A program made the position numbers and the translations under genes. From Zygnema cylindricum (Eukaryota; Streptophyta; Zygnematophyceae; Zygnematales; Zygnemataceae): 57,338 nucleotides of DNA. The notes under the pieces are model-generated. The model ran no database searches. It was not told the origin of the DNA and worked only from the letters and a program-made list of their open reading frames with translations. This document shows, piece by piece, positions 1 to 57,338 of the stretch (the first letter of the stretch is position 1; every line of letters begins with the position of its first letter). The stretch spans positions 1-57,338 of the forward strand of contig JBBHKE010002419.1 in assembly GCA_037447655.1 (NCBI GenBank), read 5' to 3'.

Positions 1-957
1 CATAGTTCAATGTAAGTTAAATGAAACGAAGTGAATACATGGAATACCTGTCGTTATAGTTTCGTTCCTACACAATACTAAACTGAACCGAATAAACGCA
101 CTAAAGTTATACGGTCACGTAGAGTTGAAAGGTAACTCCGTTTTACAACCCGAAGCATGGAATCGACTACACCACGTCAAAGTGTACGGTTTGTCATATG
201 TTGTACTCGCACCTCTTTGTGCGTGTGAAAAAAACCCTTATTACAGTTATAAATACCAGCGAGTGAAAGGACATAAACCCGTATGTTTCGACGGTTTTTA
301 CTCGTACCTATTTTAATGTATATTTATGAATGACGTAATGACTGTTTATCCGAAAACCGAATTTAGAATTACGGATTGGTTACAATGAGAACGACAATAC
401 GTGGTACGGATTGTCAGATTTTGTACTTCTACCTGTTTTAACGTATATGTCATGACGGCGGATACTGTACACCTAAATGATCGTTAAGGATAAATTACAA
501 TTAAACATTTTTTTGACGATGGGATTGATACACAAATTAGCATTAATGACACTAATTCATTATTGATACTAATAATTTCTTTAGTCTAATAAGGATTCAC
601 GGTGTAGTAGTTATAATATATTGTATTGCATTATGCACTATTTATAACGTGGCATGCCACGTGTAGCAAGTTGTTTCGTACTCTGTGTAACGGAATAACG
701 GCGGCTCAGTACGTGGAATAAACTGTACAATTGTACAATACAAACCGTACAATTATTGCCGATAGTTATCACTATCGGTAATATCGCGATAAAAAACGAT
801 ATTATCCGTTTCTTATTGGTGATAATACTAGTTTCGATATATCGTCCCAATATATCGATTATCGGCAAAACCATGCCGATACGCAACACTACTAATTGTA
901 ATAGTAAGCTAAACCACATGCAATATTTTTCACTGTTTCGCACCAATTGATACGAAT
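1..957. other. Gene-less left flank
   Basis: No convincing coding region; the open frames are short and unlike known proteins. The stretch is AT-rich. A motif of the form TACGG-TTGTCATATTTTGTAC occurs near 183 and 411 and again inside the neighbouring hAT-like element near 2035. A motif resembling ATTCACGGTGTAGT occurs near 594, 1543 and 2230. This suggests the flank contains an older, diverged relative of the same repeat. It ends at the 8-bp target duplication of the hAT-like element (950-957). Confidence 0.6.
647..870. repeat. Cluster of short palindromes and hairpins
   Basis: A perfect 16-bp palindrome (ACGTGGCATGCCACGT) lies at 647-662 and a 14-bp one (TGTACAATTGTACA) at 724-737. At 755-782 a 12-bp stem, with one G-T pair, closes on a TATC loop. 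Further self-complementary CGATATATCG-type segments follow at about 783-870. All are read directly from sequence. No function is assigned; such clusters occur in transposon ends and in replication or recombination hotspots. Confidence 0.6.
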
Positions 958-2458
958 CAGAGGTCGCAAACGGTCAACCAAAACCGTGACCGACCGCTAA
1001 CCGACCGCCCGCGCCGGATCCGAAACTGATTCGGTTGCCAAATTTTGAGGGCCGGGCGGTTGCGGTCGGTTGATTCACCAAAAAAAAAAAACGGTCGGTT
1101 ACTGTCGGTCAACCAAAAAACCAAAAAAAAAAAGTTGTATTGTCCATACAATCCAACATTATTGTACTTTGTACTCTTTGGTATCATGGAAGTACGTGAC
1201 ATCATGATTAGCGTTGCAAATCTGACACGGTAGTAACACATTTTTTTGCAAATCTTAGGGAACGCGACAAAGCGTCGCAAATCTGACACTATAGTAACAC
1301 TGTTCATTTCGCAATCTTAGGGAACGAGACAAAGCGTTGCAAATCTGACACAGTACACCGCGAATCGTTATTATATTATAGAAATTATTAGGGTAAAGAA
1401 AAAAATAGCGTCATTCATTCAAATTTAGTGCTAGGAGACGTGGCAGATTATGGTCTATGTCCTTAAATAGTGTAACTTGTTCTATTTAAGGTATCAATGT
1501 CAAAATTTTGGGGTGCCGATATAGAGTACATATGGCCAATAACGATTCACTGTGTAGTACACTATTCATTTCGCAAATCTTAGGGAACGCGACAAAGCGT
1601 CGCAAATCTCACACGTTAGTAAACACTATTCATTTCGCAAATCTAAGGGAACGCGACAAATCGTAATTATAGGCTTATTCATACGTCGTACATTACACCG
1701 TCAATCTCTATTAGAGTATATAACGCCAATTCGGTGCCCTTATTTCTAAAAAAAATCCCGAAATACAATCTATAATTATATTTTTTTGATTATTCTAATT
1801 AGGGTTTTTTTTTAAATTAGGGTTAATAATGGAAGTACAAAGCGATGGAAATAGTGTGGCGTACGGACAAGATATTTCTGTACGAAATGGTACTTTTTGT
1901 ATTACAAAGGCATAAAAAGACACTTAACATTATTGCGCACACATGTGAATGTGCACTGGAAAAGGAGATGCAAACTCGTTGACAAAAATCACGTTCTCAT
2001 ATGTTCGTCCGTCGACCGTGTGAACAGCGCGATGGCGTACAAATTGTCATATTTTGTACGAATACACATTTTACCGTAGACATTGAAAGGGCTGGTATTT
2101 ATTATTCGAACAACCCAAATAACAGTTAAAGATTAATAAGTATATATATATATTTTTTTTTCAAAAAAAAAAATTTCCCGATTAGTGTTAATAACACTAA
2201 TTTTTTTTTACGCTATTTATTCCTTTACTCTTATAACGATTGACGGTGTAGTTAATTTTGTAATTTTTCGGTTACGGGCGGGCACGCTTAGTCGCGAGAA
2301 ATCGAGTTTCGGTTAACTTTTATTTTCGTAAACGCCGGTCGTTTAACGGTTAACAATTTTGGAGCGTGACATAACCGGGTCGAGCGTCAATTACTCAGAT
2401 TTTGAAAAAAAAAACGGTCGGTTTCGGTTATGCAAAATTTTGACTTTGGCGACCTCTG
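958..2458. mobile_element. Non-autonomous hAT-like DNA transposon
   Basis: The ends are inverted: the left end begins CAGAGGTCGCAAA and the right end, read on the minus strand, begins CAGAGGTCGCCAAA. The element is flanked by ATACGAAT (950-957) and ATACGAAG (2459-2466), an 8-bp target duplication with one mismatch. A CAGAGG-type terminus plus an 8-bp duplication is the hAT signature. Copies of CGGTCGGT and its complement crowd both subterminal regions, as expected for transposase binding sites. No transposase-like frame is present in the 1501 bp, so movement would need a transposase supplied in trans. The interior holds a tandem repeat at 1211-1675 and homopolymer A/T runs near 1078, 1128 and 2150-2170. 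Confidence 0.75.
1211..1675. repeat. About 63-bp interspersed tandem repeat inside the hAT-like element
   Basis: Units built around GCGACAAAGCGTCGCAAATCT begin near 1261, 1323, 1586 and 1650, with a partial unit at 1211. Neighbouring units are 62-64 bp apart and the set is split by about 260 bp of unrelated sequence. The core GCGAC-aaagc-GTCGC can form a small hairpin. Later units carry point changes, for example GTTGC in place of GTCGC. Confidence 0.65.
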
Positions 2459-3375
2459 ATACGAAGTTACGAACATGCATCTTTTCGAATCACAACGATT
2501 AAAATCGTAATCGCGGGAAAAATGTTGACGCGAGCGCATGAGCACCAAGATCGCGAGATGGAGCCAAAATTCTATATTTCGTCGACGGGAATCGATGCAC
2601 CTTTTTAGTTTTCACATCCGGCGTTTCACCGAAATGGACGGATCGAGGAAAATAATCCTAGTTCAAAATTAGACGTTTTTATGGTAGGCCTTTGGTCGGC
2701 GCCTTTATTATAAGTTGTGTTATGGGCTTTTCATGTGATATTTTTAGATCGCTTCTTTGATCAGAGAGCATCCGATCGTCCGAATCTGACGGTGTAAATA
2801 ATATTTTTTTGTCGAAATGTTTTAATTGGTCCAAATAGGTCCGAATACAATATGGGTCTTAAGGTCATATAGTATGTTTTGCATACAATAGGCATGTTGT
2901 ATGGGCTAGCTTTCACCTAAATTTGAACTATGAAAATAATAGTCGCGGGCGACCTGGTGCTTTGCCCTTTGGTTGCTAAGGGCCTGTCGTTTTGTACAGT
3001 ACCATAAAAAATGCGACAGATTTGCGATAGATTTTGTCGGTTCGTTGATAGATATTTTGTCGACCATCAAAATTCTTGCGGCTACGTTTTTTTTTCGGCT
3101 ATTTTGTCTACCGTCAAACTTATTGCGGCTACGATTTTTGTACGGTTGAGATTATTAAATCCAAAGACAAATCTGGTACGATGATAAGGATATTGATTCA
3201 TTTTGACCGTCATGGGAAAATAATTTCGACAGTTAGTTCCACAAGTACAGTATTTTACCGTTCACTATTGTACAGCATATAACTATGTTCCCTGTGTGTC
3301 CTGTTTCGAATTCAGAGACCGGCGGTTATGGACTGCCCTGTCAACATCTTCTCTTGTCTCGTCATTGGAGCGCGA
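2459..3375. other. Gene-less interval
   Basis: Between the hAT-like element and the solo LTR I find no recognisable gene, RNA or transposon end. Open frames are short and low in similarity to anything I recognise. It starts with the right target duplication (2459-2466) and ends with CGCGA (3371-3375), the left duplication of the solo LTR. Confidence 0.55.
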
Positions 3376-4501
3376 TGTTGTTTTGAAAAGTTTGTTTCGT
3401 GCGTACGCGACAGTTCGTGCGCCATGGAATTTAATGTGGAGGTTCGAATGGATTCATGGATTGGGGGAGCAAACAAACGGATATAATTTAAGTGATGAAA
3501 TAGACTCATTGAGTGGCGTGTACAAGCATTGACAAATGGACGGCGGATCGCGAAGTGATCCGATGTGGAATAAACGAAATGTTGAAACAGGCAACGCCGG
3601 TACGGCGTAGTTGCGATGCAGACAGGACAACGCAGCTACGGTTATTTTGGATGAATATGCGCTGCCGGTACGGAGCAGTTGCGACGCAGACAAGTCAACG
3701 CAGCTGCGGTAACCTTGATATGATCCGTACAGACAAAGCAGCTAACGCAGCTGCGGATAATATAACTAGTATAGATCGTGAGTAATGATATTTGTTTAGT
3801 GGTTATTTAGTGGTAGCTTGGTTTTTGACGTACGAAGATTGTGGAGATGTCGGTGTAAATATTATGAACAACATAGGTTTGTGTTTTTGCTAGTTTTTTT
3901 ATCAATGTAGATCTGTTCAGTCTGACATACCTCGAACTATTTGGGTATACTTACAATAGTTTAGGTAGATGGTAGATACCGTACGGCTGGTATGCCTCCG
4001 TATATGCAGTAGTGAACACTCTAAGTATAACTTGTAGGACTTAGAATATTTTGAGTATCATAGTCATATTTATCAAAGCTATGGCAAACTATTTTCTGCA
4101 TCTTTCACCTGTTGGTGTGATCACTTTGTTTTTTTTTTTCATGTGATACTTTGTGAAGTTATTTTATGGTGTAGAATCTGTATGTGTGCGAAGTTTGAGT
4201 CTATTCTATTATCTTTGTAAGATTCTATGAGAAGTCAAAGTGGTTAGTTTGTAAAGCTGTCAGCTGTTTTTGGGAAACTCTGAAGCTTATATCTTCCAAG
4301 TTCCTTGGTATATTTGGCTGTAACTTTGGGAGTTTACAGTATTTGGGAGTTTACAGTTTCTATAGCATACTGTATATTGGAGCAGTTTGAGGAGATTTTG
4401 TTTATTTTGGAGCAATCTGTGTTGTTTGAAACACAGCTGTTTCAGGGTGGTCTGTGGTGCTTCCGAGAGTAGTCCATGGCTGAAATAGGCTATGGACAAC
4501 A
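3376..4501 (+). mobile_element. Solo LTR, copia family B, with perfect target duplication
   Basis: The 1126-bp sequence begins TGTTGTTTTGAAAAG and ends GGACAACA. It is flanked by CGCGA on both sides (3371-3375 and 4502-4506), a perfect 5-bp duplication that fixes both termini. Its last 26 bases start with ATG and read M-A-E-I-G-Y-G-Q, matching the gag start in the family-B LTR at 26026-27336. It therefore carries the gag initiator although all internal sequence has been lost by LTR-LTR recombination. Two 68-bp-spaced units with GCCGGTACGG and CGCAGCTGCGG-like boxes lie at about 3596-3731. Confidence 0.88.
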
Positions 4502-4754
4502 CGCGAATCTGGTTCTATTCTTGTCAACCACTACCGCGTCTCCCCTTCCCTCATTCCCTCCCTCCCTCCCTTTCCCCCTCATCAATTCTAAATATTTTGA
4601 AAATTCAATAGAGGAGAGGGGGAGGGAGATGGAGAGGGAGAAGGTGGGGAGAAGTGTAGATGTTTATTTTCTGACTAGAGGGTGAGAAGGAAGCTGTTGC
4701 CAGGTAAGCCGTGACAGTTGGTGCCTTGGCCGCCCTCACAAGTACCCAACAGTT
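4502..4754. other. Spacer with a purine/pyrimidine inverted repeat
   Basis: After the target duplication there is a C/T-only tract at about 4541-4580 and a G/A tract at about 4611-4656. Their sequences are roughly reverse-complementary, so they could pair as an imperfect hairpin or form a triplex. A coding frame crosses the region (from 4476), but its composition is low-complexity and I do not regard it as a gene. Confidence 0.5.
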
Positions 4755-5466
4755 TGTTGTACTATACTAATTATAACAACTAGTTATAACCATTTTAACA
4801 TATTGATTATAACGGTTATATTTAACAGTTATACTACATTATTTATTACACCTAGTTATAACTGTTTCATTATACTAATTATTGTTAAGGGTCATTAAGC
4901 GTTACGTCTGTCCGTACTCGTCATACGTCGGTCCGGTCTTGGTCTCGTCCGTACCCATCATTACATGGGTCATTCCGGTCTTAGTCTTATTCGTACTCTA
5001 CATGCGTCGGTCAAGTCTTGTCGCCCTACCTAGAAGTCATTTGGGCGACGGTCTCTATTTTACGTATGTTTTCTTTTTGTCTTAATTCTTTCTTTACTTT
5101 CACTTTGTCTTCGTATTCTTTGTCGCTTGAGTCTACGTCGTTACTTTAGGTCTTAATTACTTTTGTGCATTGCCGACCTAAAGTCAATCCGTTACAATCT
5201 AACTTACGTTAGAATTTAGTCTAGATACATTAGAATCTAGTCATGTAAAATGTTGACCTGATGTATTAGAGTCTCGACTAGGATCCTTTTAGTTACAAAG
5301 CACCAAAGAGCGCTTAGACTCCATAGTAATTAACACTGTGTATTTTGTATATAAGTGAATTTTCTCACTCAATGAAATCATCCCAAATACAAATCAATTT
5401 CTCTCTACAATGCATTTTTTTTTTCTTGTGTATAATTACACGGCTTCCGCCAATCCACCTCCAATA
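4755..5466 (+). mobile_element. Probable 5' LTR of copia element C1
   Basis: The right edge is placed immediately before the primer site at 5467. The left edge (TGTTGTACTATAC) is my best guess because no 3' LTR survives for comparison. A TATA box (TATATAAG, 5348-5355) stands about 110 bp before the right edge, as expected for U3/R. The first 130 bp contain several copies of AGTTATAAC-type palindromic motifs. An ATG at 5410 opens a frame that runs through the primer site into gag. Confidence 0.5.
5348..5355 (+). promoter_or_regulatory. TATA box of the C1 LTR
   Basis: TATATAAG lies about 60 bp upstream of the in-frame ATG at 5410 and within the presumed LTR. It is the only strong TATA-like site in that LTR and would direct the genomic RNA of element C1. 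Confidence 0.5.
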
Positions 5467-6540
5467 GGTTATGGGCCCGGCCATGCCACTTCTCATAGTA
5501 TCTAGAAGTTTGATGGCCAAAACTTATATGATTGGTCATTTTCAGCCATGCATTTTTTCAAACACGAGAAGATTTTGGACCATTTTATAGGAATTTCAAA
5601 ACCTCCTATCCTTTCCTCTACTGATACACTAGCAAAAAAAGCTACAAAAGAGTTAGCAATAGCTGCATGGAAACAAAAGAATGAGGATGTGCACGCTCGC
5701 CTAGTGATGTCACTTACTACCGAGCGCTCTTGTCTTATTCGTGGCGCCTCCTCTTCCGCCGAGGCTTGGAGTTGTCTTCAAGCAACTTACATTCAAACCG
5801 GATGGGCCGCTCGCCGAATTCAAAAACGAGCGTTTTTTGACTCCATGAAAAAGCCAACGGAATCTATGCAAGATTAGATTAGCACAGTCGAATTGTCGGC
5901 CGGAAAGTGCACCATGATAGGCGTCCATCTTTCCGAGGACCTCTCTTCTACCCTTTTGGGAGGACTCCCTGAAACCTTTTCCCCTTTCATTTCCTCGTTT
6001 GACAATCTAGACCAATCCATTCCCCTTCACTCCCTTGCTACAATTTTTTTGCATAAAGAGACAAATTTTCTCTTTTTTTTTGCTCCAAATCTCTCTCTCA
6101 TGCAAATAATTTTTTTGCTGAAAATCAAAAACTAACTCGGGGGGGGGGAGCGTTTGTTTTGCGCTTGCTGCAAAACAAAAGGACACTCGGTTGAAGAATG
6201 TTGAAAATTGGTAAGGCGGAAAGCAACCGAGGCTTCCTATCCCCCTAAAAATGGAGGAAATGCAAACGTTGCCAATGCCACCCCACCAGTTCTTCTCACC
6301 CTCCCATTCCCTCCTCACCCTTCTTTCCCTCCTCACCCTTCTTTCCCTCCAAAATTTCCTTATCCTCACCATTATTCCCGTTCTCCATCCCTCCCACAAT
6401 CTTCCAACGCCACAGCGCACTATGCCTCTTCAAACTCTGTTAACCTTCCTTGGTCGACGGCTTTCTCCCCACATTTTTCCTCTAATTATCCCACTCCAGT
6501 AGCCTCCCCTTTTGTCCTCCCTCCCTCACCATAATTTGGG
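5410..6540 (+). pseudogene. gag: C1 gag, disrupted
   Basis: Copia-type capsid precursor. From ATG 5410 the frame passes through the primer site and into the conserved segment F-D-G-Q-N-L-Y-D-W (about 5509-5535). That segment is typical of the copia gag N-terminus, but a TAG stands just before it. The capsid-like part reads on to a stop at about 5875. A perfect CCHC zinc knuckle (C-A-C-C-K-T-K-G-H-S-V-E-E-C) lies at 6160-6201 and would bind RNA. It is separated from the upstream part by frame changes next to a 10-base G run at about 6139-6148, a likely slippage site. A Pro/Ser-rich tail runs to about 6530. At least three stops or shifts make it non-functional. Confidence 0.75.
5467..5480 (+). 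other. Primer-binding site of C1 (internal initiator tRNA-Met type)
   Basis: GGTTATGGGCCCGG is complementary to the anticodon arm of initiator tRNA-Met, not to the tRNA 3' end. This is the half-tRNA priming mode known from Drosophila copia and yeast Ty5. It sits in frame with gag and would be translated as G-Y-G-P-G. Confidence 0.7.
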
Positions 6541-6569
6541 TATAGCAATGTTGCCCATCATATCCCAAA

Positions 6570-8497
6570 TTGAGTCACTCTGAAGACTCAATTTCCAAAG
6601 GGTACGCTTTTCTATCTCAAACCCTTGACGATTGGCTAGTAGATATTGGTGCTAGTCACCACCTTTCACCACGATCCGATTGGTTCACTTACCTTTCTCC
6701 CTTATCATCTCCTATGCAGATTTGCTTAGGAGACAACCGCATTTTGTTGGCTACTCATTCTGACGACGTAAACGTCCCTAATGTGTCTATTCACATTCGC
6801 AACGTACTCTTGGTTCCTGGTCTAGCTAGGAATCTATTCTCTGTAAAAGTCGCCACTAATGACGGCTTAAAAGCTAAATTTATTAATGATAGAGTAATGT
6901 TTCTTGATAGAAAATACAATAGTACAAAAGGTTTTGGCGTAGCAAGAGATTTTATGTACGTCTTACAATCGTATAGTACATCAAAGATATTTGTTTTAAG
7001 TGCTAGCGTCGAAATTTTTTCCCTTTGGTATTTAAGATATGGTCATTTAAATAGCGAAAGTTTAAGTACTTTGCCAAATCTTGTAACCAGAAAAATTCGT
7101 TTTCTAACAAATCTTTGGATTTTTGTCACGGTTGCGAGCAAGAAAAAATATCGCGTCACTCATTTTCCACTAGCACTTCCGTCATTACGGAACCCCTTGC
7201 ACTTGTACATACGGACGTATGTGGTCCTATGCGCACGCTTAGCTACAGTGGATCCCTCTATTTTGTCACTTTCATTGACCACGCCACTCGTTTTTCACAC
7301 GTGTATCCAATCTGTCTTAAATATGACGCTTTTGCACAATTTCAAGAATTTAAGGCGTTGGCAGAAAATTTTCACAACAAACGAAAATCAAGGCCTTGCG
7401 TAATGACAACGGTGGCGAATTTTTGCCCAACCAATTTTTTGAATTCCTCATGCAACATGGAATCTCACGTCATTTAACGACGCCTCAAACTCCACAGCAG
7501 GACGAGATCGGAGAAAGGTACAATCGTACATTACATGACATGTCACGCTCCATGCTGTACTTTTCTAATTTGCCTTATGAATTTTGGGCAGAGGTTGTGG
7601 TTTGCGCAAATTACTTACACAATCTTTGTCCCACTAACGATTTACCAAAATCTACTCGAATGAAAGCGTGGTCCTCTGTTAAACCAAATATACATCACCT
7701 TCGAATCTTTCGATGTGAAGCGTGGTATAAAGATCTTATCCAATCGGACGACAAATTGGGTGCCCCCGCATCTCGTGGCATTTTTGTTGGTTACGCTTCA
7801 AATTCCAAAGCGTTTCGCATCTGGAGTCCTTCTCAAAATCGCGTCATCACCACCAGAGAAGTAACTTTCAACGAAACGCCACTTCTTCAAACCTTGTCTG
7901 GTACTCCCTTCCCTTCCCCTCTTCCCCCATTTTCCGACTTTCCCTCTTTCACCCTCTATGACCCTCTTCCTCCAAAACTTCCCCTTCAATCTCTTCATCC
8001 ACTTCACCTCACCTACCTTACACCTTCCCACCCCTCTCCTCCTAGTCCTCCCATATTTTTTCCCTCATTATCTTCAAGTCCCCCTCCACCTCCATCTTCT
8101 CCTACCCCCTTTGTTTTCTCGGCTGCTCCCATCACTCCTACTAGCCAATCAACTGCCCTTCCTCTTCATCCAGTCATAAATTCTAAAAATACTACCTTCT
8201 CTCTCCCTCTTTTCCAAGATGATCCTCTTTTTTACAATCTTTGCCCCACAATTTTTTCCCACTCACCTTTTCCTAGGCCTTTTACTCCTCTTGAGCCTTC
8301 ACCTCGCGAGCTTGAGACTTCCCCTTTTCCTGAGCCCTCTCTTTTACCTCGCCGTAACCCGGCACGCCCTAGAGTTCCCCCTTCTCGGCTTATTACCTCC
8401 ATAGGCCATACCTCTCTTGCTTACGCTTACTCGGCTAGGGCCTCTGCCTCTATTATTTCAGCCCCACTCTCTCAAAGTTGCCCTAAAATGTCCTGAT
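6570..8497 (+). pseudogene. pol: C1 pol: protease and integrase, disrupted
   Basis: The protease motif reads D-I-G-A-S (about 6640), with Ile where the catalytic triad normally has Ser/Thr, so it is damaged. A GAG-pre-integrase box (R-Y-G-H-L-N) is near 7036 and part of the HHCC finger (C-H-G-C-E) near 7121. The integrase core shows V-H-T-D-V-C-G-P, then R-N-D-N-G-G-E (7396 on), then G-E-R-Y-N-R for the D,D35E triad. A frame change lies near 7080-7120 and another near 7400. The C-terminal part continues into a long Pro/Ser/Leu-rich hinge to 8496. It is followed by the reverse transcriptase remnant and belongs to a different copia lineage from families A and B. Confidence 0.8.
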
Positions 8498-9969
8498 GCC
8501 TCCCTTTGGAAAATTGCCGCTGATGCTGAATTCAATGCCTTAATTTGCAACAAAACATAGAATCTTGTTCCCCTTCCCCTTGGAAGAAAGGTAATCAGCT
8601 CAAAATGAGTCTTCCGTGTACAACAGAAAGTCGATGGATCTTTTGACAAATATAAAGCTTGCTTGGTGGCAAAGGGCTTTTCCCAAATTGAAGGTATAGA
8701 TTTTACTGAATCCTTTGCTCCAAATGCACGATTGACATCTACTTGCACTTTACTTGCTTTATTTGTTGAACATGACTTCTATGTTCATCAGATGGATGTT
8801 AAGAATGCCTTATTAAATGGGATCTTGTCTGATGACATTCCATGCATCAGCCTGAGCGATATATTTCCCTTGGTTTTGAGCATTTGGTTTGCCATCTCAT
8901 TAAAATAATCTATGGATTAGAACAAACCCCCCGTGTATGGAACCATACTGTAGATTCTATTATGTAGAAAGAAGGATTTACCTGAATTGATGTTGATTTT
9001 AGCATTTACTCTCGCGGCCTTGGTACCTCCTTCATCATTGTTGCCATATTTGTAGATGATCTACTTCTTCTTGGTCCTTCTCTTTCTGAAATCTCTACTG
9101 TCAAATCTCTTCTTCAAACCCATTTTGATATGGCCGATCTAGGTGAGATCACGTATTATTTAGGCATTCAAGTTTCTTGTAACCGCTCAGCTCGCACTCT
9201 TGCCCTCTCCCATGAGACCTTTATCTCTGATATTTTGGAACGCTTTGGCATGGCAGACTGCTCCTCCCTTTCCACTCCTTTGGATGCCAATGCCCCTCTC
9301 CTCCCTTCCACTGATTCCCTTCTCTCTCCCTCCCTCCTTTCCACTTACCGCGCGATGGTCGAGGCCCTTATGTATGCCATGCAGGCCACAATAGTCACTA
9401 AACTTAGTCAATTCCTCCAACGTCCTTCTCATGATCATTTTGTCGCAGACAAACGTGTCTTTCGTTATCTACAGGGCACTAAAACTCTTGTTTTACATAT
9501 TCTTCCTCTGGCTCTAGTGCTCTTACGGGTTTTGTTGATTCAGATTGGGCACAAGATGAGCTTTCCCGCAGTTCCACCACTAGCTCATGCTTCTTTTTGG
9601 GCAATGGTCTTATCTCTAGGTCATGCAGAAAGCACCCTACCACGGCATGCTCCAGCACTGAGGCGGAATATATGGTTGTTTGTCACGCCGCCAAGGAAGT
9701 TGTCTGGCTTCAGACTCTACTTTCCAATATTGGATTTCCCCCTTCAGCCCCTACTCCTATTTTTTTCCGATTCCTAGGGAGCTCTTGCTTTGATCCGCAA
9801 TCATATTCACTAGAAGCGGACAAAGCACATCGACATTCAGTATCATTACTCTCGGGAGCGGGTCGAAGATGGCACTCTCTAGTTTCTTTAAGTCAAATCT
9901 GTCGACAAAGTGGCCGATTATCTCACCAAGGCTCTTCATCGCCCTCACTTTGAGCAGCATTGCTGTTGA
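8484..9969 (+). pseudogene. pol: C1 pol: reverse transcriptase and RNase H, disrupted
   Basis: The RT region shows K-A-C-L-V-A-K-G-F-S-Q near 8653, then V-H-Q-M-D-V-K-N-A, Y-G-L-E-Q-T-P-R and the polymerase active site F-V-D-D at 9049-9060, a variant of the usual Y-V-D-D. Then come L-G-E-I-T-Y-Y-L-G-I-Q and the RNase H part with D-S-D-W, S-T-E-A-E-Y and K-A-H-R-H. Internal stops (for example TAG near 8966) and frameshifts near 8630, 8880, 9520 and 9770 break it. The last codons (H-C-C-stop) run into the first bases of the family-A LTR at 9964, so C1 lost its 3' LTR at this junction. Confidence 0.82.
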
Positions 9970-11146
9970 AATGTTTATATTTTCTAGGTCTGAATAAAGG
10001 GAAAATTAATAAAGAGGAAGTCAGCAAAAGCAGCATGACTCTCGCTCCACTCTCCAAACCCTCACACTTGTCGCAGTCACTAAAGGTTGGAGAGACAGCT
10101 AGAGCCATGGTTGCCCATACTGCATAGAGAGAGAGACAAACTGTAGATTTTGGTAGGTTTATCAAAACTCTCTTGACGGACCCAAGATTTGATCCTGGTA
10201 CCTGCTATCCATCAAGAATAAGGTAGCCAGTAGCTTTATCCTGTAGTCTAAGACATATGCTAGAATATATAGGGTAGGATAAATATATGAACATAAATAG
10301 TTAGACTAATTCATTTAACGACATAGTAAGACAAACAATTTGTATTGTACGGACTACGGGTTATTTTGAAACAGATATCCCGCATTTGTTTCAAATGTGA
10401 AACAAATATCGCGCAATTATTTAGACGGCCAATTTCAAATGTCGGTCTTCATCGAACGGCCGTGGTGCGAGCCGGGGTTTTAGACTGGGCGACTTGGCGT
10501 TTTCAGGCACCGCCACTCCGAATGACACGTGGCAGGATACGGGAGGATTGCGAGATTTTCAAAACGCAAGATGATAATTCCAAATGTGACAAATGTCACA
10601 TTATGGCAACGTTGTACATTCACTGTACAAATACTACGACGATGCATGTACTTTCTTGTACAGTAAAGTCTTACGATTGGACCATACCTCGGTATTAGGG
10701 AGCTTAGAGAGGGGTTTTAGGACTTAGAATAATTTTGCCAGGTATCCGCCTCTCTCCTAGAGAGCATCTATATAAATAGGCAAACTTTGCCATTTAATTA
10801 AAACTCACACAGTGAACCATTTTCAATGATTCTTTTTGGTGCGAACTCAAGGGACTCCTAGCAACAGAGGGGTGTAGGCGGTCAAAGTTTTTTCCTTCCA
10901 AGGTGGCTGCATTTCTAAGGGAAAGTCAAAGTGGATGAATGTGTCCAAAACTCATACTCTAACTTTGCATTCTGTGGTGGAACTGAGCACACAAAAATTG
11001 TTATTTCACAGGGGTGAAGTTGTATCCGCGTTCTCATTGTTAAAGGGTCAATCATTTGGGTTTATATCAACTTGGAGTAAGCAATAACTAGATAAACTTC
11101 TAGAGAGCTGCCTACTCTGAGGACTAATGGAGGTCTCAGAGTTTCA
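9964..11146 (+). mobile_element. 5' LTR of family-A element A1
   Basis: Begins TGTTGAAATG and ends GAGTTTCA directly before the primer site. The same sequence recurs at 13131-14269, which defines both termini. It contains a G-box (CACGTGGCAG near 10529) and a palindromic GTGACAAATGTCAC near 10587. A CTCTCTCCTAGAGAG hairpin lies just upstream of a TATA box (10769-10777). The ATG at 11127 lies 20 bases inside the LTR end and starts gag. The left flank (ATTGC) is not repeated at the right end of A1. Confidence 0.82.
10751..10780 (+). promoter_or_regulatory. LTR core promoter: hairpin plus TATA box
   Basis: CTCTCTCCTAGAGAG is nearly self-complementary and is followed within about 5 bp by TATATAAATAGG. 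The same arrangement recurs in the family-A LTRs, for example near 13870-13900 (TATTTAAATAGG), 27450-27475 (TATATAAAAA) and 29030. Conservation among diverged copies suggests a promoter element. Confidence 0.6.
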
Positions 11147-12162
11147 GGTTATGGGCCCACCATCTAGGGTGCCTATGTTTGATGGAACAGACTTCACTTA
11201 TTGGGAGTTTACGATGGAGGGATTGCTTTTCGAAAAGCACTTATGGGGAATTGTTTCGGGACAAGTTAGATGTCCGCCACCGAGCTTTGGTGGAGCTCAC
11301 TACGGAGATTCATCTGGGGCTTCCCAGAAAAACCAACCGGATTTCATATGCAACGGAAGGTGAAGGGAAAATCATTTCCAGGGAAGGGGGAAAAAGGGAG
11401 AAAGGAAAAGGAACACCTATGATGATGGGAGCTAAGCTATCGGTTACGGTCCCACTTGTAGGGGTTATAACTAAAACTGAAAAAACTGAAAGTAGAATTT
11501 GGGAGTATAAGAACACTATAGCAAAACATCTCATACTTAGAAATGTGTCTAAGTTCATAGACACTCTTATAAATCTGACAAAGTCTTTAGAAATCTAGGA
11601 AACACTAAGACAGATTTATAAGAGTGAGACTATACAGAGGCAACTGTTACTAAAACAAGAAATAGGGGCCAATGTTTATAAAGGCGATAGCATGATAAAG
11701 TTTTGCAATGATATTGCTGCGTTATATGTTAAGCTTGCTAGTGCGGGATATGTAGAATCTGAGGAGAGAAAGATTAACACACTAATCATGAAACTCCCAC
11801 ATGAGGAGTACGAAATCATCATTAACCGTATGCAAGAAATAGATGGCTCCTCATGGACTTTGAGCATTACCATGGGGATAATTCTTGTGAGGGAAAGCAC
11901 TTTGGAGCTTTGTAGGAGAAGTAACAGGGTGAATGCACTAACAGCTGGTGGTGACTAGCGGAAGGGTGATGAGAGGAACGACGGTGACGAGCGGAAGCGT
12001 GATGAGAGGAAGAAAGACAAAGGTAAACCTTATCGGAATTTTGGTGGAAAGAGAGGGAGAGGAAAAAAAAAGGGAGCTCTGAAAAAAGGGTTTTGCTTCT
12101 TTTGTAGGGAGTCGGGTCAATATATGGAGGAATGCCCTTGTTTGGAAGAAATTAGAAGTTAG
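11127..12162 (+). pseudogene. gag: A1 gag, disrupted
   Basis: The start M-E-V-S-E-F-Q-V-M-G-P-P is encoded across the LTR end and primer site, followed by V-P-M-F-D-G-T-D-F-T-Y-W, the conserved gag N-terminal box. The frame is lost near 11290 after G-Q-V-R-C-P-P-P. Capsid-like sequence resumes downstream, with I-N-T-L-I-M-K-L-P at about 11774, then R-M-Q-E and I-L-V-R-E-S-T. The zinc knuckle reads C-F-F-C-R-E-S-G-Q-Y-M-E-E-C, with Gln in place of the zinc-binding His. Stops occur at 11956 and 12160. From 11692 on, this frame is the same as that of the 293-codon frame at 12166. Confidence 0.78.
11147..11161 (+). other. Primer-binding site of A1 (internal initiator tRNA-Met type)
   Basis: GGTTATGGGCCCACC follows the LTR without a gap. 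Its complement, GGTGGGCCCATAACC, is the anticodon arm of plant initiator tRNA-Met as I remember it. The site is translated in frame as V-M-G-P-P within gag. Equivalent sites are at 20364, 27700, 40566 and 53086 on the plus strand and at 37551-37565 on the minus strand. Confidence 0.8.
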
Positions 12163-12165
12163 AAT

Positions 12166-13047
12166 GTGGATGAGGAGGAAGAAAGGGAAGAGGAGAAAGA
12201 TGATGGAGATTTTTTGGAGCTTCTTCACATCGGTGGAATGGAGAAGAGAGAAAAGTACACAAAAAATCCAGGAAAGCAACAGTGTGCTTTTGGAGGTATT
12301 AGGGAAGTAAAGGGGAAAGAGGTACTTGAGGGAGTTACACATGATGAGGATGTCAAAGAGTGTAGAAAGGGTGATTTAGAAATGAGAAAATCAGATCTAA
12401 AATCAATAATAGAAAAAGGGAAAAATAAATATAATGAGGATAATTTTATAGATATTAAAGAAACAGAAAACTGGTCAGAAAAAGAGACTTCAACGGAATC
12501 CAAGGAAAAGGGAGAAGTAAATCTAGAGGGAGTTTTAAAAGATAAAGGAGAAGAGGAATGTTTAATGAAAAGTTTAGAGGAGGAGAAATATTTATTAGGA
12601 ATAAAATTAGAAAGTGATTGTGGAAAGAAATCCATGGGAGAGAGTGAGGAAAGTTCAAAAAATGGGGTGAGTATCATGGATAAAAATATGAGTACAGAAG
12701 ACGTAGATCTTATGAGACACTTAGTGGGGACACTTGTTGTTTGGGAAAATTTGGGGGGTAACGGATTTGACATCACTAATGGGAGTGATGCCATTTATGA
12801 AGGTGTGCCTGTAAAAGGGTTAACATCTGAGTGGGTGTTGCAAATTGGGGATGGGGCAGGATGTTTGAACTGCAAGAGGGAATTTGTATTTTGCTCGGAT
12901 GGAAAGGGGATGAGGTGGATAAAATCTTTGCTCCAAGAGCTCAGATTTATAAAAAATGGCATGAAAATAAAATGTTTGATAAACAAGATGCAAGGTTTAT
13001 TTTTGGCTCGTCTAATACATTTGTTTAAACACGAAGGTAATCACTGA
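12166..13047 (+). CDS. Open 293-codon Lys/Glu-rich frame replacing pol in A1
   Basis: An uninterrupted frame in the same register as the preceding gag. Its start is acidic (M-D-E-E-E-E-R-E-E-E-K) and is followed by K-Q-Q-C-A-F-G-G-I-R-E. That matches the gag-protease junction of sister elements (R-Q-K-C-A-Y-x-G-x-K-E). About 140 residues of Lys/Glu/Ser-rich, probably disordered sequence follow. The C-terminus resembles RNase H: S-E-W-V-L-Q-I-G-D-G-A-G-C compares with S-G-Y-V-L-Y-V-G-D-G-A-C-C, and I-K-S-L-L-Q-E-L with V-K-S-L-L-Q-E-L. Catalytic residues of protease, integrase and RT are absent. It may be a chance open frame in a deletion derivative or a retained accessory protein of a non-autonomous element. 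I assign no function. Confidence 0.5.
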   Translation: MDEEEEREEEKDDGDFLELLHIGGMEKREKYTKNPGKQQCAFGGIREVKGKEVLEGVTHDEDVKECRKGDLEMRKSDLKSIIEKGKNKYNEDNFIDIKETENWSEKETSTESKEKGEVNLEGVLKDKGEEECLMKSLEEEKYLLGIKLESDCGKKSMGESEESSKNGVSIMDKNMSTEDVDLMRHLVGTLVVWENLGGNGFDITNGSDAIYEGVPVKGLTSEWVLQIGDGAGCLNCKREFVFCSDGKGMRWIKSLLQELRFIKNGMKIKCLINKMQGLFLARLIHLFKHEGNH

Positions 13048-13130
13048 AAGTTTTATGAGAGAGGGGTTTTGTTTTTTTTTTGTTTTTTTTTAATAGCTGA
13101 CAAGAAAATAAGACTAGAAAATAAAAAGAG

Positions 13131-14269
13131 TGTTGATATTTGTGTATTTTATAGGTTTGTTTTAGGATAGAAAAAGGCAGAGGCAGTCTGCCTCTAACTC
13201 CCTTCTCCAAGCCCCCACACTTGTTGTAGTCACTCAATGCAAGATAGGGAGGTAGAGTCATAGCTGCCTAGGTCTTCTAGAGAGACAGGAGTAGAAACCG
13301 GTGGATTTACCAAAACGGGGTTTGCCGGTTCATGGATTTGATCCTGGTACCTACCTTTCATCAAACACCCTGTAGCCCCTACCTATGTCCATTAAGTCTA
13401 TGCCTACTGTTGAGGTATATAGGGTTTGATAGATATTTAAACGTTTACAAATATGATATTTCGTTTAACTAATACATTGTACGATAGAACATAGAACTAA
13501 TTGTGTACTATAGTACCGCACGAAATAAATGTTGCGAACATTTATTTCAACGGCTAAAATTCAATCCGGACTTCATCGAACGGCCGTGATAGAAGTCGAT
13601 ATCGCGGAAAGGGCATTTTGGCGTTTTTCAGAAGCCGCCACCCTGAATAACACGTGGCAACATCGTACGGGTTTACGAAATCTCTGGAGATCAAGTGAAG
13701 AAATCTGATGTGACAAATGTCACTGTTTTGGCCATTTAGTACAGTTACCGTACATAAAGTACTCCGATACTTGTACTTCATGTACGGTACAGTCATGTGA
13801 TAGGATCGTAAGTCAGTAGAAAGGGTTTCAGAGAGGAAATCTGACTTTGAATATTTTTGGTGGGTAATCACCTCTCTCCCAAAGAGCATCTATTTAAATA
13901 GGCAAACTTTGCCATTTAATAAAGATTCACTCGCTTGACCAAATTCAGTGATTCTTTTTGCTGCGTACAATGAAAAGTTTAGGCTACACAGAGGTGTAGT
14001 CGGTCAGAATTTTTGCCTGCCAAGGTGGCTTGATTTTGTAAGGGAAAGTCAAAGTGGGTGAATGTGTCCAAAACTCATATTTTAACTTTGCATTCTGTGG
14101 TGGAACTGAGCAAACAGAAAGTCTTATTTCACAGGGGTGAAGTTGTGTTGGGGTTCTGATTGTCAAGGGGTCAATCAATTGGGTGTGTATCAACTTGGAG
14201 TCAGCACTTACTAGATAAGCTTCTTGAGAGCTGCCTACTTTGGGGACCAATGGAGGTCTCAGAGTTTCA
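13131..14269 (+). mobile_element. 3' LTR of A1 (family A)
   Basis: Begins TGTTGATATT right after a polypurine tract (AGAAAATAAAAAGAG, 13116-13130) and ends GAGTTTCA. It is clearly related to the LTR at 9964 but only about 70% identical at its start by eye. The two LTRs are therefore old, or come from different insertions joined by recombination. G-box near 13651, TATA near 13891. An ATG lies 20 bases before the end, as in the 5' LTR. It is followed directly by another LTR fragment rather than by unique DNA. Confidence 0.78.
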
Positions 14270-14951
14270 GCTCACACTGGAGCAGAAAGCACCGGAGTGG
14301 ATATGTGGCAGTTTGCAAACCAATGTCGGCGGACGACACGTGGCGAGATATTATTGGACAACGAATATAACGGGGGGGCAACTACGTCTTAAGAACTAGC
14401 ATGCGTCAGTGGAGCGGCCATGCCGTACTATGGCCGTACAAGAATTACAGCGATACCTACACCTTCTTCTGCCTTACAGTCCTTTGATTGGCTACGTACC
14501 CTAGCAGTAGGTGAGAGAGGGAGCTTAGGACTTAGAAAAATTTAGGTAGCCGCCTTTCTCCCAGAGTGCATCGGTATTTACAGGCCATTTTTGGCTGGCT
14601 ATAACTTAATGCTCAGGGTAGCAAATTCAATGATTCTTTTTGCTGGCGACTCAAAGGAGTCAAGGCTACACAAATGTGTAGTTGGTTAGAGGTTTTGCTT
14701 ACCAGGGAGATGGGATTTATAAGGGAAAGTCAAAGTGGGGTATATTGTCCAAATCACATGTTCAAGCTTTGCAATCTGTGGTGGAACTGAGCACACAGAA
14801 GGTCTTGTTTTTACAAAGGTGAATCTGTATTGGGGTTCTCACTGCCAAGGTGTCGATCATTTGTGTTTGTATGAACTTCGAGTCGGCACTATCTAGATAA
14901 GCTTCTTTGAATCTGCGATTTCTGTATGGCAATGGAGCCCATAGAATTTCA
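14270..14951 (+). mobile_element. 5'-truncated family-A2 LTR
   Basis: Matches the last 680 bp of the complete LTR at 28198-29431, starting at the segment GCACCGGAGTGG and ending ATAGAATTTCA. The first half is missing. G-box near 14337. The ATG near the end reads M-E-P-I-E-F, as in other A2 copies. It abuts the A1 3' LTR on the left and B1 internal sequence on the right, so both junctions are recombination scars. Confidence 0.7.
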
Positions 14952-15110
14952 TTCTGTCATAAGCTGAAAAAGGCTAATGAAACAAGTTTATACAGGCCAA
15001 GATGGTAGCAGAGCCAATATAACCAAAGCTTCACCGGAAATACACCATATGGAAATGCCCTCTCTTCAGCATCTTCATCACATCAATGCGAATGTCTAAA
15101 CCTGTCCGAG
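14952..15110 (+). other. Short unassigned stretch before B1 pol
   Basis: No recognisable domain. By position it should be the 3' end of a family-B gag, but no zinc knuckle is visible. The primer site and most of gag are gone. Confidence 0.35.
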
Positions 15111-16550
15111 GAGGAAGTGGCAAAGTTATTTTCTTTAACGATGGCAATGGAAGGCCCAAAAGACACTAGATGAATAATGGATATAGGAGCGACAGCCCAT
15201 ATGTGGTGGAACAAGGCTCTCTTAAAAAATATGAATTCGACAATGGAAAATAATATTTACTATGAATGTGGAATGAGTGTACAGACTTGTGCTATAGGTG
15301 ATGTATCTTTACTAGTTGATATAGAGGGAAAAGCAGTTGAAAGGACTTTTCAAAATGTCCTCTTTGTCCCGGACTTTAAGAAAAATGTGTTCTCTAGTTC
15401 TTCGGTAGAAAGTAAAGGCTTTGAGATTAGTCTTAAACATGGTCGCCAAGTTGTTAGTAAGAATGGCAAAATTGCTGTCACATGAACGAGAGATGGCACC
15501 AAAATTTACCATATAGATATGGCTGATAAAAAGGAAAATGATGTTTTGTATTCTAGTGCTTTGCTTTCAAAAGAGTTGTGGCATAAAAGATTAGGCCATG
15601 TAAACTATGATAGTTTGAGAAAGATGGTGCATGCTGGCAAGTTAGAGGGTGTGTTTGTAACAGATCAGCCAGTTAAAACATGTGATGTCTGTGCATTAGG
15701 AAAAATACACAGATCGCCATTCCCCAAAGAGTCTGAACATCGGTCAACTAAACTGTTATCGCAAATTCACTCTGATGCTTTCGGACCTGCAAAATTACCA
15801 TCTGCTGGGAGGATGAAATATATGGTTACATTCACATGTGATTTCTCACGATTTACAAAAGTTTTTTCACGAAAAAAAAAATGAAGTGTTCGGTCATGAC
15901 CTACTAGCTTGGAGAATACATAATTTCCGATTTTGGAACTACGATCAGACAACGGCGAGGAATATATATCAATAAAAATTGAGAACTTCGTAGTGCAATA
16001 AGGTATTAGTCATCAATTTATTGTTCCCTATTCACCGAAACAGAATGGAATATCGAAAATATTAAACAGAACACTCACAGAGAGCTTTAGGTTAATGCTT
16101 GCAGATAAAGATGTGGATCCGAAATTCTGGACTGAGGCTTTAAATTGTGCAATGTGTATTAATAATAGAATAGGGTCAAGGTTAGTAAACACTACGTTTT
16201 ATAAAATATAGACTGGCATGAAACCTGATGCTAGTTATTTCAAAGTCTTTGGTAGAAAGTGCTTCATTTTAGATACATCAAAAATAGATGGAAAATGGAA
16301 CCAAAAGGGTTACCGGGTATTCTACTAAGATATGCTGAACACTCTAAAGGGTATAGGATCTTCCTTCTTGAAACACAAAAGATAATTGTGGCTCGAAATA
16401 TCATTGTGAAAGACGACCTTGATTCGGTAGATTTATTCACAATCATAGATGTACAAAAACAACATAAAGTGCAGGAATATATTATTTTGGAGTGCAACCA
16501 GCCTATTATCACACAGGTGCAGGTTCCTCAAGAAGCTGAGTAGTCTTCTG
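15111..16550 (+). pseudogene. pol: B1 pol: protease and integrase, disrupted
   Basis: Protease motif D-I-G-A-T-A-H-M (15180 on) has Ile for Ser in the catalytic triad. The GAG-pre-integrase box L-W-H-K-R-L-G-H-V-N is at about 15578, followed by C-D-V-C-A-L-G-K of the HHCC finger (15682 on). H-S-D-A-F-G-P marks the first integrase aspartate. The frame breaks near 15870 at a run of A, and the DDE core up to 16200 survives only in pieces with stops. The C-terminal integrase region (G-I-L-L-R-Y-A-E-H-S-K-G-Y-R-I-F) is open at 16259-16543. This sequence is clearly more diverged from the A elements than they are from each other. Confidence 0.78.
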
Positions 16551-16779
16551 AGGTTCATCAAGATCATCAGACAATTCAACTCTAGCTCGGTCAACAACAA
16601 CCAGATATTGCAGATCAAAATCATCAAAAATAAAAGAACGCAAGGGATCCGACGATCTCAGCCTCATAATTTTCGGGGGGAAAGAGATTCAGTAGCCGCA
16701 TGAAAGAAAGCTCTCACTTTGCCCATCACGAGAGCCTCTGACCATCCGGGAGGCCTTCTCATCACCGAAGTAGAATCAC

Positions 16780-18290
16780 TAGATCGAGGCAACAAATGAT
16801 GAAATGAAGTCGATTATAGAAGCTCAACCATGGGAGCTCGTGGATCTTCCTCCGAACCGAAAAGCAATCGGCAGCAAATGGGTATTTAAGGTGAAGTTAA
16901 ACCATGATAATATAATTAAATGATATAAAGCTAGACTTGTGGCAAAGGGGTATATTCAAAAATAAATAATTGATTTTTAAGAAACATTTTCTCCAGCTGT
17001 AAGATTTCCTACAGTTCGGATTTTGCTGTCTCTAGCTGTTATAAAAGATATCGAAATACATCAAATGGATGGAAAAACGACCTTTTTTCATGGAGAATTA
17101 AAAGAAACTATTTATATGCACCATCCTGATATGTACGCAAAATAAGGGAAAAAGCATTTGGTGTGCAAACTGCTAAAATATTTGTATGGCCTAAAACAAG
17201 CCCCCGAAGAATGGAATTTGAAGCTCGATGAATTTTTAACTAGCCTAAGATTTAATAGGAAAAATTCTGATCACTATGTTTAAATTCTTAAACGTGAGAA
17301 TGGGACAGTGTACATAGCAATATATTTAGACGATCTATTCCTAATCAGCAAATTAATGGCGAAAATCAACAAAATCAAAGCAACTCTAAACTCAAAGTTT
17401 GAGATGAAAAACCTCAGTGAGGCGAAAAACATTTTGGGCATTCAGGTAGAGAGAGATAAAAACAAGAGATTAGTAAAACTAAATCAGAAAGAGGCTATCC
17501 GAAACATGTTAGAAGAGCATGAAATACGGGGGGTAAAAGGATGTGTAACTCCAATGTAGTTTCGACAGAAATTAGAGGGTGATGAAACTCAGCCGGGATT
17601 CATTGTTAGTGAATATCTAAAGTCAAGGGAGGATGATCCTATGACACTGATGACAGGTAGTGGGAAGCTTAATATATTTCATGAATTCTACCTGTCTTGA
17701 CATTGCTACACCAATTGGGGTACTGAGTAAAGTCTAGAAAATCCAAGAAATTTTGACCATGATGTAGCAAAGTGAATCTTAAGATATTTGGCAGGAACTA
17801 AGGATCTCAAACTCACATTAGGGGGAGAAAAACTGAAGCTACAAACATGGATTGATGCAAGCTACAACAACATACCAAGCCGAAAATCGACTACTGGATT
17901 TGTTCTACAAATCGGGAACGGGACTTGCTGCTGGAGCACCAAACTTCAGAAGGTCACGGCACAATCGACAATGTAGTCAGAATACATGGGAGCAAGCTCT
18001 GCCCTCAAAGAACTCTTATGGGTAAAATCCATGTTGCAAAAATAGGGATACATGCAAGTTGGTCCACAAGTGATCTGGTGTGATAACCAGGCTGTCATTG
18101 CCATTGCGTCTAACCCAGTCACCACTTCAAGAGTAAACACATAGATGTAAGATTGCACTTTGTAAGAAAAAAAGTGTTTTCCTAGGTAATTAAATTGTGC
18201 TATCAGCCAGATGCCAAAATGATTGTTGAAATGCTCACTAAAGCTCTTCTTGCTCCAAAGCTGAACTATTGTAGGGATGCAGTGGGACTA
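16780..18290 (+). pseudogene. pol: B1 pol: reverse transcriptase and RNase H, disrupted
   Basis: The RT segment shows W-E-L-V-D-L-P, G-S-K-W-V-F-K-V-K, then I-E-I-H-Q-M-D and Y-G-L-K-Q-A-P-E. The active site is Y-L-D-D (17323-17334), Leu replacing Val. L-G-I-Q-V-E-R-D follows. RNase H motifs are W-I-D-A-S-Y (about 17850), S-T-M then a stop at the usual E-A-E-Y site (17974), and W-C-D-N-Q-A-V (about 18077). The C-terminus (M-L-T-K-A-L-L-A-P-K-L) is at about 18233. Stops are frequent (for example 16921, 17144 and 17281). About 180 bp of non-coding sequence with repeated GGGATGCAGT and GCAGCTGC motifs separates it from the 3' LTR. Confidence 0.8.
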
Positions 18291-18467
18291 GGTGACTAGC
18301 TGAGTTCTTACATTGCTATGCTGCCATACTGCATTTGTCCTATATTGGGATGCAGTAGCTGATTTCCTGCGTTGTTATGCTACCATACTGCGCTAGTTCG
18401 ACAACGCAGCTGCACTTCTTCACATCGCAGCTGCGTTGATCCACTGAGTCTACAGCTTTAGGGGAGA

Positions 18468-19402
18468 GTTGATTTTTGGAAAGCTTTAAGTCTCAGTAAA
18501 TTAGTGTGACGGTAGAAAGATAGTAAAATGTAGCGTAAAAGACACCTTTCGTCATTTAAGGACAAAACAAGTATTTCGAAATGACACTGACATCCACATA
18601 TGTATGTCACACATTGAACGGGACAAAGCAACTACGATGCAGATAGGACAAAGCACCTGCGCCGCATATAGGACAAAGGAGTTACTGTTATTCAGTACGG
18701 GACAACGCAGCTGCGACGAAGCTGCTGTGAGGTTAAATATGATTCAGAACATGACAACGCAGCTGCGGTTGATATGAATCAAGTCAATGGACGAGATTCA
18801 TAAAAGGATCACAAGTGATTTGCTGGCAGGTGTTTCCGCAACATCACGATGGACGCATCAGAACAATAGTAATTAAGCCGACAGCAAGTAGTTGTACAAT
18901 CACTTGTATTGATCCCTCAGTAATATTGATTCTACAGTGGAAAAATTAACTTTATCGTCATTAGGAGTACTTAGACATTAGTGGCAGTTTGGTTCTTAGA
19001 CGTATCTCTCAGGAACATTGGTATCGGAGGTACAGCACTATGTAATCGGAAAACTAGGAGTACAAACTCAGTACGAGTATAACACTTAGGACTTAGAACA
19101 TTTGATGTATCCAGGCATCCAAAATTTCAAGAAGTAAAATTGCAAACAGTTTTTCGAAAATTTCTGAGTGTTATATCAAGAGTTTTGTTGGATCAATTGT
19201 GCTGAAACTTTGGGAGTTGTCAATATTTGTAATACTTTATATTGTGATAGAGTTTTGTGGAGTTGAAATTTGTTTATCATATTTTGTGAGCATCTAAAAA
19301 ACAGTTGTTTGGTTGGATTCTTGATAACTTCTGAAAGTGTATCATGTCTACTTCTACTACTACTACTGCTCCTTTACCTCTACCGGTGTTCGTGGAACAA
19401 CA
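18468..19402 (+). mobile_element. 3' LTR of B1 (family B)
   Basis: Follows a polypurine tract (TTTAGGGGAGAG, about 18457-18468). The start is degenerate (GTTGATTTTTGGAAAGC against TGTTG-TTTTT in other copies). The end GTGGAACAACA is clear by comparison with the minus-strand LTR at 23844-24686. Several GGACAA-CGCAGCTGCG boxes lie at about 18620-18770. An ATG at about 19344 opens M-S-T-S-T-T-T-T-A-P-L-P, so the gag N-terminus is LTR-encoded here too. It is inserted in or fused to family-A LTR sequence on the right. Confidence 0.75.
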
Positions 19403-20363
19403 GCTTTCACACGGGTGAAGCTGGTCAAAATACTTGTGTGCAAGGGTAGCACTTATTCTTTGGGAGAGTGAGTTTTGAAAAGAGGTTATTAATAGTTCAC
19501 TTATCTATTTAAGTTAGACTTGAAAGAAAGAGAGAGAGTACCAAAGACACGCCATGGCTGCCACCTTATTCAAGATGAGGCAGACTGAAGAAGAGGGAAT
19601 TTTACCAAAACTCTACCTTTAAGGATTTGAACTTGCGACCTCTCGATCCCATATAGCCTTACGCCTTAACCATTAAGTCATGCACAAAACGCTACATTCG
19701 TAAGGTTTCAATTGTACTTAAATTCTGACACGTCGACTAATTTATACCAAATTGACGAAGAGACGTATGTGAAACAATTCATGCACAAACGCAAATCGGA
19801 ACCATGTAGATTTAATAGATCGGACAGTCGTCGTTGCAGCCGCCACCGGGAATGAGCTTTTGGCGGCCTTTGGCGATAGCGTCACGCGATGCCACGTGGC
19901 GCCATCTTATTGGATACCAGGAAAGACAGGAGGAGAAACCATGGCTCCCGATTTGACAGGCGTCACCTTGAAGGCCATGTCGTACAATGTTTGTACAATA
20001 AGAACTTCGCCAATTATACCTTCTTTAACTATATAGTGTTCCTATAAGACTAGGGTTTATTAGTAAGTAGACGAGAGTAGGCAAATCGAGACTTAGTGAA
20101 ATTTAGGTACCTCTCACTAAGACAGCTTGTAACTATAAAGGTCATCTTTGACCTGCCATACCTAACTACTCAATGGAGCAAATTAAGTGATTTTTTTTGC
20201 GTTCGGCTTAAGGGAGTTAGGCCTTCAAAATGGTGGGAGAGGTAAGAATACTTATGTGCCAATGTGGCACTTATTTTTTGAGAAAGTGGGAGGGGCTTCT
20301 ATTATCCTAGAGGCTTTACATTGGTTACTCATTCTAGGGGTCAATCGAGACAACAGAATTGTA
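19403..20363 (+). mobile_element. Family-A LTR sequence, 5' LTR of element A3
   Basis: 19403-19465 matches the part of family-A LTRs just downstream of the TATA region (CACACGGGTGAAG). A new LTR-like start follows near 19470, and the sequence then runs as a continuous family-A LTR. It has a G-box near 19893 (GCCACGTGGCGCC) and a TATA-like ACTATAAAGG near 20132. It ends at CAGAATTGTA, where TTGCA is expected. The initiator ATG has become ATC. The internal join near 19465 is approximate. Confidence 0.6.
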
Positions 20364-21500
20364 AGTTATGGGCCCACCTTCTAGGGTACCCATATTTCAT
20401 GGATCATACTTTCTTTATTGGGAAATGATGATGGAGGAATAACTTTTTGAGAAACACCTATGGGGTATAGTGTCCGGGCGAATTCAATGCCTACCTCCAC
20501 TTGGGTTTGGAGGAACACGTTTTCGTAGCACCCCCACCACAACATAAGCCAAAACATCAACCACCATTGCGAAAGATGACTAGGAAGGGGAGGAAATTAT
20601 CATGGAAGGGGAAAAAGGAGGAGTTGCTTCTCGCGGGACTCCATTGTGAAGGACGATACCGGCATCACCACCACCAGCAATGGTGACATGGAGTCAAAAT
20701 CAACGCTCAAAGTATGAAAAGTTGAACTATAAGGACAAAGTTGCTAAGCTCTTAATAATCAAAAGTGTAGTGAAAGGCATTGCCATTCCTCTTATGCATG
20801 TTATATCTTCCTCTCATATTTGGGTATCTTTTGTAAACAAATAAAGGAGTGGGTCATTGCAGCAGCAACAACTGGGAGAAAATAAATTTCAGCTTATATT
20901 TACAACGGAGGAAGTATGAATGATTATTGCAATGACTTAGGAGTATTATTTCGATAACTATAGAGCGCATGTAACTTATCTTTTGAGAGACAAAGAGTAA
21001 ATACATTGATAATGAAAATACCTGAAGAGTATGACAATATCATTAATCGGTTTCAAGATTTAGGTGATAGCAATTGGAACTGGGATGATATAGTGGGAAT
21101 GATTTTAGTAAAAGAGAGCACCACAAAACTTAGGAGAGGAAGTGTGAGTGTGCAAGCATTTCCACCAGGATCTGATTAACGGAAGCGTGATGAGGAAAAG
21201 GGAAAGGATCCCTATCGAAAATTTAGAGGAAGAGGACAAAGAGGTGGCAAATTTGAGCGATAGCGGAGAGGAGCTCCTCGAGGTGGACTATGTCACTTAT
21301 GCAAGAAACCGGACATTATATGGCAGATTGCGTCAAACTTGCACATCTTTGACTGAAAGATGGACAAGGTTCCTCAAAAAATGGAGGAAAGAAAAAGGCT
21401 TTTCTGACTCAAGTTCATAACGAGGAAGAAGATTAAGTAACCGAACCGAAAGAGGAGCTTGAGGAGTTTCTCCTAGATCCGAAAAACCACTGAAAAAAAA
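20364..21500 (+). pseudogene. gag: A3 gag with primer site, disrupted
   Basis: Opens with the primer site AGTTATGGGCCCACC (20364-20378) and the gag box V-P-I-F-H-G-S-Y-F-L-Y-W. Frame changes and stops follow. Capsid-like sequence is recognisable at about 20930-21160 (T-L-I-M-K-I-P-E-E-Y and I-L-V-K-E-S-T). The zinc knuckle C-H-L-C-K-K-P-(x)-H-Y-M-A-D-C at about 21293 is split by a one-base loss at its Gly codon. The open frame at 21148-21420 is in the wrong register for most of its length and I do not consider it a separate gene. Confidence 0.65.
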
Positions 21501-21554
21501 AACATGCCGACATTCCACGAAGACAAAAGTGTGATTTTAGAGGTCACATGGATC

Positions 21555-22689
21555 CACCTGAGGAGGGGTGGATTATAGACTTGGGGGCCTCAATGCATAT
21601 GTGCAAGGATAAAAGGTGGTTTACTAAATTGAGGAAAATTCCAACAGTTGAGATAAAGTACGGAGATAGTTGAGTGGAAACCACAAGTCTTGTTTTATCG
21701 GTTGATTTAAAAGTTGTAGTTGATGGAAAGGCTTCAATTGTAACACTCTCAGATGTTCTTTACATTCCATAGTTTAGCAAAAATCTAGTTTCTACAGTTG
21801 TCCTAGATGAGAAAAAGTTTGAAACAAGAACTAACAAAGGAATCTTCACAACTAGCTTTGATAATGAGGTTTATTTCATAGCTGAAAAAGATAGTCAAGG
21901 AATGTTCAGAATTGAACTTTGCAATTAATAGAGTGTTCTCTACTCGTGTGAAAGTGATATGATGCTTTGGCATAAGAGGTTAGGGCATGTGCATCTAGAT
22001 AGATTAAAAAAAATGAAGAAAAACGGAATAGTGGATGGAATTGAGTTTGGGGATGTTGAGACCTTAGATGATTCTAGCGGATGTGCTCAAAGGAAGATTC
22101 TTAGACGCCCATTCCCAAAGACATCCACATTTAGAAGAGAAAGTATTAGATCTAGTTTACACTGACGTTTAGGGACCAGCCATGTATGCTTCACATAGGG
22201 GGGAAAGATGGATGCTAACCATTACAGATAATTCGTCTAGATATACTAAGGTAAACTTTCTCATACATAAGTCAGAGGTACTAAGATGCTCCAAATAATA
22301 TAAAGTGTTGAGTGAAAAACTACATGAAACCTCAGTAAAAGAGATAAGAAATGATAATGGGAAATAATACACCTCAAGGGAATTTAAAGAAATTCTCAAA
22401 GAAGAATGAATCCATCATGAGAAAATTGTTCTTGATAATCCGAAACAGAATGGAGTAGCAGAAAGAGTGAATAGAACTTAAAGAGATATGTCCAGAAGTA
22501 TGTTAACTGATAAGAGGGTCGAATTGCAGTTTTGGGTTGAGTCTATGAACTATGGTAACTTCATCAAAAATAGAGTCCTAACTTCAGCAAATAAGGAAGA
22601 AAGAGAGGTGGACAAGAAGAAAGCCATATTTGTCTAGTTTGAGAGTGGTTGGAAGTCAAGTCTACATTTAGGATTTCGATAAGACTAAA
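21555..22689 (+). pseudogene. pol: A3 pol: protease and integrase, disrupted
   Basis: W-I-I-D-L-G-A-S-M-H-M-C marks the protease active site with Ser changed to Leu (about 21570). Next come V-E-I-K-Y-G-D-S and a stop, L-V-L-S-V-D-L-K-V and D-V-L-Y-I-P. The GAG-pre-integrase box W-H-K-R-L-G-H-V-H-L-D is at 21968 on, with S-G-C-A-Q of the finger at about 22079. The integrase core continues in pieces (R-N-D-N-G-K near 22348, N-G-V-A-E-R-V-N-R near 22450) with stops and shifts. Closest relatives in the window are the other family-A elements. Confidence 0.75.
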
Positions 22690-23736
22690 TTGAAGCTAGA
22701 GGGAAGAGGGAAACCCGGATATCTTGTAGGATATGATAAAAGTACAAAAGGATATCGAGTGTATGACTTGAAAAAGAGAGATATCATTTTGGTAAAACAC
22801 ATAGTGGTGATGAATGAAGTAAAGTCTATTGATCGATTCAAAAATAACAAAAAAGTCAAAATCAGATTTGAATCGGGTCAGTATTCTGACTTTGACTTTG
22901 GAAATGAAGAGAAGGAAGTCGGGGAGAAGGAAAATTATATAGATGTACCAAAAGACAAGGAGGAAAATACAACATCCGAGGTAACGCCACAATACAAAAT
23001 GGAAACCAACGAGGAACTTGATGAGACACCGAAATTGGAAGATATGGGAGATGAAAATATTCCTAAACGAAACCCGATGATGCCTTCCATACCGGCATCA
23101 GATTTCGAAGGAGAAAGAAAAAGTAGTAAACGGCTTCAAGAAATACAAGTAAATAACCAACTCACAAAGATGTCTCACCCAGATGAACCTCAGACATACT
23201 TAGAGGCCATAAATACCCTAGAAGGTAGTTGGTGGATCACTACCATCAATGAGGAAATGGCTTCCATCATGGAAGCCAATACATTGGAATTGGTGGATTG
23301 TCCACCAGACCGAAAATCGATCGGATGTAATTGGGTTTTTAAGCTTAAACTAAACCCAAATAATACCATTGAAAGATACAAAGCTAGGTTGGTTGCTAAA
23401 TGTTATACTCATAAAGAAGGAATAGACTATGAAGAAACCTTTGCACGATTGTCAGATTTCCCTCTGTCAGAATTCTCTTAAGTTTATCCGCAGCACAAGA
23501 TATGGAAATACATCAAATGGATATTAAAATCGCCTTTTTATATAGAGAGTTACAAGAAGAAATCTATATAAACAACCGGAATGATTCGTGGAAAGTGGAG
23601 AAGTAAGCAAGGTATGCAAACTGATAAAATCATTTTATGGCCTTAAGCAGGCCCGCGACAATGGAACATAAAGTTGGACGAATTTCTGACCGGTTTGGGG
23701 TATATTAGATTTAGTTCAGATCACTCCTTATATTTA
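22690..23736 (+). pseudogene. pol: A3 pol: integrase end, hinge and truncated RT
   Basis: A 263-codon open frame (22690-23481) runs from G-K-P-G-Y-L-V-G-Y-D of the integrase C-terminus, through an acidic hinge and S-S-K-R-L-Q-E, into RT. RT is recognised by W-V-F-K-L-K-L-N-P, then R-Y-K-A-R-L-V-A-K and E-E-T-F-A. A frameshift follows near 23460. M-E-I-H-Q-M-D and Y-G-L-K-Q are still visible to about 23660. The gene stops dead at S-S-D-H-S-L-Y-L (about 23736), a few residues before the YVDD active site, where minus-strand family-B sequence begins. Confidence 0.75.
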
Positions 23737-23899
23737 ACACATCAATAAGTTTCACTTGCTTGAAGTAAGACTTAACCAAATCTGCCCAATACAGATATTC
23801 ACGTCCATCAAAGACCGGAATTCGTGAAGGCGGGCCCGTGACCTGTTGTTCTGAGACAACTGCTGGCACTGAAGATGAAGAAGATGCAGTAGTAGACAT
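23737..23899 (-). pseudogene. gag: B2 gag N-terminus fragment
   Basis: Reading leftward from ATG (complement of 23897-23899): M-S-T-T-A-S-S-S-S-S, then S-E-Q-Q-V-T-G-P-P-S-R, then V-F-D-G-R-E-Y-L-Y-W-A-D-L. About 18 codons are encoded in the LTR and the next five by the primer site GGTCACGGGCCCGCC (complement of 23829-23843). The fragment ends at the head-to-head junction with A3 RT after Y-F-K-Q-V-K-L-I-D-V. Confidence 0.8.
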
Positions 23900-24686
23900 C
23901 GTAGAACAAAACAAAAGAGGAAGCTTCCACAAATACCGATGGTTGAACAGCAACTTTGACAGACTATAACTTTCAGAAAAATAATCCAATGGTCCTGAAT
24001 ATTTACCACATTGTAGATAATATAAAAAGAAACACACACACAAAATTTCAATGAATTCCGTTTACATATCTGTGAGATATGCAGAAATGAAATTACATAA
24101 AACTGAGTGTACAGTTTTCATATCATTTGTTCCTAATGAATCAAATTCACTAAGTCCTACTTCTATACACTGAAACTACACTAAGCTGTACTGAGGCATT
24201 CCAGCCGTACATATAACATTCTAACACAACAAATAGTGTGAGTAAACCTGTGTACTGAAGGTATGTCATAAACCACATTCTCAACACTAAACAACTAATT
24301 CACTACAGACAAAATTCTATTCTACCAAATATTTACACCGAAGTTCAGACAACGTAAAGTGATAGTGATCTAGTCACGCCTCGTCAGTATTTGTTGGCGG
24401 CGGCTGTCACCCGTCCGATTAGAGGATTTGGCACCGTAGAACTGACTTCACGAAGTCCCGTGGTCCTGCCGAATTTCCGTACGTCCACGGAGGACATACT
24501 CACGCATTTCTCTCAAGTGACGACGCGTGTCCCACGTGTGAATGATCCGTGAACTCCCAACTTCACTGTCACACTAATTTTGGTAACCACTGAACCGAAC
24601 TCAACCAAAAATAGCTTATGTCGTGAATAGCTCATTCTCCCTCACAGCTGAGGCATAGAGAGGACTAAAGCTTTCTAAAAACAACA
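23844..24686 (-). mobile_element. 5' LTR of B2 (family B)
   Basis: On the plus strand it begins TGTTGTTCTGAG next to the primer site and ends TCTAAAAACAACA. Read on the minus strand it is TGTTGTTTTTAGAAAGCTTTAG...GAACAACA. The start matches the solo LTR at 3376 and the LTR at 26026-27336. It is 843 bp, shorter than the other B LTRs. The right flank is family-A LTR sequence, so B2 landed in or was joined to an A LTR. Confidence 0.78.
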
Positions 24687-24828
24687 GACGTAAGTAGGCA
24701 GACCAAGACTTAGTGAAATTTAGGTACCTCTCTCTAAGAGAGCTTGTACCTATAAATGTCATCTTTGACCATCTATAACTTACTGCTGAAGGGAGAAAAT
24801 TGAGTGATTCTTTCTGCGTTCAGCTTAC
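24687..24828 (+). mobile_element. Family-A LTR fragment ending at the gap
   Basis: Closely matches 20060-20215 of the A3 LTR: CAAGACTTAGTGAAATTTAGG, the AGAGAGCTTGTACCTATAAA promoter region and the following GTGATTCTTTCTGCG. It is cut by the run of Ns. Confidence 0.75.
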
Positions 24829-24838
24829 NNNNNNNNNN
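24829..24838. other. Assembly gap (10 Ns)
   Basis: Ten undetermined bases between two retrotransposon pieces on opposite strands. True length unknown. The order and orientation on either side depend on the assembly. Confidence 0.98.
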
Positions 24839-25133
24839 TATTCCTAAATCCTGTTTGGAAGTGCTATACAGGTAGTAGATTTTCACGTACACAATGTCCT
24901 TTGAAATCTTTGCCTACCCTGTTGTTGGCTCAGGTTGGTAGTTGTTCCTCCCTTGGTTCACAAAAGAGCTCACTCTCTGTTCGGAGGCGGTTACTATTTT
25001 CCGAATGTGGTCCAATTTCTCAGTGACTGCGACAAGTTTGAGAGTTGGAGAGAGAAGTTAGAGATAGACTGCCTCGACTTCTATATTTCTTTTCAGACCT
25101 AGAAAATACTAATAAAACCATTAGTTTCTACAT
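24839..25133 (-). mobile_element. Family-A LTR terminal piece, preceded by unassigned sequence
   Basis: 25011-25133 matches the first part of a minus-strand family-A LTR (AGTGACTGCGACAAG, GTTAGAGATAGACTGCCTC, CCTAGAAAATACTAA) and ends at TTTCTACA, the complement of the LTR start TGTAGAAA. It adjoins family-B gag. 24839-25010 shows nothing I can identify. Confidence 0.6.
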
Positions 25134-26025
25134 TTTCCACCTTCTTCCACATTCTCCATATCCCAAAAATCACAAACAATCGGCAAGTAAACGAATTTGT
25201 CGACAAAAGGTGTAAGCCTTTTATCATTGGCGGAGGCTTGTCTCTCACTCGAGAAAACACTTGGTTCCCTCCTTGTTGATGGTTGGACTCGGTTGTTGTC
25301 CCATCCGTTTCTAAAGTTTCCTGTAACACATGCACTTTTAGATGATGGACATATCGTGAAGGTTTGTCCTAAATCCTTATAGTAAAAGCAATTCTTTGGT
25401 CCATCTCCGGACTCACTATTACTCTTAATTTTCTGAAACTGAGACTTAGATTCCTCCATATTCCTTTTAATTGATAAAACCTTTTTACTAGCCTCTTTAT
25501 CTCAAACAAATCTTCTTGCTAAAGTTAAGTTCTAATCCTTTTTATCAATTGAAGTCACTCTATCTAATGCACTCTTATATTCTTTAGGTAGGCTTCTCAT
25601 TAACAAAAAAGCTTGTTGAGACTGTAAATTTTCCTCCTGCTAAGTCATTTTCTACAAATAATACTTCAAGGTCAATAAAGTGTTCCTCCATACTACCTCC
25701 TACCTATTTGTATTCAACTATTTTGGTAACAGTACTAAGCCAATGATATACAAAAGTTTTTGAATACGTGCATTCAAAGAACTTCTATAATTGAGTTGCA
25801 CTCTTAAAACTTAGATATGACATTACCAGTCTCTCAGTCAAGGAGTTTTTGATAACCTTTAGACACTCATGGTTCTTCTTTTTCCATCCATTTGATGTTT
25901 CGCCCAAAGTCCCATCCACCACATCCATTAGCTCCATCATCTCCAAGTAGCTCTCGAGCATACACTTCCAGTATTGATAGTTCGATCCATCAAATATGGG
26001 TTGCCATGGGCGTGGGCCCATAACA
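25134..26025 (-). pseudogene. gag: B3 gag, disrupted
   Basis: Reading leftward from the primer site TGTTATGGGCCCACG (complement of 26011-26025): V-M-G-P-R-P-W-Q-P-I-F-D-G-S-N-Y-Q-Y-W, then capsid-like sequence to about 25785, then degraded sequence. The zinc knuckle C-F-Y-Y-K-D-L-G-Q-T-F-T-I-C at about 25370-25412 has lost one Cys (to Tyr) and the His (to Gln). Its LTR-encoded leader contains ATT in place of ATG and an in-frame TAG, so it cannot start normally. The 3' side is truncated by a family-A LTR. Confidence 0.78.
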
Positions 26026-27336
26026 TGTTGTCCCTAGCCTATTTCAGCAATGGATTGCTCACGGAAAACACCCACTGACTACCCCAAGACAGCTATGTTT
26101 CAGACAACACATGTTACTCCACAATAAACATAATCACCTTAAAATGCACCATTATACATTATATACTAGAAAATATGACCTTCAAAAATTATAGCCAGAT
26201 CCACAAAGAAATCCAAAAGATATGAGCTCCAGAGTTTCCCAAAAACAACTGACTGCTTATCAAACTAACCAGGTAAACTTATCATAGAATTCTACAGAGA
26301 TAACAGAATGTCATGAAACAACACACACATATAGTGTCTAGATAATAAACTATCTTCACAAAGTTTCATGCAAAAGAATCTATGAGAGTAATCACACCAT
26401 CAGGTCAAAGTTTCAAAAAAATAGTCACCATTACTTTGATAAATTTAAATCTGACACTAAAAATTACTAAGTCCTACAAGTTTATCCTCACAAAGCTATC
26501 TAGTGAGCCCTACACTAATAAAATAATTACACCTGTATTTGAGTACTATACTCGTGTACTCGAATACAGACAATTTACGTCTACGGTACCTGAACTGTAC
26601 CAAAGGTACGTCAAAACCATAATTATGACTTATATCTAATTTCACTATTGTAACACTAAAAATTAATTCACTACATACAAATTAAAGTTGTTTCAGATAT
26701 TTTCAAATAGGAGCTGTACATAAATTGTGTCATTTGCTTAGTCTGCAATTGAAAAATCCGTCCAAATGATTATAAGCGTCCGTACAAGTCAACTAAGAAT
26801 TTGCGGATCGCCGTTAGATGTAAAGTAAATTTTCGCTGTGGACGACACGCGTCCAAATCATTATCCTAATGTGGGCCCATTTCGAATAGCGTCCGTACAA
26901 GTCAACTAAGAATTTGCGGATCGCCGTTAGATGTAAAGTAAATTTTCGCTGTGGACGACACGCGTCCAAATCATTATCCTAATGTGGGCCCATTTCGAAT
27001 CGCGTCTGTTGACGCAATTTGTATCAGCCACCTAATCTTTGTCCCGTACAGAACCATTCCCAGATAGCCGTCGTGTATCTCATTTGTTAGATCATCCACA
27101 TTTGTCCGTCCATTATGTGACGCGTGTTATTGTTCACCATTTATAATTCTGGAGTACCTGCGTATAATGAAGTGATGACGCGTGTCCGACCAAGGTACTC
27201 TACACTCATCTGTACTGAGGAAACCGTCGCACTAATTAAAATAGGTATTACACAAACTTATACAAAAAATATTCTAAGGCCTAAAAGCTCCCCTCACAGC
27301 CTCATCCACTGAGGACTAAAGTTTTCAAACTCAACA
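26026..27336 (-). mobile_element. 5' LTR of B3 (family B), enlarged by a tandem duplication
   Basis: Plus-strand limits are TGTTGTCCCTAGCC and AAACTCAACA. On the minus strand it begins TGTTGAGTTTGAAAAC and ends GGGACAACA, like the solo LTR at 3376-4501. It is 1311 bp, of which 113 bp is a perfect tandem duplication (26775-27000). The right flank is family-A LTR sequence from 27337. Confidence 0.8.
26775..27000. repeat. Perfect 113-bp tandem duplication in a B LTR
   Basis: The unit begins AGCGTCCGTACAAGTC at 26775 and again at 26888. The two copies look identical over 113 bp, although the surrounding LTR is old. The unit includes GTGGACGACACGCGTCC. A recent slippage or a collapsed or expanded assembly would both explain it. 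Confidence 0.9.
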
Positions 27337-27699
27337 ATCAACACTAATACCTTCTTGTCATCTACAGTCATTTGATTGGTTTTGTACATCAATACTAGGG
27401 GGTTTAGAGAGGGGTTTTAGGACTTAGAGATTTTGGGTAGGTAGTCGCCTCTATCTTAGAGAGCTTATATAAAAACGAACATCTTTTCTTTTTGATAATT
27501 AATCGTTTATTTGGGCCTTTTGAGCAATTACTTTTTCATTGGGCTTAAGGGAGTCTAGCTGTCACACGCGTGAAGGCACTCACAATCATTGCCTGCCAAG
27601 GTGGTTGTTGTTATAAAAAGAAGGGTGGCATTTAAAATTATTCTAGATGCTTCAAGCAAGCTAAATATTGCCGGTACCAATAGAGGTCACAAAATTAGA
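27337..27699 (+). mobile_element. Family-A LTR 3' portion
   Basis: Contains the usual AGGACTTAGAGA motif, the hairpin, a TATA box at 27466-27475 and the tail GTCACACGCGTGAAGG. It ends AAAATTAGA just before the primer site. The U3 part is missing. The ATG position has become ATA in this copy. Confidence 0.72.
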
Positions 27700-27958
27700 G
27701 GTTATCGGTCCACCCTTTAGGGTGCCCATCTTTGATGGAATAGGGTTTATCTACTAGAACAAAATGATGAGGGGAGCATTTCTTAGAAAGAGATTATGGG
27801 GCATTGTGAGTGGCCGTGTGGGGCGGCCATCCACACCACTGGGAGCCCCACTATGATTTGGAGGACTGCCATTCTTAGCAGGATAAAGGCATTTAGAAAA
27901 AGGAGGACGATAAATGATAGTGTAAAGTATGCGATATAGGAAAGGAAAAGGAGAAGTT
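27700..27958 (+). pseudogene. gag: Family-A gag 5' fragment
   Basis: Primer site GGTTATCGGTCCACC (two changes from the A1 site), then V-P-I-F-D-G-I-G-F-I-Y, R-L-W-G-I-V-S-G-R-V-G-R-P and degraded sequence. It ends where a minus-strand family-A LTR begins (TGCAATTTTGAGACC at 27959). Only the first 80 or so codons remain, with stops. Confidence 0.68.
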
Positions 27959-28103
27959 TGCAATTTTGAGACCTCCATATGTCCTCAAAATGGGCAGCTC
28001 ACACGAAGCCTCTAAGATAACCCTGACCCTTTTGTGTTTCTACAAGAATAATTACAACCCTGGCATACAAGAACTCTGACCACCTCCACCCTTGTGAACG
28101 AAA

Positions 28104-28172
28104 GACTCCCTTGAGTCGATAGCAAAAAGAATCTCAGAAGGACTCCCTTGAGTCGATAGCAAAAAGAATCTC
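28104..28172. repeat. 37-bp direct duplication within an LTR
   Basis: GACTCCCTTGAGTCGATAGC and the following AAAAAGAATCTC occur at 28104 and again at 28141. This lies in the LTR segment just downstream of the promoter. Confidence 0.8.
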
Positions 28173-28197
28173 TAAATTTGCTCCCTTGAGTAGTAAG

Positions 28198-29431
28198 TGT
28201 TGAAATTTATGTATTTTCTAGGTTTGTATTTTTCTATGTGTGTGACTCATAATATTTAAAGGTTTTTCAAAGTTTTTACATGGTGCTTGTTAATACTTCT
28301 AACTCTATAAACTTGTCTTAGTCACTGAGAGACACAAGAAACTCCATGGCTGCCATCTGATAGTCAAGGAGACAAACAAGAGGGTTAAGAGGATAGTCTG
28401 CACGTGGGTCTGTGGATTGGTCATATAGAATAATAAACTAACCTATATGTGTAGATCGAGAGAGAACGATTAAAGTGTGATTTTAATATAAATAATTACC
28501 ACGTAAGGAGAGAGAGAGAGAGATATTGACAGGAGTAATCTAAAATGTATTGGGATTTGAACCTAGGTCTATAGAGTGACGTAGCACTTAACCTTATCCA
28601 CTAAGGCGTAGAGGAAACGATACATATACTGAGTTCTTATTGTACATGAACATGGTACAAATCTACATACTCTATTTCGCGGATTACGAAACAAAACGAT
28701 ACTCTATTTGAACGGACGCGATTACTTGTCGATTTTCAGATCCGACGTCTCATAGTGGAGCCGAAACACCGGAGTGGAAATTTGGCGGTTTGCAAGCCAA
28801 TGTTGGCGGACGACACGTGGCATGATATGGTTGGATATTGGATATTACGGGGGGAGCACTTACAGCTCAAGAACTGACACGCGTTAGCGAAGCGGCCATG
28901 GTGTACTATGGTCGTACAAGAAGTACAACGGTACCTGTACCTTCTTGTACCTTACTATCATTTGATTGGTTAGGGTACAATAGTAGTAGGTTTAGAGAGG
29001 GAGCTTAGGACTTGGGAAAAATCAAGGTAATCGCCTCTCTCCTAGAGTGCTTTTGTACTTATAGGCCATCTTTGGCCTGCCATAACTAATGCTCAAGTGA
29101 GCGATTTCAATGATTCTTTTTGATGCGGACTCAGGGGAGTCCACGCTACATATGGGTGTAGTCGGTCAGAGTTTTTGCCTGCCAAGGTGGCAGTATTTAT
29201 AAGGGAAAGTCAAAGTGGGGAATATTGTCGAAATCAAATGTTCAAACTTTGCATTTTGTGGTGGAACTGAGCACACATAAGGTCTTGTCGTCACAAGAAT
29301 GAATCTATATTGGGGTTATGATTGTCAGGGTGTCAGTCATTTGGGTTTGTATCAAATTGGAGTCGGCACTATCTAGATAAACATCTTTGGATCTGCGATT
29401 TATGTGTGGCAATGGAGCCCATACAATTACA
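28198..29431 (+). mobile_element. Complete solo LTR, subfamily A2, with perfect target duplication
   Basis: 1234 bp from TGTTGAAATTTATG to CATACAATTACA. Flanked by GTAAG at 28193-28197 and 29432-29436. It contains a G-box near 28814, the promoter hairpin and TATA region near 29035, and the terminal ATG reading M-E-P-I-Q-L. It is nested inside the minus-strand LTR and so is younger than it. It serves as the reference for the truncated A2 copy at 14270. Confidence 0.88.
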
Positions 29432-30293
29432 GTAAGTTATGGTGGGTCAAAGTTGACCTTTTGTACAGAAGCTCTCTGAGAGAGAGGCGGCTACCTACTG
29501 AATTTTTCTAATTCCTATCTCTCTCTTAAACTCTATCTATTGATGTACGACACCAATCGCAATACTGTGTCGTACAAAAAGGTACAAAAAAGGTACAGGT
29601 GTCGGTGCACTTTTTGTACGACCATTGTACGACATGGCCATTTCGCCGACATGTGTCACATTGAGATTTGTTTTCATATTCTCTAAAGATGTTGCCATCC
29701 AGTGATATCCTGCCACGTGGCATGTGATGTGTATTTGGCCATTGACCGCCAAAGCGCGCATTCCACGATCTCAACGCTTACCTCGACGGTCTGATTTCAA
29801 CCAGTTTTCAATCTTAACCGTCATGGATAATTGTACGAGATTTGTTTCACATTTGAAACAAATGTGCAATATTTGTTTCGAGATATTCTGTAACCCGTAC
29901 AATACAAACTGTATCTATGTCTTAATATTCCATTAAATAAATAAGTCTAAATGTCAACATTTATATATCCGTCAAACCCTATAGCATTTAGCACCGGTCC
30001 TAAACTAATAGGATAAAGCTACCGGCTAGCGACAACTTTGACAACGGTAGGTACCTGGATCAAATCTTCGGTCTGCCAAGTTCATTTTTAGTATATCTAC
30101 CAAACTACTGCTTGTCTTCCTCTGGATAGCATAGGCAACCATGGCTCTAGCTCCATCTCCAACTTTAGTGACTGCGACAAATGTAAGAGTTGAAGAAAGA
30201 AGTTAGAGACTGATAACCTCTGCTTCTTTTTTGTATTTTATCATTTACAATTTTAAACCTAGAAAATACTAAAATAACCTTTAATTTTCTACA

Positions 30294-31661
30294 CTCCTTT
30301 TATTTTCTAGTCACTTTTCAATATATGACCACACTTCTTCCTGCAAAAAAATAGCTTAGGGGAAGGCACAGATTGGTCATCATATCTGCTATTATTTCAC
30401 TATATGGTCTATATTCTAAACTGATTATTCTGTCTTCTACCTTTTCCCCAACAAAGCTAAGTCTAATGTCCATATGTTTTGCTTTAAAATGGTGTTTAGG
30501 ATTGTAGCATGTAGTTTCCGACTCTTTCGGTTGGAATTTAGACTGTACACTTAACTTCCAAAGACTTAACTATGAGATACATTTGATTTTCTTCCAGCCC
30601 ATCTCTGATACGGTGTTTCTCTTTTTATGGCTATAGTAAGAACTCTATTTTTGATGTAGTTAGCATAGTTCATAGCTTCGGCCCAAAAGCGTTTTCCTAT
30701 CTTTTTATCTGTTAGCATGCTTCAGGTTCTATCACCTAGAGTCATATTAAGTATTTCAGCTACCCGGATTTGTCGAAACAGTCTTTTGGTGTTGAACTCC
30801 CTCATTTCTCAAGAAGTCATCAAACTAGTAAGAAGTATAATCTCCCCCATTATCACTTCTAGTTCTCTTATTGGGGGTTCCATGCAACTTTTCACTCCAT
30901 GCTTTATATTTTTTAAAATAAAGTGGTGCTTCGGACATATTTTTGAGAAATTAAACTCAATAATATCTAGACAAGTCATCATTATGGTTAGCATATATCT
31001 TTTCCCTCCTACCGAAGGTACATTAGCAAGTCCCTAGATATTGGTGTGTAAAAGATCTAGCACCCTTTCCCTTTTATATGTTGAAAATTTTGGATAGGGA
31101 AATGTGTGAGCCTTACTTTGTGCACAACCACTACAATCATCCATCACTTCACTGTCCCCAAAGTGAATCCCTTCCACTCACCCAGTTTTTTCATTTCCCT
31201 CAATTTGTCCAAATACACATGTCCCAACCACTTATGCCATATCATTATCTCTGGAAAACCCTCATAAGAAGCAATTTTCTTTTTATTGCTCAAGTTAAGC
31301 TTAAACATTCGTTGGCTACCCTTTTCATAAGAAGCATATTTCTTCTTATTGCTCAAGTTAAGCCTGAACATTCGTTGGCTACCCTTTTCTACAGTAAATA
31401 TTGATCTCGTCATCATACTTTGCTGTCAAAGTTTTTTTCCTAGTATAAGTCTCAAAATCTTTATCATTCAAGACAGAGGTAGAGATAAGATTCTTACTTA
31501 ACTGTGGTATGCAGAAGACATGTGAGAAAGTCACTATGGATGTCTGACCCTCCACTAATACCTTTAGATCTATTGATCCTACAAGATCTCTAGTTACCAC
31601 TCTCCCATCCCTATACTATATCTCTACAATGGGAATCTTTGTCAGCTTAGTAATCAATTGT
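30294..31661 (-). pseudogene. pol: A8 pol remnant: RNase H end, integrase, protease
   Basis: Minus-strand family-A interior with large deletions. 30294-30500 is the RNase H C-terminus. It jumps near 30500 directly to the integrase C-terminal region, so the hinge, all of RT and most of RNase H are missing. Integrase pieces continue to W-H-K-W-L-G-H-V-Y-L-D (about 31210-31240). The protease region (L-V-G-S-I-D-L-K-V-L-V and I-P-Q-L-S-K-N-L-I-S-T) lies at 31379-31620. A 63-bp duplication adds 21 codons upstream of the pre-integrase box. gag is absent; LTR sequence follows at 31662. Confidence 0.75.
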
Positions 31662-32618
31662 TAAACCCCTTTGCCTTAAGACAACTGCCACCTTGGCAGG
31701 CAATTTATATTGATGAATACACTTTTGTGTAGTTTGGACTCCCCTAAACTCAGAAGGGAAAAAATCTCTTAAAACGCCCAAACAAGCGATTAGTTATGAA
31801 GAGGCAAAAATGCGTATTTGTACAGAACCACTCTGAGAGAGAGGCGGTTACCTACAAAAATCCCAAGTCCTAAAACACCTCTCTAAAACCACTATGTATT
31901 GCTATACAACACCAATTTCAAAAGTGTACCATACAAGAGGGTACAAGTTCAATGGTACCTTCTGTACGGTTAAGGTACGGCATAGCCATAGTGATGATGT
32001 GTGTCATACTCAAACTCTTTCTGTTGCTTTCTGGAGATTTTTCTTTCCACTGATGTTGTGCCATGCATCATTCGGTGAAGTATCGTCCATAAACCGCTAA
32101 AATGAGCATTCCGTAATGCCCGCTTAAATGATAGTTGTTTGATCAACTTGAGGTTTTAATGTCCGCCGTGCAAATAAATATCCGTTCAATTTTTTTAGTG
32201 TGGTATTGTTTCTATGTAAGATATCTTGTAAATCAAGTTAATCAGTTTGGTATGCATGTTCACCTTTAAGTAGTAATTGGACCTTTTATATCCCAGCACA
32301 AGTCTGAGACTATACCACAAGGCTGCCAACTTTTTTAGCAAACCATAAAGACCGCGGTCAACTCCTAGCTGGTTGATATCTTTTTTTCGTATAGTCTTCT
32401 ATGACTATCCTTTGTCCTCCGTGGCTGCTTATGTTGCTTAGGCAATTATGGATCTATCTCGCTCTCTCCGGTCATCAATGACCACAACAAGTATAGAAAC
32501 CAGGGAGAGATAGGTTAAAGCCTAGCTAGAACTTTTTTATTTTGTTCCTTTAGAAATGTTCAGAGAAAATATAAAAACAACTTAGAAATTACAAATAAGA
32601 AATACACATATTTCAACA
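31662..32618 (-). mobile_element. Family-A LTR shared by A8 and A9
   Basis: Starts on the minus strand with TGTTGAAATATGTG (complement of 32618 leftward), directly after the polypurine tract of A9 (complement of 32619-32640). It therefore functions as the A9 3' LTR. Its other end is truncated at 31662 before reaching a primer site and adjoins A8 protease sequence. It contains the promoter hairpin near 31835. Confidence 0.72.
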
Positions 32619-33668
32619 CTCCCTTTATTTTCAAATCACTTTTAGGTTTGAGTCCACACTTTTCTCTGCAAAATTTAAGTTTGGAAGATGGGACTGGCTT
32701 TGTCATCATATTTGCCACCATCTCTCTATCTGTTCTATACTCTAAGCTGATAATTTTGTTTTTAATTTTCTCTCTCACAAAGATTAGTTTTATGTCTATA
32801 TGTTTTGCCTTAAAGTGGTGTTTTGAGTTGGCAACAATTGGAATTGGAGCTTGATTATCAAAAAAAAAAAATTGCACACCAACCTTCATGAACCCAAGTT
32901 CTTGCTACAAAGGCTTCACCCACATCAATTCTTTGACAACAGAACAAGAGGCCGTGTACTCAGCCTCTATAGCGGACAAAACAACCACCATTTGTTGCTT
33001 ACTCTTCCAATAGCAAGCACCATTCCTAACATACAAAACATATCCAGAAGTACACCTCCTCATAGGAGCATCCCTATAACTGACACCACTCTAAGAATTG
33101 ATATTAGTGTTTTCCCCTCCCAGATTCAACCTAAGATCTCTAGTCCCTATCAAGTATCTCATCACCCTTTTGGTTGCCTCCCTATCCTTCTTTCTAGGAT
33201 CATTGAGACTCTTGCTGAGGACTCCAAGTGTTGTTGCTATGTCTGGTGTGCTACAGTTCATGAAACATATTAGACTTCCTTGGACATGTGTGTACACTAT
33301 TGACTTCATAAACTCTCTGTCTTTTGCGCTCATGACTTCATCAAAAATAATCACTCCTCTTTCTACACTCCCCTCACTTACTTTCTTGAAGTCCATCAGA
33401 TTGGTACAAGTGTTTGCTTTATTATCTGGAATTTTCAAACATGTTTCCGATGGCATGTTTCTAAGTGAATCTGATTACTCTTTTCTCTTTATCTCTTTCC
33501 ATCAGAATTCCTAGATATATGTATCCTCCCCTAAGTCCTTAATGTCAAATCTGCTTCTCAAATATTTCTTTAAATTATTAATCTTTTCCATTAACTTGCT
33601 TAGTACCACCAGATAATCTACATAGATGGCAATAAAGATAATCCCATCATCATCCTCAAAGATGTAAT
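32619..33668 (-). pseudogene. pol: A9 pol: RNase H and end of RT
   Basis: The C-terminus M-M-T-K-P-V-P-S-S-K-L is at about 32680. F-F-F-D-N-Q-A-P-I (32840 on) has the third RNase H aspartate. R-Y-L-I-G-T-R-D-L-R-L-N-L-G-G lies at about 33110-33160. The RT active site reads Y-V-D-Y, with the second Asp lost (about 33610-33625). The gene is interrupted at 33669 by a nested LTR right after Y-I-F-E-D-D-D-G. Stops and shifts occur near 33060, 33460 and 33500. Confidence 0.78.
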
Positions 33669-34885
33669 TGAAACTCTATGGGGTCCATTCCCCCACGTAA
33701 TTCGTATATCCAAAGAAGCTTATCTAGATTGTGCCGACTCCAAGTTGATACAAACCCAAATGACTAACTCGCGATAGTTAAAACACCAATAAAGCTTCAC
33801 CCTTGTGAAATTAGACTTTGTGTGTGCTCAGTTCCACCTAAAAATGCAAAGTTAGAATATGTGTTTTGGATAACATTTCCCACTTTGACTTTCCCATAGA
33901 AATACCCCTCTTTTAGTAGGCAAAGACTTTGACGGACTACACCTTTGTGTAGCGTGGTCTCGCTTGAGTCCGCAACAAAAAAAATCTCGGAATTTGCTCC
34001 CCTGAGCAGTAAGTTATGAGTGGTCAAAGATGACCTTTTGTACAAAAGCTCTCTCAGAGAGAGCTAGCTACCTACTAAATTTTCCAAGTCTTATCTCTCT
34101 CTAAAACACTATCTGATGAAATACGGCACCAATCACAATACTGTATTGTATAGAAAAGTACAGGTGCCGGTGTACTCTCTGTATAGCCATCGTACGACAT
34201 GGCCAAAAGTCGACACATGCCATATCCAGATTTGTTCCCCTAATCTCAAGAGTTGTCGTAATCCAATGTGATTGTGCCACGTGTCATTTGACGTGGCGAT
34301 GACTGAAAACCGCCAAAACGCCCATTCTAGGATCTCGACATCTATCGCGGTCGTTCGATCAAGATCAATTTTTAATTCCAGCCGTCAAAAATCAATGCGC
34401 GGTATTTGTTTCGCTATCAAAACAAATGCGCGGTATTCATTTAGTGAAGTACCGTACGCCGTGCGTACATTTAAATTGTGTCTATGTAATGTGTTTGTTC
34501 GCGCAGTTAAATGAATTTATGTTATTGTACGTCTTTATATAATTATAAAATCCTATATGTCTTAACATTCATTATAGTCAATAGGATAAGTCTTACGGCT
34601 AGAGATGATTTGATGGACGGTAGGTTCCAGAATCAAATCCGCGGTCTGTCAAATCCCTTTTGATAAATCTACCTAGATTTTACTACTTGTCTCTCTATGC
34701 AACTTAGGCAGCTATGACTCTAGCTCCCTCTCTAGCCTTCAGTTACTACGACAAGTGGGGGGTTAAAGAGAAGAGTTAGAGGCAGACTGCCTCTGCTTCT
34801 TTTCTATTTCATCCTAGAAAAATATCCTAAGAAAAAACATTATTATCTACACAATACAGACCTAGAAAATGCACACATTTCAACA
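33669..34885 (-). mobile_element. Nested family-A2 LTR inside A9 RT
   Basis: 1217 bp; on the minus strand it begins TGTTGAAATGTGTGC and ends ATAGAGTTTCA. The end encodes M-D-P-I-E-F. It splits the RT frame precisely: joining the flanks restores D-H-Y-Y-I-F-E-D. No 5-bp target duplication is visible (left GTAAT, right TAGTG). The beginning carries two LTR-start-like segments, TGTTGAAATG and about 34 bp later TGTAGATAATAATG. One terminus is therefore partly duplicated. Confidence 0.78.
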
Positions 34886-35760
34886 TAGTGGTCAAGACTA
34901 ATTTAGACATATCGCAGATTGGTAAGAAACTCATATAGTTTTTTGTTCCATTGCCTAGAAGCATGTTTTAGTCCATACAAAGACTTAATAGGTCTGCAGA
35001 GTTAACTTTCCTTTTTTTCCTCCAAAAAGCCTTTGGGCTGTCTCGTAATAATTTCTTCCTCTAACTCGTCATCGAAGAAGGCATTTAATGTCTATCTGAT
35101 CGACCTCCATGTTTTCCGTTGCCCATAGACTGATGAGAATCTTTACTGAAGGGTAACGTACAACTGGGGTAAAGGTTTATTCATAATCAATTCCCAATTT
35201 ATGGGTAAAACCCTTTGCTACCAATCTAGCTTTTTACCTCTCAATGGTATTATTATCTGGGTTCAGTTTCAGTTTAAACACCCATTTACACCCAATCAGT
35301 TTTTTTTCTAGGGGCCGTCAACTAAATCCCATGTATTAGCTTTTATAATAGAAGCCATCTCATCATTAATGGACCCTAACCCATTTGTCTATTTCTGGAC
35401 TGTTCACTTCCTCTAAGTAAGTCTAAGGCTCATCAATATGTGAAAACTTTGTTACCTTGTGAGCTACCTATCTTTCTTGAAGCCTTTTGCTGCTTTTTCG
35501 TCCTCTTTCAAATTCAGAAGCTGGAATGGTGGATAATCTTAGGTCTCTCCGAATTGTTTCATCTCCTCCCTTATCCATGGGAGCTGGCTCATCTTCCTCC
35601 ATGTCTTCAAACTGTATTGGAGATTGCAGATTCACTAGAGTCTCCTCCTTGGTCTGAGTTTCTCCTGGATTTGCAACAATCTGATCACTGATATTTTTCC
35701 GGAAATCTAAATCTTCCTCACTCTTTGACACAAATATGATTTTAATTCTCTTAGATTATA
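34886..35760 (-). pseudogene. pol: A9 pol: RT N-terminal part and hinge
   Basis: RT motifs on the minus strand include W-N-K-K-L-Y-E-F-L, G-L-K-H (near 34965), F-K-L-K-L-N-P (about 35270) and W-V. The hinge is an open frame (35468-35731) ending I-P-A-S-E-F-E-R-G-R-K-S-S-K-R-L-Q-E, the signature found in all A elements. Several stops and frame changes are present between 35000 and 35440. Confidence 0.75.
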
Positions 35761-37010
35761 TGAAGGGATCTGTTGACTTCCCTTCATCTATGACAACTAG
35801 ATGCTTAACCATTATGATATACATCCTTCTTGACATCTTCATCATATCCCACTAGGTATCTTGGCTTTCCCTTAGCATGTAGTTTCCGTCTCATTTGGTT
35901 AGAATTCAGACTGCAATTTTGACTTCCTAAGACTTTAAGATGAGATATATCTGATTTTCTTCCAGCCCATCTATTAAACAATGTTTCTCCTTTTATAGTT
36001 GTAGTAAGAACTCTATTTTTGATGTAGTTAGCACAATTTATAGCTTCGGCCCAGAAGCGTTTTCCTATCTTCTTATCTGTTAGCATGCTTCGGGCGCTAT
36101 CACCTAGAGTTCTATTAAGTCTTTGGGCTACCTTGTTTTGTTATAAATTATCGGGAACAGTCTTTTGGTGTTGTTCTACTTCATCTCTGAAGAAGTCCTC
36201 AAAAAAGTTAGAAGTATACTCTCCCCTATTATCACTTCTAATTTTTTTATGGGGTTCCATGCAAATTTTCACTCCATGCTTTATATTCTTTAAAATGAAG
36301 TAGTGCTTTGGACATATTTTCGTGAAAGTAAACTATAGGAAATCTAGACGAGTCATCAGTTATGGTTAGCATATATCTTTTCCCTCCTATCGAAGGTACT
36401 TTAGAAAATCCCTAGATATTGGTGTGTAAAAGATCTAACACCCTTTCACCTTTATATGTGTTTGATTTTGGAAAGGGAAATGTGTGAGCCTTACCTTGTG
36501 CACAACCACTATAATCATCTAACACTTCACTGTCCCCAAAGTGAATCCTTTCCATTTCACCCAGTTTTTTCATTTCCCTCAATTTGTCCAAATGCACATG
36601 TCCCAACCGCTTATGCCATATCATTATCTTGGGAACACCCACATAAGAAGCATTTTTTTTTTCTTTGCTCAAGTTAAGCCTCAAAATTCATTGGCTACCT
36701 TTTTATGCGGTTAAATAGATCTCATCATCATACTTTGCTGTTAAAGTTCTTTTCATGGTATAAGTCTCAAAATCTTTATCATCCAAGACACAAGTAGAGA
36801 TAAGATTCATATTTACCCGAGGTATGTAGAGGACATTTGAGAAAGTCACTATCAATGTCTGACCCTCCACTAGTACCTTTAGATCTACCGATCTGACTAG
36901 ATCTATAGTTACCACTCTCCTATCCCCATAGTAAATATGTACATTGGGAATCTTTTTCAAATTAGTAAGCAATTGTTTCTCACGACACATATACATTGAG
37001 GCACCGGAGT
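35761..37010 (-). pseudogene. pol: A9 pol: integrase and protease
   Basis: Minus-strand motifs in order from the right: protease region M-C-R-E-K-Q-L-L-T, L-V-R-S-V-D-L-K-V and V-L-Y-I-P (36990 to 36780). Next are W-H-K-R-L-G-H-V-H-L-D (about 36630-36590), S-G-C-A-Q-G-K, and H-T-N-I with the first integrase Asp changed to Asn. K-R-F-W-A-E-A-I-N-C-A-N (about 36070) and G-K-P-R-Y-L-V-G-Y-D (about 35860) close the region. Frame changes lie near 36400 and 36130. Confidence 0.76.
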
Positions 37011-37565
37011 CAATGATCTACCCTTCCTCTAGAGCTTCTCGGACAACTCCGATTGCACAATTTTGTTTTTGTGTGATCTCCTTCTTCTTCAACTTCTCAT
37101 TAAGAAGAAGTTCTCCATCCTCCTCGTCCAAAGGCTCCTCTTCTCCTTGCTCCCATTTCAATTGTCGTTATACGAGCCATTTTCTTGCCTTCAGGAATCC
37201 ACCAATTTAGCTCTCCTTGAGCCTTAGCTCCGTGAGCTTAGTACTTTCCGTCATGTAGTGACCAGGTTTGTTGTAGAAATGACAAATTCCTTTTGAGGTC
37301 CTCGGTCCTCTGGACTAATTTCCCCCTCCGGCGAAACTTCCATAAGGTTTCTTAGGGACATTTCTCCACGGATGTGTACCACTAGCCAGAGCTTGGCCAC
37401 TCTTCCCTTCTCTTCGTATCTCAATAGTGTTCTTCCGGACAAGGATCATTCTGACAACTAAGTCCCCAATATCGCTTCTCACACAATGCACCTGTAATCA
37501 TCATTTCCCAATAGATGAATTGTGTTCCATTAAAAATGGGCACTCTAGAGGGTGGGTCCATAACT
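37011..37565 (-). pseudogene. gag: A9 gag 3' part and 5' end, internally deleted
   Basis: Primer site AGTTATGGACCCACC (complement of 37551-37565), then V-P-I-F-N-G-T-Q-F-I-Y-W to about 37500, where a deletion joins the N-terminal box to the C-terminal third. The zinc knuckle reads C-H-F-Y-N-K-P-G-H-Y-M-T-E-S (about 37245-37290), with two of three Cys changed. An acidic stretch E-E-L-L-L (about 37110) precedes the protease as in sister elements. Confidence 0.7.
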
Positions 37566-37935
37566 TGCAATTCTGTGTCCCCCATTGGATCACATAATTC
37601 TTCTTTGACTATGAAGCCTCTAGTGAATTTTCAATAAATCCCTTTACCTTACGACAACTACCACCTTGGGAGGCAAAATATGTTGAGGAATACACCTTTG
37701 TGTAGTTAGGACTCCCCAGAACCCATAGGAGAAGAAATCTCTTAAAACGCCCAAATAGGCGAGTAGTTATGAAGAGGCAAAAATGCCTATTTATACAAAA
37801 CCACTCTGAGAGAGAGGGAACTACCAATAAAAATCCCAAGTCTTAAAACTCTTATCTAAAACCCTTATCTATTGTTCTATAACACGAATCACATGACTGT
37901 ATCGTACAAGAGGGTACAAGTCTCGTGGTACCTTC
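37566..37935 (-). mobile_element. Truncated 5' LTR of A9
   Basis: Begins at the primer site (plus-strand TGCAATTCTGTGTCC) and includes the terminal ATG reading M-G-D-T-E-L-Q, the CACCTTTGTGTAG segment and the promoter hairpin near 37805. It stops at GGTACCTTC (37935), where a family-B LTR takes over. The U3 portion is missing. Confidence 0.72.
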
Positions 37936-38422
37936 TGTTGGTCTACAACCACAGTTGCAGGTGGAAGATCACCAGTGGTAGGAGATGTAGACATAGTCTT
38001 CAGCAAAAGCTACCAAAAATCTTATCAAACAGCCAACTTTGATATAACAGAGAAATCACTTGAGGTGTTCAAATAACACAAAGATCCACACTAATACAGT
38101 ATCACATACAGTCTGTCAAATCCCAAAATTGCAACCTAATTGAATCATTAAACCATAAGATGTAACACTTGGAAGTTTCCCAAAAACTGTCCCTTGGAGA
38201 GTTAGATCTCAATACTGGATAGTTACAATTTTGGCTAAGTCCTAACATTATACTCACAGAGAGTATCTACTAAAAACTAACTAATCAGATGTCTACACTT
38301 GGAACAACAGTACTGTACTACTCTACTACAAGGTACCGAATCAGTACGCTATCTGTACTGTGAGTACGTTGTTAGATTTCCTAGAAATCCGGGATTCGGC
38401 ATGTCCCACACTTGGGAAAATT

Positions 38423-38493
38423 GAGCCGGCCAGGGTTCGAACCTGGGACCTTTCACTTCAGCTGCGAACGCACTACCACTGTGCCACCAGCTC
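38423..38493 (-). tRNA. tRNA-like gene in the TRIM 3' LTR
   Basis: 71 nt that fold as a full cloverleaf. The 7-bp acceptor stem is GAGCTGG with CCGGCTC (one T-G pair) and the 4-bp D stem GCAC/GTGC with loop AGTGGTA. The 5-bp anticodon stem closes on loop AGCTGAA, and a 5-bp T stem CCAGG/CCTGG closes on TTCGAAC. A-box TGGCACAGTGG (complement of 38476-38486) and B-box GGTTCGAACCC (complement of 38433-38443) fit the Pol III consensus. TTTT follows two bases after the acceptor (38417-38420). The formal anticodon is CTG (Gln), but position 33 is G instead of the universal U, so decoding is doubtful. It is more likely a Pol III promoter or structural RNA than a working tRNA. Confidence 0.8.
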
Positions 38494-38598
38494 GATGTTG
38501 AGACTGGCGGGTCCGTACCCATTTATTACGGGCGGCTCGAGTATGGATATTTCCATATTCTACCCCGTATTGGACCGGCTTCACGTGCCAATCCAACA

Positions 38599-38608
38599 CC
38601 CCCCCCTC
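38599..38608 (-). other. TRIM polypurine tract
   Basis: On the minus strand GAGGGGGGGG directly abuts the 3' LTR start TGTTGG. It is the expected plus-strand DNA priming site. Confidence 0.75.
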
Positions 38609-38641
38609 ACGGGAAAGCCGGTCAAACCATCCGCAATCCCG

Positions 38642-38656
38642 CTGGCTCCGATACCA
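38642..38656 (-). other. TRIM primer-binding site (3' end of initiator tRNA-Met)
   Basis: TGGTATCGGAGCCAG begins immediately after the 5' LTR. It matches the complement of the 3' end of plant initiator tRNA-Met (TGGTATCAGAGCCAG, from memory) at 14 of 15 positions. This is conventional CCA-end priming, unlike the internal sites of every copia element in the window. Confidence 0.82.
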
Positions 38657-38709
38657 TGTTAGATTTCCTAGAAATCCGGGATTCGGCATGTCCCACACTT
38701 GGGAAAATT

Positions 38710-38780
38710 GAGCCGGCCAGGGCTCGAACCTGGGACCTTTCACTTCAGCTGCAAACGCACTACACCTGTGCCACCAGCTC
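38710..38780 (-). tRNA. tRNA-like gene in the TRIM 5' LTR
   Basis: Second copy, same 71-nt layout. The four differences from the other LTR are in the D loop (two adjacent bases, which weaken the A-box), in the anticodon stem (C-G becomes T-G) and in the T loop (TTCGAGC, compatible with the B-box). The cloverleaf is retained. TTTT follows at 38704-38707 on the minus strand. Confidence 0.75.
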
Positions 38781-39446
38781 GATGTTGAGACTGGCGGGTC
38801 CGTACCCATTTATTACGGGCGGCTCGAGTATGGATATTTCCATATTCTACCCCGTATTGGACCGGCTTCACGTGCCAATCCAACATACGTCCAAACCCTA
38901 TTTGACTACTAGACAAAAATATACTTAGTGGAACACTAGATTCTAATCCGCTAAGCAAAAACTACTTTGTTTCACATATGCAAATAGATTCCTGTACAGT
39001 AGTGCTCAAGGTGCTTAGTCAGCAATGGATCCTAGTGTCCAGCTGACTGTTGATCAAATGCTCCAAGTCACCTGAGGTCGTACAAAGTGATGAGTCATTT
39101 TGTGGTCCCCAAGAATCTCGTCCGTTCACTCGATTCACATCTACGGTCGTCGTTGAAAATTGTACCACTATTCTTGCGGACAGTCGGTTGAGTCTCCATC
39201 CGTCCGATTCTTCAACAGTATTCGTTCGATGTGTGACGCGTGGTAAAGTGTGTCGGCGCCTTTCCGTAAAACCAGTATGATGTTCATTTTCTGACGCGTG
39301 TCCCTGCAACAGTACAATACACTTAGAAGTACTAGTGCTACTGTAACACTAAATGTGGTAAGTATTACATCTTATCGAGACCAAAAATATTCTAAGTACT
39401 TGGTCTCTCCTCACAGCTATGTTTACTAAGTATTAAGATTTTCTTA

Positions 39447-39541
39447 CTCCCCTAAATCCTTAGACTCACTTACTCACTCAACCCAACAGACTCTCAGCAA
39501 TACTTCAACTTAGGAGCTGGAAGAGCTTTAGTCAGCATATT
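39447..39541 (-). pseudogene. pol: Family-B RNase H C-terminal fragment and polypurine tract
   Basis: Minus-strand M-L-T-K-A-L-P-A-P-K-L-K-Y-C and a stop, compared with M-L-T-K-A-L-L-A-P-K-L-N-Y-C in B1. It is followed by E-S-V-G-L and the purine tract next to the LTR. Only the last 30 or so codons survive; the A4 LTR cuts off the rest. Confidence 0.72.
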
Positions 39542-40565
39542 TGTTGAAATTAATAGATTTCTAGAGTATTTTCTAGGTTTAAAATGTAAGTATAAAAGAA
39601 AAAGAAAAAAGACTTACAGCCTGCCTACACCTCCTCTGTCTAGCCCCCATACTTGTTGTAGTCACCGTAAGATAGAGAGAGTGGTTGATCCATGGCTGCC
39701 TTAGTTCAACAGGCAGATATTTTTAAGGCTACTAAAAGTATACCTGACAAACCCGGGATTTGATCCAAGTATCTGCGGTTCGTCAAGCTGGCCGATAGTG
39801 GTCATGTTTATCCTACTAGACTAGGACCAATGCTAAATGCTATAGTATGTGATAGATATATATATATTTAGGAAGGAGCAAATCCATTTAACTAAAACTG
39901 TGTACGGCGTACATGGATACAGTTTTATGAATGTACGAATACAAAACGGATACCACGCATTTTGTTTCGACAACGAAACAAATATCGCGCAAGTATTTAT
40001 TACGGCCAAGATTGCGTCTCGCTGCAAATCCAATGGCGCACATCATCCGCGAAATCCCGGAGTAGTCACTTTGGCGTTTAGTGACGTGGCATGACCTGGA
40101 GCCACGTGGAGAGATGACATTCGGTCATAGGAATTCCGAGGAATGTACGGACGAGTGAAAAAGAGACACGCGTCCGCTTAATAGTCCTGTCGTACATAGG
40201 CCGTACAAAAGGTACACCGGCAGTAGTACTTTTTGGTACGGTACAGTAATCTGATTGGTCCGTACTTCAGTAGATAGAAATTATTAGAGGGAATCAGGAC
40301 TTAGAAAATTTTGGTAGGCAGTCACCTCTCCCTTTGAGAGTTTGTACAAATTGACATTTTTACAGCCTCATAACTTGTCGCTTGGTTGGGCGTTTTCAGA
40401 GATTCTTTTTCCTACTCACTCAAAGGAGTCCAGGCTGCATAGGGGTGCATTCAGATTGTCAGCTTGATTGCCTGGCCAGCAGTGGCTGTGGGATAAAGTG
40501 GGCTAGTTATCAACTATCTAGAGGCTTCCTGTATTCTGTAGTCCAATGGAGGACACAGAATTGCA
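39542..40565 (+). mobile_element. 5' LTR of A4 (family A)
   Basis: Begins TGTTGAAATTAATAG and ends CACAGAATTGCA before the primer site. It contains GACGTGGCATG and GCCACGTGG G-box-like sites near 40083-40105 and a conserved AATCAGGACTTAGAAA segment near 40288. A promoter hairpin lies near 40320. The ATG at 40546 starts gag. Its last 350 bp are nearly repeated at 43388-43741. Confidence 0.8.
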
Positions 40566-41680
40566 CGTTTTGGGCCCACCCTTTGGAGTGCCCATTTTCA
40601 ATGGATCTGGGTTCATCTATTGGGAAGCCATGATGATGGGAGGTTTGTGTGAAAAACGATACCCCACGTCAGTGCACAAGTGAAACGTCCACCTTCGGGA
40701 ACTCCGCCAGGATTTGGAGTAGTAAGGTTTTTTGCAGCAGCGACTGCTTCCGCGGAGGAGGCACATGATGGGGACTGCATTGTGTCCGAAAAGGGGAAAG
40801 GGAAGGAGACACCCCTCACCCCTATTGCCATGGCACCAAGAGCGGCAGCCGTGAAGACAGTGGAGAGCGATGTTCAAATGTGGGAAGAGATAAACATGGC
40901 TACCAAGAACTTCATTCTAAGGCATCTCACCCAAGCCTAGGCCACCTCTCACTTTAATATTTACAAGGCCGAGGAGTTGTGGGAAAGTTTGGTGGAGATC
41001 TAGAGAGCTGGTACCATTCAGGAGCTCCAAATGGCTGAGCAAAAGCTAGTGAGTTACACGTACAAAGGAGGAAAGATGTTAGATTATTGCAATGATCTTT
41101 CTTGTTTGTATATCGAGATGGAAAGTGCTGTTTGGACAGGCACAATGAAAATGAAAGTAAACACTCTCATCATGAAGTTACCAGAGGAGTATGAGAACTT
41201 AGTGTACCGAGTACAAGAAATGACTGATAGTTCATGGAAGTGGAATACAGTAGTCAGGGTGATACTTGTGCAGGAAAATACCATAGAGATCAAGGGAGGT
41301 GGAAAGAGCATTCAAGCTCTAGCCGCCGGAGGGGATAGGTGGAGACCGCAACTGAAAAAACCATACAAAGGAGAAAGAGTCCAACCTGGAGGACCGAGGC
41401 CCCCAAAGGGCCTATGTAATTTTTGCAAAAAGCGAAGGCACTTTATTGCGGATTGTGCCAAGCTGGCGGAGCTGAGGCTTAAAGAGAACCAAGGAGGTGG
41501 TTCCTCTAAAGGGAAGAAAAAGGCACTTTTGGTCACAAAGGTGACAAGAGACACCGAGGACGAGTCCTCTGATGAGGATGGGGAGCTTCTTCTTCACGAG
41601 AGTATGGAGGAGAAGGAGATCCCTCGAAGACAAAAGTGTGCCGTTAGAGCGATTCGGGAAGCTCCACAAGAACGATAGAT
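40546..41680 (+). pseudogene. gag: A4 gag, disrupted
   Basis: M-E-D-T-E-L-H, then V-L-G-P-P across the LTR end and primer site (40566-40580), then V-P-I-F-N-G-S-G-F-I-Y-W. A stop at 40681 ends the first part; the same protein resumes in another frame at 40680-40940 and, after stops near 40940 and 41000, at 41031-41678. That last open frame holds the capsid part (T-L-I-M-K-L-P-E-E-Y, E-N-T-I-E-I) and an intact CCHC knuckle (C-N-F-C-K-K-R-R-H-F-I-A-D-C, 41415-41456). An acidic linker and R-R-Q-K-C-A follow. The stop at 41677 falls just before the protease motif, where sister elements read through. Confidence 0.8.
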
Positions 41681-43387
41681 CAACGACTTAGGTGCATCCA
41701 TGCATATGTGTCGTGACAAAGCCCTCTTCACTAAGGTAAGGAAAATCCCTACTGTAGAAATAGAGTATGGGGATGGGAGAGTTGTTATAACAGATCTAGT
41801 GGGATCAGTTGACCTGAAAGTTTTAGTGGGGGGTAAGACTTCTATTCTCACTTTCTCAGATGTACTTTATATTCCTCAGCTGAGTAAAAATCTTGTTTCT
41901 ACATCTGTGTTAGATGACAAATAGTTTGATACTTTCACTAGAACGGGAGTTTTTACAGCCAAGTATGGGGATGAAGTTTACTTCACTACAGATAAGGGTA
42001 GCTAAGGAATGTTTAGGCTTAACTTGAGTAATGAAAAGAAGAATGCTTACCATGTTCGTGTCCCAAAATTGATGATTTGGCATAAGCGGTTGGGGCATGT
42101 GCATTTTGATAGGTTGAGGGAGATGAAGAAGCTGGGTGTGGTAGAAGGCATTCAGTTCAGTGATGATGAAATGGTGGATGATTGTAGCGGTTGTGCCCAA
42201 GGAAAAACTCACAGACTTCCTTTTCCTAAAGCCGCCACATATAGGGGTGAAAAAGTACTAGATTTGATCCACACAGATATCTTGGGACAAGCAAGGGTAC
42301 CCTCATTTGGAGGGAAAAGATATATGTTGACAATCACTGATGATTCGTCTAGATACTCTTGAGTTTATTTTCTAAAAACAAAGTCAGAAACACCAACTTA
42401 CTTCAAACAATACAAAGCCTAGAGTGAGAAGTTGCATGGAACCCCCATTAAGAGAATAAGGAGTGATAATGGGGGAGAGTATACCAATTTGAGGAATACT
42501 TAAGAGATGAGGGAGTTCAACACCAGAAAAGTGTACCCCATAATCCGGAACAAAATGGTGTAGCAGAAAGGCTAAACCGAACACTAGGAGATAGTGTATG
42601 CAGTATGTTGGCTTAGAAGAAAATAGGAAAGAGATTTTGGGCAGAAGCCATGAACTGTGCTAATTACATTAAAAATAGAGTCCTCACATCAGCAGTCAAA
42701 GGTATGACACCTTATGAGAGATGGGTTGGAAGAAAACCAGATATCTCTCACCTTAAAGTTTTTGGTAGTCAAGTTTACAGTCTAGATACGGATAAGAAAA
42801 ATTGGAAACTTGATGCTAAAGGAAAACCTGGATATTTTGCGGGATATGATGAGGATGTTAAGGGATATAGAGTTTATGACTTAGCAAAGCAAGATATTAT
42901 TCTGGTAAAACACCTAGTTGTCATGGATGAAGGAAAGTCAATTGACCCCTTTAAATATACTAAAAGGATAAGAATCAGGTTTAAGTCTGAGAGTGAGGAG
43001 AACTCTGTTTTTCCCGAAAAGGACATAAGTGATACCGTGGTTGCAGATTCAGGGGAGATCGAAGATACAGGAGAGCTACCAAATACCCCACATATTCCCA
43101 TGGATTTCGAGGAGACACTAAGGAGGAACCCAAGACTTCCCTATATTCCAGCTTCTGAATTTGAAGCGGGGAGAAGGAGCAGTAAAAGGCTACAAGAGAA
43201 ACAAGCAGCTCATAAGGTAACTAAGCTATCACATCCTGATGAGCCTTAGTCATACTTGGAGGCAGTGAACAGTCCAGAAAGGACATATGGATCAGGGCCA
43301 TAAATGATGAAATGGCTTCCATCATGGAAGCAAATACCTGGTAACTAGCGGATTGCCCTTCAGACATAAAACCTATTGGGTGTAAAT
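41681..43387 (+). pseudogene. pol: A4 pol: protease, integrase, hinge, start of RT
   Basis: Protease motif I-N-D-L-G-A-S-M-H-M-C (Ser to Leu) near 41685; G-D-G-R-V-V and D-V-L-Y-I-P-Q-L-S-K-N. Stops at 41923 and 42003. The pre-integrase box W-H-K-R-L-G-H-V-H-F-D is at about 42078 and S-G-C-A-Q-G-K at about 42186. The integrase core has H-T-D, R-S-D-N-G-G-E and N-G-V-A-E-R-L-N-R with stops at 42361 and 42421. The integrase end and hinge are open at 42650-43249 (199 codons). RT begins near 43300 and is cut at about 43387 by LTR sequence; the active site is missing. Confidence 0.8.
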
Positions 43388-43741
43388 CGTATCGGCAGTA
43401 GTACTTTTTGGTACGGTACAGTAATCTGATTGGTCCGTACTTCAGTAGATATAAGTTATTAGAGGATATTAGGACTTAGAAAATTTTGGTAGGCAGTCAC
43501 CTCTCCCTTTGAGAGTTTGTACAAATTGGCATTTTTACCGCCTCATAACTTATGGGCTGGTTGGCCGTTTTCAGTGATTCTTTTTGCTACGGACTCACGG
43601 GAGTCCACGCTGCACAGGGGTGCAGTCAAATTGTCTGTGTGAATTTTTGGGCAGCAGTGGATGTGGGTTAAAGTGGGCTAGTTAAACAACTATCTTGAGG
43701 CTTCCTGTATTTTGTAGTCCAATGGAGGACACAGAATTGCA
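43388..43741 (+). mobile_element. 5'-truncated family-A LTR between A4 and A5
   Basis: Near copy of 40210-40565 of the A4 LTR, starting ATCGGCAGTAGTAC and ending ACAGAATTGCA. It includes the promoter hairpin and terminal ATG. It is joined on the left to A4 RT and on the right to A5 protease sequence, without primer site or gag. Both junctions look like deletion breakpoints. Confidence 0.78.
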
Positions 43742-44900
43742 GGAAAGATATCTATAGTGTTATTCTCTAATGTGTTGTTTATTCAAGAGTTCAACAATCT
43801 CAACGTTTTTGTTAGATGATAAGGGTTTCGAGACTAGCATTAGGAAGGGAACCTTTACGGCTATCTTTGAGAAAGAAGTGTATTTCACTGCTAAAAAAGA
43901 TAGCCCAAGGATGTTTAGGCTGATTATAAGCAATGAAAAGAAGAAACTTTACTATGTTGTTGTTCATGATATTATATTGTGGCATAAGAGGCTGGGACAT
44001 GTGCATTTAAATAGGTTAAAATAAATGAAAAAGATGAGAGTAGTGGAAGGAATTCAGTTTGAAAAAAATGACCATTGAATGACTGTACAGGTTGTGCTCA
44101 AGGTAACGCACATTGGTTACCGTTCCCAAAAGAAGCCACTTATAAAGGAGAAAAAATGTTAGACTTGGTACACAGTGATATTTGGGGACGGGCCAAAGTG
44201 CCCTCACCCGGTGGTAAGAAGTTTATGATGACAATCATTGACGATTTGTCTCAGTACTCAAGATTGCATTTTTTGAAAAATAAGTCAGAGGCCCCACAGG
44301 TTTTTAAAGAATATAAAGCATGGAGTGAGACTCCATCAAACCTCTATTTAGAGAGTAAGGAGTGATAATAGAGGAAAGTATGAGGATTTTTTGAGAGAAG
44401 ATGCTGTGCAACACCAAAATACAGTTCTTGGAAATACAGAGCAGAATAATGTAGCCGAGAGGTTAACTAGAACACTAAGTGATAATGCCAAGAGTATTTT
44501 TTCAAATAAGAAGATAAAAAAGAGATTTTGGGCCAAAGTAATAAAATGTGCTAATTATCTCAAGAATATAGTTCTTACTTCAGCAGTAAAAGGCCAAACA
44601 CCTTATGAGAGATGGACAGGCCGAAAACCAGATGTTTCACACTTAACAGTTTTTGGTGAAGTGTTCAGTCTAGACAGAGATCGGTCAAATTGGAAGTTAG
44701 ATCCAAAAGGGAAGCAAGGATATGTGTTAGGATATAATGAAGTTGTAAAAGGAGATAGAGTCTATTATTTGAAGAGAGAAGAAATAATCTCAGTGAAGCA
44801 TCTAGTGGTCATGGATGAAGGGAAATCTATAGTTCTCTTTAAGTATAGAAAAACTGTCAAAATCATATTTGAGTCAGAAAATTGAAATGACTTTGAGCTT
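43742..44900 (+). pseudogene. pol: A5 pol: protease end and integrase
   Basis: Starts in the C-terminal protease region (L-D-D-K-G-F-E-T-S-I-R, 43812 on). W-H-K-R-L-G-H-V-H-L-N is at about 43980, and T-G-C-A-Q-G-N (44084 on) keeps the finger Cys residues. The integrase core has H-S-D-I-W-G-R, R-S-D-N-R (44350) and N-V-A-E-R-L-T-R (44450). The frame shifts near 44070 and 44345. The integrase C-terminus G-K-Q-G-Y-V-L-G-Y-N is intact to 44885. gag and the catalytic protease motif are deleted. Confidence 0.78.
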
Positions 44901-46695
44901 CCTAACTCTAGGTTTTTGAGAAAATTATGATTCTTAGAGGTATAGATCAGATCAAAGAGGACTCAGCCTTGGAACCCCTAGAAACAACTCCAACCGAAGC
45001 GGAAGACGAGGTGGAAATAGACCCGGAATCGAGGGATGGGGGAGAAGTCAAAATAGTTCGGAGGAATCCACGAGAGCCATCTATTCCGGCAGCAAAGTTT
45101 GAGGGAGGAAGAAAAAGCAGCAAAAGAATACAAAAGAGAAAAGTTATCAACAAGGAAACCAAACTATCTCACCTCGATGAACCTCAAACTTATAAAGAGG
45201 CATGAACTGTCCAGAAAAGAACCGGTGGAAGACAACCATTAATGAGGAGATGACTTTTATAGCGGCCTATACGTGGGAATTGGTGGATTGTCCTCTTGAC
45301 AAAAAGCCAATCGGGTGTAAGTGGGTGTTTAAATTGGAACTCAACCCGGATAACACCATTAAGCGCTACAAGGCTCGGTTAGTGGCGAAAGGATTTACCC
45401 TGGAGGAATTGCCTACGAGAAAACTTTTGACCTTGTCGTCAAGTTTCCCTCCGTTCGGATACTTCTCAGTATGGCGGAAGCAAAAAACATGGAAGTACAT
45501 CAGAGGGACATCAAAACGGCCTTCCTACATGGAGAGTTGGAAAAGGATATCTTTCTATGACATTCTGAAAGATTTGTGGAGCAATGGGATGAGAGCAAGG
45601 TATGCTGATTGATCAAATCTTTGTATGGGTTGAAACAAGCGCTCGGCAATAGAATAAAAAACTCGATGAGTTTTTTACGAGTTTAGGATATATTGGGATA
45701 AACTCAGATCACTTAATTTATTTGTTTAAAGATGAGGAATGAATTATTTTTATTGCAATTTATGTTGGTGATTTGCTAGTTTTAAGTAGATCTATGGATA
45801 AAATAAATAAGTTGATAAATGATCTAAAAGGAAGATTTGAGATGAATGATATGGGGGAAGCAAGGCATATTTTGGGAATTCATGTAGAGAGAGACAAAGA
45901 TAGAAAGATAATAAGATTAACTCAGAAAGAGGCCATTGGAAACATGTTAGAATGATCCCAAATAGACAAGGCTAATAGTTGTACCACTCCTATGGAACTA
46001 AAGAAGGGAAGTGAGGGGAATGTAGAAGAGTGGGTTATAATCTTGGATGATGAGTTAGGCCCTGAAGAGAATAAATTTATGCAAACAATTTGTCATAGAC
46101 AAATAGTGGGCAACCTAATATATTTTATAAGTTTTACCCGACCGGACATATATGCAACTGTAGGAGTACTAAGTAGGAGTCTTAATGCTTCAACTAAGAA
46201 GGATTAGGAGGCAGCTAAGAGGGTCTTTATATATCTCATAGGGACTAGAGATCTATGGTTTTATTTGGGTGGGAAAAATACTGACATCACCACTTGGAGT
46301 GATGCCAGCTATGGCGATGCTCCTATGAGGAGATGCACATCTCGATATGTATTGTATGTTGGTGATGGAGCTTGCTGTTGGAGTAGCAAGCAACAAAAGG
46401 TCATTGCTCACTCCACCATGGAGGCTCAGTACATGGCCTCTTGCTCTACTGTAAAAGAATTAATGTGGGTCAAGTCCTTGCTTAGTGAACTTGGTCATCT
46501 TAAGAGTGGTGTCCCCAAAGTGTTTTGTAATAATCAGGCAGCCATAACACCATTTTAAAGCAAAAGATAGGGACATTAGACTTACCTTCGTTGGGGAAAA
46601 GGTTAAAGACATAATAATAAGTTTAGAATATAGACCTGATAGTGAAATGGTTACAGATATGATGACCAAACTTGGGGTCGAATTGAAAAGTGACT
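44901..46695 (+). pseudogene. pol: A5 pol: hinge, RT and RNase H
   Basis: Acidic hinge with S-S-K-R-I-Q-K (45117 on). RT motifs are G-C-K-W-V-F-K-L-E-L-N-P, R-Y-K-A-R-L-V-A-K-G-F (45361 on), then shifted, with Y-G-L-K-Q-A near 45624 and Y-V-G-D at 45761-45772 where Y-V-D-D is expected. L-G-I-H-V-E-R-D follows. RNase H: W-S-D-A-S-Y-G (about 46294), S-T-M-E-A-Q-Y (Glu to Gln at the last position) and F-C-N-N-Q-A-A (catalytic Asp to Asn). A small deletion removes N-P-K-H near 46553. Several stops (45954, 46207) are present. A purine tract AGAAAATAAGAGGAG precedes the LTR. Confidence 0.8.
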
Positions 46696-46710
46696 AGAAA
46701 ATAAGAGGAG

Positions 46711-47580
46711 TGTATAAATTAAAGAATTTTTTGGTATTTTCTAGGTTTAAACTTGTAAAAGATAAAATGCACAAAAGAAGCAAAAGTAGTTTGCCTCTAA
46801 CTCCTCTCTTCTACTCCCACATTTGTCGCTGTCATTGAAAGTTGGAGATGGAGCTAGAGCCATGGCTGCCTATGCTATCTAGAGGAAAAGAGGCAGTAGT
46901 TTGGTAGGGTTACTAAAAAGGAACTTGACGGACCTAAGATTTGATCTTGGTACCGGCCGTCCGTCAAAGTTCTCGGTAGCCGGTAGCTTTATTCTATTAG
47001 TCTAGGACCAGTGCTAAATGCTACAAGATTTGACAAATATATAAAAGTTAACACTTAGACTAATTCATTTAACAGAATGTTAAAACAAATATACAGTTTG
47101 TATTGTACCGGTTACGGAATATTTTGAAACGAATATCGCGCATTTGTTTCAAATGTGAAACAAAGACCGCGCATTTATTTATGACGCCTAAGATTGAAAA
47201 CCGGTTGAAATTGGACGGTAGAGGTAAGCGTCGAGATCGCGAAATGCCCGCTTAGGCGGTTAATGGTCGAAAACACATCAGATGCCAAGTGGCAAGATAC
47301 CACTGGATGGCGACATCTCCGAAGAATATGAAAACAAATCCGAATGTGACACATGTCCACAAAATGGCCATGACGTTCAATTGTCGTACAGAAAATACAG
47401 TGGCACCTGTACCTTTATCTACGACACAGAATTGCAATTGGTGTCGTACGTTAATAGATAAAGTTTTAGAGAGAGATAGGACTTAGAAAAATTCAGTAGG
47501 TAGCCGCCTCTCTCCGAGAGAGCTTCTCTACAAAATGTCATATTGATCCACCATAACTTACTGCTCATGGAAGCAAATTC
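46711..47580 (+). mobile_element. Family-A LTR shared by A5 (3') and A6 (5')
   Basis: Starts TGTATAAATTAAAG after the A5 polypurine tract and runs through the promoter hairpin (near 47507) to AGCAAATTC. There it is replaced by a truncated TRIM LTR. The missing LTR end, primer site and gag start of A6 were lost together. Confidence 0.78.
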
Positions 47581-47792
47581 TGTTGATTTCCAAGAAATCC
47601 AGGATTCGGCATGTCCCACACTTAGGAAAATTGAGCCGGCGAGGGTTCGAATGTGGGACCTTTCACTTCAGCTGCGAACCCACTACCACTGTGCCACCAG
47701 CTCGATGTAGAGACTGGCGGGTCTGTACCCTTTTCTTACCGGCGGCTCGAGTATGGATATTCCATATTCTACCCCGTATTGAACCGGCTTCA
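47581..47792 (-). mobile_element. Truncated solo TRIM LTR (third copy)
   Basis: 212 bp matching the TRIM LTR from TGTTGATTTCC to GAACCGGCTTCA. The last 17 bases of the LTR are missing. It is more diverged (roughly 90% identical by eye) and has no target duplication (left AATTC, right AACTT). It joins a family-A LTR to family-A gag, so its insertion was accompanied or followed by a deletion of several hundred bases. Confidence 0.85.
47633..47703 (-). pseudogene. Decayed tRNA-like copy in the third TRIM LTR
   Basis: Same 71-nt position as in 38423-38493. The acceptor stem is retained, but the D stem has one mismatch (GCAC with GTGG) and the T stem is disrupted. The B-box core TTCGAACCC is still present but preceded by CA. 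It is likely inactive. Confidence 0.75.
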
Positions 47793-48600
47793 AACTTGGG
47801 ACTTCAACAATATGGCGGCAAAGCACTTCATCCTACGCCATCTCACTCAAGGACTTGCATGTCCTCATTTGCAGGTAGAAAGGGCATCCGATCTTTGGAT
47901 GGCTCTCATAGAGATGTACCGAAGTGGTACGATTCATCAACAACAGTTGGCTGATCAGAAAGTTAAGGAGTATGTATACAAATGGGGGAAGATGTTGGAT
48001 TTTTGCAATGAGCTTGCTACACTCTTCATGGAGCTAGAGAGTGCGGGAAAAGATTTTAGTGAAAAAGAAAAGGTTAACTGTTTACTGATGAAGTTACCTG
48101 ATGAGTTCGAGAACATAGTCAACCGTGTGCAGGACTTGCCGGACTCAAGGTGGATATGGAACTCAGTGGTAGGGATGATTCCCGTTCGGGAGAATACGAT
48201 TGAGATCCGAAGGGGAGGAAAGAGTGGCCAAGCCTTGGCAACTGCGACTGATTGGAGGAACAAGGATTCCCGGAAACCGGTCGAAAACTATAGGGGGAGG
48301 GAGCAGAAAAATTAGACCAACGAGTTTAGACCAAGGGCTCCCAAAGATTTATGTCATTTTTGTAAGAAACATAGGCACTATATGGCAGAGTGCACTAAGC
48401 TAACCGAGCTTCAGTTAAAAGAGGGGCAGACCGGTGGTACCCCGAGAGGAAAAAAAAAGGCCCTTGTGACACAGGTACATGAGGCCGAATCCGAGGACGA
48501 GGACGATGAGCTCCTTTTAGATAAGGAGTTGGAGGCGAAAAACGAGGTCGAAATACCACGAAGGCAGAAATGTGCTTACTATGGATTGAAAGGTGAAGCA
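47793..48600 (+). pseudogene. gag: A6 gag, 5'-truncated but nearly open
   Basis: One frame runs from about 47653, inside the TRIM LTR, to a TAG at 48313, then stays in register to the zinc knuckle and protease. Gag residues begin at T-W-D-F-N-N-M-A-A-K-H-F. Capsid signatures are L-W-M-A-L-I-E-M-Y, M-L-D-F-C-N-E-L, L-L-M-K-L-P-D-E-F and R-E-N-T-I-E-I. The CCHC knuckle C-H-F-C-K-K-H-R-H-Y-M-A-E-C at 48352-48393 is intact. The first 80 or so residues of normal gag are lost. A Lys-rich linker and acidic segment lead into protease. Confidence 0.82.
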
Positions 48601-49960
48601 CGCTGGATTGTAGATTCAGGTGCCTTCATGCACATGTGTAACGATAGGCACCTATTCACTAAGATAAGAAATATTCCCACCGTAGAGATAGAGTACGGGG
48701 ATGGGAGGATAGTCACCACTACTCTTGTAGGATCGGTAGATTTGAAAGTGTTAGTAGAAGAAAAGACATCCATAGTAACATTCTCCGATGTATTGTTTAT
48801 TCCGGAGCTGAACAAAAACCTCATCTCTACATCCGTATTAGATGATAAGGGTTTTTTTACTAGCACTAGGGAAGGAGTCTTTACTGCTAGTTTTGAGGAG
48901 GATGTCTATTTCATTGTTGAGAAAGGTAGCCATGGGATGTTCAGGCTCGTTTTAAGTAATGAAAAGAATAAACTTTATTATGCTGGTGTTCATGATATTA
49001 TGATGTGGCATAAGAGGCTTGGGCATGTGAATCTAGACAAGTTAAGAGAGATGAAAAAGATGGGAGTGGTGGAAGGGATTAAGTTTAGTGAGAATGATAA
49101 TATAAGTGATTGTAGTGGATGTGCTCAAGGTAAAACACACAGATTACCCTTTCCTAGAACAGCCACCTATAAGGGAGAAAAAATTCTAGATCTAGTACAC
49201 ACAGATATTTGGGGACCGGCTAAAGTGCCCTCACCGGGGGGAAGAGATTTATGATGACTATCACTGATGATTGGTCTTGGTATTCCCGAGTGTATTTTTT
49301 AAAAAACAAGTCCGAAGCTCAAGATTGTTTTAGACAATATAAAGCATGGAGCGAAAAACTTCATGAAACTCCAATCAAGAGAATAAGGAGTGACAATGGT
49401 AGAGAGTATACTTCTAACCAGTTTGAGGATTTTCTGAGGGAAGATGGGGTCCAACACCAAAAGACAGTTCCAAAAAACTCGAAATAGAATGGGGTAGCTG
49501 AACGATTAAATAGGACACTTAGTGATAGTGCTAGAAGTATGTTGTCGGATAAGAAGATAAGAAAAAGGTTTTTGGCAGAAGCAATGAATTATGCTAATTA
49601 CGTCAAAAATATAGTTCTTACCTCAGCTATAAAAGATCAAACACCTTATGAGAGATGGATCGGCCGAAAACCAAACATATCTCACTTAAAGGTTTTTGGC
49701 AGTCAAGTATTCAATCTAGATACAGATTGGTCTAATTCGAAGCTAGACCCTAAAGGAAAACCGGGATACTTATTAGGATATGATTAAGATGTTAAAGGAT
49801 ATAGAGTTTATGATCTAAAAAGGGAAGATATAATCTTAGTAAAGCATCTAGTAGTTATGGATGAAAGAAAGTCTGTGGATCCTTTCAAGTATACAAAGTC
49901 AATAAAAATCAGATTTGAGTCAAAAATTTCAATGACTTTGAGCTTCCTTACTATCCAGGT
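48595..49960 (+). pseudogene. pol: A6 pol: protease and integrase, best-preserved copy
   Basis: The protease active site D-S-G-A is intact at 48613-48624 within an open frame from 48382 to 49254. That frame also includes W-H-K-R-L-G-H-V-N-L-D (about 49006), S-G-C-A-Q-G-K and H-T-D-I-W-G-P. A one-base length change in a G run near 49236-49242 shifts the frame. The next frame (49251-49487) has R-S-D-N-G-R-E, and after a TAG comes N-G-V-A-E-R-L-N-R (49490 on), so the D,D,E residues all survive. One stop at 49785 interrupts G-K-P-G-Y-L-L-G-Y-D. Only about four lesions separate this from an open reading frame. Confidence 0.84.
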
Positions 49961-51815
49961 TTTAGAGAAGATGACATTCTTGTAGGTACGAATCAGACCG
50001 AAAAGGACTCGGCTGCAGAAACTCCAGTGACAACTCTACCTGAAGCGGAAGACGTGGTGGAAATTGATTTGGAATCAACGGATAGGGGAGAAGCCGAGAT
50101 TCTTCGAAAGAGCCCACGAGAACCATCTATTCCGGCCATAGATTTTGAGGGGGGAAGGAGAAGTAGCACAAGATTGCAAGAAAAACAGGTTAATAACAAG
50201 GTAACAAAACTATCTCATCAAAATGAACCTCAAACTTATGGAGAGGCCATGACTTGTCCAGAAAAAGAACCAGTGGAAGACAGCCATCAATGAGGAGATG
50301 GCCTCAATTATAGCAGCCGATACCTACGAGCTAGTGGACTATCCACCAAACCAAAAAAACCAATCGGTTGTAAGTGGGTTTTCAAATTAAAACTGAACCC
50401 AGATAACACCATTGAGCGTTACAAAGCCCGGTAAGTGGCATAAGGATTTGCACAGGAAGAATGAATCAACTACGAAGAAACCTTTGCCCCGGTCGTCAAA
50501 TTTCCCTCTGTCCGCATACTTCTCATTTTGGCAGCAGCGGAAGACATGGAGTTGCACCAGATGGACATCAAGAGAGCCTTTTTGCATGGATAATTGGAAA
50601 AGGAGATCTTCATGCGATAACCCGAAGGATTTGTGGAGGATGGAGAGGAGAGTAAGGTATGTCGGTTGATTAAATCTCTTTATGGTTTGAAACAGGCCCC
50701 TCGAGAGTGGAATAAGAAGCTTGATGAGTTTCTTATAGGTGTGGGATATATCCGGATCAGCTCAGATCACTCAATCTATTTTTTTGAAGATGAGAAAGGT
50801 GTTATATTTATTGCAATTTATGTTGATGATTTGCTTGTTTTAAGTAAATCAATGGAAAAAATTAATAAACAGAAAACTCATCTTAAGGTGAGATTTGAAA
50901 TGAATGATATGGGGGAAGCAAAATATATATTTGGGAGTTTAAGTAGAAAGAGACCGAGAAAGAAAGATTATAAGATTGACTCAAAAGGAAGCAATAGGGA
51001 ACATGTTGGAAATATTTCAGATGGATAAAGCTAATGGTTGTACAACTCCAATGGAGTTAGAGAAGGGAAATGAGGGGAGTGAGGAAGAAGGAGTCATAGT
51101 CTTAGATGAGGAATTATCTCCTGAAGAACAGAAGTTCATGCAGACTATTCCTTACAGGCAAGTAGTGGGAAGTCTAATCTATTTTATGAATTGTACCCGG
51201 CCGGATTTAGCTGCAGCTGTAGGAGTGCTGAGTAGAAGTTTAAATGCTCCCACTAAGAAAGATTGGGAGGCAGCTATGAGAGTCCTTGGATATTTGATAG
51301 GAATTAGGGATCTATGGTTGCATTTGGGTGGGGAGAATACTCACATCACTACTTGGAGTGATGCCAGTTATGGTGATGCTCCGATGAGGAGATGTACTTC
51401 TGGATATGTATTATATGTGGGTGATGGGGCTTAATGTTGGAGTAGCAAACAGCAAAAGGTTATTGCACAGTCCACCATGGAGGCTGAGTATATGGCCTCT
51501 TGCTCTGCTGTAAAAGAAGTGATGTGGGTCAAGTCTATGCTTGGTGAGCTGGGTCACCATAAGAGTGGTGTGCAATTTTTTTTTTGTGATAATCAGGCAG
51601 CGATCGTTATTTTTGCCAATCCTAAACATCATTTTAAAGTCAAACACATGGACATTAGACTCAACTTTGTTAGAGAGAAAGTAGAAAACAAAATATTCAT
51701 TTTAGAGTACCGACCAGATAGCGAGATGGTAGCAGATATGATGACCAAACCTGTGCCTTCCCCTAAGCTAATTTTGTGGAAGGAGAAGTGTGGTCTGAAA
51801 TTTAACAGTGACTAG
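49961..51815 (+). pseudogene. pol: A6 pol: hinge, RT and RNase H
   Basis: Hinge with R-S-S-T-R-L-Q-E (50160 on). RT: G-C-K-W-V-F-K-L-K-L-N-P, E-R-Y-K-A-R with stops near 50430-50465, E-L-H-Q-M-D-I-K, Y-G-L-K-Q-A-P-R-E-W and an intact Y-V-D-D at 50819-50830. A frame change near 50930-50980 precedes R-Q-V-V-G-S-L-I-Y-F-M-N. RNase H keeps W-S-D-A-S-Y-G, S-T-M-E-A-E-Y and F-C-D-N-Q-A-A; one stop (51433) interrupts G-D-G-A. The protein ends at 51812-51814, followed by the purine tract AGAAAATAAAGGGAG and the LTR. Confidence 0.85.
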
Positions 51816-51828
51816 AAAATAAAGGGAG

Positions 51829-52868
51829 TGTAGAAATTGATGGTTGTTTTAGTATTTTCTAGGTGTAAAATAAAGTGCAGAAAAAGAAGCAAATGCAGAC
51901 TGTCTCTAACTTCTCTCTCCAACTCTCACACTTGTTGTAGTCACTGAGAAGTTGGAGAGGAAGTTAGTGTCATAGCTGCCTATGCTATCCAGAGATTTAC
52001 GTGGTAGTAAAGTAGTATATTTACTAAAATAAAAGTTTTCGCCTAGAGGATTTGATCCTAATACCTACGGTTAGGTAATGCCGCACGTAGTTGGTAGCCT
52101 CATTCATTTAGTCCAAGATTAGTGGTAAATGACATATACTGTAATAAATATATAAACGTTAACATATAGACTAATTCATTTAACGTCAATTATATACGAA
52201 AAACATAGAGTCAGTTATGAAAAGTACAGATTACGAGTACGAAGAATAAATAAGTACTGCGCGTTTGTTTCGATGGCGAAACAAATACATCGTAACTATT
52301 TATGACGGCTATGATTGAAATCGGCATTCAATCGGATGGCCGGAAAGCATGTCGAGATCGCGGAAGAAGATTTCGGCGGTTTATGGTCACCACCACATCA
52401 GATAACACGTGGCACCACGACATTGGATTTCGACATCTCCAAGGATTACGAAAACGAATCCAGAAAAGACACGTGTCGACATTTTGTTCATGTCGTACAT
52501 AAAGTACACCGGCAGCTGTACCTTTCTGTACGGTACATTAATATCATTGGCGTCGTACGTCAGTAGATAGAGTTTTAGAGAGAGATAAGACTTAGAAAAA
52601 ACTGGTAGATAGGACCTTATCTCCCAAAGAGCTTATGTACAAAAGTTCAACTTTGACCCTCCATAACTTACTGCTCAGAGGAGCAAATTCAGAGATTCTT
52701 TTTGCTATCGACTCAAGGGAGTCTTGCCTCCACAAGAGTGAAGGTGGTCAGAGTTTTTGTTTTCCAAGATGGCACTTATTGGTGCTGAAAGACAAAGGGG
52801 TCAGGGTTATCTTTGAGGCTTCGTGTGAGCTGCCTACTCTGAGGTCTTATGGAGGTCTCACAGTTCCA
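51829..52868 (+). mobile_element. 3' LTR of A6 (family A)
   Basis: Starts TGTAGAAATTGATGG after the polypurine tract and ends with ATGGAGGTCTCACAGTTCCA. It contains a G-box near 52408 (CACGTGGCACC), the palindrome-like region near 52470, a promoter region near 52615 and the terminal ATG. It is followed immediately by part of another LTR. Confidence 0.8.
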
Positions 52869-53085
52869 CTTTGGTCAGCCATAACTTAATGCTCAAAGGA
52901 GCGATTTCAGTGATTTTTTTGTTGCGTACTCAGGGAAGTCCAAGCTACACAAGGGTGTAGTCAGTCAGAGTTTTTGCATCCCAAAGTGGGACTTATTCTA
53001 CGCCAAAGTCAAAAGTGCAAATACTATCATAGAGGCTTCACATAATCTGGACATTTTGTCTACCAATGGAGGTCACATAATTATA
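52869..53085 (+). mobile_element. 5'-truncated family-A LTR preceding A7
   Basis: Matches the last 220 bp of family-A LTRs (CAGCCATAACTTAATGCTC, the GTGATTTTTTTGTTGCG box, CACAAGGGTGTAGTC) and ends ATAATTATA. The ATG leader reads M-E-V-T then a stop. This LTR lacks a promoter, so A7 has no complete 5' LTR. Confidence 0.72.
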
Positions 53086-54220
53086 AGCTTTGGGCCCACC
53101 CCCTAGGGTGCCCATTTTTAATGGAATAGGTTTCATTTATTGGGAAACCATGATGAGGGGTGCATTGTTTGAAAAACGGCTATAGGGCATTGTGAGTGGT
53201 CATGTGCGTCGGCCATCTGCAAATTTGGGAGTTCCACCAAGGTTTGGAGGATCTCGGTTTACAAGAGGATCTCCGGAGGCAGAGGAGGTAGAGGATGTTG
53301 GAGAAAGGATCGTGTTGGACACAAGGAAGGAGAAGGGGAAGGAAAAACTCACACCATGGCTACTAGATCGGCTCTAGTAGCAAATATTTAGAAAAGTGAG
53401 GCGAATGATACTCAAATTTGGGATTTCAACAATACTGTCGCGACTCATTTTATTCCCGGGCATCTCACTCAAAGAGTGGCTACACCTCATCTTCATGTAG
53501 ATAGGGCAGATGAGTTCTGGGAAGCTCTTGTCAACATTTACAAGAGTGGTACGATTTAGCAGCAGAAGCTGGCGGATCAGAAGTTACAAGCATATATGTA
53601 TGAAAGGGGAAAGATGTTAGATTTTTGTAATGACTTCGCTGGGTTATTCATGGAGTTGGATAGTGCAAGGAAAAGCAAGACCGAAAAAGACAAGGTGAAT
53701 ACTTTGTTAATGAAACTCCCAGATGATTATCAGAACATTATTAACAGTGTTTAGGATTTGTCTGATCATCTCTCGATCTGGAACTCCGTTGTGGGGATGA
53801 TTTTGGTTCAGGAAAACACAATTGAGATTCGTAGGGGAGGAAAGAGTGTTCAAGCATTGCCTGATAGAACTAACTGGGGGGATAAGGATTCTAAGAAACC
53901 TTATGGGAACTTTGGTGGAAGAGGAAGAGGGAATCATGATGGATCTGGACGAAGGGCTCTGAATGGGCTTTGCCATTTTTGTAAGAAGTCGGGACACTAC
54001 ATGGCGGAGTTCATTAAGTTAACGGAGTTGAGATTGAAGGAGGAGCCGATTAGAAAATCGGCCGCAAGGAAAAAGAAGGCATTTGTTGCGACACAAGTCA
54101 TGGGAGAGGACTCTGATGATGACGATAGAGAACTCCTTAACGAGGAGTTGGAGGTGAAAGGTGAGCCAAAGATTCCAATGAGGCAAAAGTGTGCTTACAG
54201 TGGAGTGAAAGAAGCTCCTG
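53086..54220 (+). pseudogene. gag: A7 gag with primer site, disrupted
   Basis: Primer site AGCTTTGGGCCCACC (two changes, 53086-53100), then V-P-I-F-N-G-I-G-F-I-Y-W-E and R-R-P-S-A-N-L-G-V-P-P-R. Stops follow near 53184 and 53376. Capsid remnants (about 53420-53750) show L-L-M-K-L-P-D-D-Y and a TAG at 53752. An open frame (53758-54312) carries E-N-T-I-E-I-R-R-G-G and a zinc knuckle C-H-F-C-K-K-S-G-H-Y-M-A-E-F, whose last Cys is Phe. It continues into the protease. Confidence 0.8.
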
Positions 54221-55520
54221 AAGAAAGATGGATCATTGATTCATGTGCCTCTATGCATATGTGTAGAGAGAAACCATTGTTTACCGAAATGAGAAAGATC
54301 CTTACTATATAGATAGAGTATCGCGATAGGAGAATAGTGACCACTAATTTGGTGGGATAAGTAGATCTAAGAATCGTAGTTGATGGTAAGACAACTTTAG
54401 TCACTTTCTCATATGTACTTTTTATCCCACAGTTGTACAAGAATCTTATCTCTACGTCGGTCTTAGATGATAAGGGTTTTGAGACTAGTACTAAGAATGG
54501 AGTCTTTGTTGCTAGTTATGAGAATGAAGTGTATTTCATAGCTTAAAATGGTAGCCACGGAATGTTTACGTTGAATTTGAGTAATGTAAAGACGGAAATT
54601 TATTATGCTGGTGAAAGAGATTTGATGATTTGGCATAAAAGATTGGGACATGTGCATCTAGATAGATTGAAGGAAATGAAATTAATGGGTGTAGTTGAGG
54701 GAATACATTTTGGAGATAATGAGACTTTGGATAATTCTAGTGGGTGTGCTCAAGGAAAAGCCCACAAATTGCCTTTTCCAAAAGCCGCAACATATAAGGG
54801 TGAAAAGGTTTTAGACTTGGTTCAAACAGACATATGGGGACAGGCCAAAGTGCCATGAGTTCGAGGGAAAATATTTATGCTTACTATTCTGATGATTGGT
54901 CTAGATACTGTAGAGTTTATTTCTTCAAAAAAAAATCTGAGGCTTCAGCTTATTTAAAAAAGTACAAAACATTGAGTGAAAGGCTTCATGAGACACCCAT
55001 AAAAAGAGTGAGGAGTGATAATAGGGGAAATTCACTTCTAATGAGTTTGAGGATTACTTGAAAGAGGAAAGGTTTCAACACCAAAAGACTGTCCCAAAGA
55101 ACCCAAAACAAAACAGTGTTGCCGAGAGACTAAATTGAACATTCAGTGATAGTGCCCGTAGTATGTAGACAGATAAAAAGATAAGAAAATGTTTTTGGGC
55201 AGAAGTTATAAATTGTGCTTACTATCTCAAAAATAGAGTCCTTTCCTCGACGGTAAAGGGACAAACACTTTATGAAAGATGGACCGGGAGAAAACCTAAT
55301 ATTTCACACTTAAAGGTGTTTGGAAGTCAAGTATTTAGTCTAAACACAGAAAAATCTGATTAGTTTTTAGATGCAAGAGGAAAGCCAGGATACTTCTTTC
55401 GGTATGATAAAAATAATAATGGGTATAGAGTTTATGATCTTGGAAGAAAAAACAAAATTCTAGTAAAACACTTGGTAGTTATGGATGAAGGAAAGTCCAT
55501 AGATCCCTTTAATTAAACTA
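54221..55520 (+). pseudogene. pol: A7 pol: protease and integrase
   Basis: The protease motif reads W-I-I-D-S-C-A-S-M-H-M-C, with Gly of D-S-G replaced by Cys. Stops occur at 54310, 54358 and 54543. W-H-K-R-L-G-H-V-H-L-D is at about 54631 and S-G-C-A-Q-G-K-A at about 54739. The integrase core has Q-T-D-I-W-G-Q, then a frame change near 54850, R-S-D-N-R-G (55012) and V-A-E-R-L-N (55120). The region ends in G-K-P-G-Y-F (55381) with stops at 55360 and 55515. Confidence 0.8.
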
Positions 55521-57338
55521 CACCGGTCAGAATTAAAATTGAATCCGAAAATGAGTTAGATTCAGATTCTTCTAACCAAACTTCGGTTCAGCCTGACCTT
55601 GCAGAGGAAGAGAAAAAACTGACCGAGAGTGACCGTGTCTAGGAGTCACAACTTCCGGTTCAAACCGGGGAAGAAAACGAGGAAAGACCGGAAATGGATG
55701 ATGAACGTCTGGAGATGGACTCCACGGATAGTGAGAAAGTTGAAGTTGTTCGGAGAACCCGAGATTACCCTCCATCCTAGCATCAGAATTTGAAGAAGGA
55801 AGGAGAAGCAGCAACAGACTTCAAGAGAGACAAGTTTACAACAAGGTAACTAAGCTGTCACATTTAAGCGAACCCCAGACTTACTTGGAAGCAGTTAATA
55901 GTCTGAAACATAGTAGATCAGTGATAGTTATTAATGATGAGATGGCTTCCATTATGGAAGCAAACACATTGGAGTTGGTGAATTTTCCCTCTAGATAGAA
56001 AGCCAATAGGATGCAAGTGGGTATTTAAGTTGAAGCTCAATCCAGATAATACTATTGAGCGTTACAAAGCCAGATTGGTGGCAAATGGGTTTACACAAAA
56101 AGAGGGAATCGATTATGAGGAGACCTTCGCTCCGGTTGTTAGATTTCCCTCCGTCCAGATTCTACTTAGTCTAACAGTAGCGGAAGTCATAGAATTGCAT
56201 CAGATGGACATCAAAACCGCTTTCTTACACGGAGAATTAGAAGAAGATAACTTCATGCGACAACTAAAAGGATTTGTGGAGAAAGGAGAAGAAAGTAAGG
56301 TGTGCAAATTGATAAAGTCCCTTTATGGACTAAAGTAAGCTCCACAACAATGGAACAAGAAGCTCGACAAGTTTTTAACGAGTTTGGGATATATCTGAAT
56401 TAGTTCGGATCATTCCATCTACTTATTTAAGGATGAGGAAGGTCTAATTTTCATTGCTATATATGTTGATGATTTGCTTCTTTTGAGTAAATCAATGGAG
56501 AAAATGAATTGATAGAAAAAGGATCTAAAGAACAATTTGAAATGAAAGATTTGGGGGAGGCAAAGTATATTTTGGAAATTCACATGGAGAGGGATAGAGA
56601 AAACAAACCAATTAGACTAACTCAAAAAAAAGCAATTGGAAATATGCTAGAAAAAATTCAAATGGATAAAGCAAATAGTTGTATGACTCTAATGGACTTA
56701 AAGAAAACAAATGAGGGGAGCTCAGAAGAGGGAATCTTGATCTTGGTTAATGAGTTAGGACCAGAGGAAAGTAAGTTCATGCAAACTATTACGTACAGAC
56801 AGGTTGTCGGTAGTTTGATCTATTTTATGAACTGTACTCGTCTTGATATAGCACCATTTGTGGGAGTGCTAAGTAGGAGTCTGAATTATCCTAGCAAGAA
56901 AGATTGGGAAGCGGCCAAAAGGGTCATGGGGTACTTGATAGGAACAAAAGATCTATGGTTGCATTTAGGAGGGGATAATACTGACATCACCACTTGGAGT
57001 GATGCCAGTTATGGGGATGCTCCAATGAGGAGGTGTACTTCTGGGTATGTGTTATATGTTGGGAATGGAGCTTGTTGTTGAAGCAGCAAGCAACCAAATG
57101 TGATTGCTCAGACCACTATGGAGGTTGAGTATATGGCCTCTTGTTCGGCTGTGAAAGAATTAATGTGGGTGAAATCTTTGCTTCAAGAATTGGGATATAT
57201 AAAGAATAGAGTGCAAAAGATATTTTGTGACAATCAAACAGCGATTGCAAATGCAGCAAATCCTAAGCATCACTTTAAAGCAAAGCATATAGATATTCGT
57301 TTGTGATTTGTTAGACAAAAGGTTGAGGATAAACTAAT
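55521..57338 (+). pseudogene. pol: A7 pol: hinge, RT and RNase H, running off the window
   Basis: Hinge with R-R-S-S-N-R-L-Q-E (55801 on). RT: G-C-K-W-V-F-K, R-Y-K-A-R-L-V-A-N-G-F-T-Q (56059 on), E-E-T-F-A-P-V-V-R-F-P, E-L-H-Q-M-D-I-K-T-A-F-L-H-G, Y-G-L-K and a TAA (56336). The active site Y-V-D-D at 56462-56473 is intact. After a TGA near 56510 a 190-codon frame gives R-Q-V-V-G-S-L-I-Y-F-M-N and W-S-D-A-S-Y-G. TGA at 57079, then S-T-x-E-V-E-Y (A to V) and F-C-D-N-Q-T-A. The gene ends beyond 57338; the final part near 57300 has another stop. Confidence 0.83.

Follow-up and report, generated by a model that had tools for sequence, protein, structure and literature searches.

Helenus elements are TRIMs whose LTRs contain tRNA-derived sequence, and they have been reported from fungi, animals and one plant (Kojima, 2024; PMC10886601). 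They measure 311-1263 bp, contain a PBS and a polypurine tract (PPT), and are flanked by a 5-bp TSD in fungi and plants; their boxes are given as TRGCY and YGG for the A box and GGTTC for the B box (PMC10886601). Solo LTRs and tandem arrays, the latter for one Helenus, are reported as well, and fungal Helenus have a PBS in common with an autonomous Copia partner (PMC10886601). The only plant member named in the available parts of this defining paper is Helenus-1_SMo from Selaginella moellendorffii, with an LTR of 120 bp and an interior of 85 bp, and the same parts contain no experimental test of Pol III transcription (PMC10886601). In a literature search covering titles and the beginnings of abstracts, with subscription journals and preprints outside its scope, this was the only paper found on tRNA-derived LTR sequence in TRIMs. 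A text search of the literature with the letters of the PBS described below gave no match.

The element that we compared with these systems lies in a window of 57,338 nt (the whole stretch of Zygnema cylindricum DNA that was analysed). It is a complete TRIM of 516 bp in minus-strand sense, composed of two 229-bp LTRs and a 58-bp interior (Table 1). In element sense, the LTRs start with TGTTGG and finish with CTAACA; a PBS follows the 5′ LTR and a PPT precedes the 3′ LTR. The total length is below 1000 bp and there is no protein coding: a stop-to-stop frame of 167 aa, which spans most of the element, is counted as chance because it lies on the opposite strand. The PBS, TGGTATCGGAGCCAGC, can pair with the 3′ end of the plant initiator-Met tRNA except at one or two positions. 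The LTR and interior lengths, PBS, PPT and perfect TACGT duplication had all been proposed in an initial annotation and were confirmed in the sequence. No second match to the interior was found within the 57,338-nt window, nor was an autonomous partner.

Table 1. Features of the element and of an older LTR copy, in window coordinates
Feature	Position	Strand	Evidence or remark
Complete TRIM	38370..38885	-	Direct repeats and TSD; full-length copies elsewhere in the genome
5′ LTR	38657..38885	-	98.25% identity to the 3′ LTR
3′ LTR	38370..38598	-	Full-length match at 100% identity with LTRs from several further copies in the genome
Interior, 58 nt	38599..38656	-	Between the LTRs; length 57 nt in 45/52 interiors
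PBS TGGTATCGGAGCCAGC	38641..38656	-	Start of interior; same start in 34/52 interiors
Polypurine tract GAGGGGGGGG	38599..38608	-	End of interior, before the 3′ LTR
TSD TACGT, first copy	38365..38369	.	Directly abuts the element
TSD TACGT, second copy	38886..38890	.	Directly abuts the element
tRNA-like unit, 5′ LTR	38709..38780	-	21/21 standard pairs; Rfam tRNA 42.3 bits (E 5.1e-8, 241-base search); ARAGORN
tRNA-like unit, 3′ LTR	38422..38493	-	21/21 standard pairs; Rfam tRNA 53.6 bits (E 8.9e-9); ARAGORN
A box TGGCACAGTGG, 3′ LTR	38476..38486	-	Loose motif
A box counterpart TGGCACAGGTG, 5′ LTR	38763-38773	-	Loose motif
B box GTTCGAACC, 3′ LTR	38434..38442	-	Loose motif
B box counterpart GTTCGAGCC, 5′ LTR	38721-38729	-	Loose motif
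TTTT, candidate Pol III terminator, 3′ LTR	38417..38420	-	Just after the tRNA-like unit
TTTT counterpart, 5′ LTR	38704-38707	-	Just after the tRNA-like unit
Older LTR copy, with roughly 15 nt missing at the LTR start	47581-47792	-	93% over 214 aligned columns

In both LTRs, the tRNA-like unit begins at LTR position 106 and has the same sense as the element. ARAGORN called a tRNA on the minus strand in each window LTR, and both units match the Rfam tRNA model (Table 1), the one in the 5′ LTR being unlisted in both Rfam scans of the whole window. As stated in the initial annotation, a full cloverleaf with stems of 7, 4, 5 and 5 bp, A and B boxes and a subsequent TTTT are present in both LTRs in the orientation of the element. 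For the 3′ LTR unit, the 7/4/5/5 stems correspond to the fold of lowest energy, whereas the 5′ LTR unit prefers a different fold, favoured by 2.3 kcal/mol, with 21/21 cloverleaf pairs still standard. Neither fold is unusually stable compared with shuffled sequences (z -0.66 and -0.42), so that the evidence comes from the match to the tRNA model and not from stability. The A and B box form expected of Helenus is kept in the 3′ LTR (TGGCAC...TGG and GGTTCGA); in the 5′ LTR of the window, the TGG of the A box is lost (CAGGTG). In each of the three copies within the window, the anticodon loop (AGCTGAA) carries G at position 33. Since tRNAs carry U33 in this loop, the unit is unlikely to decode. 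Two more pairs of A and B boxes at tRNA-like spacing were observed on the minus strand at 39765-39823 and 19632-19672; neither matches a tRNA model up to E 1, and they could be chance occurrences or SINE remnants.

Searching the host genome (352.8 Mb in 2689 contigs) with the element gave at least 51 matches (40 of 975 first-look candidates scored), 50 of the 51 with an element coverage of at least 94%. The 50 matches outside the window correspond to 39 places, which were all fetched, and locus counts refer to these 39 plus the window. The fetched loci are the best-scoring copies and are therefore young. An exact 5-bp duplication is present at 29 of the 40 loci and absent from 11; six loci consist of 3 to 5 arrayed LTRs, in some cases partial ones, with interiors in between. 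Six of the 34 two-LTR elements have identical LTR pairs. ARAGORN detected a tRNA in 87 of the 89 full LTRs, 85 of them being labelled Gln-ctg, and the same 89 LTRs contain the loose A box motif in 85 cases, the B box in 87 and TTTT in 86; the two boxes occur together in 83. Interiors measure 57-59 bp in 50 of 52 cases and exactly 57 nt in 45 (window included). They start with TGGTATCGGAGCCAGC in 34 cases, with TGGTATCAGAGCCAGC in eight and with other forms in ten; the TGGTATCAGAGCCAGC form contains the 12-nt PBS quoted for Cassandra in the source consulted. The family is multicopy and recently active. Two outcomes named in the initial annotation as speaking against such a family, namely copies that lack the tRNA part and LTRs that never occur elsewhere with the 58-bp interior, are not what these counts show, and the full-length copies with 5-bp duplications that it called for exist.

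Compared by description, the element resembles Helenus in its tRNA-derived LTR sequence with A and B boxes, its PBS, PPT, 5-bp TSD and arrays, and it shares with the Helenus of fungi and plants an initiator-Met-type PBS together with a 5-bp TSD (PMC10886601). It differs from Helenus-1_SMo in its proportions, with 229 bp for the LTR and 57-58 bp for the interior versus 120 and 85 bp. On these structural features, compared by description, the element appears to match a Helenus-type TRIM. The initial annotation knew of no described family with this make-up, a claim that fails because Helenus had already been described (PMC10886601). It was right to see a TRIM with a tRNA-type LTR unit parallel to Cassandra; the unit matches tRNA models and belongs to a real, recently active family. 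According to the passages available, Cassandra is likewise a TRIM, with a small-RNA Pol III promoter in its LTR, the PBS TGGTATCAGAGC and tandem arrays. Its LTR contains 5S rRNA sequence, however, and not a tRNA-like unit; no 5S match was found in the window with Rfam up to E 1. Ajax also combines a Pol III-type small-RNA sequence in the LTR with a 5-bp TSD, but this sequence is 5S-derived and the elements come from nemerteans (PMC10886601). PbTRIM of the harvester ant is, like the present element, a non-coding TRIM with a PBS and a PPT, but it has a 4-bp TSD and a Leu-tRNA PBS, and a tRNA unit in the LTR is unmentioned in the available passages of its description (PMC3532108).

Selection on the tRNA-like part was assessed in 34 two-LTR elements, the six array loci and all indels being left out. 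LTR differences within an element are post-insertion and expected to be selection-free; variants present in both LTRs are inherited from the transposing copy. Of 96 within-element differences, 40 lie in the 72-nt tRNA part and 56 elsewhere in the LTR, versus one and 11 of the 12 inherited variants, a difference in placement with a Fisher p of 0.028; counting each variant once, the ratios become 34:41 and 1:11 (p=0.023). Because the inherited variants avoid the tRNA part and the within-element differences do not, this part looks constrained in still-transposing lineages and free afterwards, on small numbers. Taken alone, the 12 inherited variants show no significant departure from the placement expected from context (p=0.12).

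We also considered transcription-associated mutagenesis of the tRNA part, a process that has been reported for the flanks of tRNA genes (PMC8113476). Singleton substitutions among the 89 LTRs amount to 32 inside the tRNA part and 36 outside, with 20.9 expected inside from context (p=0.008). After correction for CpG/CHG context, 40 within-element differences were observed against 33.7 expected (p=0.34), or 36 against 33.7 without the window (p=0.75); with each variant counted once, 34 differences compare with an expectation of 25.0 (p=0.15), and leaving out the window gives 31 for the same expectation of 25.0 (p=0.39). None of these four corrected counts is significant, and transcription-associated mutagenesis was therefore dropped. 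A small excess of differences in the tRNA part may nevertheless exist.

We propose, with a probability of roughly 70%, that the element is a Pol III-transcribed TRIM that would use its tRNA-like unit as promoter and R region. Pol III would bind the A and B boxes of the 5′ LTR and start transcription near LTR position 106. It would sometimes pass the first TTTT and stop at the TTTT of the 3′ LTR, producing a read-through RNA of ~364 nt whose two ends share ~77 nt, corresponding to the tRNA-like part; strand transfer would then use these ~77 nt as its R region. Priming would be by initiator-Met tRNA at the PBS and, for the second strand, by the purine tract; the copy would be inserted by an integrase that generates 5-bp duplications. 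Since TTTT also follows the 5′ LTR unit, a full-length Pol III RNA needs read-through. Four T may be a leaky Pol III terminator, and most initiations may stop at the first TTTT to give a short tRNA-like RNA. The anatomy of LTRs, PBS, PPT and TSD, the tRNA model matches in both LTRs and the multicopy family are consistent with this model, as is the length of the element, which agrees with the Pol III limit put forward for such TRIMs (PMC10886601). That the tRNA-like part acts as a Pol III promoter is plausible, with modest support from the placement of the inherited variants; box conservation among young copies says little in this respect.

The same LTRs contain CACGTG near their start and AATAAA at LTR position 72 (in 88 and 87 of the 89 LTRs, respectively), which leaves room for a Pol II start. 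The element could then be an ordinary TRIM whose transcription by Pol II would start in U3, with the tRNA-like part as a functionless passenger derived from a SINE or tRNA insertion. This explanation, which we consider rather unlikely, would agree with the lack of U33 and with the post-insertion changes in the tRNA part, which show no significant departure from the context prediction in any of the four counts (p 0.15 to 0.75). It is at odds with the placement of the inherited variants (1/12 in the tRNA part versus 40/96 for within-element differences, p=0.028), with a unit that lies in element sense with both boxes and TTTT, and with the conservation around the boxes across Helenus families (Kojima, 2024; PMC10886601).

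With 21/21 standard stem pairs in both window LTRs and an ARAGORN call of Gln(ctg) in 85/89 LTRs, the tRNA-like unit could be taken for a genuine tRNA gene that travels with the element and supplies the host with additional functional tRNA-Gln(CTG) genes. The presence of G33 in every window copy makes this very improbable, and Helenus units have been judged unlikely to encode functional tRNA (Kojima, 2024; PMC10886601). That ARAGORN labels 85 of the 89 LTRs examined as tRNA-Gln(CTG) genes calls for caution in tRNA annotation. A SINE or tandem repeat merely resembling an LTR element is contradicted by the anatomy, namely by paired LTRs with PBS, PPT and an external 5-bp TSD and by a tRNA-like part that starts 105 nt inside the LTR; we hold this to be almost certainly wrong, in spite of a unit similar to SINE heads and of tandem arrays at 6/40 loci.

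We tentatively suggest, at somewhat less than even odds, that the family may represent a second, independently arisen plant lineage of Helenus, recently active and with many copies. Its complete, non-decoding tRNA unit would be kept by selection as Pol III promoter and terminal R region, and would release an abundant short tRNA-like RNA from each LTR in addition to the read-through genomic RNA. With identical-LTR copies and a complete cloverleaf, the family would be a good test bed for the Pol III transcription of Helenus.

Searches of other collections revealed no relatives of the element. The complete element had no match among plasmids. The 72-nt unit gave nine weak matches there (best E 0.1) and, with E values up to 10, matched 156 records of phages; the best E among those listed is 4e-3, and many of the listed phage matches are annotated as tRNA genes. 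Such matches are expected for any tRNA-like sequence. A 22-mer of the LTR had no match in genome_contigs, nor had a 25-mer of the tRNA part in viral_contigs. Two other LTR words each occurred in one viral contig. Apart from pieces of at most 17 nt, the LTR match is confined to the 20 searched bases in the first contig, which is a phage by reading of its ORFs, and to 24 nt (96%) in the second; ARAGORN found no tRNA in either, and both matches were taken as chance.

The two LTRs of the window differ at four sites, all located in the tRNA-like part (probability under random placement 0.009). This pattern does not extend to the family: across the remaining 33 two-LTR elements, the proportion of differences in the tRNA part is not significantly different from the context prediction, and the pattern of the window remains a mild oddity. 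At the differing sites, the older LTR copy (Table 1) agrees with the 3′ LTR, indicating that the 5′ LTR is the changed one. The tRNA-like part of this older copy is decayed, with 4/21 pairs broken and the B box lost, and has no Rfam match up to E 1. Its left flank matches 52087-52690 and its right flank matches 53415 onward, which places it at a junction at which a related copia is longer by about 0.7 kb.

Decayed copia pieces are abundant in the window, with copia-type Pfam domains matched by 8 of the 10 scanned ORFs. Protein searches with copia pieces from the window yielded distant hits or no hit, pointing to no particular taxon. Several related decayed copia coding units, 60-80% alike and in one orientation, occupy 41000-57338; those near 44.4, 49.4 and 55.0 kb follow one another at intervals of 5.0 and 5.6 kb, which resembles a tandem arrangement. 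CpG in the window is at 0.66 of expectation, and the most depleted trinucleotide is CAG/CTG (0.74). The latter depletion is uneven: of nine stretches, six have values of 0.62 to 0.77 and the other three 0.89, 0.90 and 0.99, the value of 0.99 being that of the stretch 38000-41000 around the element. CG and CHG methylation is a land-plant habit. The combined CpG and CAG/CTG depletion, read from the window alone, points to both and would suggest a land-plant host, with which the initiator-Met-type PBS agrees. At positions 1-6000, CpG is over-represented (1.35 of expectation versus 0.49-0.75 in the rest of the window), so that this end may lack methylation or have a different origin. A long GA/CT-rich inverted repeat at 4543-4649, with weak sub-threshold matches to several microRNA families, is probably a simple-sequence hairpin. 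A 113-bp unit is present in two near-identical tandem copies at 26775-27006. Elsewhere in the genome, a TRIM copy 99% identical to that of the window (L004:1501-2015), in which both LTRs have the sequence of the window 3′ LTR, adjoins copia sequence and lies within a frame that continues into a copia integrase region.
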